This document shows, in pieces, positions 1 through 64,000 of a stretch of DNA of 64,000 bases. Both the position numbers and the translations under genes were made by a program. The DNA lies in assembly GCF_964355755.1 (NCBI RefSeq), contig NC_092675.1, positions 11,671,312 to 11,735,311 on the forward strand, read 5' to 3'. This DNA comes from Antedon mediterranea (Eukaryota; Echinodermata; Crinoidea; Comatulida; Antedonidae). The notes beneath the pieces were generated by a model. That model ran no database searches, was not told the origin of the DNA, and saw only the letters and a list, made by a program, of their open reading frames with translations. Each line of letters begins with the position of its first letter. Positions within the stretch are counted from its first letter, which is position 1.

Positions 1-98
1 CAAGGAAAGGAATGTGAGACGATATCATTGTCTGTAGGGGATGTTAGTGACACAGATTATCTAGAACAGTTTGTTGTAACTATGTAGAAAGAAGGTAA

Positions 99-420
99 AT
101 GATGCAAGACGATATCTTTTTACTACAGACTATTGAAAATATCTCCCCAACATCTGCGGCATTAAGAGAACATGTGAAACGGTCTGTTCTACAAGCCAGA
201 AAGTGGTACAACTGTCTAGATGCATTCAGGGTTGAACAGGACCCAGCAAACTGGGGATGGAGGAAGCACGGCAACAAATTTAGTCAAGTTTGGAGTTCAT
301 TGCCGGAACTTTCAGATGTCACAAATTAGGTTTTAATTCGCTGTGACACACCGACTGTGATCTTGGACACTGTAAATGCAGAAAGAGTGATTATGATGTA
401 CAGAGCTGTGTGGTTACCAG
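99..420 (+). pseudogene. Decayed transposon-type ORF fragment
   Basis: The open frame 99-329 encodes FLLQTIENISPTSAALREH and later WGWRKHGNKFSQVWSSLPEL. This resembles the C-terminal part of a widespread, uncharacterised transposon-associated protein of marine invertebrates, in which a 'PPTSAAL..H' block is followed by a 'WGW...W..LPE' block and a cysteine-rich tail. After the stop at 327 the other frames still show a Cys-rich tail (GHCKCRKSD, 364-400), so the copy is frameshifted. The family has no function I can name. It lies in what is probably the intron upstream of the first visible PREB exon. Confidence 0.5.
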
Positions 421-424
421 GTTT

Positions 425-1030
425 GAGCTACATTCAAAATGCCCGCCATGCAATCAAAGACGTTATACCAATATGTTTGTTGACCTCAATACCATATTAT
501 ACTTTGTACCTAAAATTATAACTGTAGGTACCGTACTGAACCATTTTGAGCTTGCCATGGCCGCCATGCAATCAAAATGTTAGTTAAATACCAATATATT
601 TGGTGACCCATTACCATATAATTTGCACCTAAAATCAGAGCACTGTGTACCTTTTTAGCAGAGATATACCTGAAAAGTGAAAATTTGGGGTCCGCCATTT
701 TGAAATGTTAGTTAGTTATACCAATATGTTTGGTGACCCCATTACCATAATTATAATTTGCACCTAACATCAAAATTCTAGGTGCCTTTTTAGCAGAGAT
801 ATACCTGAAAAGTGAAAATTTGAAGTCCGCCATTTTGAAATCCAACATGGCCGCCATGCAATCAAATGTTAATTATACCAATATGTTTGGTGACCCCACT
901 ACCATATATTTTGCATTTAAAATCAGAACTCTAGGTGCCTCTTTAGCAGAGATATACCTGACATTGACAAGTGAAAATTTGAGGTCCGCCATTTTGAAAT
1001 TCAAAATGGCGGCTTTCCCCTGACCAAATT
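425..1030 (+). repeat. Tandem repeat, unit about 140-170 bp, 4 degenerate copies
   Basis: Repeated blocks contain AATGGCCGCCATGCAATCAA-type starts, then ACCAATATGTTTGGTGACC, then TTTTTAGCAGAGATATACCTG and GTCCGCCATTTTGAAAT. Copies begin near 436, 555, 690 and 845, and the last block ends near 1010. The spacing is uneven. Small ORFs here are by-products of the repeat. Confidence 0.75.
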
Positions 1031-1433
1031 TTGTGCAACCCTTCCATTTCATATTTTTGACACCCTAATGAATAACTGTGCAAAGTTTCAAAATGTTATC
1101 ACAATTTGAAGGATTTGCCTAAAATATGCACCTTAACATGCCTACTTACAACAGTCGTTTACTGTGAGCAATTCATATAAATCCATATACAGATTTCATT
1201 GAAGTCCTTGTAATTTATAATGGATAAATATAAGGCTAGGAAAAAATGGTAAAAAATGACTGACAATAATATCAACATCTTTACAACATTTTGGTGAAAG
1301 AGTGATTTTGTGATGGGTGACATTACTAGCATCCTAACCAGACATTGTTTTAGGCATTGTCAAACCAATATGTGACCTTGCAAAGGAACTACATTACTTT
1401 TATTTATAAATCATTTAAAAAAAAAAAATATAG
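1031..1433. other. Probable PREB intron end, no gene
   Basis: AT-rich sequence ending in a poly-A run and the acceptor TATAG at 1429-1433. I see no coding signal. Confidence 0.5.
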
Positions 1434-1687
1434 GTGGAAGAAGGAGGAAAAGGGGTGGTAACACTAAAGAAGAAACAAATGTCAACACAGAGAAAAGGCA
1501 AGATACTAAAAAAACGGACAATAATCAAGACATTGAAGAAGAAAAATTAACCTATGAAATGAACCGGTTTACATCAGTAGTGTCAGTTAATGGTGAGGGA
1601 GATCAGTATCAAAAATCTGTATGTTTTGATCCACATGGTATGTTCATTTACACTGCTGGCACGGATGGCAAAATCAGAAAATGGACG
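1434..1687 (+). CDS. PREB: PREB internal exon (linker and WD40 blade)
   Basis: Begins after TATAG with two bases of a split codon and ends at ACG|GTAAGT. The first third is charged and low complexity (GRRRKGGNTKEETNVNTEK), matching the acidic/basic insert found in PREB. The second part is a WD blade with the GTDGKIRKW ending. Confidence 0.88.
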
Positions 1688-4600
1688 GTAAGTACAGTAT
1701 TATAAAAATGAATATTATGACTAGAATGGTGAGAATACTTCATGAGTTGAAAAATGTACTGCTCTATTTTGAACGAGGCGGAGCCAAGTTGAAAATAAAG
1801 CAGTCAATTTTTCATGGAGTATTCTCTCCATTCAACTAATACAAAACATTCATTATTTGTTTTATACCACACATACTTTTATTCAATTAAATTCAATTCA
1901 TGATAAATCATCGACGAATGCAAGGCCTGGAGTAGAACAGTTCTCAAGCTCAAAACAATTTCCTAAAACGCGATCAGTCAACAACGTCATAATTCTCAAA
2001 ATGTTTACAAAAAGCTGAACATGTATTGTTTTGATTATTACCATTATATATCACTTTTCCGTTGGGTAGGGCTAATTTGAAATGACACGTGATGCATAAA
2101 GTAACAAATAAAACTGCAAGAATCAGCTGTGTTATAAAGTTTTATAACCTTTGTTAGTGTATATTCTATTATTACCTGAGATTTACTCTTGGTAACAAAT
2201 TCTTTCTTCACATGGATATTGAAATGTATGGTAACAGATAACATAACTAATAAAAGTATTATTTATTCAAAAAAGATTACAAATTATGTTTCTAATAAAT
2301 AGTTTGTGATTATCGAGCCATAATAATAAATGAAAACTTGTATAGCACCAATGTGCATTAGCAACGTATTATAATAATAATAATAAATAAATAGTTATTT
2401 AAAAATCAAAGCTATTAATCTACTGATAACTTGTAATTTTTACTTTTTATACATCATATTTAAAAAAATATATTTAAATTAATGCCAGTTTAGATTTTGC
2501 TTTTAAAATTTTAGAAATTTGTTTTTTATTTGGTATCTTTTCTTTTAATCGAGGCCTCATATAATTGTGCTGTGAATGTTTTTAACCCTTGATTGATATT
2601 ATGAATAAAGAAACTTAAACGTTGGATGCAAATTAAATTTGTGCTGTCATAGAAACAGTTATATTCTATGCTGTTGTTTTATAGTACCCAAATATGGTAT
2701 TGGAAACAACAATAGATGCACATGAAAACGAAATAGATGAAATTATGCTTAGTCCATTTGGTAATAGAGTAAGTATTGTTTTATCTACTTTAGCATTCAA
2801 TAAGATTGTGAACATCCCATGCACAGAATTTTCATACAGTTATGTTGGTAGATACTCCATGTGCACAGCAATTGTAAAAAAAAAATACATGCAGTCAATC
2901 AACTGCCATGATTCCTCATTCTATTCAAGAATAATGAGGATGCTCAGAACATATTGATCAAAACGTCAAGAAACTCAACAGTTTTTTTTCAGAACATGGT
3001 GTACTGCAAACATATATCAATATAATGAATGTACTCCTCGCCTTACAATTAGCCAACCAAATCCTACACATTTGTGATGATTGTCTCTTACCATTAGATT
3101 ATTGTGATAAAGCATACTTCAGTAGTCATAATAAAATATATTAATCATTTAAATAATTATATATAATCATACTGTATATCCAAATAAATATGGTTGTGTG
3201 TTTGTTGACCTTCCTGTTTAGTTAGCCAATTTGACTAAATGGGCCAGCCATCTACTTCATTCACACATCTGAGCTGAGTTCAGCTTCAATTTTTATTACA
3301 TGGTATATGTCTACCATTGCTAATTATATATCAAATTCATTTGATTTTTTTTACTTTCAAGCTCATATCAATTTCAAAGGACTGTACTGCAAAAGTATGG
3401 AAACCCAAATCTGGTGAGCTGTTTGGTGAATTATTTTGGGATGTTAAGGTATCAGAAAAGACATACAGGTTTAGGTCTTGCAGGTAGGCCTACAGTATTG
3501 TTTATTGGACTCTTTTTATTTAAATTTCAGGAAAATATGCATCTGGTTAAGTGTCAATACTTTTGCTCTCGGCTTTTTTGTCATTTGTGATTTTCATATT
3601 GCACTAAAATTATTAATACTGTAATAATAGTGCATGCATAGGTATCTAATAATAAACCTTTCAAAGATGTTTCCTAAATCAGTGAGATATTCCAAAGATT
3701 GACATTTTTTCACTTTAGGTATGGAAACAACGGTCACCTTTTCTAATCATTAAACAGTCCTTTTTCAAGTTTGTTATCAATCCAATTGGTTGATAAGGAT
3801 GACCAGCTTTGAGGTGATTAAGATTTTCAAGTCCGATGATGGTGGGCTGCAGGCAGGCAAAAACATGAACGAACATGACCAAAACCGGGGTCAAATGTTT
3901 AAAATGTGTGGTTCTATTATCTCGACAACCACTTGTCGTACAGATTTGCTTTTGGTATCAAATTGTTCAGAATATACATATTTATATTCGGTCTAAAACA
4001 CAACTTTTAGCGAAAAAATGACCAGAAATGCTTTTACTGACCTTTGACCCAAAAATGATCAAAAAACACATTTTTGGGTTAAATTATTCTTTAAAATGCC
4101 AATGGACAAACTGTATGCTATCAAATGAAAGCATACACAATATGCTACCCATTGCTACCCAACTTGTATTGACAATTTTTAATTATGAAGCTAATTGTAT
4201 GGAAAATGTGCATATTTTGATTACTTTTATACAAAAAATGAATATTTGCATCACACAAGCCACATTGAAAATTGTACACAACACATTGCTGGTTAACAAG
4301 CTTTGGTTGTCCTTTCTTTTGATTTTAAGATTTCACCTATCTTCCTACTAGTGAACACTGGCATGATTTCATAGGCATCTATATATAAATTATGGTTAAT
4401 TCTGACATAGGCGAGCACAATGCAAAAACTTCGGTACAAATCTCCGCCATGGATACCTTATCTATCTCAGATATACCGCGAAACGTAGATTTGATAACAT
4501 TAGTTTTCACATCGACGCTATTGTTCCATATTTTTATCTTAGGAAGATATTATAAAGGGTTTTATAAGAAATTTTCTGATTTCAATCGATAAATTTTAAC

Positions 4601-7600
4601 TCTACGCGCGGTAGAAGTAATTTCCGGGTTCACAGTAAGGCGTGTCAATCACCTTGCAAGTTCCCTGCATGTTTGGTTTCAACCTGGGAGTTGTAAAACA
4701 ACTCCCTGTATGCATCATCATGGCTGGGCATGAACACAATCTTGTCGTCAGCATATCTTCGATAGAAAGATGGCATCTTCAATGGTTCTTTCAATGTTGC
4801 ACATAAATATGTTGGCCATTAGTGGTCCTAGTCGAGAACCCATGGCTACACCATCGACTTGTTTGTATAGGTCAGCGTCATATTGAAAAATTTGATTTTT
4901 TGTGGCAATTCGACAGACCGTATTGCACATTCAACCAATCCTTCCCAAATGCTTTGTCAGCCAGGGTATTGATAGTTTCATCCAAGGGAACATTTTTTTT
5001 AAAAGTGAGACATCATCATATGAAACTAGAACTTATGGATGTTGAGCGAATTTCTTTAGCAAAATAAAAATATCAGAGATGGTAAAGTCATTGCTTGCTA
5101 ATGGTTTCAGTTTTTCATCCAACCACTGTGCTAATTTATATTTATATGTACCCGTTGCTGATAATATAGGCCTTACAGATAAAGATTCTTTGTGTGTTTT
5201 TGGGAGACCATATATATTGGGTGAGTCTTGAACCTTGTTGAGTGAGAGTAGAAGCCACTTCTTTAGGAAGTATATCATGAACAGTGCATGTTACTTGTTT
5301 TTACTATCAGTGGGTGATAATGAAAAAGAAACAAATTCAGGAATATACTATTTGGTGTAAGTGTAGATCCCTTAAATACAATGCAATATAATAATTATTT
5401 TTCTTTTGTATATGTATATTACAGTATATCGGAACAGATAAATGCTGAAATTTAATTGAGGCTACATTTTCTGTTAACGAGGCAAAAAGAATGTTTTAAC
5501 AAGGCATTCAAACCATGGATGCTGTGTTTCCCAAAAAGATAAAGGTTTCATACAAGTTTGGCTATTTGGCTTGCTTTAAAACAAACACCTAGTTTGGGGA
5601 GAAGGGAATGTGTACAATTTTGGTACAATCCTCATGCCTTTTGCAATACTACTTGTTAGCACCTACACTCATCTATGCCAACGTAACAAACAACATTGTG
5701 AATACATTTTTGTTTGATTTCAATATACTCTGTAGTCACGGTATCAGTGAAGAAAGCAGTAAAAAAACACTTAGCAAGTCACAGTCAATCAAAGGAGAGT
5801 AAACACGTTCCTAGCTTGGCAAGTTGAGAATAGTGTCCTGGTTGATTCCCGTTGTTGGATTACCTTGGTTTCAATAACACGTCAGTGTTCTGTTACTATT
5901 GCAGGTTTGGCTTGGTGGCAGGTAAAACGACAGAATGTAGCATGTTTACTCTTCACATACCACACATTCAGTCACGAAAATCTCAACCCAGTTACATAAC
6001 AAAGTGGGACACAACAAAGTTCATTCCACAACTATCTGTTTCAACAGGTCAAGATATTCTTTCTTGTATTGCTGTTAGGTAAGTTAAAATTAACTAGCTA
6101 TTTCTTCTATTTCAGGAAATACCACTACTCAGAGGCGCATCCAGTGGGGGTTCACGGGGGTCCTGACCCTCTATTTTGTTATGAAAACATCACGAATCGT
6201 CCCTATCGTAATTTTGTCAATAGAAACAAACAATGTATCGATGCAAAGTGCCGTATTGCATAATCACAAGTGGGAACAGTCGACGCAACAGTGCTGCAAA
6301 CATCGCTACAACGAAAGAACAGAGGAAAACATATAAGTATGTCGGGGTGAACAAGGTCAAAGTCTACGGCAACTGACGTTGACAAGCAAACCGAGCAGGT
6401 TTGATTTAACCTACGCACTTGGTTCCCACTGGAGAAGTAACGCGCGGCGAGGACGTAGACCCAACACAAGCGAGTTGACACATAATTAATCGCTTGTGAA
6501 TGGTCAAGTTGTTTACGTCTTTGCGTTTACGTTGCATAGGTAGCGTAGCTAGTGGGAAAACGACATTTACTGTATGGTGGGCCGGGAATCAATTCCTTTT
6601 GATTTACACACACTGGAGGCGTTCGGGGTATGCGGGGAGAATCGGGTCAAAGTCTATGGCCGGAAACTGATTTTGGGTTTGCAACTCTCTTAAACAAGCC
6701 CAAAAAAAAATAAATAAATGTGGTTGTATGTTTGCCAAGAATAAGTATTTTAATAAAAATGAGTTATTTTTTGTTGAAGTGTATATAGTGTTAACATTTG
6801 TCATATTTGTGCGCGCGTAAACTGATTCAAATGATATTGCTCTGTATACTCCTTTGGTTTCTATTTTTAATTCTGATATCCCATTTCTGCCTCCTTTGAT
6901 ACACAGATGGGAACATTTTAATTTAGATTAAATACTGTATCTCTATTGAAATTTGTAAGGCATAGTGTTTTATGTATACCATAATTGTACCCTCTTCATT
7001 TTTTCTAAATAACAGTGAAAACATGGACTCTTTCCCACCTCTCGAAATCAAATTGCCTCACAAACGCTTAATCATATGATTGATGAAGTGTGTACCAGTG
7101 ACATGGAAATATATAGTGTAAAAAGAAATTATGGGAAGACAGGCGTAGGAAATAATTAAGAAAAAGAAATAATCATCTGCCATTAGAGCAATGAATGTTA
7201 GAGAATGATGTGTCTTGGTTTTTGTACTTTTCTGTTTATTGTTAAATATAATGTATTTTTTTTATTGTATTTTGTACTTAAGTATAATAGATGTTATATT
7301 TTGTCATGTTGAAGAGAGCTCGTGGATATCAGTTGACCTGAGGATTCAGCTGGAAGAACCTCTTTAAAGAAATTGCAAAGAAATAAATATATTTACTGTA
7401 TTTTAAGATTCACTTAAAGACTCTTATTTTAATTCGATATGTGCTGAAAATGATGAATATTTAAAGTGAGAAAAGTGCTTTAGATTCAGATAAAAATGTA
7501 GTTGTAATTGTATAGTTTGTATGGAAATTACCAAAAGATCGGTGTTGGATATATTGGGTATTGGGTATACTGCATCAAAATCTAAAATGTATTTTTCATT

Positions 7601-9712
7601 CTTAGCCACGGAGGTCATTATGTTGGAGTTGGAACAATGACAGGATCAATTGCAGTATATGTAGCCTTTAGTTTAAAGGTATGTTTTAATTTCTTAACTA
7701 TATAAAGGGAAATGAAACGATTAAAATAGTTTAACTACCGTATTTGTACGAATAAACACCCCATTTATTTTACAGAAATTGCATGCAGTTAATAGTGTAC
7801 ACAGTATATTTGTAACTGGTCTATCATTTGTTCCAATTACGAAAAGGACACGTAAAATTCTTGGAGAATTAGATGCTGCTCTCTTAAGTGTATCTCCTGA
7901 TAAGTCAATGAAAATAACACCGGTATTTAGTCCAAGTAAGTTTAGTAGATCAATAATAAGAACTTTTCAATTCAAACGTTTAATTAAGTGGACATTTTTC
8001 ATGTGCCAGTATGATGTAAAGACCTTGTAATCCCTAGTGCACAAGGTGTTATTACACTGTTTTGGCCTGGCCTAGATCCTTAATTTTAAGACCCACACCA
8101 TAACCTGTAGTATTAAATGCTTTCTTTAAAATAACCACTGAAAATTCACAGTTTGTAAATATAATTTAATGCCTTTTACTACATTCCTTAAAAAATTATC
8201 GCAAGATTCTCTTTCATGATTTTGCAATGTAATTATTATGTCCACTAGTACTCGTTCATAGAGAAAACAGCAAAATGCCACTAAACAAGTTTTTAAATTT
8301 GGCAGTTGCGCATGAGCATATCACCAGAATGATATACAGTAGGGTATAATACGGTATCAGTCGACATAGCGCAAATAGAAAAGTCCCAAGTAATGATTCA
8401 GTTTACAATTGATTTTATTTTGGCAAACTAAATACTCTAATACAACATCCCTAGTACACATACAGTATATCCTATGTAGTGTTTGTAATTCAGAACAAAT
8501 TTAAAAATGTGGAGTGTTGTTCTTGTATGTTCATATAAATGGCAAGCCTTGTCGTATACATCCACCCATGGAAGTATAAAAATAGGAGAGAGCTCCAAAG
8601 ACAAGCCTTTGTAATTACGTAGCCCGCCACCTCCCCATATAGCACAACACGTTACACAATGTTAATTGCATCTTACGCGCAGTGTGCCTCCGCATGGTCG
8701 CGTTCCGAGTCACTGCACATGGCTCCTGATATCGACGATGCGACGTCACATGCTTGTTTAATCTGCATGCAGAGGAGATAAAATGGCTGCTCATAGCAAG
8801 GATGATTATAATAATAGCCTAGATTATAATAACTATGATAGGACTACTCCAGCCCTAGCCTAAAACTATAGGCCTAGTCACAGTTTGTAATCGTATACCT
8901 CCCCGCATCCATTAAACAAACCCACGAAAATTTGTCTAATGTATTTCGTCAATATCTTTGGCCGGCAGCCCAACAACTAATGTAAGAATGTAAAGTAATA
9001 ACCAAAATAAACAAAATTACAGCTGTATGACGATGTATATTAATATTTTATAGTAAATCCAAAGGCAAATTACTGAAAAAATTACAATGCTGTGGGTATC
9101 AGTCAGTGGCTGGATCTCAATGGAGATACAAAAAAAAAAAATGAAATGCTAAATCAAAATTTTATAGTAAATATATATATTGCATAAACAGCAAGTAAAT
9201 TACAGTAACGACTATAAGGAAAAAATTTCCCTAAAATGTCATATGTAAACGTGTTATCAATATTTAGGGATTTTTAAGCGGGAAGCAAACATTTTGACAA
9301 ACAATAGTAGTATATGTGTTTGTTTGTGTATATTTAAGGCTCTCACCTCCTCTACGGTAGAGAGCTGACTAGAGGCGGCGGCTGACCTTGGTAATAAAGT
9401 CTGCGCTGTTGGCACAAGGCTTTGACTTTGAAAATACCATGGCGACATCCTGTTAACGCGCAACAATACATTCAAGCTCTCTCCTATTTTTATACCTCTA
9501 TGATCCAGCCCTGTATAACAATTATTAGAGATTTTTTATTGAAGAGTTTGTGTGTTGGAGGGTTGTTGTTGCAAGATGAATATTTTTAAATTAACATTGT
9601 TTTATTTTTCTTGTTCATAGTTGAATACCCAGTCTGGCTGATGTTTATTGGGGCAGCTGTCATTATCGTCTGCATTTTCTTCTTTCTTGCTTATATGGGA
9701 TTTAATATTTGA
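1434..9712 (+). CDS. PREB: PREB/SEC12 gene, 3' seven exons (partial)
   Basis: PREB (Sec12 in yeast) is the ER-membrane guanine-nucleotide exchange factor that loads GTP on SAR1 to start COPII coat assembly. Seven exons (1434-1687, 2685-2768, 3362-3483, 5905-6078, 7606-7678, 7776-7935, 9621-9712) have AG/GT borders and compatible phases, giving about 318 continuous residues. WD40-type segments are visible (FDPHGMFIYTAGTDGKIRKW; LISISKDCTAKVW; GVGTMTGSIAVYVAFSL). The last exon encodes one hydrophobic helix (VWLMFIGAAVIIVCIFFFLA) ending four residues before the stop, the expected tail-anchor topology with the beta-propeller facing the cytosol. The PSYITKWD segment and the order of blocks fit animal PREB. 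Vertebrate PREB is about 417 residues, so about 100 N-terminal residues lie upstream of base 1. No frameshift or stop occurs in the joined exons, so the gene looks functional. The exon borders are my reading of consensus splice sites. Confidence 0.92.
1688..2684. other. PREB intron, AT-rich
   Basis: Donor GTAAGT at 1688 and acceptor ATAG at 2681-2684. It holds a short TAA/TAATAA microsatellite near 2370-2390 and no coding signal. Confidence 0.7.
2685..2768 (+). CDS. PREB: PREB internal exon (28 codons)
   Basis: Begins after TTTTATAG, ends AGA|GTAAGT. It encodes the AHENEIDEIMLSPFGNR segment, equivalent to the start of a WD blade (the 'AHEGEI' position of PREB). It is phase 0 at both ends. 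Confidence 0.9.
2769..3361. other. PREB intron
   Basis: Donor GTAAGT at 2769, acceptor CAAG at 3358-3361. No coding or repeat structure is evident. Confidence 0.7.
3362..3483 (+). CDS. PREB: PREB internal exon (WD blade)
   Basis: Begins after TTTCAAG and ends GCAG|GTAGGC. It encodes LISISKDCTAKVWKPKSGEL and continues to KTYRFRSC, leaving two bases of an arginine codon that the next exon completes. Confidence 0.9.
3790..4350 (+). repeat. Interspersed repeat with 'ATGACCnGAAATGC..TGACCTTTGACC' signature
   Basis: The words AAAATGACCAGAAATGC and TGACCTTTGACCC, preceded by a 'TCAGAATATACATATTTATATTCG' type stretch, recur at 10,545-11,640 and 54,830-55,500. This is an old copy of that dispersed family inside a PREB intron. 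It is non-coding. Confidence 0.6.
4380..5278 (-). mobile_element. Penelope-like element fragment, reverse transcriptase (broken)
   Basis: On the - strand three out-of-frame pieces spell reverse transcriptase motifs in the right order. The 5033-5278 frame has PNIYGLPKTHK and VRPILS. The 4748-4930 frame has QVDGVAMGSRLGPLMANIF. A third frame, at about 4,650-4,785, has FYRRYADDKIVFMPS, which contains the YADD catalytic motif. The 'YGLPKTHK' and 'DGVAMGSPLGP' blocks are characteristic of Penelope-like elements rather than LINEs or LTR elements. No GIY-YIG endonuclease is seen after the YADD segment. Sequence 4,380-4,680, downstream in element orientation, is shared with the repeat at 35,010-35,462, so that repeat is likely the element's 3' non-coding end. 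The copy is dead (frameshifts, 5'-truncated). Confidence 0.83.
5279..5904. other. PREB intron remainder
   Basis: No coding signal beyond chance ORFs. The acceptor TTGCAG at 5899-5904 ends it. Confidence 0.6.
5905..6078 (+). CDS. PREB: PREB internal exon
   Basis: Begins after ATTGCAG and ends GTTAG|GTAAGT. It encodes FGLVAGKTTECSMFTLHIPH through SQPSYITKWDTTKF, the conserved segment where PREB proteins have the 'yLTaWD' motif. The first base completes a codon from the previous exon and the last two open the next. Confidence 0.93.
6079..7605. other. PREB intron with a possible hAT-like end
   Basis: The sequence CAGAGGCGCATCCAGTGGGG at about 6130-6149 looks like a hAT-type terminal inverted repeat, a family I know to start with CAGAGGCGGATCCAG. 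I cannot find its partner end. Two related words (GGTCAAAGTCTACGGC near 6355 and GGTCAAAGTCTATGGC near 6646) suggest an internal duplication. The rest is AT-rich and non-coding. Confidence 0.45.
7606..7678 (+). CDS. PREB: PREB internal exon
   Basis: Begins after CATTCTTAG and ends AAAG|GTATGT. It encodes SHGGHYVGVGTMTGSIAVYV then AFSLK, the most conserved PREB blade. The next exon follows after a short 97-bp intron. Confidence 0.93.
7776..7935 (+). CDS. PREB: PREB internal exon
   Basis: Begins after TTTACAG and ends CCAA|GTAAGT. It encodes the last blade (KLHAVNSVHSIFVTGLSFVP), the DAALLSVSPDKSMKI strand and the proline-containing linker to the membrane anchor. Confidence 0.92.
8574..9495. 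mobile_element. TIR-bounded non-autonomous element in PREB intron
   Basis: A perfect 21-bp inverted repeat (starting GTATAAAAATAGGAGAGAGC) lies at 8574-8594 and, in reverse complement, at 9475-9495, enclosing about 920 bp. The interior has a GC-richer block near 8,640-8,780 and no transposase. I could not identify a convincing target-site duplication, so the superfamily is unknown. Confidence 0.6.
9621..9712 (+). CDS. PREB: PREB last exon: transmembrane anchor and stop
   Basis: Begins after TTCATAG and ends with TGA at 9710-9712. It encodes about 20 hydrophobic residues followed by MGFNI and the stop, consistent with a type II/tail-anchored ER protein. Confidence 0.92.
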
Positions 9713-10544
9713 ACAACCGACAACAGAGTGAATCTGTGAGGCATCAGTATTAATTTATAAAGTAGAGAAGATTGTATATTGCTAATTTATTTCTGAAATA
9801 CAATATGTTAAAGCTTTTGTAGAATAGTTGACATTGGACTATAATGATAATATTCCTTTCATTTGCACAGCTGGTTCTGAGTGTAGTAGGACTTTGCTCT
9901 ACAAAGGATATTTAGATATGTGCCTTAGAATTGATTGGCGTGTTCTTATCCTGAATTAGTTATCATAAGCAAATATCTAAATATACTGTATTTTGCAGAG
10001 ATCTTATAGCAAAAAAGTAATAATAATCAGGTTATAACAATTTAAATTTTAAATCGAGAAGTAAGAAACTCAAAACCTACGCTTGTATGATGTTGATGTT
10101 ATACTGTATGCACTTCAACACAGCCTCACGCCAACTTGATCTCAATTCAACCCGACCTCAATCAAACCCGAGTTAGTTTAGGGGCAAGTTGGATTGAATT
10201 CTTATTTATGCATTTTATTTAATTTTAATTCAATCATGGTTAAAAAAAATTGACAATTTAAATGATGTTTAGCATCAGACCACTTTTATTTGTTTTCCTC
10301 TTTGTACAGAGAACTTATTTTGAAAAAATCTATAAACTATTTAAACAAATTAATATTGTAATTGAGGTTTCAACAATGGCTATTGGAAATTACTGATCGA
10401 TTCAGCAGCAGTTTTTATTAGATAGTTAAATTAAGGTGTGATTAAAAGAAAAAAATAAATAACTGACTTCTGGCCATGTGTCATTATGTAGGATTTACTA
10501 GTCAGGTTCCTCATGTATGAAAATAGGGCTTCCGTAGGATTTTA
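9713..10544. other. PREB 3' UTR and intergenic
   Basis: Follows the PREB stop. AATAAA-type signals occur near 10,450-10,460. No gene is seen. Confidence 0.5.
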
Positions 10545-11640
10545 ATGCCCAAAGTGAGATTTCACTTGATTTTACTTTATTATGGTTCTAGGATACCAAA
10601 AATGCTAGGTAACACATTTTCACGATCCTGTAACCATGGTAACTGCCCCAAGTTCAAAATGGCGACCAAATGGCCATATCTCCATAACCCTTTGGTTATT
10701 GGTATCAAAATACTCGGAATAAATATATTTATATTCGTTGTATTTGAACATTTTTACTCAATGCAACCGGAAATGCTATTTTCTGTACTATTGACCCTTG
10801 ACCTTGACTCGTACTGTATCTTAAAAACGGCTGGTCTTAAAAATTTAAAAATGGTCTTAAATTGCTCAGACCATATATATTTATATTTATTGTAATGCAA
10901 TATTTTGTTAAAAAATGTCCGGAAGCAAAGTTATTGATCTTTGACATAGAGAATAGCTTACAAGGATTTTTATTCAGTAGTCTCTGGTCATATCTCCATA
11001 ACCCTTTGGTATATTGACAAGATATGTGTATCAAAATACTCGGAATAAATATATTAATATTCGTTCTAATAGACCATTTTAACTAAATGTAACCGGAAAT
11101 GCTATTTTTCTTTACTAGTGACCCTTGACCTTGACTCACACTGTATCTAAAAAACGGCTGGTCATGGAAATTTAAAAATGGTCTTAAATTGCTCAGACCA
11201 TATATATTTATATTTATTGTAATGCAATATTTTGTTAAAAAATGTCCGGAAGCAAAGTTATTGATCTTTGACATAGAGAATAGCTTACAAGGATTTTTAT
11301 TCAGTAGTCTCTGGTCATATCTCCATAACCCTTTGGTATATTGACAAGATATGTGTATCAAAATACTCGGAATAAATATATTAATATTCGTTCTAATAGA
11401 CCATTTTAACTAAATGTAACCGGAAATGCTATTTTTCTTTACTAGTGACCCTTGACCTTGACTCACACTGTATCTAAAAAACGGCTGGTCATGGAAATTT
11501 AAAAATGGTTTCAAATTGCTCAGACCATACATATTTATATATATTGTAATGCAATATTTTGTAAGAAAATGACCAGAAGTAAAGTTATTCACCATTGACA
11601 TAGAGAATAGCTATTTACATTACTTACAAGGATGGATGGT
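10545..11640 (+). repeat. Tandem repeat, about 326-bp unit, 3 copies
   Basis: The anchor AACCGGAAATGCTATTTT occurs at about 10,768, 11,093 and 11,420, i.e. periods of about 325 and 327 bp. Copies are nearly identical over the CTCAGACCATATATATTTAT block and the TGACCCTTGACCTTGACTC block. The reported ORFs are the same frame repeated (SCQYTKGLWRYD) and are not genes. It belongs to the dispersed family also seen at 3,790 and 54,830. Confidence 0.9.
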
Positions 11641-11904
11641 CAGATGTTTTAGCCCTACTCTGACGTAATTTTCACTTTTACTAGGAATACATCATTAATA
11701 CTTAAGTAATGTGGGACTCCAACAACCTCCAGATCACTAGCCTGGCGTTCACTAGGATAATTATGTTATGCATTCAGTTCTTTTCTAAACTCACATTTTC
11801 AAATATTGTTTTCAATTGCCACTTTGAACTTCTATAAACGTATTAATTGAAGATTTCTGATTTGGCTAAAAGTAGTAAATGTCAGAGTGAGATTTGATGG
11901 TAAT
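11641..11904. other. Spacer, nothing recognised
   Basis: No coding, RNA or repeat signal found. Confidence 0.5.
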
Positions 11905-12052
11905 TAGGTGATCATTTAGAATAAAATGATCACCTATTGTTATTGTATGAAATCTTTATTTTTAGGTGATCATTTAGAATAAAATGATCACCTATTGTTA
12001 TTGTATGAAATCTTTATTTTTTGGTTATCCGCAACGAAGTTGCAGGATAACC
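11905..12052 (+). repeat. Three successive hairpins at the head of a repeat element
   Basis: A 58-bp tandem duplication gives two identical hairpins at 11905-11936 and 11963-11994 (arms TAGGTGATCATTT / AAATGATCACCTA). A third, different hairpin follows at 12023-12052 (GGTTATCCGCAAC / GTTGCAGGATAACC, one bulge). The hairpin is followed by CTCTTGTGATTGTAGG. A similarly placed hairpin with other bases heads the relative at 45,204-45,232. Confidence 0.75.
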
Positions 12053-15000
12053 TCTTGTGATTGTAGGAAATCATCATCATCTTTTTTGTCATCTTCTTTC
12101 TTTCTGTATGATTTTTGTGTCACGCTTTTCTCTAAAACTTGCAAACATAACATTTTGTTAACTGTTAACATTTTGACATTTATGTAACGTCGTCAAACGA
12201 AGCTTTTCATGATGTTTACAACTGCGCAACGCGACGTACGCGCGATTTAACGATTTTCTCGTATTTAACACATGTCGAAAACCAAATAACATTTTAAAGT
12301 GAAACTTTGCAAAAGTTTAATTTATATCATGCGCTAACTGTCTGTTGAAAAAAAATTGCGTGTTTTACACAAAGTTACGCGCGAACGCGCATTTAAAATT
12401 TCAAAATGCGCAAAATTAATTTCTAATCAACTTTCTACGCGTTTCATGTCATTTTAAGCATGTCAAAAATTCCCACGCGTGCGCAAATGTTTACGTGTGC
12501 GGTGCGCACGTAGCATTAAAAACATTATTTTTTTCGCGTGATTTATGTTTTTCCAGCCTCTTCTAGTAATTTTATCAACTTTTAAACAATTTCGACTTAA
12601 AGTTACGTCATACGAGCACGTCGAATTGGACAATATGGGCGCGTTTTTGATGAAAAAGTTCAAAAATTCGTCAAAAATATGCCTTTTTTTAAACAGTCGT
12701 AATTTCTAAACTGCACGGTCAACTTTTTGTGGATGACATTTTCTGGAATTTGATGAGTTGTAGATATCGGATCATGTATTAATATGGCTAACCGGACATT
12801 GTGGCGTCATCGTGTGGCCACGCGAATATACAATTTAGGATTTTTGTATCTTTTGTCATAGCTCATCACATTTAATAGAACGCATCTCCACTTATTCGTT
12901 TTCCATTGTCTAGTTCAATCAACTATCTTTCGCATGAGTTAAAAATATTTTAATTTTTATGACGTCATCATGCCTAAAAATTGAAATTACGTGTGGCATT
13001 AATTTCATCTTTACAGTAAATTTTAAACTGTTATAGCTCGCAAGAATAAAATGTGATAATCACAATTAAAACGTTTTCCGGAAGCTATTGGATTGTAGAT
13101 ACGAAATCATGTAAACATTTTGCCAATCGGATGTTGTGACGTCATCATATGGTCAGTTAAATGAGAAAAGTCGAATTTTCATCTTTTGCATTTTAATATA
13201 ATTCAATACATTTAAAAGAGCGTGCATCAATATTTCACGTATTCAAATTTCTTCTACACACTAATATGTTGTTGCTGAGATAATATCCTTCCGAAATTGC
13301 TATCTCTGTATTTCATTTTGATGCCGTCGCCATGTTAAAATTTGGAATAAATTGCGGCTCCCTTAATTTCACCTAATCTACACTGTATGTAATATGTAAA
13401 CAGATTTTACTGTTTATACCGACTGTAATGGAATAGCCCAAATCGTTTATTTCCTACCTATTTCTATAATGTAGCAGGCCAAATAAGACGTTATTTTTAC
13501 AGGATAGAGGGCGGCAAACAATGTTTTTCTCGTATCAGAGCCGTTCATCGTTGTTAGGAGATATGTGATTTCTATTACATTTTCTGGTTTGTTTGTCAGT
13601 TGCTTGTCCGGCCTGTAGGTCATAATGCCAACGTGAACACTTTCTTTTGGCCTCAACCTATCCCCTTAATGTTAAAAGGTACGTCGTTAAACGTCCATGT
13701 TTCACCACTTGCGCGGCGGATAACCAAACTCGTCAAAGTGACGAGTTTCATGTCTAGTCTTTTTATTGTTTCTGTACACTATTTTGTGTAACAATTATCT
13801 TAAAAAGTTTAATGTCAATGATTACCAAAATTTCAGAATATCTTTCAAATAATATAACTGAATCCTAATAAGCTTTCCAGCATGATCACTCTTCCGTGAC
13901 GTCATTTATAATTTATTTATAAGCCATTTTGCGAAATCACATTATCAATCATATCTCCATAATTCATTATCACATATTAATGAAATTCACTACACGTAAA
14001 CTTCAGGTCAAGGGTAAAAATATTAGCAAATAAAAACGCACGCGCACGTAGGGTCATGCGCGTGAAATCGCGCGTTAAAAATTTAAAACGCTCAAAATTA
14101 AGTTTTGATCAATTTAGAGCATGAATTAGGCCATTTGCGTGTTTCAAAAAATTACTGCGCAAAAAAAAATTTTGCGCGCGCGATACTTAAAAAGCGTAAA
14201 AAATATGAATTTTTTTTTACAAATCTCATTTTACTCACCATCCTTAGTACATTCACCAAATTTGAGTCAGTTCCGACTTAAAATAACGCTATACGAGCAC
14301 GTTAAAAATGACAAAATGCGCACATTAATTTTACAAAAGTTCTGAAAATGGTGAAAAATAGGTCTTTTTTAAAATGAAAATAATTCTTCAGAATGCAAGA
14401 TGACCCCCGATTTTTTTAACTTATTCTGGAAGCCATTGAGTAGTAGATATGAATTCATGTACACATTTTACGTACAAAATGTTTTGACGTCATCAAATGG
14501 CCACTTGAATTTAAAAATTAGGATTTGTTATCTTTTTGTGTAGATTATCACATTCAACAGAGCGCATCTTGGTTATGTGTGCTCGAATTTCGCACAAATT
14601 TCAGTATGTGCTTGCTTAATTAATTATCTTTATCATGAGTTGACACTATTTTCATTTTAATGACGTCATCACGCGTAAAAACTTGAATAACGTAGGCCGT
14701 GTAATTTCACCTTCGCAGTAAATTTGAATATGTTACAGCTCTTCAGAATTGAAGGTTACCTTGATGATTATAATTTATTATGAAAGCTGATGAAATGTAG
14801 ATATTCATTCATATAAAAATTAAGCCTATCGGATGTTGTGACGTTAACATTTGGCCAGTTGAAGTGAAAAAGTAGTTTTTTCATATTTTTCGTCAAAGTT
14901 ATACACATATCAAAGAGCGCGCACAGCGCTTCTACGTGCCAATTTTTTTTCCAAATCTTATATTTTTTTGCCTCAATTAATTATCTTTCGAAATTGTCAT

Positions 15001-15080
15001 CTTAAAGTTTAGTTTGATAGCGTCATCATGCCAAAAAATTAGAACATGTGTCCCGTAATTTTCCCTATGCTACACTGTAT
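12053..15080 (+). mobile_element. Large non-coding repeat family (copy A), internally duplicated
   Basis: Two related halves (about 12,200-13,400 and 14,030-15,080) each contain two about 350-bp sub-units built on 'TTGTGACGTCATCATATGGCC' type words (near 12,800, 13,135, 14,485, 14,840). They share CpG-rich words such as TTACGTGTGCG and the CGACTTAAAnTAACG..ATACGAGCACGT block (near 12,595 and 14,275). The same block occurs reverse-complemented at about 44,625-44,665, showing a dispersed family. No transposase ORF is present. Confidence 0.65.
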
Positions 15081-15954
15081 ATAGATATACAGTAATATAC
15101 TGTACATATTGTATATGGCATATAGGCACAACTCAGCACTATAAGCGTATAATAGGATGGCATACATCAACATTTTCCGATCGTATGTTAACGTACGTGC
15201 ATGTTTAAAAAAAATTAATTTCATTAAAATGATAAAAATGATCTGCAGATTTGTTTTGCCCATGACTGGTTTTCATTTATATGCTCGTCTGATACATTGC
15301 TATCTAACACAACTGAACCAGCTTGGCTTGATGTAGATGACCCATTAACAGTGAATAAAAGATTGTAATTAATTTGAATGTAAAGAAAAAAAAAATCTGT
15401 ATTTAAATAGTGCTCTTTTTCTGGATCAGGCTCTAGAACAGAAGGAAAAGAGTTAAAATGTGTTGGTGATCTTGTTGGCATTACTTAAGAAGTCAAGAAA
15501 TATATATTAAACAGAGATAATAAAAAAAGGAGTTGAAGCTTTTTGAAGTTTGTGAGCAAAGTCTGGTTGTTGACTCCCTGAAATGAAAATGAAACTAAAA
15601 ACATTTAGTAGCTTGAACTTGAAGGAGATAAAATCATAAGATGCTGTAAACATCAAAAACCTCTTGGTCACTTCTAACAATCTCACTCCTTAAATTGGTT
15701 CGTTGGCTTGGCGATATGACTCACAAAATGGCATTGAAAGATTGCTTCTCATATCTCGAAACATCTAAGAAAAACCAAGGAACGTCTAACCACGTGAATA
15801 ACGTATGGCCCGCAGCAGTTTAATGTATATGAAGAGCAAGAAGAACAAGCATTAAAGGTACAAAAATTGAAGAATCAACCACTCTCACTCCTTGACTGTC
15901 TTAATGACAACGAGGATGCTGACACAATAATAGACCGGCAGCCCAGAGACATTT
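15081..15954. other. Spacer with a small open frame
   Basis: A stretch ending at 15,983 reads openly on + as VYEEQEEQALKVQKL then DCLNDNEDADTIIDRQPRD before a stop, beginning near 15,822. It may be a decayed exon of an unknown gene. A - strand 85-codon frame (15,224-15,481) has no recognisable domain. Confidence 0.3.
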
Positions 15955-16503
15955 GGTTAGATGAGCTAGGTACCAATATCTGACTATTTGAGTGTGTTGG
16001 GGGTCACTTGAAGTCCATGAAAATGGGAGTCTGGCGGGTACCCCCTGCTGCGTCTAGACCGGGGGACCCCAAAACGTGCTGAAAAATCGGCCCAGGTTAG
16101 ATGAGAGAGATACCACCTAATTTTACCACCATGGGATGCCCATTGGCATCCTTATACCAGTATCACAAACGACAGACTTTTTCTCTGCTGCAAAAGGCCC
16201 GCCAGACCCCCTGAGGGAGGGCCTAAAATGGGGTTAGCATAGATGAGTGAGGTACCACTCAAAATTAATTCCAAATGAACAAGTTGTGTTCATACAATAC
16301 TATTGGATAACAACAGACTAATTGTCTGCTGCACCGCAAGTGCCAGACACCCTAAAGTTAGACTAGAGGCCCCCCTTCCCCCAACTAGCCCAGCTTAGAT
16401 ATTGTAGATACCACCAGCAACCAATGCTATATGATTTAGCACATTGTAAGCAATACCAAATGACCTATTACAGACTATCTGTACACTGCCTTGGCCCTGG
16501 CAG
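15955..16503 (+). repeat. Satellite array, ~157-bp monomer, left part
   Basis: Monomers contain GCCCAGCTTAGATATTGTAG, GATACCACC, CACATTGTAAGCAATACC and CCTTGGCCCTGGCAG. The last monomer before 16,503 is typical. Monomers further left (around 16,090 and 16,230) keep only words like 'TTAGATGAGAGAGATACCACC', so the array decays toward its edge. It is cut by the element starting at 16,504 and resumes at 33,884. Confidence 0.85.
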
Positions 16504-16630
16504 GAGTGTTGACAAAGTGCGAGGCACGCGAGGCATGCCAAATATTTGTGCGAGGCATCATTTTATCATTTCCAAAAGTGCGAGGCATGCGTGGCATATA
16601 GTTTACAATTTCAAAAAGGTGCGAGGCATA
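16504..16630 (+). repeat. Left terminal/subterminal repeats of the 17-kb element
   Basis: Terminal inverted repeat 16504-16525, followed by five copies of GCGAGGCA (about 16,519 to 16,628) in one orientation. The right end carries the complementary TGCCTCGC copies. Clustered subterminal motifs of this kind usually serve as transposase binding sites; that role is inferred here. Confidence 0.75.
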
Positions 16631-17531
16631 TCTTAACGTGCTATTATGCTATATTATAGGCCTAATAATCAATCGATACAAGCGTATCTAAATAGATTCG
16701 TGTATACACTCATCATGTTGTTTATTTTATTTTACTCACATGTCTCTCGAACATAGCAATAATATTTTGTCACACCCCTGCGCCTAGATCCGGTAGACCC
16801 GAGAGATGGAAAATCCCTCTTTACTATTTAGCAGGTAGCGGAATGATTCAGCCCTCAGCTCAGAGGATTGTGGTGCATTCCCCTCCTATAGCACGTGGTT
16901 TCAGCAGCAACGCACAGACTTCTCTCTGAGCGGCGTGCCAAAGACATTTTTGACATTCCATTCTCTAGGAACAACACGTGTACCTCTCTCGCAAATAAGG
17001 TGAACAGCGATTGCCAGGACAAGTTCAATAACTGGCGGTGAATAAAAGGTAACTGATATGCCGATCCAATAACATGCCGCAAAGAAAAAAATTGCGACAG
17101 AATTCTGGAGCGCGTGTGAAAAAAGACTTGTAATACTAGGCCTAAAATTAAACTTTAGCTAATATGCTTAGCCCTAACCTAGATAAGAGGCCTATGTAGA
17201 AAATAATTTAATCAATTTTGATAAAATAATAATTGGTGTAATATTTAATAATGATACACTATTCCTGTTTTAGTAAGCTAGGTATATTACGAACGATTTT
17301 TATTTATTGTTGTCCATGTACGTACTAATAAACCTGGCGCTAGTTTCCTTCGCTTGTATTTTTACTCCAAATTTGATAATCATAACTAACTTTATCGTGT
17401 GAATACCACACCTTAGAAGTATACCTCATGAGTACTTTAATGAAAGAATCACATAAAAAGTAACAAATAAATCCTTAAATTAATGATTTTACAGGCGTGT
17501 TTCTCGCACACTGTTCGCGAATTTCACTTAT
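16631..17531. other. Left interior of the element, no intact gene
   Basis: A - strand 75-codon frame at 16,855-17,082 has no domain I recognise. Otherwise AT-rich. Confidence 0.4.
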
Positions 17532-18006
17532 TCAATGTTCAATATTTTTGTTTCTATGGAGCGCCAAAAGAGCAACAATAATATAGGACTAAAACTCAGT
17601 GGAATGCGTCAATTTCTCATGCATTTATTGGTGAAAAACACGTTTTATTTCAATATATTTGTTAATTGGTCAATAAAAATGTTGTAATATGTTACTGCTG
17701 ATACTGTTCTGTTTTCAAAGAATAATAATCGATCCTAAATCAACATCACTACCTAGTCTAGACCTAGGACATCCTACTAAGGATATTATGATGAATTTTT
17801 CTATTTTATTCTTTAAAAGGTTAACGAAACCGTGTACATTATCAACAGTAACATTTTTCCTTACTGACAGTGACAAAATCTATTGAAATTGTACTTGATT
17901 TTCACCAAATAATGCGTTAAATATAAATGGATTCCACAGAGTTTTTAGCCCTCTAATTAATTTTGCTCTTTTGGCGTTCCATAGAAACCAAAATATTGAA
18001 CATTGA
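17532..18006. mobile_element. Short inverted-repeat (MITE-like) insertion
   Basis: A 44-bp inverted repeat (TCAATGTTCAATATTTTnGT and on through GCGCCAAAAGAGCAA) lies at 17532-17575 and, complemented, at 17963-18006. Partial similarity extends outward (TTCGCGAATTTCAC / CATTTCGCACAC). The interior is about 390 bp with no transposase. It is nested within the larger element. Confidence 0.65.
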
Positions 18007-18109
18007 GTGTGCGAAATGGAGTAAAGCGCAGGATTGGTCATTTTGGAGTTTTCAGAGCTTATACTTGTGTTGTAGCATACAGGTTTTTTTTGCTGTTTGT
18101 TGCTTTAAC

Positions 18110-21100
18110 CATGCTATTTATGCTAATATTGCTATTTCTGCTTATAGCTGGAAAAGCAGTTGTGGTTGCTAGTGATATGTTATTGTGCTATTGAAGTCTT
18201 AGGGATAAGTCTTACTGCTATAGCAGCTATTTTTGCTATAGCTCGAAAAGCAGTTGTGGTTGCTACTGATATGCTATTATGCTATTGAAGTCTAAGGGCT
18301 AAGTGTTTCACTGCTATAGCAGCTATTTTTGCTGTAGCTGGAAAAGCAGTTATGGTTGCTATTGATTTGCTATTATGCTATTGAAGTCCAAGGGTTAAGT
18401 GTTACTGCTATAGCAGCTGTTTTTGCTATAGCTGGAAAAGTAGTTAGGGTTGCTATTGATTTGCTATTATGCTATTGAAGTCTGAGGGTTAAGTGTTACT
18501 GCTATAGCAGCTATTTTTGCTATAGCTGGAAAAGCAGTTATGGTTGCTATTGATTTGCTATTATGCTATTGAATTTGAAGGGTTAAGTGTTTCACTGCTA
18601 TAGCAGCTATTTCTGCTATAGCTCGAAAAGCAGATGTGATTGCTATTGATATGCTATTGTGCTATTGAAGTCTAAGGGTTAAGTCTGACTGCTATAGCAG
18701 CTATTTTTGCTATAGCTGGAAAAGCAGTTATGGTTGCTATTGATTTGCTGTTATGCTATTGAAGTCCGAGGGTTAAGTGTTACTGCTATAGCAGCTATTT
18801 TTGCTATAGCTGGAAAAGCAGTTATGGTTGCTATTGATTTGCTATTATGCTATTGAAGTCCGAGGGTTAAGTGTTACTGCTATAGCAGCTATTTTTGCTA
18901 TAGCTGGAAAAGCAGTTTTGGTTGCTACTGATAAGCTAGTTTGCTATTGAATTTGAAGGGTTAAGTGTGTCACCGCTATAGCAGCTATTTCTGCTATAGC
19001 TCGAAAAGCAGATGTGATTGCTAATGATATGCTATTGTGCTATTGAAGTCTAAGGGTTAAGTCTGACTGCTATAGCAGCTATTTTTGCTATAGCTGGAAA
19101 GGCAGTTATGGTTGCTATTGATTTGCTTTTATGCTATTGAAGTCCGAGGGTTAAGTGTTACTGCTATAGCAGCTATTTTTGCTATAGCTGGAAAAGCAGT
19201 TATGGTTGCTATTGATTTGCTATTTTGCTATTGAAGTACGAGGGTTAAGTGTTACTGCTATAGCAGCTATTTTTGCTATAGCTGGAAAAGCAGTTTTGGT
19301 TGCTACTGATAAGCTAGTTTGCTATTGAATTTGAAGGGTTAAGTGTTTCACTGCTATAGCAGCTATTTCTGCTATAGCTCGAAAAGCAGATGTGATTGCT
19401 AATGATATGCTATTGTGCTATTGAAGTGTAAGGGTTAAGTCTGACTGCTATAGCAGCTATTTTTGCTATAGCTGGAAAAGCAGTTATGATTGCTATTGAT
19501 TTGCTATTATGCTATTGAATATGAAGGGTTAGGCCTAAGTGTTTCACTGCTATAGCAGCTGTTTCTGCTATAGCTCGAAAAGCAGATGTGATTGCTAATG
19601 ATATGCTATTGTGCTATTGAAGTCTAAGGGTTAAGTCTGACTGCTATAGCAGCTATTTTTGCTATAGCTGGAAAAGCAGTTATGGTTGCTATTGATTTGC
19701 TATTATGCTATTGAAGTCCGAGGGTTAAGTGTTACTGCTATAGCAGCTATTTTTGCTATAGCTGGAAAAGCAGTTTTGGTTGCTACTGATAAGCTAGTTT
19801 GCTATTGAATTTGAAGGGTTAAGTGTTTCACCGCTATAGCAGCTATTTCTGCTATAGCTCGAAAAGCAGATGTGATTGCTAATGATATGCTATTGTGCTA
19901 TTGAAGTCTAAGGGTTAAGTCTGACTGCTATAGCAGCTATTTTTGCTATAGCTGGAAAGGCAGTTATGGTTGCTATTGATTTGCTTTTATGCTATTGAAG
20001 TCCGAGGGTTAAGTGTTACTGCTATAGCAGCTGTTTTTGCTATAGCTGGAAAAGCAGTTATGGTTGCTATTGATTTGCTATTGTGCTATTGAAGTACGAG
20101 GGCTAAGTGTTACTGCTATAGCAGCTATTTTTGCTATAGCTGGAAAAGCAGTTTTGGTTGCTACTGATAAGCTAGTTTGCTATTGAATTTCAAGGGTTAA
20201 GTGTTTCACTGCTATAGCAGCTATTTCTGCTATAGCTCGAAAAGCAGATGTGATTGCTAATGATATGCTATTGTGCTATTGAAGTCTAAGGGTTAAGTCT
20301 GACTGCTATAGCAGCTATTTTTGCTATAGCTGGAAAAGCAGTTCGGGTTGCTATTGATTTGCTATTATGCTATTGAAGTCTGAGGGTTAAGTGTTACTGC
20401 TATAGCAGCTATTTTTGCTATAGCTGGAAAAACAGTTGTGGTTGCTATTGATGTGCTATTATGCTATTGAATTGGAAGGGTTAAGTGTTTCACTGCTATA
20501 GCAGCTATTTCTGCTATAGCTCGAAAAGCAGATGTGATTGCTAATGATATGCTATTATGCTATTGAAGTCCAAGGGTTAAGTGTTACTGCTATAGCAGCT
20601 ATTTTTGCTATAGCTGGAAAAGCAGTTATGGTTGCTATTGATTTGCTATTATGCTATTGAAGTCCAAGGGTTAAGTGATACTCTTATAGCAGCTATTTTT
20701 GCTATAGCTGGAAAAGCAGTTGTGGTTGCTGTTGATTTGCTATTATGCTATTGAAGTCTGAGGGTTAAGTGTTACTGCTATAGCAGCTATTTTTGCTATA
20801 GCTGGAAAAGCAGATGTGATTGCTATTATGATATGCTATTGTGCTGTTGAAGTCTAAGGGTTAAGTCTGACTGCTATAGCAGCTATTTTTGCTATAGCTG
20901 GAAAAGGAGTTATGGTTGCTATTGATTTGCTATTGAGCTATTGAAGTCCAAGGGTTAAGTGTTACTGCTATGAAGTCTAAAGGTTAAGTGTTACTGCTAT
21001 AGCTGGAAAAGCAGTTGTGATTGCTACTGATAAGCTAGTTTGCTATTGAATTTGAAGGGTTAAGTGTGTCACTGCTATAGCAGCTATTTCTGCTATAGCT

Positions 21101-21655
21101 CGAAAAGCAGATGTGATTGCTAATGATATGCTATTGTGCTATTGAAGTCTAAGGGTTAAGTCTGACTGCTATAGCAGCTATTTTTGCTATAGCTGAAAAA
21201 ACAGTTATGGTTGCTATTGATTTGCTATTGTGCTATTGAAGTCCAAGGGTTAAGTGTTACTGCTATAGCAGCTATTTTTGCTATAGCTGAAAAAACAGTT
21301 ATGGTTGCTATTGATTTGCTATTATGCTATTGAAGTCTAAGGGTTAAGTGTTTGACCGCTATAGCAACTATTTCTGCTATAGCTGGAAAAGCAGTTGTGG
21401 TTACTGATATGCTATTATGCTATTGAAATATAAGGGTTAAGTGTTACTGCTATAGCAGCTATTTCTGCTATAGCTGGAAAAGCAGTTCTGGTTGCTACTG
21501 ATATGCTATTATGCTATTGAAATCTAAGGGTTAAGTGTTACTGCTACAGCTGCTATTTCTGCTATAGCTTAGAAAGCAGTTGTGGTTGCTACTGATATGC
21601 TATTGTGCTATTGAAGTCTAAGGGTTAAGTGTTTCAGTGCTATAGCAGCTATTGC
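18110..21655 (+). repeat. Satellite array 1, ~94-bp monomer, ~38 copies
   Basis: Each unit holds CTGCTATAGCAGCTATTTTT, GCTATAGCTGGAAAAGCAG, TTGCTATTGATTTGCTATTA and GGGTTAAGTGTTACTG. Measured spacing of CTGCTATAGCAG is 94-96 bp. A variant unit (TCGAAAAGCAGATGTGATTG) recurs about every 280-380 bp, indicating a 3-4 monomer higher-order period. The core CTGCTATAGCAG is a perfect palindrome followed by an AGCTAT..ATAGCT inverted pair. The array runs directly into the transposase remnant. Confidence 0.93.
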
Positions 21656-22107
21656 TATGGTTAGACCTTGTGGTATTATTGTGGATTTCGCTGAGTTATA
21701 CACTTGTGAATCACCTTCCCAAGCTTGTGTATTTTTTTTACGATTTTACGATGTTCAAGGCAATGGAACAGATTCAGCTATATCGGATATGACAGGGCCT
21801 GTGAGCTTCATCCATTCTTAAAAAACTTAGCAAAAAAGGGAAATGAAGGAGCACAACTGACTTATTGAACAATCTGAAATTCGTGGTAGACCTATTTCAC
21901 ATTAGGACTCACAAACGAAAAGAATGTATGCCATTGAGTAACCCAGAGTGTATATACCATCCACAACTGCCACAACACGCAGTTATAGCTGGAGTTAACA
22001 CTCAATGTGCTGAACAGACATTCAAATCACTTAACAAGTATAAGTACATCACGAAACGAATGTCAAATTTTTTTTGTATACTGTTATCCAAAGACACAAT
22101 GAAATGA
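21654..22107 (+). pseudogene. KDZ-superfamily transposase C-terminal remnant
   Basis: Three frames together give the C-terminal half of a KDZ transposase core. 21,654-21,783 reads VRPCGIIVDFAELYTCESPS, matching the 'RPCG......E....ES.SQ' block. 21,788-21,865 reads YDRACELHPFLKNLAKKG, matching the 'YDxACxLHPF' block. 21,868-22,107 reads KFVVDLFHIRTHKRKEC and VNTQCAEQTFKSLNKY, matching the 'DRFHxxxH...C' and 'NTxxxEQxFSxL' blocks. Two frameshifts and stops show it is dead. Its 5' part is missing: satellite array 1 stops at the very start of this homology. The D of YDRAC and the E of CAEQ are the likely second and third catalytic positions (inferred). Confidence 0.85.
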
Positions 22108-23742
22108 TACACAAGAAACTGCAGCATGAGGGTAAACTTTTGGACACGCAATAAGTTACTGAATGACATTGTTCAATCGTATGTTATAAATCAGGCTATT
22201 CTACTTACTCAGATCACTCATTGTCCTAATTGCTGTACATTTTAATCAAATTTCTACGTGTTTTGCATAATATTGTACTTCAAGAGCCAAAGAATTAAGT
22301 TTGCGACCTGTATATAATATTATTGTTAATCATTAATAGTTGCAGCTTCAGTTTATAAGGAAATGTACAATTAAATCTAGGCATACATTTAGTTATGACA
22401 TTTATAAAAAAGGGCAAAGTAACATAAAATTAATTTTATCTTTGATAAAACTGAAATTATAATCTTTCATTTAAATAAATTAAAATACTCTCATTTAGAA
22501 TGGATTGTAAACTGCTTAACATATTTTCATTTTTCTAAATCACAAACTTGTATTAATTTTCAACTTTCTGATTGTACCAGATGTATCCATACTCGAACGT
22601 ATGTATACGATTAAACAACTTACATGTAAAGGTTGTTATATTACAGTACGACTTTTCAAATGTCCTAATAATTTCCCACCTTTTTGAAATACAATTATTT
22701 TGGATAGGATTACATTTACACTAACATTGCATGTGTCGCAAAATGTTTCCAATACATTCATTGAATTTGGTAGACCAGATCAGCATAATATAATAGATGG
22801 TTTATAAAGCAGTCTCCGAATTGTATTTCTTTGGTATTTGTATTAATAATAGATCGTTTATAAATATATCTTAAACAGAATACAGAGGTGAACCTTCTTG
22901 CTGTATCCTATTCAAACGTTGAAATGGGAGCATTAACTAGTGGCATATTTTTACGTGTGCTGATATTTTACTGTACATGGAATATTTGACGTGAAATGTA
23001 TTATTGATTACACCTATTTCTCTTAATTTTATTAATACACATTATTATTTATGTAGTGAAAAGCAAGTTTGAGATCAACGAAGCAACAAAATAATTGATC
23101 CCTTCTCTTACTTAAATATTTTTGGATTGTGCTGTTTAGCATGAAAGTATATGTAGTGTTCTGAATCCCTTGTGACAGCCTGATTGTTGTTGGTAAATAA
23201 TGTTGTTGTTATCAGTAATGGCTTATTGTTGTAGTATTAAAGATGTTTAAAAATGTTTGGAAAGTCAAATGTCAGAAATGTCTCTATAGTTTTCGGGTTT
23301 GTTGCTATCACCCTTTAATTGGAATTTGGAAGGCATGTTTTATTTGGAATAGGTTAATTTTGTCATCATACACGATGTTATGCTCATTTTTCTTGCTGTA
23401 CATTTTATTCAAATTTCTATGTGTGTTGCATAATATTGTACTTCAAGAGCCAAAGAATTAAGTTTGCGACCTTTATATAATATTATTCTGAATCATTAAT
23501 AGTTGCAACTTAAGTTTATAAGGAAATGTACAATTAAATTGAGGCATTATATTTAGTTATGACACTTTAAATATTTTAGGATTGTGCTGTTTAGGATGAA
23601 AGTATTTGTAGTGTTTGGAATCCCTTGTAAAAGCCTGATTGTTGTTGGTAAATAATAGTTGTCAGTGTTGTCAATATAGATTATTCTTGTAGTATTAAAG
23701 ATGTTTAAAAATATTTGGGAACTGGAATGTCAAAATTGGCTC
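22108..23742. repeat. Element interior with ~1.2-kb and ~0.45-kb segmental repeats
   Basis: The block CATAATATTGTACTTCAAGA..GTTTGCGACC occurs at about 22,267-22,400 and again at about 23,428-23,565. The block GGATTGTGCTGTTTAG..GCCTGATTGTTGTTGG occurs at about 23,125, 23,578 and 25,116. These are duplications within the element. No coding signal. Confidence 0.7.
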
Positions 23743-24245
23743 AACTATGAACTGAACGTACCCTTTAAATAATCTCAGCTATAAAGTGAACCTAACCGTC
23801 TTAATGATCTAAACTATGAACTGAACCCTCTATATAATCTCAACTATCAACTGAACTTAACACTGTAATAGTTTTTTGGTTTGTTCCTTAATAATCTCAA
23901 CTATGAACTGAACGTACCGTTTAAATAATCTCAGCTATGAAGTGAACCTAACCGTCTTAATGATCTAAACTATGAACTGAACCCTCTATATAATCTCAAC
24001 TATCAACTGAACCTAACACTGTAAATAATAGCAACTATGAACTGAACCTCACCCTCTAAATAATCTGAAACATCAACTGAACCTCACCCTCCAAATAATC
24101 TAAACTATGAACTGAACCTAACCCTTTAAATAATCTCCACTATGAACTGAACCTTACCATTTAGAAAACCTCCACTGTGTCAACTAAACCTTCTTTAAGT
24201 ATCCTAACCTTCTAAATAATCTGAACTTAGAACTTACCCTTTAAA
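23743..24245 (+). repeat. Satellite array 2, ~34-bp unit
   Basis: Repeats of AACTATGAACTGAACCTAAC with AATAATCTC between. Unit spacing is about 34 bp, and a block of four units is itself duplicated about 148 bp apart (23,743 and about 23,890). Degenerates into array 3 near 24,245. Confidence 0.85.
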
Positions 24246-27200
24246 TAATCATGTAAAACGCCTGACGTGTATACCCTTTAAAAAAAACATTAATCCTGAC
24301 ATAAACCGCCAAGATCTAACCACCCTCATGTGAACCGCCTGACATGTATACCCATAAAAAAAACATCACTCCAGATGTAAACCGCCAAGATGTGACCACC
24401 TCATGTAAAATGCCTGACGTGTATAACCTAAAACAAAACATCACTCCAGATGTTAACCGCCAAGATCTAACCACCATAATGTAAAACGCCTGACGTGTAT
24501 AACCTAAAAAAAAAAACACTTCAGATGCAAACCACCAAGATCTGACCACCCTAACTGATCATGTAAAAAACGCCTGACGTGTATAACCTAAAAAAAAAAA
24601 AAAACATCACTCCAGATGTAAACCGCCAAGATGTAAAACGCCTGATGTGTAGAACCTTAAAAAAAACCATCACTCCAGATGTAAACCGCCAAGATCTAAC
24701 CACCGTCATGTGAAACGCCTGACGTGTATACCCATAAAAAAAAACATCACTCCAGATGTAAACTTCCAAGGTCTGACCACCCTCATCTAAAACCCCTGAC
24801 ATGTATACCCTAAAAAACATCACTCCAGATGTAAACCGCCAAGATCTGACCACCCACATGTGAAACGCCTAATGTGTATAACCTAAAAAAAAAAACAATC
24901 CAGATGTAAACCGCCAAGAACACCCTCAGGTAAAACGCCTGACGTGTATAACCTAAAAAAAAAGTCACTCCAGTGTAAACCGCCAAGATGTAAAACGCTC
25001 CTGACATAAACCGCCAAGATCTAACCACCCTCATTTGAAATGCCTGATGTGTATACCTTTAAAAAAAAACATCACTCCATATGTAAATATTTAGTTATGA
25101 CATTTAAATATTTTAGGATTGTGCTGTTTAAGATGAAAGTATTTGTAGTGTTCGGAATCCATTGTAAAAGCCTGATTGTTGTTGGTAAATAATAGTTGTT
25201 GTTGTCAATATGGATTATATTGTAGTATTAAAGATGTTTAAAAATATTTGGGAACTGGAATGTCAAAAATGGCTATATAGTTTTCTGGTTTGTTCCTTAA
25301 TAATCTCAACTATGATGTTGTAAACCGCCAAGATCTGAACAGCCTCATGTAAAACGCCTGACGTGTATAACCTATAAAAAAAAAATCACTCCAGTGTAAA
25401 CCGCCAAGATGTAAAACGCTCCTGACATAAACCGCTAAGATCTAACCACCCTCATGTGAAATGCCTGACGTGTATACCCATAAAAAAAAAACATCACTTC
25501 AGATGTAAACCGCCAAGATCTAACCACACTCGTATAAAATGCCTGACATGTATACCTTTAAAAAAAAACATCACTCCTGATGTAAACTGCCGAAATGGAT
25601 CCACCCTCATGTAAAACGCCTCACGTGCATACCCTTAAAAAAAACATTACTGCTGATCTAAACCGGCAAGATCTAACCACCCTCATGTGAAACGCCTGAC
25701 GTGTATAACCTAAAAAAAAACATCACTCCAGATGTAAACCGCCAAGATCTAACCACCCTCATGTGAAACGCCTGACGTGTATAACCTAAAAAAAAACATC
25801 ACTCCAGATGTAAACCGCCAAGATCTAACCACCCTCATGTAAAACGCCTGACGTGTATAACCTAAAAAAAAAAACATCACTCCAGATGTAAACCGCCAAG
25901 ATCTAACCACCCTCATGTAAAACGCCTGACGTTTATACCCTTAAAAAAAACATCACTCCAGATGTAAACCGCCAAGATCTGACCACTCTCATGTAAAACG
26001 CCTGATGCGTATAACCTTAAAAAAAACATCATTCCATATGTAAACCGCCAAGATCTGACCACGCACTCTCATGTAAAACGCCTGACGTGTATAACCTAAA
26101 AAAAAACATCACTCCAGATGTAAACCGCCAAGATTTAACCACCCTCATGTAAAACGCCTGACGTGTATACCTTTAAAAAAAAACATTAATCCTGACATAA
26201 ACCGCCAAGATCTAACCACCCTCATGTGAAACGCCTGACGTGTATACCCATAAAAAAAACATCACTCCTGATGTAAACCGCCAAGATCTGAACACCCTCA
26301 TGTAAATCGCTTGACGTGTATAACCTAAAAAAAACATCACTCCAGATGTAAACCGCCAAGATCTAACGACCCTCATGTAAAACGACTGACGTGTATAACC
26401 TAAAAAAAAACATCACTCCAGATGTAAACCGCCAAGATCTAACCACCCTCATGTAAAACGCCTGACGTGTATAACCTAAAAAAAAACATCACTCCAGATG
26501 TAAACTGCCAAGATCTAACCACCCTCATGTAAAACGCCTGACGTGTATAACCTAAAAAAAACATCACTCCAGATGTAAACCGCCAAGATCTGACCACCCT
26601 CGTGTAAAACGCCTGACGTGTATAGGCCTACCCTTAAAAAAAACATTAATCCTGACATAAACCGCCAAGATCTAACCACCTTCATGTGAAACGCCTGACC
26701 TGTATACCCATAAAAAAAACATCACTCCAGATGTAAACCGCTAAGATCTGACCACCCTCATGTGAAACGCCTGACGTGTATAGGCCTACCCTTAAAAAAA
26801 CATTAATCCTGACATAAACCGCCAAGATCTAACCACCTTCATGTGAAACGCCTGACCTGTATACCCATAAAAAAAACATCACTCCAGATGTAAACCGCCA
26901 AGATCTGACCACTCTCATGTAAAACGCCTGATGCGTATAACCTTAAAAAAAACATCACTCCATATGTAAACCGCCAAGATCTGACCACGCACTTTCATGT
27001 AAAACGCCTGACGTGTATAACCTAAAAAAAAACATCACTCCAGATGTAAACCGCCAAGATTTAACCACCCTCATGTAAAACGCCTGACGTGTATACCTTT
27101 AAAAAAAACCATTAATCCTGACATAAACCGCCAAGATCTAACCACCCTCATGTGAAACGCCTGACGTGTATACCCATAAAAAAAACATCACTCCTGATGT

Positions 27201-30200
27201 AAACCGCTAAGATCTGAACACCCTCATGTAAATCGCCTGACGTGTATAACCTAAAAAAAAACATCACTCCAGATGTAAACCGCCAAGATCTAACCACCCT
27301 CATGTAAAACGCCTGACGTGTATAACCTAAAAAAAAAACATCACTCCAGATGTAAACTGCCAAGATCTAACCACCCTCATGTAAAACGCCTGACGTGTAT
27401 AACCTAAAAAAAACATCACTCCAGATGTAAACCGCCAAGATCTGACCACCCTCATGTAAAACGCCTGACGTGTATAGGCCTACCCTTAAAAAAAACATTA
27501 ATCCTGACATAAACCGCCAAGATCTAACCACCTTCATGTGAAACGCCTGACCTGTATACCCATAAAAAAAACATCACTCCAGATGTAAACCGCTAAGATC
27601 TGACCACCCTCATGTGAAACGCCTGACGTGTATAACCTAACAAAAAAAAACATCACTCCAGATGAAAACCGCAAAGATGTAAAACGCCTGACGTGTATAA
27701 CCTTAAAAAAAACATCACTCCAGATGTAAACCGCCAAGATCTAACCACCATCATGTGAAACGCCTGACGTGTATACCCATAAAAAAAACATCACTCCAGA
27801 TGTAAACTGCCAAGATCTGACCACTCTCATGTAAAACGCCTGACGTGTATACCCATAAAAAAAACATCACTCCAGATGTAAACCGCTAAGATCTGACCAC
27901 CCTCATGTGAAACGCCTGACGTGTATAGGCCTACCCTTAAAAAAACATTAATCCTGACATAAACCGCCAAGATCTAACCACCTTCATGTGAAACGCCTGA
28001 CCTGTATACCCATAAAAAAAACATCACTCCAGATGTAAACCGCCAAGATCTGACCACTCTCATGTAAAACGCCTGATGCGTATAACCTTAAAAAAAACAT
28101 CACTCCATATGTAAACCGCCAAGATCTGACCACGCACTTTCATGTAAAACGCCTGACGTGTATAACCTAAAAAAAAACATCACTCCAGATGTAAACCGCC
28201 AAGATTTAACCACCCTCATGTAAAACGCCTGACGTGTATACCTTTAAAAAAAACCATTAATCCTGACATAAACCGCCAAGATCTAACCACCCTCATGTGA
28301 AACGCCTGACGTGTATACCCATAAAAAAAACATCAATCCTGATGTAAACCGCTAAGATCTGAACACCCTCATGTAAATCGCCTGACGTGTATAACCTAAA
28401 AAAAAACATCACTCCAGATGTAAACCGCCAAGATCTAACCACCCTCATGTAAAACGCCTGACGTGTATAACCTAAAAAAAAAACATCACTCCAGATGTAA
28501 ACTGCCAAGATCTAACCACCCTCATGTAAAACGCCTGACGTGTATAACCTAAAAAAAACATCACTCCAGATGTAAACCGCCAAGATCTGACCACCCTCAT
28601 GTAAAACGCCTGACATGTATAGGCCTACCCTTAAAAAAAACATTAATCCTGACATAAACCGCCAAGATCTAACCACCTTCATGTGAAACGCCTGACCTGT
28701 ATACCCATAAAAAAAACATCACTCCAGATGTAAACCGCTAAGATCTGACCACCCTCATGTGAAACGCCTGACGTGTATAACCTAACAAAAAAAAACATCA
28801 CTCCAGATGAAAACCGCAAAGATGTAAAACGCCTGACGTGTATAACCTTAAAAAAAACATCACTCCAGATGTAAACCGCCAAGATCTAACCACCATCATG
28901 TGAAACGCCTGACGTGTATACCCATAAAAAAAACATCACTCCAGATGTAAACTGCCAAGATCTGACCACTCTCATGTAAAACGCCTGACGTGTATAACCT
29001 AAAAAAAAACATCACTCCAGATGTAAACCGCCAAGATTTAACCACCCTCATGTAAAACGCCTGACGTGTATACCTTTAAAAAAACCCATTAATCCTGACA
29101 TAAACCGCCAAGATCTAACCACCCTCATGTGAAACGCCTGACGTGTATACCCATAAAAAAAACATCACTCCTGATGTAAACCGCTAAGATCTGAACACCC
29201 TCATGTAAATCGCCTGACGTGTATAACCTAAAAAAAAACATCACTCCAGATGTAAACCGCCAAGATCTAACCACCCTCATGTAAAACGCCTTACGTGTAT
29301 AACCTAAAAAAAAAACATCACTCCAGATGTAAACTGCCAAGATCTAACCACCCTCATGTAAAACGCCTGACGTGTATAACCTAAAAAAAACATCACTCCA
29401 GATGTAAACCGCCAAGATCTGACCACCCTCATGTAAAACGCCTGACGTGTATAGGCCTACCCTTAAAAAAAACATTAATCCTGACATAAACCGCCAAGAT
29501 CTAACCACCTTCATGTGAAACGCCTGACCTGTATACCCATAAAAAAAACAACACTCCAGATGTAAACCGCTAAGATCTGACCACCCTCATGTGAAACGCC
29601 TGACGTGTATAACCTAACAAAAAAAAACATCACTCCAGATGAAAACCGCAAAGATGTAAAACGCCTGACGTGTATAACCTTAAAAAAAACATCACTCCAG
29701 ATGTAAACCGCCAAGATCTAACCACCATCATGTGAAACGCCTGACGTGTATACCCATAAAAAAAACATCACTCCAGATGTAAACTGCCAAGATCTGACCA
29801 CTCTCATGTAAAACGCCTGACGTGTATACCCATAAAAAAAACATCACTCCAGATGTAAACCGCTAAGATCTGACCACCCTCATGTGAAACGCCTGACGTG
29901 TATAGGCCTACCCTTAAAAAAACATTAATCCTGACATAAACCGCCAAGATCTAACCACCTTCATGTGAAACGCCTGACCTGTATACCCATAAAAAAAACA
30001 TCACTCCAGATGTAAACCGCCAAGATCTGACCACTCTCATGTAAAACGCCTGATGCGTATAACCTTAAAAAAAACATCACTCCATATGTAAACCGCCAAG
30101 ATCTGACCACGCACTTTCATGTAAAACGCCTGACGTGTATAACCTAAAAAAAAACATCACTCCAGATGTAAACCGCCAAGATTTAACCACCCTCATGTAA

Positions 30201-31985
30201 AACGCCTGACGTGTATACCTTTAAAAAAAACCATTAATCCTGACATAAACCGCCAAGATCTAACCACCCTCATGTGAAACGCCTGACGTGTATACCCATA
30301 AAAAAAACATCAATCCTGATGTAAACCGCTAAGATCTGAACACCCTCATGTAAATCGCCTGACGTGTATAACCTAAAAAAAAACATCACTCCAGATGTAA
30401 ACCGCCAAGATCTAACCACCCTCATGTAAAACGCCTGACGTGTATAACCTAAAAAAAAAACATCACTCCAGATGTAAACTGCCAAGATCTAACCACCCTC
30501 ATGTAAAACGCCTGACGTGTATAACCTAAAAAAAACATCACTCCAGATGTAAACCGCCAAGATCTGACCACCCTCATGTAAAACGCCTGACATGTATAGG
30601 CCTACCCTTAAAAAAAACATTAATCCTGACATAAACCGCCAAGATCTAACCACCTTCATGTGAAACGCCTGACCTGTATACCCATAAAAAAAACATCACT
30701 CCAGATGTAAACCGCTAAGATCTGACCACCCTCATGTGAAACGCCTGACGTGTATAACCTAACAAAAAAAAACATCACTCCAGATGAAAACCGCAAAGAT
30801 GTAAAACGCCTGACGTGTATAACCTTAAAAAAAACATCACTCCAGATGTAAACCGCCAAGATCTAACCACCATCATGTGAAACGCCTGACGTGTATACCC
30901 ATAAAAAAAACATCACTCCAGATGTAAACTGCCAAGATCTGACCACTCTCATGTAAAACGCCTGACGTGTATAACCTAAAAAAAAACATCACTCCAGATG
31001 TAAACCGCCAAGATTTAACCACCCTCATGTAAAACGCCTGACGTGTATACCTTTAAAAAAACCCATTAATCCTGACATAAACCGCCAAGATCTAACCACC
31101 CTCATGTGAAACGCCTGACGTGTATACCCATAAAAAAAACATCACTCCTGATGTAAACCGCCAAGATCTAACGACCCTCATGTAAAACGCCTGACGTGTA
31201 TAACCTAAAAAAAAACATCACTCCAGATGTAAACCGCCAAGATCTAACCACCCTCATGTAAAACGCCTGACGTGTATAACCTAAAAAAAAACATCACTCC
31301 AGATGTAAACTGCCAAGATCTAACCACCCTCATGTAAAACGCCTGACGTGTATAACCTAAAAAAAACATCACTCCAGATGTAAACCGCCAAGATCTGACC
31401 ACCCACATGTAAAACGCCTGACCTGTATACCCATAAAAAAAACATCACTCCAGATGTAAACAGCTAAGATCGACCCCCCTCATGTGAAACGCCTGACGTG
31501 AATAACCTAAAAAAAAAAACATCACTCCAGATGTAATTCGCCAAGATGTAAAACGCCTGACGTGTATACCCTAAAAAAAATATCACTCCAGATGTAAACC
31601 GCCAAGATCTGACCACCCTCATGTAAAACGCCTGACGTGTATACCCTTAAAAAAAACATCAATCCAGATGTAAACCGGCAAGATCTGAACACCCTCATGT
31701 AAAACGCCTAACGTGAATAACCTAAAAAAAACCATCACTCCAGATGTAATTCGCCAAGATGTAAAACGGCTGACGTGTATACCCTAAAAAAAACATCACT
31801 CCAGATGTAAACCGCCAAGATCTGACCACCCTCATGTGAAACGCATGACGTGTATAACCTAAAAAAAAAAACATCACTCCATGTGTAAACCGCCAAGATC
31901 TAACCACCCTCATGTAAAACGCCTGACGTGTATAACCTAAAAAAAACATCACTCCAGATGTAAACCGCCAAGATGTAAAATGCCT
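24246..31985 (+). repeat. Satellite array 3, ~76-bp monomer, ~100 copies with 1,977-bp higher-order repeat
   Basis: The monomer contains CATCACTCCAGATGTAAACC, GCCAAGATCTAACCACCCTC and GTAAAACGCCTGACGTGTAT followed by an A-run. In the right part the same distinctive monomer series repeats at exact offsets: landmarks at 27,148, 28,293, 29,125 and 30,270 are spaced 1,145, 832 and 1,145 bp, so the true period is 1,977 bp (about 26 monomers). A second landmark series (27,534, 28,679, 29,511, 30,656) gives the same 1,977. The left part (24.2-26.6 kb) is more diverged and is interrupted at about 25,085-25,315 by a copy of the element's unique sequence. Confidence 0.95.
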
Positions 31986-32284
31986 TTGTTATATTATTTG
32001 GCTTTAACTATGGTATGGTGTAGTTGAAATATAGCAACTATAGCAGCTATAGCTGAGGTTTCAGGCAAGTGACAGTAGGATAGTGATATAACAGCTATCC
32101 CAAGGCTATTTGCAGCCTGTTTTGTATAGATGATGTGAAGCAATTGCAGAGGTATTTGTTTGCTGTTTATAATACCAAAGCTATCCCAAGGCTATTTTCA
32201 GCCTGGCTATATCAATTATAGCAACTGCAAGTTATTTCCATGTTATTTATGTTGTATAAAATACAGCACTTACACAGCTATTTA
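31986..32284. other. Spacer between arrays 3 and 4
   Basis: Contains GCTATAGCAGCTATAG words resembling array 1 and CTATCCCAAGGCTATTT twice. No coding signal. Confidence 0.6.
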
Positions 32285-33507
32285 ATTGCTATTATTTGCT
32301 ATTATTGCTGTATCAGGTATAGCAATTATACAGCTATTTGTTTGCTATTATTTGCTATTATTGCTGTATCAGGTATAGCAATTACACAGCTATTTGTTTG
32401 CTATTAATTGCTATTATTGCTGTATCAAGTATAGCAATTATACAGCTATTTGTTTGCTATTATTTGCTATTATTGCTGTATCAAGTATAGCAATTATACA
32501 GCTATTTGTTTGCTATTATTTGCTATTATTGCTGTATCAGGTATAGCAATTATACAGCTATTTGTTTGCTATGATTGCTGTATCAGGTATAGCAACTATA
32601 GCAGCTATAGCTGAGGTTTCAGGCAAGTGACCAATGTGTCACAGTAGGATAGTGATAGAACAGCAATAGCAATTACACAGCTATTTGTTTGCTATTATTT
32701 GCTGTTATTGCTGTATCAGGTATAGCAATTAAACAGCTATTTGTTTGCTATTATTGCTGTATCAGGTATAGCAATTATACAGGTATTTGTTTGCTATTAG
32801 TTGCTATTTTTGCAATATACACAGCTATTTGTTTGCTATTAATTGCTATTATTGCTGTATCAGGTATAGCAATTACACAGCTATTTGTTTGCTATTATTT
32901 GCTATTATTGCTGTATCAGGTATAGCAATTACACAGCTATTTGTTTGCTATTATTTGCTATTATTGCTGTATCAGGTATAGCAATTACACAGCTATTTGT
33001 TTGCTATTAATTGCTATTATTGCTGTATCAGGTATAGCAATTATACAGGTATTTGTTTGCTATTAGTTGCTATTTTTGCAATATACACAGCTATTTGTTT
33101 GCTATTAATTGCTATTATTGCTGTATCAGGTATAGCAATTACACAGCTATTTGTTTGCTATTATTTGCTATTATTGCTGTAAAAGGTATAGCAATTACAC
33201 AGCTATTTGTTTGCTATTATTTCCTATTATTGCTGTATCAGGTATAGCAATTACACAGTTATTTGTTTGCTATTATTTGCTATTATTGCTGTATCAGGTA
33301 TAGCAATTACACAGCTATTTGGTTGCTATTATTTGCTATTATTGCTGTATCAGGTATAGCAATTACACAGCTATTTCATTGCTATTATTTGCTATTATTG
33401 CTGTAAAAGGTATAGCAATTACACAGCTATTTGTTTGCTATTAATTGCTATTATTGCTGTATCAGGTATAGCATTTACACAGCTATTTGTTTGCTATTTA
33501 TTGCTAT
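32285..33507 (+). repeat. Satellite array 4, ~56-bp monomer, ~21 copies
   Basis: The unit is CAGCTATTTGTTTGCTATTA, TTTGCTATTATTGCTGTATC, AGGTATAGCAATTACA. Anchors at 32,331, 32,387 and 32,443 give a 56-bp period. A variant block (GTTGCTATTTTTGCAATATA) occurs twice 266 bp apart. ORFs through it are periodic artefacts. Confidence 0.93.
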
Positions 33508-33744
33508 GACCAATCCTGCGCCTTAGTGGCGAAATGCGAGAAAAACAACGTCTGTAAAATCACCAATTTAATGGATTTATTGTTACTTTTATGTGATTTT
33601 TCTTCATTAAAATAGGCCTACTAATTCTAAGCTGTGGTATTCAGGATAAAGTTGGTTAAAATACAAGGCATGTGCAAAAGGAAACTAGCCTAGCGGGTCT
33701 AGGCCTAGGCTACTTCAATTTCGGTGATTTCCTGCCTTGCAATT
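33508..33744. other. Right interior of the element
   Basis: AT-rich with TAGGCCTA words. No coding signal. Confidence 0.4.
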
Positions 33745-33883
33745 TTGAGAAATGATAAAATGATGCCTCGCATTTTTTGATGATGGTAAAACGATGCCTC
33801 GCATAAATTTCTGACTTGCCTCGCTTGCCTCGCATGCCTTCCCTGCCTCGCGTGCCTCGCTGCCTCGCACTTTGTTACTACCC
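33745..33883 (-). repeat. Right terminal/subterminal repeats of the 17-kb element
   Basis: Seven TGCCTCGC copies, the complement of the left-end GCGAGGCA motif, then the terminal repeat ending GCACTTTGTTACTACCC at 33,883. Next comes the 9-bp duplication and resumed satellite. Confidence 0.75.
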
Positions 33884-34463
33884 CCCTGGCAGACCCCTCT
33901 AAAGTTAGTCTGGAGACCCTCTTTCCCCAACTAGCCCAGCTTAGATATTGTAGATACCACCATCAACCAATGTTATATGATTTAGCACATTGTAAGCAAT
34001 CACCAAATGACCTATTACAAACTATCTGTACACTGCCTTGGCCCTGGCAGACCCCTCTAAAGTTCGACTAGAGACTCCATTCCCCCAACTGGCCTAGCTT
34101 AGATATTGTAGATACCACCAGCAACCAATGTTATATGATTTAGCACATTGTAAGAAATACCAAATGACCTTATTACAGACTATGTACACTGCCTTGGCCC
34201 TGGCAGACCCCTCTAAAGGTAGACTAGAGACTCCATTCCCCCAAATGGCCCAGCTTAGATATTGTAGATACCACCAGCAACCAATGTTATATGATTTAGC
34301 ACATTGTAAGAAATACCAAATGACCTATTACAGACTATCTGTACACTGCCTTGGCCCTGACAGACCCCTCTAAAGGTAGACTAGAGACCCCTTCCCCCAA
34401 CTAACCCAGCTTAGATATTGTAGATACCACCAGCTACCAATGTTATATGATTTGGCACATTGT
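33884..34463 (+). repeat. Satellite array, ~157-bp monomer, right part
   Basis: AGACCCCTCTAAAG occurs at 33,891, 34,049, 34,205 and 34,362 (periods 158, 156, 157). The monomers are much more alike than those at 15.9-16.3 kb. Confidence 0.93.
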
Positions 34464-34618
34464 AAGCATTTAAGATCACATTGTATTACAACCCCTAGTA
34501 ATTTTAAAGACTCGACCACTTCGATGAAATGGTCATTAAGTGTAAAAATTGGTTGCGGTGTGTGGCCATGTAAAAAGGACACTCTCATAATATGACATTT
34601 ACTAGGTTTGGGGAGCAT
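34464..34618 (-). mobile_element. Non-LTR retrotransposon RT fragment
   Basis: The - strand frame reads KPSKCHIMRVSFLHGHTPQP then FTLNDHFIEVVESLKLLGVV and IQCDLK. The 'NPxKCxxMxxxF' and 'S.KLLGVxIxxDLKW' blocks mark the end of a LINE reverse transcriptase domain (CR1/Jockey-like clade, not resolved). Satellite sequence continues on both sides, so it is a small fragment embedded in the array. Confidence 0.75.
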
Positions 34619-35009
34619 GCTATAGATATTGTAGATACCACCAGCAGCAAAAAAAAATCACCCAAAACAACATGTTTAATTGAATAAAGTTTAACTTTAA
34701 TCGAACTAACATGAAACAATTGAAAATATATCACATCAATGACGATAAAATGACCATTACCATTCTAAAGGGAAAAATAGTTTAAGAGTTTCAATTAAAA
34801 CTTATATATTATAAGCCAAATATATATAACAAGTATGGATTCGGGTAAATTTAGCATTCCTTGCCTTTGGATGTCAAAGATACATCCGTCTGTAACTCTT
34901 GCGACCTATTTTAAGAGAAAGCTTAGTAATCACCCTAATCAAATTAAGGATTGTAGTAACTTAATCAAAAGTGATTTGATTAATTAATAGTTGGTAATTT
35001 TAGATGCAT
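34619..35009. other. Spacer, one partial satellite word then nothing
   Basis: Begins with TAGATATTGTAGATACCACC and continues AT-rich. No gene seen. Confidence 0.5.
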
Positions 35010-35462
35010 GGTATCTATATATAAATTATGGTTAATTCTGACATAGGCGAGCACAATGGAAAAACTTCGGGACAAATCTCCGCCTTGGATACCTACCTTA
35101 TCTTTCTCAGATGTACCGTGAAACGTAGATTTGATAACATTAGTTTCCACTATTACGATATTGTTCCATATTTCTATCTTAGGAATTCTGACATAGGCGA
35201 GCACAATGGAAAAACTTCGGGACAAATCTCCGCCTTGGATACCTACCTTATCTATCTCAGATGTACCGTGAAACGTAGATTTGATAACATTAGTTTCCAC
35301 TATTACGATATTGTTCCATATTTCTATCTTAGGAAGAAATTATAAAGGGTTTTATAAGAAAATTTCTGATTTCAATTGGTAAATTTTAACTCTACGCACG
35401 GTAGAAGTAATTTCCGGGTTCACTGTAAGGTGTGTCAATCACCTTGCAACTTCCCTGCATGA
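35010..35462 (-). repeat. Penelope-like 3'-end repeat with internal 151-bp duplication
   Basis: Shares with 4,380-4,680 the words ATTCTGACATAGGCGAGCAC, CGTAGATTTGATAACATTAG and CGGTAGAAGTAATTTCCGGG. The segment AATTCTGACATAGGCGAGCA occurs at about 35,035 and 35,186, a 151-bp tandem copy. In the copy at 4.6 kb this sequence directly follows the reverse transcriptase pieces, so it is probably the element's 3' non-coding tail. Overlapping ORFs on both strands are chance. Confidence 0.7.
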
Positions 35463-35589
35463 TTGGATATAGAAGTACATAAAGATCAAATTAAATATAT
35501 TCATAAAACATAGGAGTATATTGTGGGAAATAAGTATATAAAATTACATCGAGAGAACTGATTATAAGAGCATTTGTCTGAAATCGAAT

Positions 35590-35690
35590 GAAACCCCGAT
35601 AGCCGAGTTGTTGAGTAAGCTGCCAGTACTTATATATACTGTGCGCTATCTGTGTCCCGTTAGGACCCTGGGATACTTCTGCCCATGTTG
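35590..35690 (+). mobile_element. Possible tRNA-derived SINE
   Basis: CCCCGATAGCCGAGTTGTTG followed by AGTAAGCTGCCAGTACT resembles a tRNA 5' half with an A-box. The expected B-box is poor (GTTAGGACCCTGGG). The clover-leaf is not convincing, so a functional tRNA is unlikely. Confidence 0.35.
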
Positions 35691-35965
35691 CAAGCCATCT
35701 AAAACGTCTTCCTTCTTAGGCAAAATCGGCTCACTGTGTCGCAGAATAATGTATTAATTATACCAAGATGGTATTTATTTGAATAAATGCCCGGAACGCC
35801 TCCCCAATAACACATCAATTAAAATGATTAATGAGTAGATTTAGTTTTACGAATATCAAAAGCATTTCAATAATGGTAACCGACCAAAATCGTCCAGGCC
35901 AGAATGTCCTTCTAAAACTTCTTACCCGAGTCATTATCATTCCAAGAATCATCGTCTACACTTCC

Positions 35966-36000
35966 TAGAGGGGGAGCGAGCGATGCGAGCTCACCCTCTA
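35966..36000. repeat. Isolated hairpin with GCGAGCGATGCGAGC core
   Basis: Arms TAGAGGGGGAGC and GCTCACCCTCTA pair with one mismatch around an 11-nt loop. Its organisation matches the hairpin at 45,347-45,381. Confidence 0.6.
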
Positions 36001-36782
36001 GTTGATGTAATTAAAGATGTTTTAATCCAATTTTGGAGCTCCAGTTTCTTATCAGGAAAAATGTAAAAAGTATATCAATTAACATTTCAGGAAAAGTGCA
36101 GGAAGAATCAATTTGATTACATCATTTTAGTGAAGTGGTTTGGAGGAAAATGAATACAGTGCAATGAATTTCTGCTGTAATTTTTACTATTGTCCAAAGT
36201 TGTTTACATAGATAAATGTGCTTACTTACACTATAAAGTACAGGTTTATCAGACGCCATGTCATCTCTTGCTATTTCTTAAAGCAGCATTTGCATCATTG
36301 CTAGTTCAATGAGGTCTACTGTAATATGACTGGAATAATTGATTTGTATGTTCTCCAGATACTGAATGTACATTAATCCATTATCTTTTTCAATCCAGGA
36401 CATATTGGCAAGGTTAAGTGCAGGGTTCATTGTACAATTAGTGGCACAACAAGTCTTTCTTTTAGTTAAATTAGCACAGGAATGGTCATCTCTAAGAAAT
36501 TAAGGATCTTGATTCCTGATAGAAGATTAGGTAAGAGAACATTTTAGAATTGGTTTGGTCAATGTAGGCTACTCAATAATTAAATCTGATTTTTGATTAT
36601 TTTGACCTTTGACCCATTCTTAAGTGGCTTTGGCCTTGGATTTCAAACTTAAGAATTATGAATCCTTAATCAGTATGTTGAAAAGTATGTGTTGTGTGAA
36701 TTTCGTTGGATGTACTCAAAATGCTAATTAAATGTCTAATTAAGGGCGTTCTTAAGTTAATTTAGCACAGGAATGGTCATAT
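36001..36782. other. Spacer and flank of the TTAA insertion
   Basis: The text around 36,480-36,560 (CTTGATTCCTGATAG, GAATTGGTTTGGTC) recurs at 38,800-38,850, so an older repeat lies here. No gene seen. Confidence 0.45.
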
Positions 36783-36786
36783 TTAA

Positions 36787-38200
36787 AGATGTATTGTACC
36801 TTTGACTAATTCCAAAAAAAATGTTAAAAAAATATTTCGAAAAAAAGTGCGTCATTTTGAAGTATCATAATAGTTATTAACTTTCACCAAAAATTGGTCA
36901 AAAAAAAAATAATTTAACCGAAATACAGACATTTTTTTGTTCAAAAAATAACTTTGACTTCCAGTCAAAGTTTTCGATCAAAACATATCTCATGATGCAA
37001 CACGCTTGTTTGGCTACTCTGTATGCATAATCATAAAACTTCCTCGCGATCTGTGTGAAAACACCTTCTCAACCGTGACGAGTTGTAAACAATCCTAATT
37101 AGCATCATGCATAATGCATACTCGTGGTTTGAAATCTTTTTTTTTTTTTATCTTATGTGGGTTCATCCCACTTTTATTTCCATACATCTGTTCTCTTTAC
37201 ATATATTTTTCACTATACACTATACATATCATTATATTTACAATGTTTGTTTAATCATCTGTTTACATTTATTTAAAGAGTTTTATTCATTTGTTTACAT
37301 ATTATCACATTGATTACATAGCTTCCTCTTTTTAAACATATTATCTGTAACACATTTTCATTAACAAGCTTATTTTTTTCTTACATAGTTGGTTTTTTTT
37401 TTTTTTTCATCTACCACATTTTCATTTAACAATGCATATTCTCTGTTATACTCATTACTAAATGTTTACTGTTAACATGATATTGTTCTCATCCTTTAAC
37501 ATTAATATTAATATTTTTGTTCTTTAATGTTTACAAAACTTTTATTTCCAGCAGATTATCCTTTTTTTGCACTATAACTTCTTAATTTTCATTTAACTTT
37601 TTGGCTTTCTTCTCTTATGTGGATTCATTCCACTTTTTTTTTTTTACTTATTTTCTTTAAAAAAGCTATTTCCATATATCATTTTGTTTATACATACATT
37701 ATCATTTAACCACATTGATTACATAGTTTCCTCTTTTTATACATATTATCTATAACACATTTTCATTAACAAAGCTTATTTTTACTTACATAGTTGTTTT
37801 TGTTGTTTTTTTTCATCTATATGCATATTTATTTCATACAATTATAATACGTTTATGTTTACTAAATCCATCCCATGGGTTTGTCCCATTTTATTTTTCT
37901 TAAACATATTTCCATTTAAACAATGCATATTCTCTGTTATACTAATTACTTACTAACTTTTTACTGTTAACATTATATTTTCCTCATCCTTTAACATTGA
38001 TTTTTTTGATCTTTAAATGTTTACAAAATTTATTTCCAACAGATTATCCTTTTTTGCATCTACAGTATAACCCATCAAAGTTTCATTTAACTTTTTTTTT
38101 CTTATGTGGGTTCATTCAATTTTTTTTTTTTACTTATTATTTATTCTATTATTTTTTTATACATACATTATCATTTAACAACATTTATGTTTAATGATCC

Positions 38201-38232
<32 letters not shown>

Positions 38233-38783
38233 CATAATAGATTCATCATACATGGTATCTCATTTACATATTTTCTTCCTGGTTGAGCATATACAGTATA
38301 CCTGTAGATTTACATATTTCTCATCTTTTTTTCAGATTTAAACATTCGTAGGAGATTGATTTTTTTTTCTTTTTCCAATAAACTTAATATCTTTACTTTA
38401 TAAATACAAAATGCTCCTAAAGTGTATAATTTATTTACGTAATTATTGTCAGTTTTGAAAGAAAAAACAGGAATATGTATGCTTACTGCTCTAATTATTT
38501 TGTTTATCTCTCTCCATAGACATTTTACTGTTATGCACTCTACTAACTTATGTTTATCATTCTCAATAACATTGCATGCATGAAATCTTTGTTTACTTTC
38601 GCTTGTGGCGATTTTCCAGACGAAATGTACTCAAATTAATTTACCGGTTAATTACGTAAACTTGTTTTTTTTGGCTCGAATTTTCGACTTAAAGTGAATA
38701 ACTTTAATATTACTTTGATATGGCCAATTTAAATTTAGAATATTTTTTTTTTCATTTTTTGTGTTTCAAGGGATAATACATCT
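36787..38783. mobile_element. TTAA-flanked non-autonomous DNA transposon, 1,997 bp
   Basis: Flanked by TTAA at 36783-36786 and 38784-38787. The ends AGATGTATT and AATACATCT are inverted repeats. Nearby related sequence (around 36,480) lacks the insertion between AATGGTCAT and the GATTCCTGAT word. A TTAA target is typical of piggyBac and Kolobok elements. The interior is T-rich with roughly 460-500-bp duplicated sections (CTTATGTGGGTTCATCCC near 37,153, 37,614 and 38,101) and has no transposase. Confidence 0.7.
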
Positions 38784-38787
38784 TTAA

Positions 38788-39581
38788 GAATTATGGATAT
38801 TGATTCCTGATAGGTCAGAGAACATTTGAGAATTGGTTTGGTCCATCATGGAACTATCTTATATTATATTCCATGGGTCCATGTACTCGATATGCTAAAT
38901 CCAATTTTATTTTTATTTTTAGGGATAATTTGAGTGGTTCCCCCTTAAAATTGAACAGGACCCGTCACTTAAGAATTGCCATTTCTGGGTCCCATAGACC
39001 ATATCTACATACTCCACACCTCAAACCTTTTGTACTCAAATTGCTAATTAAAACCTTCTGGGCTCCCAGACTATTGTTTTTGTGCTATTTTGGCCATAAT
39101 TGCGCCAGCCTCTCTTAAGCCAAAGAATATATATCACAAGAATGAGTAATCCGCGATTTTTGCATTGGAAATTTGTAACAGAGTGGAGATGCCCGCCCTC
39201 ATAAGGGCGGATGTATAAATTGCAGTCTGAATATCAAAACATATAAAATATAATAATAAATTTAAACAATCGAGTATCAGTTAAGAATAAATTAATATAT
39301 AATGTATTTTCACCAAATACCAACGTTTATTTTTTTGTTTTTTTAATTAGTGTAGTTTCAAACGATCAAATGAATGGTTTAAAAGGAAATCGAGAAAAGA
39401 AGCAAAGTAATAAAGTATTGTGTACAGGAGGCCTATTATTTTCGACTCAACTTCCAGCACCTTGACACTTTTTATTTTTATACCAGCCCGGGTCAATATA
39501 GGTCAATTCATATTTTGTTGGGTTGTATGCTTAATATACAAACCATAATAAAAACTCATAAACACGTATGCATATCGTACA
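38788..39581. other. Spacer; GC hairpin at 39,192-39,209
   Basis: The hairpin CCGCCCTCATAAGGGCGG lies in otherwise AT-rich sequence. An 81-codon + frame at 38,873 has no recognisable domain. Confidence 0.45.
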
Positions 39582-40132
39582 TTACAAATGAGATATTTTT
39601 ATTAACTTTCTGTTTTTTGATGTACATTTCTTTTGTTCGGCATATGTTCTGTTATACAATTTGACAGCATAAAATAATCGTAATCTAACAAACAAGGAGA
39701 TTAAATCATTTTCTATACTTGGTGCACATAATTTTAAATGTTTATCAAATCCATTTAAGGTTCGCAGAATTCTCTTTTTTATGTTGGCTCGAATGTTTCC
39801 AACATGCAAATAATTATTGAAATATTTGATGAAAATCGTTTCACATACACTTACAATATTTACCAAATTATCAGTTGGTGTAACGAGTGACCAAAAGTCA
39901 GAACTAACATTATCATAAAGGAAATTAACAATTGCGACGGATCGTCAACAAAGCATGAATCTTTTTGAAGTGCAGATTTACAATGTTCACATTTATGTTT
40001 GCTTAAAATAACTTTGCTCAAATAACCACTTACATAAACAATACTGTTTTGCTCTGTTTGTTGATAATCCCTAATCCCCTGACATAAGGTATCTCCTAAT
40101 TCTTCTGTATCATAACAATACAGGTGGGACAT
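39582..40132 (-). pseudogene. P-element-like transposase C-terminal region
   Basis: Two overlapping frames. The upstream one (39,860-40,132) reads SIVYVSGYLSKVILSKHKCE, matching the conserved 'Y.aGyv..k....h.C..C' block of THAP9/P transposases. The downstream one (39,582-39,866) reads FVRLRLFYAVKLYNRTY, the basic terminal part. A frameshift separates them near 39,860. Confidence 0.75.
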
Positions 40133-40255
40133 TCTTAGACTTTGATTTTGCTTGAATAGGTAATTCTAGCATTTCATCCACATCGGGTTCACAGTTATGA
40201 TTGCCCAGCGGGATCATCATTTCATTACATTACATTAACATTACATTATATTAAC

Positions 40256-40396
40256 CTGTTTCAACGCTGCCCTAAATTCATTTGCACTGGGATTGTACCG
40301 ATGCCCACCACTACCCTTGATAATAGAAAATAGGTTTTCTAAGCAATCTTGATTTAAGCGACTTGCCTCGAGTTTTCTTGTATCTTGTATCTTGTT
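40256..40396 (-). pseudogene. P-element-like transposase exon (LENLFS motif)
   Basis: Reads LNQDCLENLFSIIKGSGGHR then YNPSANEFRAALKQ and meets a GTTAAT donor at 40,250-40,255. 'NQDxLENxFSxIR..GG...NPTxxQFxxAxK' is the signature block of P-superfamily transposases and contains the likely catalytic glutamate (LEN). Confidence 0.85.
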
Positions 40397-40944
40397 AACA
40401 TAAATTTAAAGCCCCATTCCCTACGTTTTTTAGATCTAATTTAAGATCACAAACTATATTTAATGTAAAAATAATACTATATGATCCTATTGCGATAACT
40501 TTTTTCGTCTTTAAACGGTTAAAAATGTGAAAAATAAGTCGATTCTAATAATTATAGCGGCCCGCTATAAATCCCAAAATGCATTGCGCGCGGATTGATA
40601 TTTTTGTTTTTCACCTGTAATTCGCCCACTTTTCGATCGATCGTGAGGCCAAAACAAATGGAAGACTCCTAACTTTTCAGCGAAAATACCGGGTTTTCCC
40701 CAATTTGTATCAACGGAGTCTGACAAAAATAGAAAGACAATTAATGCAGCAAATATACAACGTCAGGCTAGGTATATAGGTAGCGTACGATGTTCGTACG
40801 TTACCGATGTTTACCAGCTAGGCCTACAAAACTAAGCCTAGCTAGGCTAGGCCTAAGACCGTCCACGAGAGGTCGATCGCCGCGAGCTACTTAGGTAGTG
40901 CATTGTTTCTCACTTTTTATCATAATTTACCATAAAACGTACAT
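40397..40944. other. Intron or insertion inside the P-like transposase
   Basis: Separates the LENLFS exon from the preceding frame. It contains AAAGCCCCATTCCCTACG at about 40,410 and TAGGCCTA words near 40,830. It has no coding continuity. Confidence 0.5.
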
Positions 40945-42125
40945 TTAAGACAAGGAATGACATGGTTTAATGTTTTTAAAGTGATATATATGTATTATTT
41001 TCCAAAAAACGTCCAAAATTGCAGGGAAGGGGTCTTTAAAATTATAATTTACCTTGAGATCGTTAAATAATTGTATCATTGAATTCAAAGTTAATACCCA
41101 TCCATTTATGCAAGCAATTTTTAAAATAGACCCATCCTTCACTTTCCACGATTGTATCCACTCAATACATTCATTCCAAAATGGAATATGCAGTGAATTT
41201 TCAGTAACTGGCAATCTATATTTCACCTTATTATTAAAATTACGTGAGTTACAACTATCAAAGAGTTTGTAAAATTTATCAATAAATTCTGCAGGGTGAA
41301 CGGCCTCTGGTTTGATTTTACCAAGTGAAGCATATGTATAAATCCCTGAAGCCACACTATGTGTTTGGACGTTAATTTGGGAGCCATTCTTAAGGGTAGT
41401 TTTGAGTCGTTGTCATAAAACTTAACTATATGGTTCCATTTTATTTCATTTTCATTAATGACAAACACATGACGCTTTAAATTATTTCTTATATTTTTTA
41501 GAAGGTGCGATGGGTCATACATAAAAAATATTTTCTGCTTTTCATCAGTACCATCCATCCATTCTATGTAAGGCTTATTCTCATTAACCCCTAATTCATT
41601 AAACATTTTTCTGTTGTTTGACCCCTGGTCGGCTACAACAGCCTTAACGATGAGCCCAGTCCTTTGTAGCAAAGTAATGCACTCCTTTAATAGAATAATT
41701 TGTCTGTAACCTGACGTTGCCCCTACAGACAGAAAATAACCCAAAGGTTGTTTCCATTTTGTTTTCATCCTTCTAACCATGAAAACCAGGGCCTGAGTTG
41801 CAACTTTTTTGGTTCTTCCAAGATTGCCAAAATCTTCCATACCTTCAATTATATCTTTTTGGACATCATAATGTAGAGCACCTTTAATACTCATTTCATC
41901 AACCATTAATACACATACTTTATCCTCATCACTGAACATGCTGCAACGTGTTTTCAGCGATGTAAACGTTGCCTCGTTAAATCCTGGTTTCATATCTATT
42001 CCCCTCAACCACTTTCTTAAAGACTGGTCATGTGGTAATACAAAGATGTTGCGAAGAAATTTATAGGCTCTTGGACATTGGTAATGCAAAGCATTTTTTT
42101 GTGTAGCGTCTACCTGTCTTGCCAT
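40945..42125 (-). pseudogene. P-element-like transposase catalytic core, frameshifted
   Basis: The 300-codon frame (41,223-42,125) begins with the conserved 'Y..PRAYKFLRNIFVLPHDQS' segment. It then has CVLMVDEMSIK (D76, likely first catalytic aspartate), KWKQPLGYF, VADQGSNNRKMF (D166), and FMYDPSHLLKNIRNNLK, a hallmark of P-superfamily transposases. Meaningful sequence stops at LRMAPKLTSKHI. The text then continues in another frame (HSVASGIYTYASLGKI, HPAEFIDKFYKLFDS) up to 40,945. About 20 residues normally found at the junction ('...lsVAAQvLS') are missing, so a small deletion accompanies the frameshift near 41,365. Confidence 0.88.
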
Positions 42126-42127
42126 AC

Positions 42128-43009
42128 TATGGAACGCCGTTTACGCAACATTTCAATGATATGAATTTTATGACGCGATATGTGAATTAAATGCATCGAT
42201 AGGAATTGAATGGCGCGATATATGAATGAAATGTTTTGAATTGAATGCTTTGAATTGAATGTTTTGAATGAAATGTTTTGAATGAAATGTTTTGAATGAA
42301 ATGTTTTGAATAAATTGTTTTGAATGCAATGTTTTGAATGAAATGTTTTGAATGAAATGTTTTGAATGAAATGTTTTGAATTAAATGTTTTAAATGAAAT
42401 GTTTTGAATGAAATGTTTGAATTGAATTGAAAAGTCAAACTATTGGTGGCGTATGTCATTCTCGCTCGCAATTTTTTTCTCAACCTCTTAGGCCTAAGCG
42501 TGGGTACCCTCATCTCCTTTCCACGCTGCCTTTACAGAGAATCCTAACAGACCTGGGTTCGGAAATATGTATTCCAATGTTTCAGGTCTGTTAGGATTCT
42601 TTGTAAAGGATCCATATTGATGACAGCGTGGAAAGGAGATGAGGGTACCCAGGCTTAGGCCTAAGAGGTTAAAACAAAATCGCGAGCGGGAATGACATAC
42701 GCCGCCAATAGTTTGACTTTTCAATTCAATTCAAACATTTCATTTAAAACATTTCATTCAAAACATTTCATTCAAAACATTTCATTCAAAACATTTCGTT
42801 CAAAACATTTCATTCAAAACATTTTATTCAAAACATTCAATTCAAAACATTTCATTCAAAACATTTCATTCAAAACATTCAATTCAAAGCATTCAATTCA
42901 AAACATTTCATTCATATATCGCGCCATTCAATTCCTATCGATGCATTTAATTCACATATCGCGTCATAAAATTCATATCATTGAAATGTTGCGTAAACGG
43001 CGTTCCATA
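42128..43009. mobile_element. 882-bp foldback palindrome inside the transposase gene
   Basis: TATGGAACGCCGTTTACGC at 42128 is matched by its complement ending at 43009. The arms stay complementary to a centre near 42,568 (AATCCTAACAGACCT ... AGGTCTGTTAGGATT). Each arm contains a TTTTGAATGAAATG microrepeat run, a TATCGCG word pair and a GGGTACC/TTAGGCCTAAG block. It interrupts the P-like transposase between its coiled coil and catalytic core, so it arrived after that element. ORFs made of FKTFHSKHFIQN are the microrepeat translated. Confidence 0.9.
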
Positions 43010-43052
43010 TGTACCTTTCGGCTTTCCTAAATACTTCTTCTATGCGATCACT

Positions 43053-43187
43053 TCATTTGGATGATGCTGCTTTTTCAAGTTGTTTTATTCGTGCTCGTAG
43101 TCTACATATTTTCACTCGATCTGCTGTATTCTTTCTATTCTCCTTTTTTCTCTCCCGTACAACTGACTCATTTGATTTACTAGAACT
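43053..43187 (-). pseudogene. P-element-like transposase coiled-coil segment
   Basis: The - strand reads SNESVVRERKKENRKNTADR then VKICRLRARIKQLEKAASSK before a stop at 43,053. The basic/leucine heptad pattern is that of the dimerisation coiled coil between the THAP finger and the core of THAP9/P transposases. It is separated from the core only by the palindrome. Confidence 0.65.
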
Positions 43188-43393
43188 TTGGATCGATCCT
43201 AAAACCAATCCTAATACATTGTATTACAGGTAATAGTAAATACAACATTATCAGCACTTTACTAACTAAAACATTTGTCTTAAATGTAATACAATGCCGA
43301 AATGTGTGTAAGGCATACCAATAGACCACTATGGAACATTCAGTATGTGTTCAAACTGAACGATAAGATAAAGGTTATGTAATAAACAACTAC

Positions 43394-43474
43394 CTTCATC
43401 AACTCGGTTAGTATTGCTGTGTATTGGTTCTTCATCTCTGATACAGTGGCGATGATCTGTCAAAGCTGCGCCTC
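43394..43474 (-). pseudogene. Candidate 27-codon exon upstream of the P-like transposase
   Basis: On the - strand a long T-run and TTCAG acceptor precede an open frame (GAALTDHRHCIRDEEPIHSN then TNRVDE) with a GTAGTT donor at 43,388-43,393. A similar sequence (NPIHSSNGDRIK followed by GTAAGT) is at 45,307-45,342, suggesting a duplicated exon. Its link to the transposase is inferred from strand and spacing. Confidence 0.45.
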
Positions 43475-43760
43475 CTGAACCAAAAAAAAAAAAGTTTTTT
43501 TAGTAATTGCTATAGAATTTTTTGAGGTTCGCTTTGACAGACCTACATTCCATTGACAATATAAAGTTCGAAAAATAATTTAAATTTGAAATGTATGAAA
43601 TATAATAATAAGATTATTGCAGCATAAGATAAGATAAGATATTGTCGTGATCACAACAAGGCGAACATGAGATTTGTTTTCCTTGATGCTTATATTAGTT
43701 ATTACACACACAATACAGAAAAGTATATAAAAAGTATAACACTTAACAGTAACTAGATTT

Positions 43761-45232
43761 AATTCGTCACTATGACGAATTATAGGTTATATGCATTGAT
43801 TTAAATAAAGATAATTGATTTTTAAAAGATATATTGATTGATTGATTTTCTCAGAATCTTTAATTATTTATAATATATGATAGGACCTTGCTAACGCGAA
43901 CACCATAGCCGGTATCACAATCCGATCAAAGATCCATATGCGTATAATGTCATAAACCACATTTGTTGTTACATAATAATAAAGACATAAGTAAATTTTT
44001 ATCTAGATTTCATTATAAATCATGTGTATAATCTATACACTAAGAAATAAATTTGAACAAACAATACGGATAATAAAAAAAAAATCTTATTTCGTTTCCC
44101 AAGGTGAGACTCGATCTCGGTACCTTGAATGCCATAGACACGAGCACAGACCACCGAGCCGTACACAACTGACTAAAAGTTGTAGAAAAATTCCTCCGTG
44201 TATTTACTATGCAGTAACCACTTTGATGCAAATAGATTATTACATACTGAAATGAATTATAATTTTTTACTATGATGACATCTTTAAAATGTATACAAAT
44301 GATGCACTGTCAAACTACATACTTTTAACTTTAATATATGAATTTTTGAAGGAAGAAAGTTAATGTTAAGTTTGTTATTTTGGCCTAAGAAAATGTCATA
44401 ATTTGTTTGATTGTCGAAATTATGTTTTTTTAATTTAATATGCAATTAATGATGACTTAATCAACTTTTGTTCTCTTAATTTGATAATAAATCATACATA
44501 TGATACATACACTTCAAGAAAATGAAATAAAAAATAGGTGTTCCCCTGCATTCTGACGATATATATTAATTTTAAAATTTAGCATATTTTCACCATTTTG
44601 TTAACTTATACGTGCGTAGCCAGTCACTTTTGACGTGCTCGTATAACGCAATTTCGAGTTGAAACCTGAATCAAATATGATGATATTATTAAAGAAAGAT
44701 TGTAAAACAGAAATCGGGCAAAAAGAGTGCGCATTAACGTTTAACGCGCAGTGCGCGTGCAAAAATCTGCGCACTCATGGCAATTTTTTAAACGCTTAAA
44801 ATTGCCTGAAACGTACTCTAATTTCATCGAAAATAAATTTTGACAATTTTGAACATTTTAAGCGCGCGTACGCAAGCGTTATATGCGCTACGCACGTAAT
44901 TTAATTGCCATATGATGAAATATGACCTGAAATTTATGAGTACCAAATTTTGTTTAATTGTGATTCATGCTTGTGAAGATATGATTACAAACGTGATTTC
45001 GTAAAATCGCGCGTAGACCGCGTAATTTTTGATTACGCATCGTGAAAATATAACCACATCGATTCCTGGCCATAAGGAATATACTCTGAAAACTTGACTT
45101 AGCTAGATGAAACTGATGCCAAGATAATGCACGGACAAAATAGTGCTAAGGAAAGAATAAATAAATAAATAAATAAATAAATAAAGATTTTGACAGAATC
45201 AAGAGGTTATATGCATATCATGCATATAACCT
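43761..45232 (-). mobile_element. Hairpin-ended repeat element (copy B of the 12-15 kb family)
   Basis: One end has the hairpin AATTCGTCACTATGACGAATT (43,761-43,781), followed by AGGTTATATGCAT at 43,784. The other end has the perfect hairpin AGGTTATATGCAT / ATGCATATAACCT at 45,204-45,232 next to an (AAAT)n microsatellite. The block GTGCTCGTATAACGCAATTT (about 44,637) is the complement of sequence at 12.6 and 14.3 kb. Inside is a tRNA-like piece near 44,100. No transposase. Confidence 0.6.
44085..44180 (-). mobile_element. Possible tRNA-derived SINE fragment
   Basis: On the - strand, ACGGCTCGGTGGTCTGTGC resembles an A-box region. GGTACCGAGATCGAGTCTCA has the spacing and look of a B-box/T-arm (GATCGAGTCTC). 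The acceptor stem does not pair, so this is a relic rather than a tRNA gene. Confidence 0.45.
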
Positions 45233-45306
45233 AATAAATATCAATACAATATAAAGACTAAATTAGAAAACGTACATGGTTACAAGAGGGATTTAATCAA
45301 ACTTAC

Positions 45307-45342
45307 TTTTTATCCTGTCACCATTGCTGCTGTGAATTGGAT
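45307..45342 (-). pseudogene. Second copy of the small PIHS exon
   Basis: Reads NPIHSSNGDRIK on the - strand, ending at a GTAAGT donor (45,301-45,306). It is similar to the exon end at 43,394. Hairpin 45,347-45,381 lies immediately upstream of it. Confidence 0.4.
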
Positions 45343-45346
45343 TGAC

Positions 45347-45381
45347 TAGATGGTACGCTCGCTTCGCTCGCGTACCATCTA
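45347..45381. repeat. Hairpin, 12-bp perfect stem
   Basis: TAGATGGTACGC and GCGTACCATCTA pair around the loop TCGCTTCGCTC. The loop word resembles that of the hairpin at 35,966-36,000 while the stem differs. Confidence 0.8.
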
Positions 45382-46995
45382 GGTCGTGCCCACAGATGGT
45401 TCTCGAATACATAATAATTTCAGCGTTAAAAAACTGGCGATTTCAAATGTACGTACCGCAGGACAATAATACATGTCGTTTACAGGAACGAATAAATAGA
45501 CACTGTGATTTATGTACTGAACTAAAATTAGCACCCTGCTGGGAATTACTTCCGAAAGAGAAACTTGTCACAAAATGAGACCAATTGTTTAAGTCAAATT
45601 TAAACAAACTTAATTTGTGTTTGTATGTAACAGGGTTGAGGGATAGGAAAGAGGATGGGTGCAAAGAGGAACACTTTTTAAATATATTCTTTATCCATGT
45701 AGTAACGAAATATTAATTGTTTTCATGTTTTACTAATAATATACCACTAAACACAGTAAAACATTGCGATGTAATACTTTGTTGAAACTATCACCGTCCT
45801 AGTCGATTGAAATAGTACAGTACATGTAACGATACAACGACGTGTATGTTTATATAATGTAAGACAATTTGTGAAAACCACTTCTATTCGTGGCAAATCA
45901 TAAATTCGATTTAATTGTCAATAAATATTAAATTATCTAACTCAACTTAATTAGTAGGCCTAATGGTTTTCAATTGTTTCTTAGAGCCAATTCATACTTA
46001 AGTTGGTTCCTACCCTACCCACCAAAGTTGCGTTTAGGGCATGTGATGCACCGTAGGCCTATCCTCTACTGGCTTTACAACACTACTCATGCCAGTGTAG
46101 TGAGGGAAGGGTGATGATGTCACGTGGGTGGTTTAACTGCAATAATAAAGATTTGTACATAATATACGGCGACTGAAAACGCTAGCTCATTATCCGTTTA
46201 AAAAAATCTATATCCAACCTCTGCAGCACAGATTGAAAAAAAAATGGATCGAATTTCTGTTATGAGTATACAGTACTTGCCTTTACGACACCTGAAGGAA
46301 TAGACACTTGTGGAACAGAGATTGGAATGTTCCATTCATCGCAAATCAATACATTTGTATAAACGTATATTAAATCTATCAAAATAGGTTTTTTTAAAGA
46401 AAATCGGCCTGTCTTCAACATTATGATGCTGTACTCAAGCTGTTCAACCGGTTTTCAGCCATTAAAAACAATTATCGTAGGAGGAGATAGGAAAATGCGA
46501 AGCATCCTCGTATTATTGTCTGCGGGTATTTTTCAAGATGGACATACATTAGACAGTGTATACCACGATCGGAAAACACCCCTATTTGGGGCAAATCGTT
46601 GAACCTAAATTCGTTTTAATCGTCAATAACTAATTATCGAACTCAATTTAATTAGTAAACAGGGTTACATCAGGTGGTTAAAATCAGTACCGAAAGTACG
46701 AACCAACTTTATATACCATCGAGTAAACATTCTAGAAATTACGCGCGATTTACCGAATTTTGCCCTTACGTAAATTTATATATAGATGTTTGGTGTGTAC
46801 TGCATGACGGTTGGTGTGTAGGCCTACTGCATGACCATTGGTGTGTACTGCATGATAAATGTGAACTGAAGGCAGAGGAGGCGTTCCATACCACCTAGCA
46901 TAACATTTAATTTCCATCGCGCTGCTGCTGCTGGTGACCACACTACTGCGACTAAATCATACGTTTTCAGTGTCTAGGCCTATTGATCCATCAAA
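45382..46995. other. Spacer / probable promoter side of next gene
   Basis: Two overlapping frames on opposite strands near 45,440-45,660 have no recognisable domain. From about 46,750 the sequence leads into a possible first exon ending ATG|GTGAGT at 46,996. Confidence 0.35.
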
Positions 46996-46998
46996 ATG
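46996..46998 (+). pseudogene. Possible first exon of a decayed transposon gene (ATG then donor)
   Basis: ATCAAAATG is followed directly by a GTGAGT donor. Joined to the exon at 50,722 it would give M-ATQFHEKALRSTCFCCGTKF in frame. The pairing is inferred from strand, donor quality and frame only. Confidence 0.3.
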
Positions 46999-47160
46999 GT
47001 GAGTATTGACAAAATATATTTATTGGTAAAGTGTAATTGGATCTAATTTATTATATTAATTATTAGCCTAGCCTAAAAAGACGAATAGGCTAGGCAGAGG
47101 CTATTACTATTAGTAGGCCTACTACTGTACTACTACTACTACTAGCCTAGCCTACTACTA

Positions 47161-47616
47161 GCAAAGATTATATAGCGCCGCTACGCGGCGCAAGATAGGT
47201 AACTGTTGCCAAGCTCCTATCTTATAACACTACGCGCCCAGTAAATCCATAGACGCCATTCGGGCGGACAGGTTATTATTGTGATTTAAATGTAAATGGT
47301 TTAAATTTTGCGGTCCGCCTCGAAGTATCTGTGGTTAACCATCTTTATGATTGATTCATGGAAAAGGGAAGAAATTATCTAAACAAAGTAAAATAAAAGT
47401 TTCTTTGGCATCTGGACACTTTCCGATTAATTCTGTGTGTTTACATTGATATGCTTGGTTAGACAACTTCGTTCTTTAACCGAAACATCGTGGATATTGC
47501 CTTGACAACGACTTTATTCCGGTTCAAACTTGTCCGCCGGAATGGCGTCCATGGATTACAAAGGTCTCACCCAGTTACCTATCTTGCGCCGCGTAGCGGC
47601 GCTATACAATCTTTGC
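47161..47616. mobile_element. 456-bp MITE with hairpin-containing 45-bp TIRs
   Basis: The inverted repeats begin GCAAAGATTATATAGCGCCG and run to GATAGGTAACTG (47161-47205; complement 47572-47616). Each TIR contains the palindrome GCGCCGCTACGCGGCGC (47,175-47,191; 47,586-47,602). Inward, a second inverted pair (GTAAATCCATAGACGCCATT and its complement near 47,550) continues the symmetry after a gap. Confidence 0.88.
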
Positions 47617-47625
47617 TACTAGTAC

Positions 47626-47945
47626 CAAAGATTATATAGCGCCGCTACGCGGCGCAAGATAGGTAACTGTTGCCAAGCTCCTATAACGCGCCCAGTAAAT
47701 CCATGGACGCCATTCGGGCGGACAGGTTATTATTGTGATTTAAATGTAAATGGTTTAAATTTTGCGGTCCGCCTCGAAGTATCTGTGGTTAACCATCCTT
47801 ATGATTGATTCATGGAAAAGGGAAGAAATTATGTAAACAAAGTAAAATAAAAGTTTCTTTGGGATCTGGACACTTTCCGATTAATTCTGTGTGTTTACAT
47901 TTATATGTTTGGTTAGACAACTTCATTCTTTAACCGAAACATCAT
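47626..47945 (+). mobile_element. Truncated second copy of the 456-bp MITE
   Basis: Direct repeat of the preceding MITE from CAAAGATTATATAGCGCC to about AACCGAAACATC. It lacks the right half and right TIR. The two copies differ by a 13-bp deletion and a few substitutions, showing a nearby second insertion or an unequal-crossover duplication. Confidence 0.85.
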
Positions 47946-48425
47946 GGCTAGGCTCGCGCTAACCGCTCGCCAATTCGCCAATGGCGACTGGAGTCTCCAT
48001 TTGGCGAAAATAATTATTGCCTCGTTCGCCAAATTGGCGAAAACACATTTCCAAGCCTAGGCCTAGCCTGATCGGCGTGACTTCTTATGGGAGCGACAAT
48101 TCGCCACACTTCGGTACTTTCTGACTCGGGTACACGTTTTACCACCACAGCATTTTATGTGACGACGTCACGATCGCCTTATTCATTTTTTTTTAGTTCT
48201 GTTTAAACATGCTCAGAGCGTGCCTCGATGACGTTTTAATGACACACGGTTAATGTGATTGGTTCGTGGCCGGCCGTCGTCGACGTGATGATGAGCGAAT
48301 AAAACTAAAAGGGGAAGTCCCTATTCTTCGACGTAGAAAATGAACTTCGAGAAGAAAATGTAAACAGCAACATGTGGACGAATACTTCCGTAAACGAGGC
48401 TGTTCTGTTATTTAAAAAGGGGAAT
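47946..48425. other. Spacer with TTGGCGAA repeats
   Basis: ATTTGGCGAAAATAA and AAATTGGCGAAAAC near 47,998-48,045 are short related words. No gene. Confidence 0.4.
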
Positions 48426-48965
48426 TTTAAATTTAACAAAGTAATTACCTCAATAGTATAATGTTAACATGTTTAATTTTATTTCCCTTTCGATTATTCT
48501 AACCGAAAGTTGCGCTTTAAATTGAATAGCTAAGAAACAGCGTATACTACAAGTACAACGGGAACCCTGGCCAAAGCGCGTTTCGGCCGCCTACATAGAA
48601 TGGGTTACGGCCGCTGCATAGCAAATTCAAAGCTTCTTAAATTTCTGCGGTACATTTCTTCCTAACGTACTTGTTTTATATAATAGATTGATAAATATTC
48701 CACTTATTAAATAATTTAATAAATCGGTAAAATTGACGTTTCGAAGCAAATATTCCATGATGAGAGGCGACATTTTTCGACATGCCTTGTGTGCGGCGAA
48801 GACTAGTTCAGAAAATGGAACAGTCCACTGCGGGGGTTATCCAATCATTAATTAACGCGCTAATACATGCATACCATGCACATTGCCTGGGCGACGGTAA
48901 TTTAGTAATAAGCGGAGAACGGAATCCCCCGTAAGGAAAATGGTAAACACTGATATTTATGGTAG
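48426..48965 (-). repeat. ~540-bp repeat, inverted copy of 55,640-56,195
   Basis: Shares, in opposite orientation, AAAGCGCGTTTCGGCCGCCT, ATTCCACTTATTAAATAATT and AGCGGAGAACGGAATCCCCC with the segment at 55,640-56,195. Identity is high but not perfect. No coding frame. Confidence 0.88.
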
Positions 48966-50721
48966 GGATTATTTTCGTAAGTGGTTGGTCTTGTTGGCCT
49001 CTTCGCACGACGACCACTCAAAGACAAATAAAACAATGTAGTTTATCAAACAGAAATATAAATTAGGTTCAATTCAATACTAAATTCCCCAGATTTTGAT
49101 AATGAGAAAGACTCAAAAATGTAATTTTTATCGGAAAAATTGACATTTGAGGCGGATGTACAGTACATAATAATAATAACCGATTTACATATCAAAATAA
49201 AGAGTATTTAAAGCCTGATAACATGCAACAAAAATTACTCCACCACCTATTATGGTCGCCGAGCGATCGTGTTTTGAAAATGGGTTGGTGTTTTCCGAAG
49301 TTATTTTTAGCGCGCGGATTTCGGCTCGCCAGCTTTTGTACCTCCTTTTTAACTCGCGTTTTCTATTAAAATATTTAATAAACATAAATTAAAAATATAT
49401 ATAAATAAAATCTTAAACAAGATCTTTCTATACATATAAATTTTATTCACTATGGCTACATAAGAAATAGTATATTTTTAACTTCAAAGACATGTCACTT
49501 TTTGAAATTTCACGAACGTGTTAAAATCGCCATAACGAAAATCCGCTTCATCGGGATACCTACTATAATCCAGGAGTATTAGACAAAAAAAGGGCCAAAG
49601 GTAGAAATAAATATGCTAAAGCTGAATTTTTCAGGATAGGTCCCCAATGTTGTCTGGAACAACATACTAAAAGTCCCCGGGTTTCCCTGTTGTGCTTCAA
49701 CCTGATTGGGCCATTTTTCAAAATGGCGGCCATCTTAACATTATTTACCATATTTTGACAACCAGTAGGTGTAAGTAAACAATTTTGGTGTCAAAATACT
49801 TAGAAGACCAATATTTACAGTATATTCACTGTAATCACAGCTGTTTCAACCAATGTAAAATAAATAGAAAAAGTCAAGCGCCCTCAATATTGTCAGACGG
49901 CGATATGTGCCTGAGCGTGACGCCGCGCGAGTGGTTGAATCTCGTTCAACTTTCGCGACATTTGCAACTTTTATAACTACACTTTAAATTAATTTAATCA
50001 ATTTCGTCATAAATATTATAAAACCATTTTTATACTATTTGTTAGAAAATAAGATTCTTAATTACCGATTTTTTGGAAATAGTAAGTAATTAAGCATAAC
50101 AACAAGTTTACAAAATTATTTACACCCGGAAGTTTTAAAAATTAACATCGATCGGCCTAGCAAATGTAAACAATGGAAAGTTTGAAAAAATGCTTGTCAA
50201 ATTGTACACTTTTTGTTTTTATTCGTAATTTTCATAAATACTTGGAAAATCTAGGTAAAAGTTTGATTATATATGCTTACATGAGACATTGAATTGTTAG
50301 GAGGTGACGGTGAAAATCTCAAGAAATTTTCATTTAAAAACTCGACTGTTTTGTTAAATGCGAAACAGCGTATTTGGCGAGAGGTCGATGAACGCGGCTG
50401 ATAACCGCTCGCTAGGCTGTACGCAACTAGGCCTAGGTTGTAGCTAGGCCTAGTTGGTACGTATAAGTAGTGTAATCATACTATACATCATTTTAATTTA
50501 CAATAGAATAAATAATAAGCTTAATTATTATCATTGTATTTATTTCAACTGAATATAATTCATCATAAATGTAAAAATTTAGTAAAACTACTAACTACCA
50601 GGCCTAGCTAGGCCCTTAAAATTAAAGCCTAGGCCTATACAAAAATACTCAAACTACTGTATGATAAATATAATATAACATTAAAGGTTGGTAAAATTAA
50701 AATTTCTTTTCTTTTTTGTAG
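48966..50721. other. AT-rich spacer / presumed intron
   Basis: Several small unrelated frames; TAGGCCTAG-rich words near 50,430-50,640. No domain recognised. Ends at acceptor TTTTTTGTAG (50,712-50,721). Confidence 0.4.
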
Positions 50722-50841
50722 GCAACACAGTTTCACGAAAAGGCTTTACGTTCTACTTGCTTCTGTTGTGGAACAAAATTTAAAGAAAAGGATAAAAAAT
50801 ACAACTTAAAAAATATGAAAACCATCACAAATTTGCACTAA
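50722..50841 (+). pseudogene. Exon-like piece: N-terminus of a transposon-type zinc-finger protein
   Basis: After a strong polypyrimidine tract and TAG, the frame reads ATQFHEKALRSTCFCCGTKF and on to KDKKYN before TAA at 50,839. 'KALRSTCxxCG' is the opening of a family of uncharacterised, probably transposon-derived proteins of marine invertebrates that start with a CxxCG zinc ligand pair. The stop soon after suggests decay. Confidence 0.45.
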
Positions 50842-51426
50842 ATCTAACAAATGTAAAATTACAACCTATATACATTTATACAACCTGCCATTCGCGAATT
50901 TTCAATGGATACTGTATACTACCACGCTAACATTTAAATTAACAGGGCATGGACCAAATTGCTTGGCATGCTACACTTCAACAACAACTATGACCTGGGC
51001 CAAAACTACATTCACAAGTGAAAGAACACACTGGCGTTTAAGGGAACAGTTTTTTGTCTGGTACAGCTGCTCCATAATCTGCTTTTCTTCTTTATATCTT
51101 CACTCTTTTTGAAAGTTTATACTAACAAATTTAATTAAATGAACATACCTCATAATCAAATAACTGTTTTCTCATCCTAATTTATATACATAGTTTAAAA
51201 AACGCCAATTTTCAATTAAGATTACATCATACATTGTATATTTCTATTCAACAAAATTGTCAGAACTTTCTATTATTTAAATGTCTAAGATAGTCAGATC
51301 TTGGGTCCATTCTACAGTCACCACAGATTGACTTTTTCATCACAAAATTTCTGAAATTATAAAATGTATTAATGTGTAAATTAAGTATTTTTTAATTCCA
51401 TAAAAATATCATACAAGTATTTTTAG
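50842..51426. other. Spacer between exon-like pieces
   Basis: On the - strand, after TTTCAG near 51,352, a short frame reads KKSICGDCRMDPRSDYLRHL. It may be an opposite-strand zinc-finger exon but is too short to call. Confidence 0.3.
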
Positions 51427-51608
51427 CAGAATACAGGCATATTGCACCAGGTGTAATACAGCCTAAGCTACATATGCTTGAGCACCATGCTATTGCATTC
51501 ATGAGAGAATGGAAGTGGGTCTCTGAGCAAGGCGGGGAGCTAATACATGCCAAACTCAACCGTCACAAAACAGCAGTGTGGATTAGAGTCAAACTTAGAC
51601 TCATCTGA
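51427..51608 (+). pseudogene. Exon-like piece: C-terminus of a transposon-type protein
   Basis: After TTTTAG, the frame reads IQPKLHMLEHHAIAFMREWK then VSEQGGELIHAKLNRHK and ends with TGA at 51,606. 'PKxHxLExHxxxF...W....GEQGxExxHxxxN' is a C-terminal block of the same uncharacterised transposon family as the piece at 50,722. The middle of the protein is absent, so this looks like an internally deleted copy. Confidence 0.6.
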
Positions 51609-51869
51609 TTTTCACATCTCCAATGATACAAAATGAAATAATAAAACCCAACAAATGCAAGAAAGCCAACAAAGAATGATTCATTAACATTAATGATCAT
51701 AAAATATTGTACATTTTTAAATGTTAAAGGAATATTGCATTGTATTGATTTCCTTTTAACAATGCCTAATGATAATGAATATGTAAAAGTAATACTATAG
51801 TATGTCTATATTTCAATTACTAACTAATTACTATTGATTGATAGTACTACTGCTGTACTGTACATGTGT

Positions 51870-54210
51870 TAGTGATTGATTGTTAAAGTTACAAATTCAT
51901 AGCATGGTAAACACAATTTAAAATTTACTAGTTCTTGAACAGTAAAATAAACTTACCTATATAGATGGTAGGTATAGGTATTGGTCCAAATCTGTTTAAA
52001 ATGTTTTAGCCATTTTGGGTTGCCGCTATATATGTACCTAAAAAATAGTAATAGTAATAGTATAACATTATAATAAGAATTAATTAAAATTAACTTATTA
52101 AATTTACTATGGTTGCATACATACTAATTTGAATATGCAGTGATGAGCAAAAACAAATGTTAAAATTCATTATTTATAATAATTGTAATTATTACATACA
52201 GGGTAGGCCTATATGCCTTATGTCATTGCATAGGGTATATATAACCAGGTATCCTCATAATAAACATTATTTGTAATAAATACTGTAAATATATTAAAAA
52301 TAAAAATGAATAATAATTAAATAATAATATATAGGCATAGAGCCTCTAGGCCTAATTAGGTAGCCTACTAATACCTAGCCTATTGCTCTAGGCTAGGCTA
52401 AATAAGCTGGAAAGCTACTTCTCTGTAGGCTGCTAGTGCAAGAGAGCACAGGTCTAGCTAGTATATTAAAATAAAAATAGGGCCTATAATATAGGCCTAG
52501 CCTACCCAGCCAGTGGTAGTGATTGGTTGTTAATATTGAAAATTAATAGCATGGTAAACACAATTTAAAATTTACTAGTTCTTGAACAGTAAAATAAACT
52601 TACCTATAATATAGATGGTAGGTATAGGTATAGGTATTGGTCAAAATCTGTTTAAAATGATTTTTCCACTTCGGGTTGCCGCTATGTACCTAAAAAATAG
52701 TAAAACATTACTATAAGAATTAATTAAAATTAGCTTATTAAATTTAATATGGTTGCATACATACTAATTTGAATATGCAGTGATAAGCAAAAACGAATGT
52801 TTAAATTCATTATTTATAATATTGTAATTGTAATTATTACATACAGGGTAGGCATATATGCCTTATGTCATTGCATAGGGTATATATAACCAGGTATTCT
52901 CATAATAAACATTATTTAAATAAAATACTGTAAATATATTAAAACTAAAAATAATAATAATTAAATAATAATATATAGGCGTAGAGCCTAGACCTAATTA
53001 GGTAGTCTACTTATACCTAGCCTATTGCTCTAGGCTAGGCTAAATAAGCTGGAAAGCTGCTTCTCTGTAGGCTGCTAGTGTTAGAGAGCACAGGTCTAGC
53101 TAGTATATTAAAATAAAAATAGGGCCTATAATATAGGCCTAGCCTACCCAGCCAGTGGTAGTGATTGATTGTTAATATTGAAAATTAATAGCATGGTAAA
53201 CACAATTTAAAATTTACTAGTTCTTGAGCAATAAAATAAACTTACCTACTGTATATAGATGGTAGGCTGCTAGGTATTGGTCCAAATCTGTTTAAAATGT
53301 TTTTGCTACTTCGGGTTGCCGCTATGTACCTAAAAAATAGTAAAACATTATTATAAGAATTACTTAAAATTAGCTTATTAAATTTAATATGGTTGCATAC
53401 ATACTAATTTGAATATGCAGTGATGAGCAAAAACGAATGTTAAAATTCATTATTTATAATAATTGTAATTATTACATACAGGGTAGGCATATATGCCTTA
53501 TGTCATTGCATAGGGTATATATAACCAGGTATTCTCATAAGAAACATTATTTAAATAAATACTGTAAATATATTAAACAAAAATTAATAATAATTAAATA
53601 ATATTAGGCCTATATAGGCGTAGAGCCTAGCCTAATTAGGTAGCCTACTTATACCTAGCCTAATTGCTCTAGGCTAGGCTAAATAAGCTGGAAAGCTGCT
53701 TCTCTGTAGGCTGCTGCTAGTGATAGAGAGCACAGGTCTAGCTAGTATATTAAAATAAAAATAGGGCCTATGATATAGGCCTAGCCTACCCAGCCTAGCC
53801 TACCCAGCCAATGAATATGATGCTTGTCATTATTTATATTGTAATTATTACATACATATAGGCCTATAATATTCCCTATTGCATACATGTTACATAGGGT
53901 ATATATAATCCTCATAATATTAAATTTACAGTTTTTGTAATGAATACTGTAAATTTAATAAAACTAAAATTAATTATAATGATTAAATAATATTAAAAAT
54001 ATATAGGCCTAGGCGTAGATCCTGGGCCTAATTTTAATTAGGTAGCCTACTAATACCTATTAGGCTAGTAGGCTAGCCTACTCAAGGCCAGGCTAACTAA
54101 GCCGGAAAGCTGCTTCTCTGTAGTAGGCTGCTAGAGAACACAGGTCTAGCAAGGGCCTAGGCCTAGTATTAAAATAAAAATAGGGCCTATAATATTGGTA
54201 TATGCCTACC
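51870..54210. repeat. Tandem repeat, ~645-bp unit, three copies plus a partial fourth
   Basis: AGCATGGTAAACACAATTTA occurs at 51,901, 52,548 and 53,190 (647 and 642 bp). Each unit continues through GGGTTGCCGCTATGTACC, CATACAGGGTAGGC and an AGGCCTA-rich stretch to AGCACAGGTCTAGC. A degraded fourth copy covers 53,820-54,210. On the - strand each unit carries an exon-like cassette (see findings). Confidence 0.92.
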
Positions 54211-54829
54211 CTACCCAGCCAGGCCTAAATAATTAAAATAATGTAACATTTCCAAACTCATTTGGGTCAGCTGTCACATGAAAGGCAGTGTTGCAACTAG
54301 AGTAGACATAAGCCTAAGCCTAAAAATGACACAATTTGAAACGGCCATAGCTCAAAAATTCAACCATCACCTCTCGACCATTACTATGTTATAACATTCA
54401 CAGATAACTAAATTATCATGCAGTACCAAAGAATTAGAGTGAAAATTACATTTTTTAAAGATACGGACAAACAAACATGTACCTAATTTGGAAATGTCAC
54501 TCACGTGCGTAAATTGGTCTATGCTTGTAATTTATGGTCTACCCTTCCATTAATTTTCAGCGTTACATTCCTTCTTAAAAACAAAACGACAACGTGCTTG
54601 TTTCATCCAGGGACTCTTTAATGAATATTCATATTTTTAGCGACCCTTTATTTTTTTATCTCATTCTCATTGGCTGTTTAAAACATGTCTTTAAATGACG
54701 TTTGACTCCACTCTGCACACGTGGATTTGTAAGTAATTGTTTATGTATTGTTACTCCAGCGATACGACTTGTAACGTTGAGGGCGCATGACTTAATTCGT
54801 ATGTTTGAAACAGCTGTGTAATGGAGAAG
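54211..54829. other. Spacer
   Basis: A - strand 92-codon frame (54,656-54,934) overlaps the next repeat and has no domain. Nothing else seen. Confidence 0.4.
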
Positions 54830-55500
54830 TTTTTTAAAAAATGACCGGAAATGCCTGTTTTGACCTTTGACCATAAATTTGTACATAAGCGAAATTGGTG
54901 TCAAAATACTCAGAAGACCCATATTTATATTCATTATAATGGAAAAGTTTTTAAAAAAATGACCGGAAATGCATGTTTTGAACTTTGACCCTAAATTTGG
55001 ATTATCTCAATATCTCATCAACGACTGGCCGTAGAGACTTCAAAGTTTTCCCAAATTATTCGGAATGCCCAACTTTCTATTTACTTTAATGAAAGAAAAA
55101 TACCAAAAACCTTTAGAAACCTTCTATTTTGACCTTTGAACTATTGACGTAGGCATATTTATTTTTATAGACATCTTGGTGATCGATAGGATACGAAATT
55201 GGTTTCAAAATTTATAACTTTGATCCTAAATTTGGGTTATCTCAACACCGCATCAACTGCTGGCCGTAGAGACTTCAAAATTGTCCTAAATTAAGCAGTG
55301 TGCCCAACTCTCTATTCACTGTAGTTAAAGAAAAATACTAAAAGCCTTTAGAAACCACCTATTTTGCCATTTGAACTATTGATCTGGCCAATACAATATT
55401 TTATATCATAATTAATATATAGAAATCTTGGTGATCGATAGGAATACATAAGCGAATTTGTTGTCAAAATATTCCAAAACACCCATGTTTTTTTACCTTT
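54830..55500 (+). repeat. Dispersed 'ATGACCGGAAATGC' family, with 235-bp tandem copies
   Basis: AAAATGACCGGAAATGC occurs twice (about 54,838 and 54,957), each followed by TGACCTTTGACC-like text. The block GTAGAGACTTCAAA occurs at 55,031 and 55,266 (235 bp). Related to the repeats at 3.8 and 10.5-11.6 kb. Confidence 0.8.
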
Positions 55501-55639
55501 GACTTTAATCACTATATTATAATTTAATAATTTAAGTCCCAAATAGCATGATGGACATATCATACCATTCATCATGCCATGAGATGTCAAATTTATCTGA
55601 AACAGCCTAGAAAAAATGTCCGATGGACGAATAATAATA

Positions 55640-56195
55640 CCATAAATATCAGTGTTTACCATTTTCCTTACGGGGGGGATTCAGTTCTCCGCTTATTACT
55701 AAATTATCGTCGCCCACACAATGTGCATGGTATGCATGTATTAGCGCGTTAATTAATGATTGGATAACCCCTGCAGTGGACTGTTCCATTTTCTGAACTA
55801 GTCTTCGCCGCACACGAGGCATGTCGAAAAATGTCGCCTCTCATGGAATATTTGCTTCGAAACGTCAATTTTACCGATTTATTAAATTATTTAATAAGTG
55901 GAATATTTATAAATCTACTATATAAAGCAAGTACGTTAGGAAGAAATGTACCGAAGAAATTTAAGAAGCTTTGATTTTGCTATGCAGCGGCCGTAAGCCA
56001 TTCTATGTAGGCGGCCGAAACGCGCTTTGGCCTGTGTTGCCGTTGTATGTCTACGCTGTTTCTAGGCCTAAATTTTATTCCGTATATTTCAATTCAAAGT
56101 GCAACTTTCGGTTAGAATAATCGAAAGGGAAATAAAATTAAACATGCTACAATTATACCATTGAGGTAATTACTTTGTTAAATAAAAAATTTCTT
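55640..56195 (+). repeat. ~540-bp repeat, inverted partner of 48,426-48,965
   Basis: See the partner entry. It contains CGGCCGAAACGCGCTTTGGC and AATAATCGAAAGGGAAATAA in the opposite sense to the other copy. Confidence 0.88.
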
Positions 56196-56559
56196 CCCGA
56201 TATTTCTTAGGCAGAATTTAGCGTCAGGCTTTTATTTAGATCTTGCTAGCTAGGGGCCTATCTTAACTTGTAGTAGGCGCGGCCGAGTCTACGTTCGGCC
56301 CGGCGCTCCAAATGGAATCGAACACATAATAAGCACGGGCTTAATTCTTATTTTTGGCGGTTCGAAAATCAATTTAAATAACATATGATTATAAATATAA
56401 CTTTAAATACTAGAATTATTAAAAAAATGTATACTTACGAAAAATAATATTTAATGAAAAGAAACAATACCCACACAGTTTTTTAACGCAATATTTTTTT
56501 TTTTCACATTTTAACATTTTTTAACAATATTTTATGTTGTATTTCAGAATTACCGAGAC
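56196..56559. other. Spacer
   Basis: AT-rich, no gene or repeat recognised. Confidence 0.4.
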
Positions 56560-57130
56560 GGGTTGGTGAATTTTGTCCAAGATGGGGAAATTTCTGTCCA
56601 GAATGGGGAAATATTTTGTCCAGAATAAGGACAAAAGCGATAGGTGGCGCTATAATCGTGTCCAAGATGGGGAAGCTGTCCAATATAGAGAAATCCGATT
56701 TGTCCAAAATGGGGAAATTTCTGTCCAAGATGGGGAAGTGGTGGCGCTATATCGTGTCCAAAATGGGGAAATTTCTGTCCAGGATGGGGAAGTGGTGGCG
56801 CTATATCGTGTCCAAAATGGGGAAATTTCTGTCCGGGATGGGGAAGTGGTGGCGCTATATCGTGTCCAAAATGGGGACATTTCTGTCCAGGATGGGCTTA
56901 TGCTGTGTCAAAAATAGGCAGCTGTCCATATAGAGAAATCAGATTTGTCCAAAATGGGGAAATTTCTGTCCAGGATGGGGAAATTTCTGTCCAGAATGGG
57001 GAAGTGCTGTGTCCAAGATGGTGAAGCTGTCCAATATAGAGAAATCCGATTTGTCCAAAATAAAGACATTTCTGTCCAAAATGGGGAAGTGCTGTGTCTA
57101 AAATAGGGAAGCTGTACAATATAGAGAAGG
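56560..57130 (+). repeat. 54-bp minisatellite and related units
   Basis: GTGGCGCTATATCGTGTCC occurs at 56,741, 56,795 and 56,849 (54 bp each). Between these lie TCCAAAATGGGGAAATTTCT and GTCCAGGATGGGGAAG. Because 54 is a multiple of three, long frames appear on several strands; these are artefacts. Confidence 0.92.
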
Positions 57131-57299
57131 CAAAACATTAACACAACATAAGAAACTTTTTTTTGTTTTAAAAACTTTAATTAAGTTCACACTTCTAATC
57201 TGAAAACATTACAAAATGTACACAATAATAACAGTACTATGTTAACACTTTAAAAGTACATTTGAAGTGGAAAAGTGTTCTATTAATTAAATAATTAAC

Positions 57300-59102
57300 A
57301 CCGTTATCAGCTAATTTTAAGTATAATAAACATTTAGTGAGGGATGTGGTTCCAATTTACTTCTAAAGTAAATTTTCACTGAATGTATACATTTATCTGA
57401 CGTTAAAAACTACAGTATATTATATTAAATTCCAACCATAAAAACCACAACAGAAAGTAGTACCGTCACCGCCCTTATTATACCACATCAAGAAAGAGTA
57501 CAGGATATTTATTACTATAATTAATACAGGTTGTCACTTTTTTTTTTATCATCTACCAATTTCTTTTTATTTCCTTCTCTATCTCTACCTTTTTATCTTT
57601 TTTTAAACCTTTTTTTCGACCACAGACCACGAGTATTAATCTATCGTCCCACAGGTAAAATTCAGGCTCAAAATAGGCTCTTATCCCCTTAAAATAATTA
57701 CGGTACTCAGCCTGGAAACAGTTTCAAAGTACAGGTTGGTAAATATGACACCTTTATCAGCTATTTTTAAGTATAATGAACATTTATTGAGTGAAATGGT
57801 TCCAATTTACCTCTAAAGTAAATTTTCACTGATTCTATACATTTTTATCTAACGTTAAAAACTACAGTATATTATATTAAATTCCAACCATAAAAACCAC
57901 AACAGAAAGTAGTACCGGCACCGACATCATTATACCACATCAAGAAAGCGTACATGATATTTATTAATATAATTAATACAGGTTGTCGCTTCTTTTCCTT
58001 CTTTTTATCCTTTTTCTTTTTTTATTTTTTTCTTTATTTTTTAAATATTTTTTTTACCACAGACCGCGGGTATTAACCTTGAGTTATTATAGTAACTCAA
58101 TGGTTTAAAATCAAACGTACACGCTGAATCATTAATTTCCAACTATAAACAAAGTAATATCATTGACAAATCGAGCTATATTTGGCCTAATTTTTCTCAT
58201 TTTACAATAGTATACGAGTGTTTGCATATTAGTAACATTAGTGCTTTAATTGCGTTATTTCCTACTCCAAATAGGCATAGTTTAGGGCTAATGATTATGT
58301 TGATATTAAAATATGATTACAGCCAGTGCTTTGCATTTTCTGTAAGGTTTATCATGCTCAATTAGATTTATTTTTTTGGTTAAATTTCTCTCAAAAACTT
58401 TGTGTCTATACAAATGTTATTAGTGAGCAACTATTCTATCAATGTGTATTCCTTTAAATTTACCAGGGAGTGAATTGTTATGCTGATTTATTATGTCTAC
58501 TTATGTTAATCGTTAAAAACTACTGTATATTATATTAAATTCCAACCATAAAAACCACAAAAGAAAGTAGTACCACATCAAGAAAGAGTAGGCCTACAGG
58601 ATATTTATTAATATAATTAATACAGATTGTCCCTTCTTTTCCTTCTTTTTATCCTTTTTATTTTTTTATTTTTTTCTTTATTTGTTTTTTATTTTTTTTT
58701 TTGTATTTATTTTTTTTTTTACCACAGACCGCGGGTATTAATCTACAGTCACATGCAGTAATTCCACATAGAATTTCGACCACATGATGGAATCCTTGAG
58801 TTATTATAGTAACTCAATGGTTTAAAATCAAACGTACACGCCAACTCATTAATTTCCAGCTATAAACAAAGTGATATCATTGACAAATCGTGTGTCTGCA
58901 TATTAGTAACATAGTATTAATTAGTGCTTTAATTGCGTTATTTCCTACTCCAAATAGGCATAGTTTAGGGCTAATAATTATGTTGATATTAAAATACGAT
59001 TACAGCCAGTGCTTCGCATATTCTGTAAGGTTTATCATGCTCAATTAGATTTATTTTTTTGGTTAAATTTCTCTCAAAAACTTTGTGTCTATACAAATGT
59101 TA
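57300..59102. repeat. Segmental tandem duplications downstream of the transposase gene
   Basis: GTTAAAAACTACAGTATATT with its flank occurs at about 57,402, 57,854 and 58,512. CCTTGAGTTATTATAGTAAC occurs at 58,077 and 58,794 (717 bp). The duplicated part includes a copy of the last 27 codons and stop of the adjacent ORF (58,420-58,503). T-rich tracts separate the copies. Confidence 0.9.
59050..59055 (-). terminator. Candidate poly(A) signal AATAAA
   Basis: AATAAA on the - strand lies about 48 bases after the stop codon of the transposase ORF, a usual distance for cleavage and polyadenylation. Confidence 0.5.
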
Positions 59103-62100
59103 TTAGTGAGCAACTATTCTGTCAATGTGTATTCCTTTAAATTTACCAGGGAGTGAATTGCTGTGCTGATTTATTATGGCTACTGATGTTCTTCCCATTT
59201 TCATGAAAACTTTCCCATGCTGCCGGTCATCTCTAATTCCATCAAGAAAAATTTTCATATGGATCATTTCATGAGCCATAGTATTAAGCAATTCACTCGT
59301 CGAATCTGCAGCATTTTTACTATTAATATTTATTATTGATGAGGAACCAATTCTATTCTTATGCAATTGAAGTGTTTCTCCGTAAACATTACCTAAAGGT
59401 ACAAGAAACACATGATCCTCGGCCTTGGGTAACTTTCCCAAGTATACAATAGTATTTATGTAGTTGTAGAGCGAATGTATGTCCTTAACCATCTGTTGGT
59501 CTTGCTTGTGGGTCTCTCTTCTTGCTTCGGTTCGTAACCGCTCTTGTTGATCATATATTTTCTTTTTATGAGTACATCTTTCGCACATGGCATTTGTTAT
59601 GCATTCCTTATGATAAGGCTTGTGGCATGTAGAGCAGTTGATGACTTCTGGAGTGATAGGTGTGTTGCAGCAGTTTGTCAGAGGTATTGCGGACATCCTT
59701 GATGCAGGGGCATTGTGGCAGTTATCCTTTTCTAAATATCCACGCAAATCTCCCTTCTCAAATGCTTCAACAAGCTTTCGCCTAACAACCCTCTCGTCTT
59801 CTTCAAATCGTAGTGTTGATGGATCTTTTCCTGCACACAGTGCAGCAGCAAATGCTATACAAAAATGGCCACAAGTGTTACTTGCATAAGGTTGTTGCTG
59901 TACACCATGTACGTGAAAATTCATGTTGGGAACGCCGGGTTCCATCAACTTGCATGCTACCTGAGTCAATTCTAATGGGTAATTTCTTGGATTCAATGTC
60001 TGTAAACTATCGTACACATCGACGTTACTATTGGTAAGTTGTTGGTACCAATGCTTGTCTGATATTGTAATCCAGTGCGAGTTTCTCAGGTTTATAAATT
60101 GTACATATTGTGTAGTCTTGACAAAATTGTGCATTTGCTGTTGATAGATGGTGTCTTGTAATCCACGTGTTTCTGGATAGTTTCTCTTTAGAATTATGTT
60201 GGCGGCATTTATAATCCTATCATCTACCTCATTATGTCTCTCTTCTACAAGCTTTTTATGGTGTAACCTTAGTTGGTATTCCTCCAGCCACCAGTCATTG
60301 GGTTCATCAGTCGTTTGTACTACAACATTTGACTTGGGCGTTGAAATAATCAGTCTTCCAAGACTATCTTTCGTTGTTTTCAGACCGAACGACTTGTTAA
60401 TGTACTTAATATGGTTGCCATTTAATTTATTATTTCGACGGTGTACTAAGGATTTTACCATAAATAAATGATTCGCTATTGACATTTCATTTAAAAAATG
60501 CTTGGACTTATTTAATTCGGAATAAAATTGTTCTGCAACTTGTGTATTTGTTTTAGACTTCAATTGTGGTACAAAATTAATTTTCCGCAAAATTTCAGTT
60601 TCACTGTTTGTGTTAGCCTCATGAAATCGGTCAAAAAGCGCGTACGTGCTGCTTTGTCCAGTTACAGGATGCCCGGTTTCCGACGTCGCACGAAGCCCAT
60701 TAAGCCATGGCATGTCCATTAATAAAGTATTAGCTTTTGCACACCGAATATTCTCCTCTGTAGAATCAGCTACTCTTCCTTCGAACGGAAAGAACATTGG
60801 CTCTGTTTGACCATCATAATGCAAATTGTTACCAAATTTTGCAACAATGTGTGCCATGTCCACAATTATTATATTTGGCTTATGTTTCATCGACATGATT
60901 ATGTCTGTGTAATCTCGAGGCGATTCTGCTCGTAGGACAAACTTAATTCCGTAGACTACTCCATGGGGACAATGTGATGTTAATATTCCCCCGGAACACC
61001 CCCAGATTTTCTTCATTATTTTATTGAAATTATTATGGTTCTTGGCTAAAGCCTCCCTTATACTACAAATAATGTCCAACTTACTTCCCTTTGATGCAAG
61101 ATTGATAGTTTTAGCTATTTTCTTGACTTCCTTAACAGTAGATTGGTGGAGCATCTCAAAAAGTCTCTCCTTACTCATATGTCTGCAGTCAGCAGTCAAG
61201 TTACCGTCTTCTGAAACTTTCCTGAATTCTGTGTTGTAAATTAAATTGTCTTTTCTTGTATGCTCACCGATAAACGGAGACCATTCGTTCAGACCAGCCG
61301 TTATTGGAAAAGGATTTACTGCTGACTGATGCATGAGGCCTCTAGATAGTATATGCAAACTAACTCGTTCATAAAATTCTATGCAATCTACTTTTTCTTT
61401 ACATTTATGAGGCTTGCCAAGTTCAGACAAAGCTGTCCTAAAATGAACCTTTCTGTTCACATCCATGATCATTATTGTGGGATGGTAACCACATATATTG
61501 CAATGCATATCTTCATTGATGTTTGATTGAGCTTCAAATGCTAAATAAGCATTCAACACCAATGTTTGATCAATTTCTATGCCCGATGTTTCGCATATCT
61601 GCTTAACAATGCTACCAGTAGCTATGTGATGATCCACGCCTGACCTAAGCCATAGGCAAACATCAAATCCAATACAAAATGAATCATTATAGTTATAAAT
61701 ACCAAGTTCATAATCCTTGTAATGGTAAGTCATTGAACATTGTGGGCACTTTTTGTGATACACTAATATATCGTGCAAGCCATTCATTGAAAGGAGCCTT
61801 CCAGTTCGATATGCTTTTTGAGGTGGACCTAAATTAACATTGCATTTCTGACATACTTTTTCTGACGGAACGACCTCTTTAGACCACATTCCGGTTTTTG
61901 GAATAAACTCCTTGATCTGCAATGGGATTCGTTTATGGTTGAAAATGTATATAGCTTCGTCTTTAGCCTGATCCGTGACCGTTTTGCTATTATTGTCAGT
62001 TTGTTGTGTTTGTTCGGTTTCATTTGACTTTATGATTGAATCTTGTGATAAACGCCAAAGGCACATGCCTTTATGTACACATGGAACTTTGCGTTTGCAG

Positions 62101-63119
62101 CATTTGCAGTCAATTGCTTTCGTTTTAGCATCATATGTACATACTACCCGTTCAAGCTGTGCATAATAGTGACTTTCGCCCTCAAAGACCGACAGATGCT
62201 GGTAACGTCCATCACTAAAGTAGGCTACAGGTGGTGTGTTATGGTATTTTGCCAAATCATTTAAGGTCTTACATTTTTCAATTGTACTAGATGACAAAGC
62301 TTTAAATGACCCTGAAACAGATAAATTTTCTAGAAAAATCTCGTCTAATGGAGTGAACGAACTATATACCGCCCGTGAAGCTTCTTGTAGATGTTGGCAT
62401 TCAAAAACAGGCAAGCCGCTTGCTCCTGCAACATCCATGATAACACGACAATCTGTTAATTCACAGAAAGAAAACCTTGGATTTGGACCTATATTGGTTT
62501 TCTGGACATGACAGGGGTATGCAACACCACCATGGGAGCTCCTTCTAACAAGGAATATTCCTTTATTTACATCTATACAGATTCCTGTAACTTTGTTGGG
62601 TTTAGGTTTTTTGTTTTTTCCATATTCCATCTCATATTTTCGCTTTGAAGAGGGATCTTTACTATTGCATGTGTTATTGTCTTCCTTCCCTTCTTGTTCA
62701 TCAGTAGCTGTTTCATTTATTTTGGTGTTACTATCTGCATTTTCTTTGATGTTCGTTTGCTTGTTTCCTTTATCAACATTGGTTTCACAGAAATCATGAT
62801 TTTTACTTTCATTACATTCAAATCTATGAGTATCACGTAGGTGTTTCAGCATCCTGTCTCTTCTACACATTATTTTATTACACTCCGGGCAATGATAGTG
62901 ATACCTATCAGTGTCCGTCTGGGGCTCATGTGGAAGTTTGCATGCTATTATCAGGAAAATGCCATAATTAATTCCATGATTTAAATGTTTTGTTTTTATA
63001 TGTCTTTTTAACTTTGATTTAAACTTCCAATTGTTTAGCACACAATAATGGCATGAATGACTATCTGCTATCTCATTAATTATCCTATCTGTATCTATTA
63101 ACTTTATGGAAAATGCCAT
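59103..63119 (-). CDS. Giant KDZ-type transposase with Ulp1-like and SprT-like protease domains
   Basis: The open frame reaches 63,167 (1,354 codons), but the ATG at 63,119 has a near-ideal Kozak context (AACACCATGG), so 1,338 residues is likelier. Numbering below is from 63,167. Two C2H2 fingers: C39/C42/H56/H61 and C93/C96/H109/H114. Acidic linker 120-190. A CxC-x6-CxH (SWIM-like) cluster at C354-H365. A CxC5/6-like zinc segment (C439/C442, C474/C477). A CNICGYHPTIMIMD block at 556-569, matching the KDZ 'CxxC...D' first strand (D569). SAP-like helices 663-710. HGVVYGIKFVLRAESPRDYT (735-754), NIIIVDMAH (D770) and NTQVAEQFYSELN (E879) complete a plausible RNase-H D/D/E core. A Ulp1/C48-like protease follows (H1031, D1052, Q1091 or Q1092, C1099 in NTCGHFC), then a PHD/RING-like finger (1166-1198) and a SprT-like zincin (HEMIH 1299-1303, H1317). 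It looks intact and would act in the nucleus. Domain calls are by eye; HMGXB3-like proteins are a related possibility. Confidence 0.85.
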   Translation of the reverse strand: MAFSIKLIDTDRIINEIADSHSCHYCVLNNWKFKSKLKRHIKTKHLNHGINYGIFLIIACKLPHEPQTDTDRYHYHCPECNKIMCRRDRMLKHLRDTHRFECNESKNHDFCETNVDKGNKQTNIKENADSNTKINETATDEQEGKEDNNTCNSKDPSSKRKYEMEYGKNKKPKPNKVTGICIDVNKGIFLVRRSSHGGVAYPCHVQKTNIGPNPRFSFCELTDCRVIMDVAGASGLPVFECQHLQEASRAVYSSFTPLDEIFLENLSVSGSFKALSSSTIEKCKTLNDLAKYHNTPPVAYFSDGRYQHLSVFEGESHYYAQLERVVCTYDAKTKAIDCKCCKRKVPCVHKGMCLWRLSQDSIIKSNETEQTQQTDNNSKTVTDQAKDEAIYIFNHKRIPLQIKEFIPKTGMWSKEVVPSEKVCQKCNVNLGPPQKAYRTGRLLSMNGLHDILVYHKKCPQCSMTYHYKDYELGIYNYNDSFCIGFDVCLWLRSGVDHHIATGSIVKQICETSGIEIDQTLVLNAYLAFEAQSNINEDMHCNICGYHPTIMIMDVNRKVHFRTALSELGKPHKCKEKVDCIEFYERVSLHILSRGLMHQSAVNPFPITAGLNEWSPFIGEHTRKDNLIYNTEFRKVSEDGNLTADCRHMSKERLFEMLHQSTVKEVKKIAKTINLASKGSKLDIICSIREALAKNHNNFNKIMKKIWGCSGGILTSHCPHGVVYGIKFVLRAESPRDYTDIIMSMKHKPNIIIVDMAHIVAKFGNNLHYDGQTEPMFFPFEGRVADSTEENIRCAKANTLLMDMPWLNGLRATSETGHPVTGQSSTYALFDRFHEANTNSETEILRKINFVPQLKSKTNTQVAEQFYSELNKSKHFLNEMSIANHLFMVKSLVHRRNNKLNGNHIKYINKSFGLKTTKDSLGRLIISTPKSNVVVQTTDEPNDWWLEEYQLRLHHKKLVEERHNEVDDRIINAANIILKRNYPETRGLQDTIYQQQMHNFVKTTQYVQFINLRNSHWITISDKHWYQQLTNSNVDVYDSLQTLNPRNYPLELTQVACKLMEPGVPNMNFHVHGVQQQPYASNTCGHFCIAFAAALCAGKDPSTLRFEEDERVVRRKLVEAFEKGDLRGYLEKDNCHNAPASRMSAIPLTNCCNTPITPEVINCSTCHKPYHKECITNAMCERCTHKKKIYDQQERLRTEARRETHKQDQQMVKDIHSLYNYINTIVYLGKLPKAEDHVFLVPLGNVYGETLQLHKNRIGSSSIININSKNAADSTSELLNTMAHEMIHMKIFLDGIRDDRQHGKVFMKMGRTSVAIINQHSNSLPGKFKGIHIDRIVAH

Positions 63120-63167
63120 GGTGTTTATACAATTAAAATTAACAATAGAGTAGAAATCAATAAACAA

Positions 63168-64000
63168 TCAATGATTACAGTAGCCTATTCAATACAAACA
63201 TTACATTACAAAATGTACCGGTACTGACAAGTGTTCCTCTTGCAAAACTTTATCAGTGGCCCTACGAATAACAAATAACCAATCAAAAGCACCTGTTAAT
63301 ACAAAAAAAACAATGAAAATGATGTGACTACTTATTCTAATAAAATTACATAGAATTGTAATAAAATGAAAATATTTTACTAGGATATGGATTTATTTAT
63401 TATTTTATCATCAGGTTACGGTGATTGTTTTTTTATTTCAAAGTAAAATACTCAAATTCACGTTTATAGTTCATTAATTAAATTAATAGATCATAATTTT
63501 TTTTAATGTCACCAACCAAATATACAGTACACTCATCTTGACCAACTTAATTTACGACATGCATTTACATATTATGCAGATCGGAATATTATATCACTCT
63601 TAGATATGATAAATAATTACTGTATGTGATTTTAAACAAACTATTCTTGAAAAGACCTAATAATAAACAGTAAACAACATGTAGTTACCATTAGTACTTC
63701 GAAAATCTTATTTGGTTAATAATAGCTTTGAAAACAAGTAAAAACCAACATAAATAAAACAATCACTATTTGTAGTTGAATGACCGATGACAACAGTGTT
63801 CCGTTCTTTTTGCAAAATTGCATCAAAATCTCTTCAATGAAAAGCAGCCACACCTAATACAAAAAAATGATATAAAGTTTAGAATTTCCCAAATTGTATT
63901 GCAAAAGATAGGACATCAAACTAGTTAAGCACTTACTTTCACTACTTTTAGGCCCTGTCCTCCCATTAAAGAAAAGGGGAATACCCCCCCCCCCCCCACA
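63168..64000. other. 5' flank of the transposase gene
   Basis: AT-rich. On the - strand a GTAAGT donor lies at 63,931-63,936 and an acceptor-like TTGAATAG near 63,187, so a 5' non-coding exon may lie at or beyond 63,937. A C-homopolymer (15 or so) lies at the window end. No terminal repeat of the element is visible before the window ends. Confidence 0.35.

Follow-up and report, generated by a model that had tools for sequence, protein, structure and literature searches.

A Zisupton-type transposase gene with a predicted SUMO protease and a predicted Spartan-type protease in its tail

Zisupton elements have subterminal inverted repeats, and a Ulp1 domain is a known trait of their proteins; for fish Zisupton, a testis-specific Ulp1 isoform is reported. 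Bohne 2012 is said to have described a Zisupton protein that combines zinc fingers, a SWIM-type motif, a SAP part and a Ulp1 domain. Spartan (SPRTN), the best-known bearer of the second protease type treated here, has C-terminal interaction motifs after its SprT domain. In the available excerpts, the target-site duplication of Zisupton/KDZ elements is given as 8 bp (PMC12730594). From the accessible parts of two further sources, DNA that has both single- and double-stranded stretches activates SPRTN, and SUMOylation plays a part in resolving DNA-crosslinked proteins (PMC7826251, PMC8441304). For a SprT-type domain in a transposase, we found no report in the literature searched, which comprised papers other than the founding Zisupton/KDZ ones (Bohne 2012, Iyer 2014).

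The window, meaning the whole 64-kb stretch of Antedon mediterranea DNA analyzed, carries on its minus strand a frame that is intact and open for 1354 codons without interruption (Table 1). Our main reading, with a probability of roughly 60%, is that it is a transposase gene of the fish Zisupton type, in the Kyakuja-Dileera-Zisupton group, from a subgroup with a Ulp1-PHD-like-SprT tail that would act by the mechanism set out below. The architecture and the family assignment, as predicted from sequence and structural models, are almost certain. The original prediction had placed a transposase, a Ulp1 protease and a SprT protease in one intact frame, and profile, structure and comparative evidence agree with it.

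Table 1 Features of the open frame and of the tandem units at its 3' end.
Feature	Position	Strand	Remarks
Whole open frame	59103..63167	-	Likely translation start ATG 63119-63117, first ATG, residue 17
C2H2-like finger 1, residues 39-61	62985..63053	-	From sequence; region collinear with P0003 and P0032
C2H2-like finger 2, residues 93-114	62826..62891	-	From sequence; collinear CPxC...H in P0003 and P0032
SWIM-type CxC...CxH motif, residues 354-365	62073..62108	-	From three-way alignment
CxC4 cysteine cluster, residues 430-512	61632..61880	-	Pfam PF18717
Predicted RNase-H-like DDE transposase core, residues 555-912	60432..61505	-	D569, D770, E879
SAP-like insert, residues 661-723	60999..61187	-	Between D569 and D770
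Ulp1/C48-type cysteine protease (predicted), residues 983-1148	59724..60221	-	H1031, D1053, Q1091, C1099
PHD-like zinc finger, degenerate here, residues 1164-1198	59574..59678	-	Ligands invariant in 9/9
SprT-type zincin (predicted), residues 1225-1354	59106..59495	-	Zinc ligands H1299, H1303, H1317; catalytic E1300
Tandem units, ~660-683 bp	57850..59190	.	Start within the frame's final 88 bp

An initial search among 3998 candidates gave two relatives, P0002 from the sea cucumber Holothuria leucospilota (32% identity over 1239 columns) and P0003 from EukProt (34% over 1012 columns). A profile of these two and the window protein retrieved at least 66 proteins at E ≤ 0.001 among the 7991 candidates listed. 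The connection to fish Zisupton, with homology along the length, came through P0032 (Xiphophorus hellerii), whose alignment with the window protein (31% over 947 columns, E 3e-129) started at the C2H2 fingers and covered everything up to the core's end. Pfam was run on seven of ten chosen Ulp1-bearing relatives. In P0032 it recognized a CxC4, a sub-threshold SAP, a C48, a sub-threshold F-box and a CxC7 domain (1333-1391), the C48 being the Ulp1 part known from Zisupton. The platyfish Zisupton protein has its CxC7 at 1333-1393, according to the available part of PMC12062965, and we infer from the matching positions that P0032 is a Zisupton.

The window protein and P0032 share a finger-like N-terminus, a SWIM-type region, CxC4, SAP, a D/D/E core and C48, in identical order. 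P0032 differs in its end, made up of the sub-threshold F-box and CxC7, and had no PHD or SprT match at E ≤ 1. The Pfam KDZ transposase model PF18758 gave no match at E ≤ 10 in P0002, P0003 or the window's own protein, nor in P0032 at E ≤ 1, and it was absent from the 25 families listed (of 38) for a 28-member alignment. As a label for the frame this model was rejected, and the frame was filed by its homology to fish Zisupton. The predicted KDZ transposase thus holds at the level of the group, but not as a match to the Pfam model of that name.

Zinc fingers, a SWIM-type motif, SAP and Ulp1 all occur in the window protein. Both predicted C2H2 fingers were present. The SWIM-type residues C354, C356, C363 and H365 were invariant in the three-way alignment, and CxC4 (PF18717) scored 28.6 bits against a cut-off of 26.9 in a scan limited to residues 190-960; both bear out the CxC/SWIM-like motifs seen earlier. 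The SAP-like part, likewise foreseen, and the Ulp1 part of the window copy were recognized by structure and family profiles, neither having a Pfam match. In the predicted structure of the core, the three acidic residues proposed as a triad sit on an RNase-H-like fold. Foldseek gave no match to the core model at E ≤ 0.001, its first rows being unrelated. With the transposase of the bacterial insertion sequence ISCth4, whose chain in the solved complex (6xg8) has ~400 residues, the identity was 14%. Iyer 2014 reportedly may have settled the question of a DDE core in Zisupton already. In 2013, Zisupton was still counted among the superfamilies without a DDE transposase, going by the accessible section of PMC3706591. 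The model obtained here lends structural support to such a core.

In the tail, profile searches found both the C48-type and the SprT domain. Against a profile built with the window copy left out, the Ulp1 region of that copy reached 137.8 bits. It shares its His, Asp and Cys and the upstream Gln with the Ulp1/SENP (C48) SUMO proteases, and the four residues were invariant in all nine zincin-bearing proteins collected. From the triad proposed originally, H1031 and C1099 stood, while the Asp is D1053 and not D1052. Compared with Ulp1/SENP, the window copy has diverged, with no Pfam match and a low-confidence model in this part. SENP5 was its first Foldseek match (E 7e-3, prob 0.97, TM by target 0.35); Foldseek alone found nothing at E ≤ 0.001 with either of the two models.

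The PHD-like finger follows, with C1178, C1181, H1186, C1189, C1195 and C1198 invariant in 9/9. Pfam recognized PHD in the other eight proteins at E ≤ 0.1, P0023 alone being above the curated cut-off. For the window copy there was no Pfam match, and the PHD profile gave 4.8 bits, below the best shuffles. A secure PHD in this copy was therefore rejected; the PHD/RING-like finger of the original prediction survives in its six ligands and is weak in the window copy.

The SprT-type zincin has an HExxH motif and a downstream third His on a predicted SprT fold. Its three zinc ligands and E1300 were invariant, and Pfam SprT matched at E ≤ 0.1, in all nine proteins, in line with the Spartan-like zincin first proposed. 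A profile of five SprT parts, searched against the PDB at E ≤ 10, returned only two human SPRTN chains (E 0.08). The SprT domain of the window protein shares 20% identity with that of SPRTN, but it comes after a transposase and Ulp1 in one fused protein. Nothing follows it in the frame, so the C-terminal interaction motifs of SPRTN are absent. The tail carries a predicted SUMO protease and a predicted Spartan-type protease with all expected catalytic and ligand residues, and both are likely active.

The zincin was found in nine of the 75 proteins collected among the matches listed, P0069-P0072 having been added by a search with the P0006 tail. The nine are the window protein (P0001), P0002, P0005 (Apostichopus japonicus), P0006, P0023, P0069, P0070, P0071 and P0072, two sea cucumbers (P0002 and P0005) being among their sources. 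All have a Zisupton core, whole or partial. At E ≤ 0.1, Pfam recognized C48 and PHD in eight of them each; above the curated cut-offs these were six and one, and SprT three. The SprT profile gave 160-216 bits for the nine and at most 1.8 for the other 66; these nine had also served to train it, a circularity from which the leave-window-out test is free.

Of the 72 core-bearing proteins, 61 covered 230 or more model positions and ran through to the core's end, and from these a tree was built. It is unrooted, and the window row sits on a long branch with uncertain placement. All nine zincin bearers fell in one 23-row group (100/100), and the remaining 38 rows, 37 from fishes and one other, had no zincin. 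Several other rows of the 23-row group are cut short, so a missing zincin says little there. P0003, P0004 and P0007 extend past the PHD-like finger. All three have lost the zincin ligands and the Ulp1 Gln, have Ser in place of the Ulp1 Cys, and retain the finger with its six zinc ligands. They belong to a starred 5-row clade inside a 19-row set holding seven of the nine zincin bearers, and by this nesting it seems that the two proteases disappeared together on one or more occasions.

Two observations on single proteins were made in this collection. P0069 is filed under a Sedimenticola sp. MAG though its tail is that of an animal-type Zisupton; it is probably host or other animal DNA in a bacterial bin. 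P0073, as well as P0074 of the sponge Ephydatia muelleri, joins a Ulp1-type protease to an integrase of the retroviral type (rve) and so is a further case of a SUMO-type protease on an enzyme of mobile elements.

In the mechanism we propose, cleavage and joining of the element ends would fall to the DDE core. The Ulp1 domain would strip SUMO from the transposase or from nearby chromatin and repair proteins, so that the complex would not be marked for removal by the host. Strand-transfer products have single- and double-stranded DNA at their flanking gaps, and such a product might be the DNA with both kinds of parts that switches on the SprT domain, as in SPRTN. The activated SprT would then cleave its own transposase along with other firmly bound proteins, and the cleared site could have its gaps filled. 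This use of SprT for clearing the site is a tentative proposal; the original prediction had suggested that the SprT-like domain could free the transposase from DNA ends or work against host repair. Since fish Zisuptons lack SprT, transposition as such does not require it. We know of no lasting covalent protein-DNA link in DDE transposition, and a SPRTN-like protease would thus have no obvious classical substrate.

Somewhat more doubtful is a fully built-in disassembly, in which branched, gapped strand-transfer DNA would trigger the element's own Spartan-type protease to digest the transposition complex, the SUMO protease delaying SUMO-directed removal by the host. Phage Mu borrows ClpX from its host for the disassembly of its complex; here, if this were true, a eukaryotic element would have the protease inside its transposase. 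In our judgement, little is known of how eukaryotic DDE transposases are taken off DNA after insertion, or of the way elements handle SUMO-based control. Here the transposase itself bears a predicted SUMO protease and a protease of the type that clears proteins from DNA, and their signature residues are simple to mutate, which makes both questions testable.

The same domains might instead serve against silencing, a possibility we consider unlikely, if less so than the other alternatives. The PHD-like finger would read chromatin, Ulp1 would de-SUMOylate silencing complexes and SprT would destroy chromatin-bound repressors, so that the element is expressed; the targets would be host silencers and not the transposition complex. 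This would suit the position of the finger, whose Cys/His ligands lie between the two proteases in 9/9, but the window copy has a degenerate finger. A precedent in the group are KDZ transposons of fungi that carry TET/JBP dioxygenases, enzymes which according to the excerpts of PMC12730594 are thought to reverse silencing by methylation; these also carry an added enzyme, but there the dioxygenase is a gene of the element, whereas here the proteases are fused to the transposase. PMC7676866, as far as its available part goes, deals with SUMO-dependent rDNA repression in Drosophila. SprT partners are DNA-bound proteins generally, so the sequence cannot part this explanation from our main reading.

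The setting of the frame bears on whether it is mobile. Within the window we saw no element ends, target-site duplication or terminal repeats, and the coding body occurred just once. Upstream of the frame only 833 bp of the window remain, and in the comparison of 63121-64000 with 52001-59110 no inverted repeats stood above the control. Relatives' DNA was sought in genome and viral contigs for ends and introns, with no confirmed locus. An immobile, domesticated host gene, HMGXB3-like and Zisupton-derived with a role in DNA-protein clearance, would fit the lack of ends and of a second copy in the window, and several relatives bear names such as 'HMG domain-containing protein 3'. We regard it as improbable. 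Immobile transposase-derived genes often lose the DDE triad, which is intact here, and the DNA around the frame is rich in repeats, with a P-element relic elsewhere in the window. The 90%-identity clusters are also large (41 sequences for P0006, 16 for P0071, 50 for P0072 and 175 for P0008), as would fit element copies, though orthologues could do likewise.

Equally improbable is an intronless or dying copy that arose recently by processing from a Zisupton gene with several exons and is not mobile. Zisupton genes are multi-exonic in the accessible text of PMC9297572, whereas the window frame is uninterrupted, and an A-rich stretch on the coding strand lies downstream (58640-58720). The stretch is impure and reappears in the adjacent tandem unit, and is thus not a clean poly(A) tail. 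The 3' end of the frame lies within the tandem duplication, whose units were noted over 57288-59190: 58920-59190 repeats 58237-58507 at 96.7% identity, with the stop codon in the duplicated part, and further downstream 58507-58699 repeats 57850-58055 at 85.5%. The source gene of such a copy would have the identical architecture anyway. Chance read-through of a transposase into unrelated downstream coding DNA would suit a zincin in only nine of 75 proteins, many others being cut short, but it is refuted by the relatives: eight keep the zincin, some lack it (partly by loss), and with one domain order and invariant catalytic residues in 9/9 the recurring tail is no accident.

The surrounding DNA has a G + C content of 28-41% (2-kb steps) and is rich in minisatellites, as animal DNA is; Rfam gave 0 matches in the window at the gathering threshold. 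The single other start-codon frame of at least 150 aa is a P-element-type transposase ORF of 300 aa (41223-42125, minus strand; Pfam TNP-like_RNaseH_N 137.3 bits), with P-element HTH and GTP-binding insertion parts also matched by Pfam. A full P transposase is longer, and the ORF is probably a relic. Directly adjoining it is a large inverted repeat (42128-43009), whose 288-nt arms are 97% complementary and separated by 306 nt; 14-bp minisatellite units abound in it. Three long minisatellite arrays were found (18131-21653, 24249-31978 and 32253-33507). The second, with 76/152-bp units, showed a strong strand asymmetry (GC skew -0.32 to -0.38, AT skew +0.25 to +0.32). The palindrome TAGGCCTA occurred 39 times in the window, against ~0.65 predicted from base composition alone.
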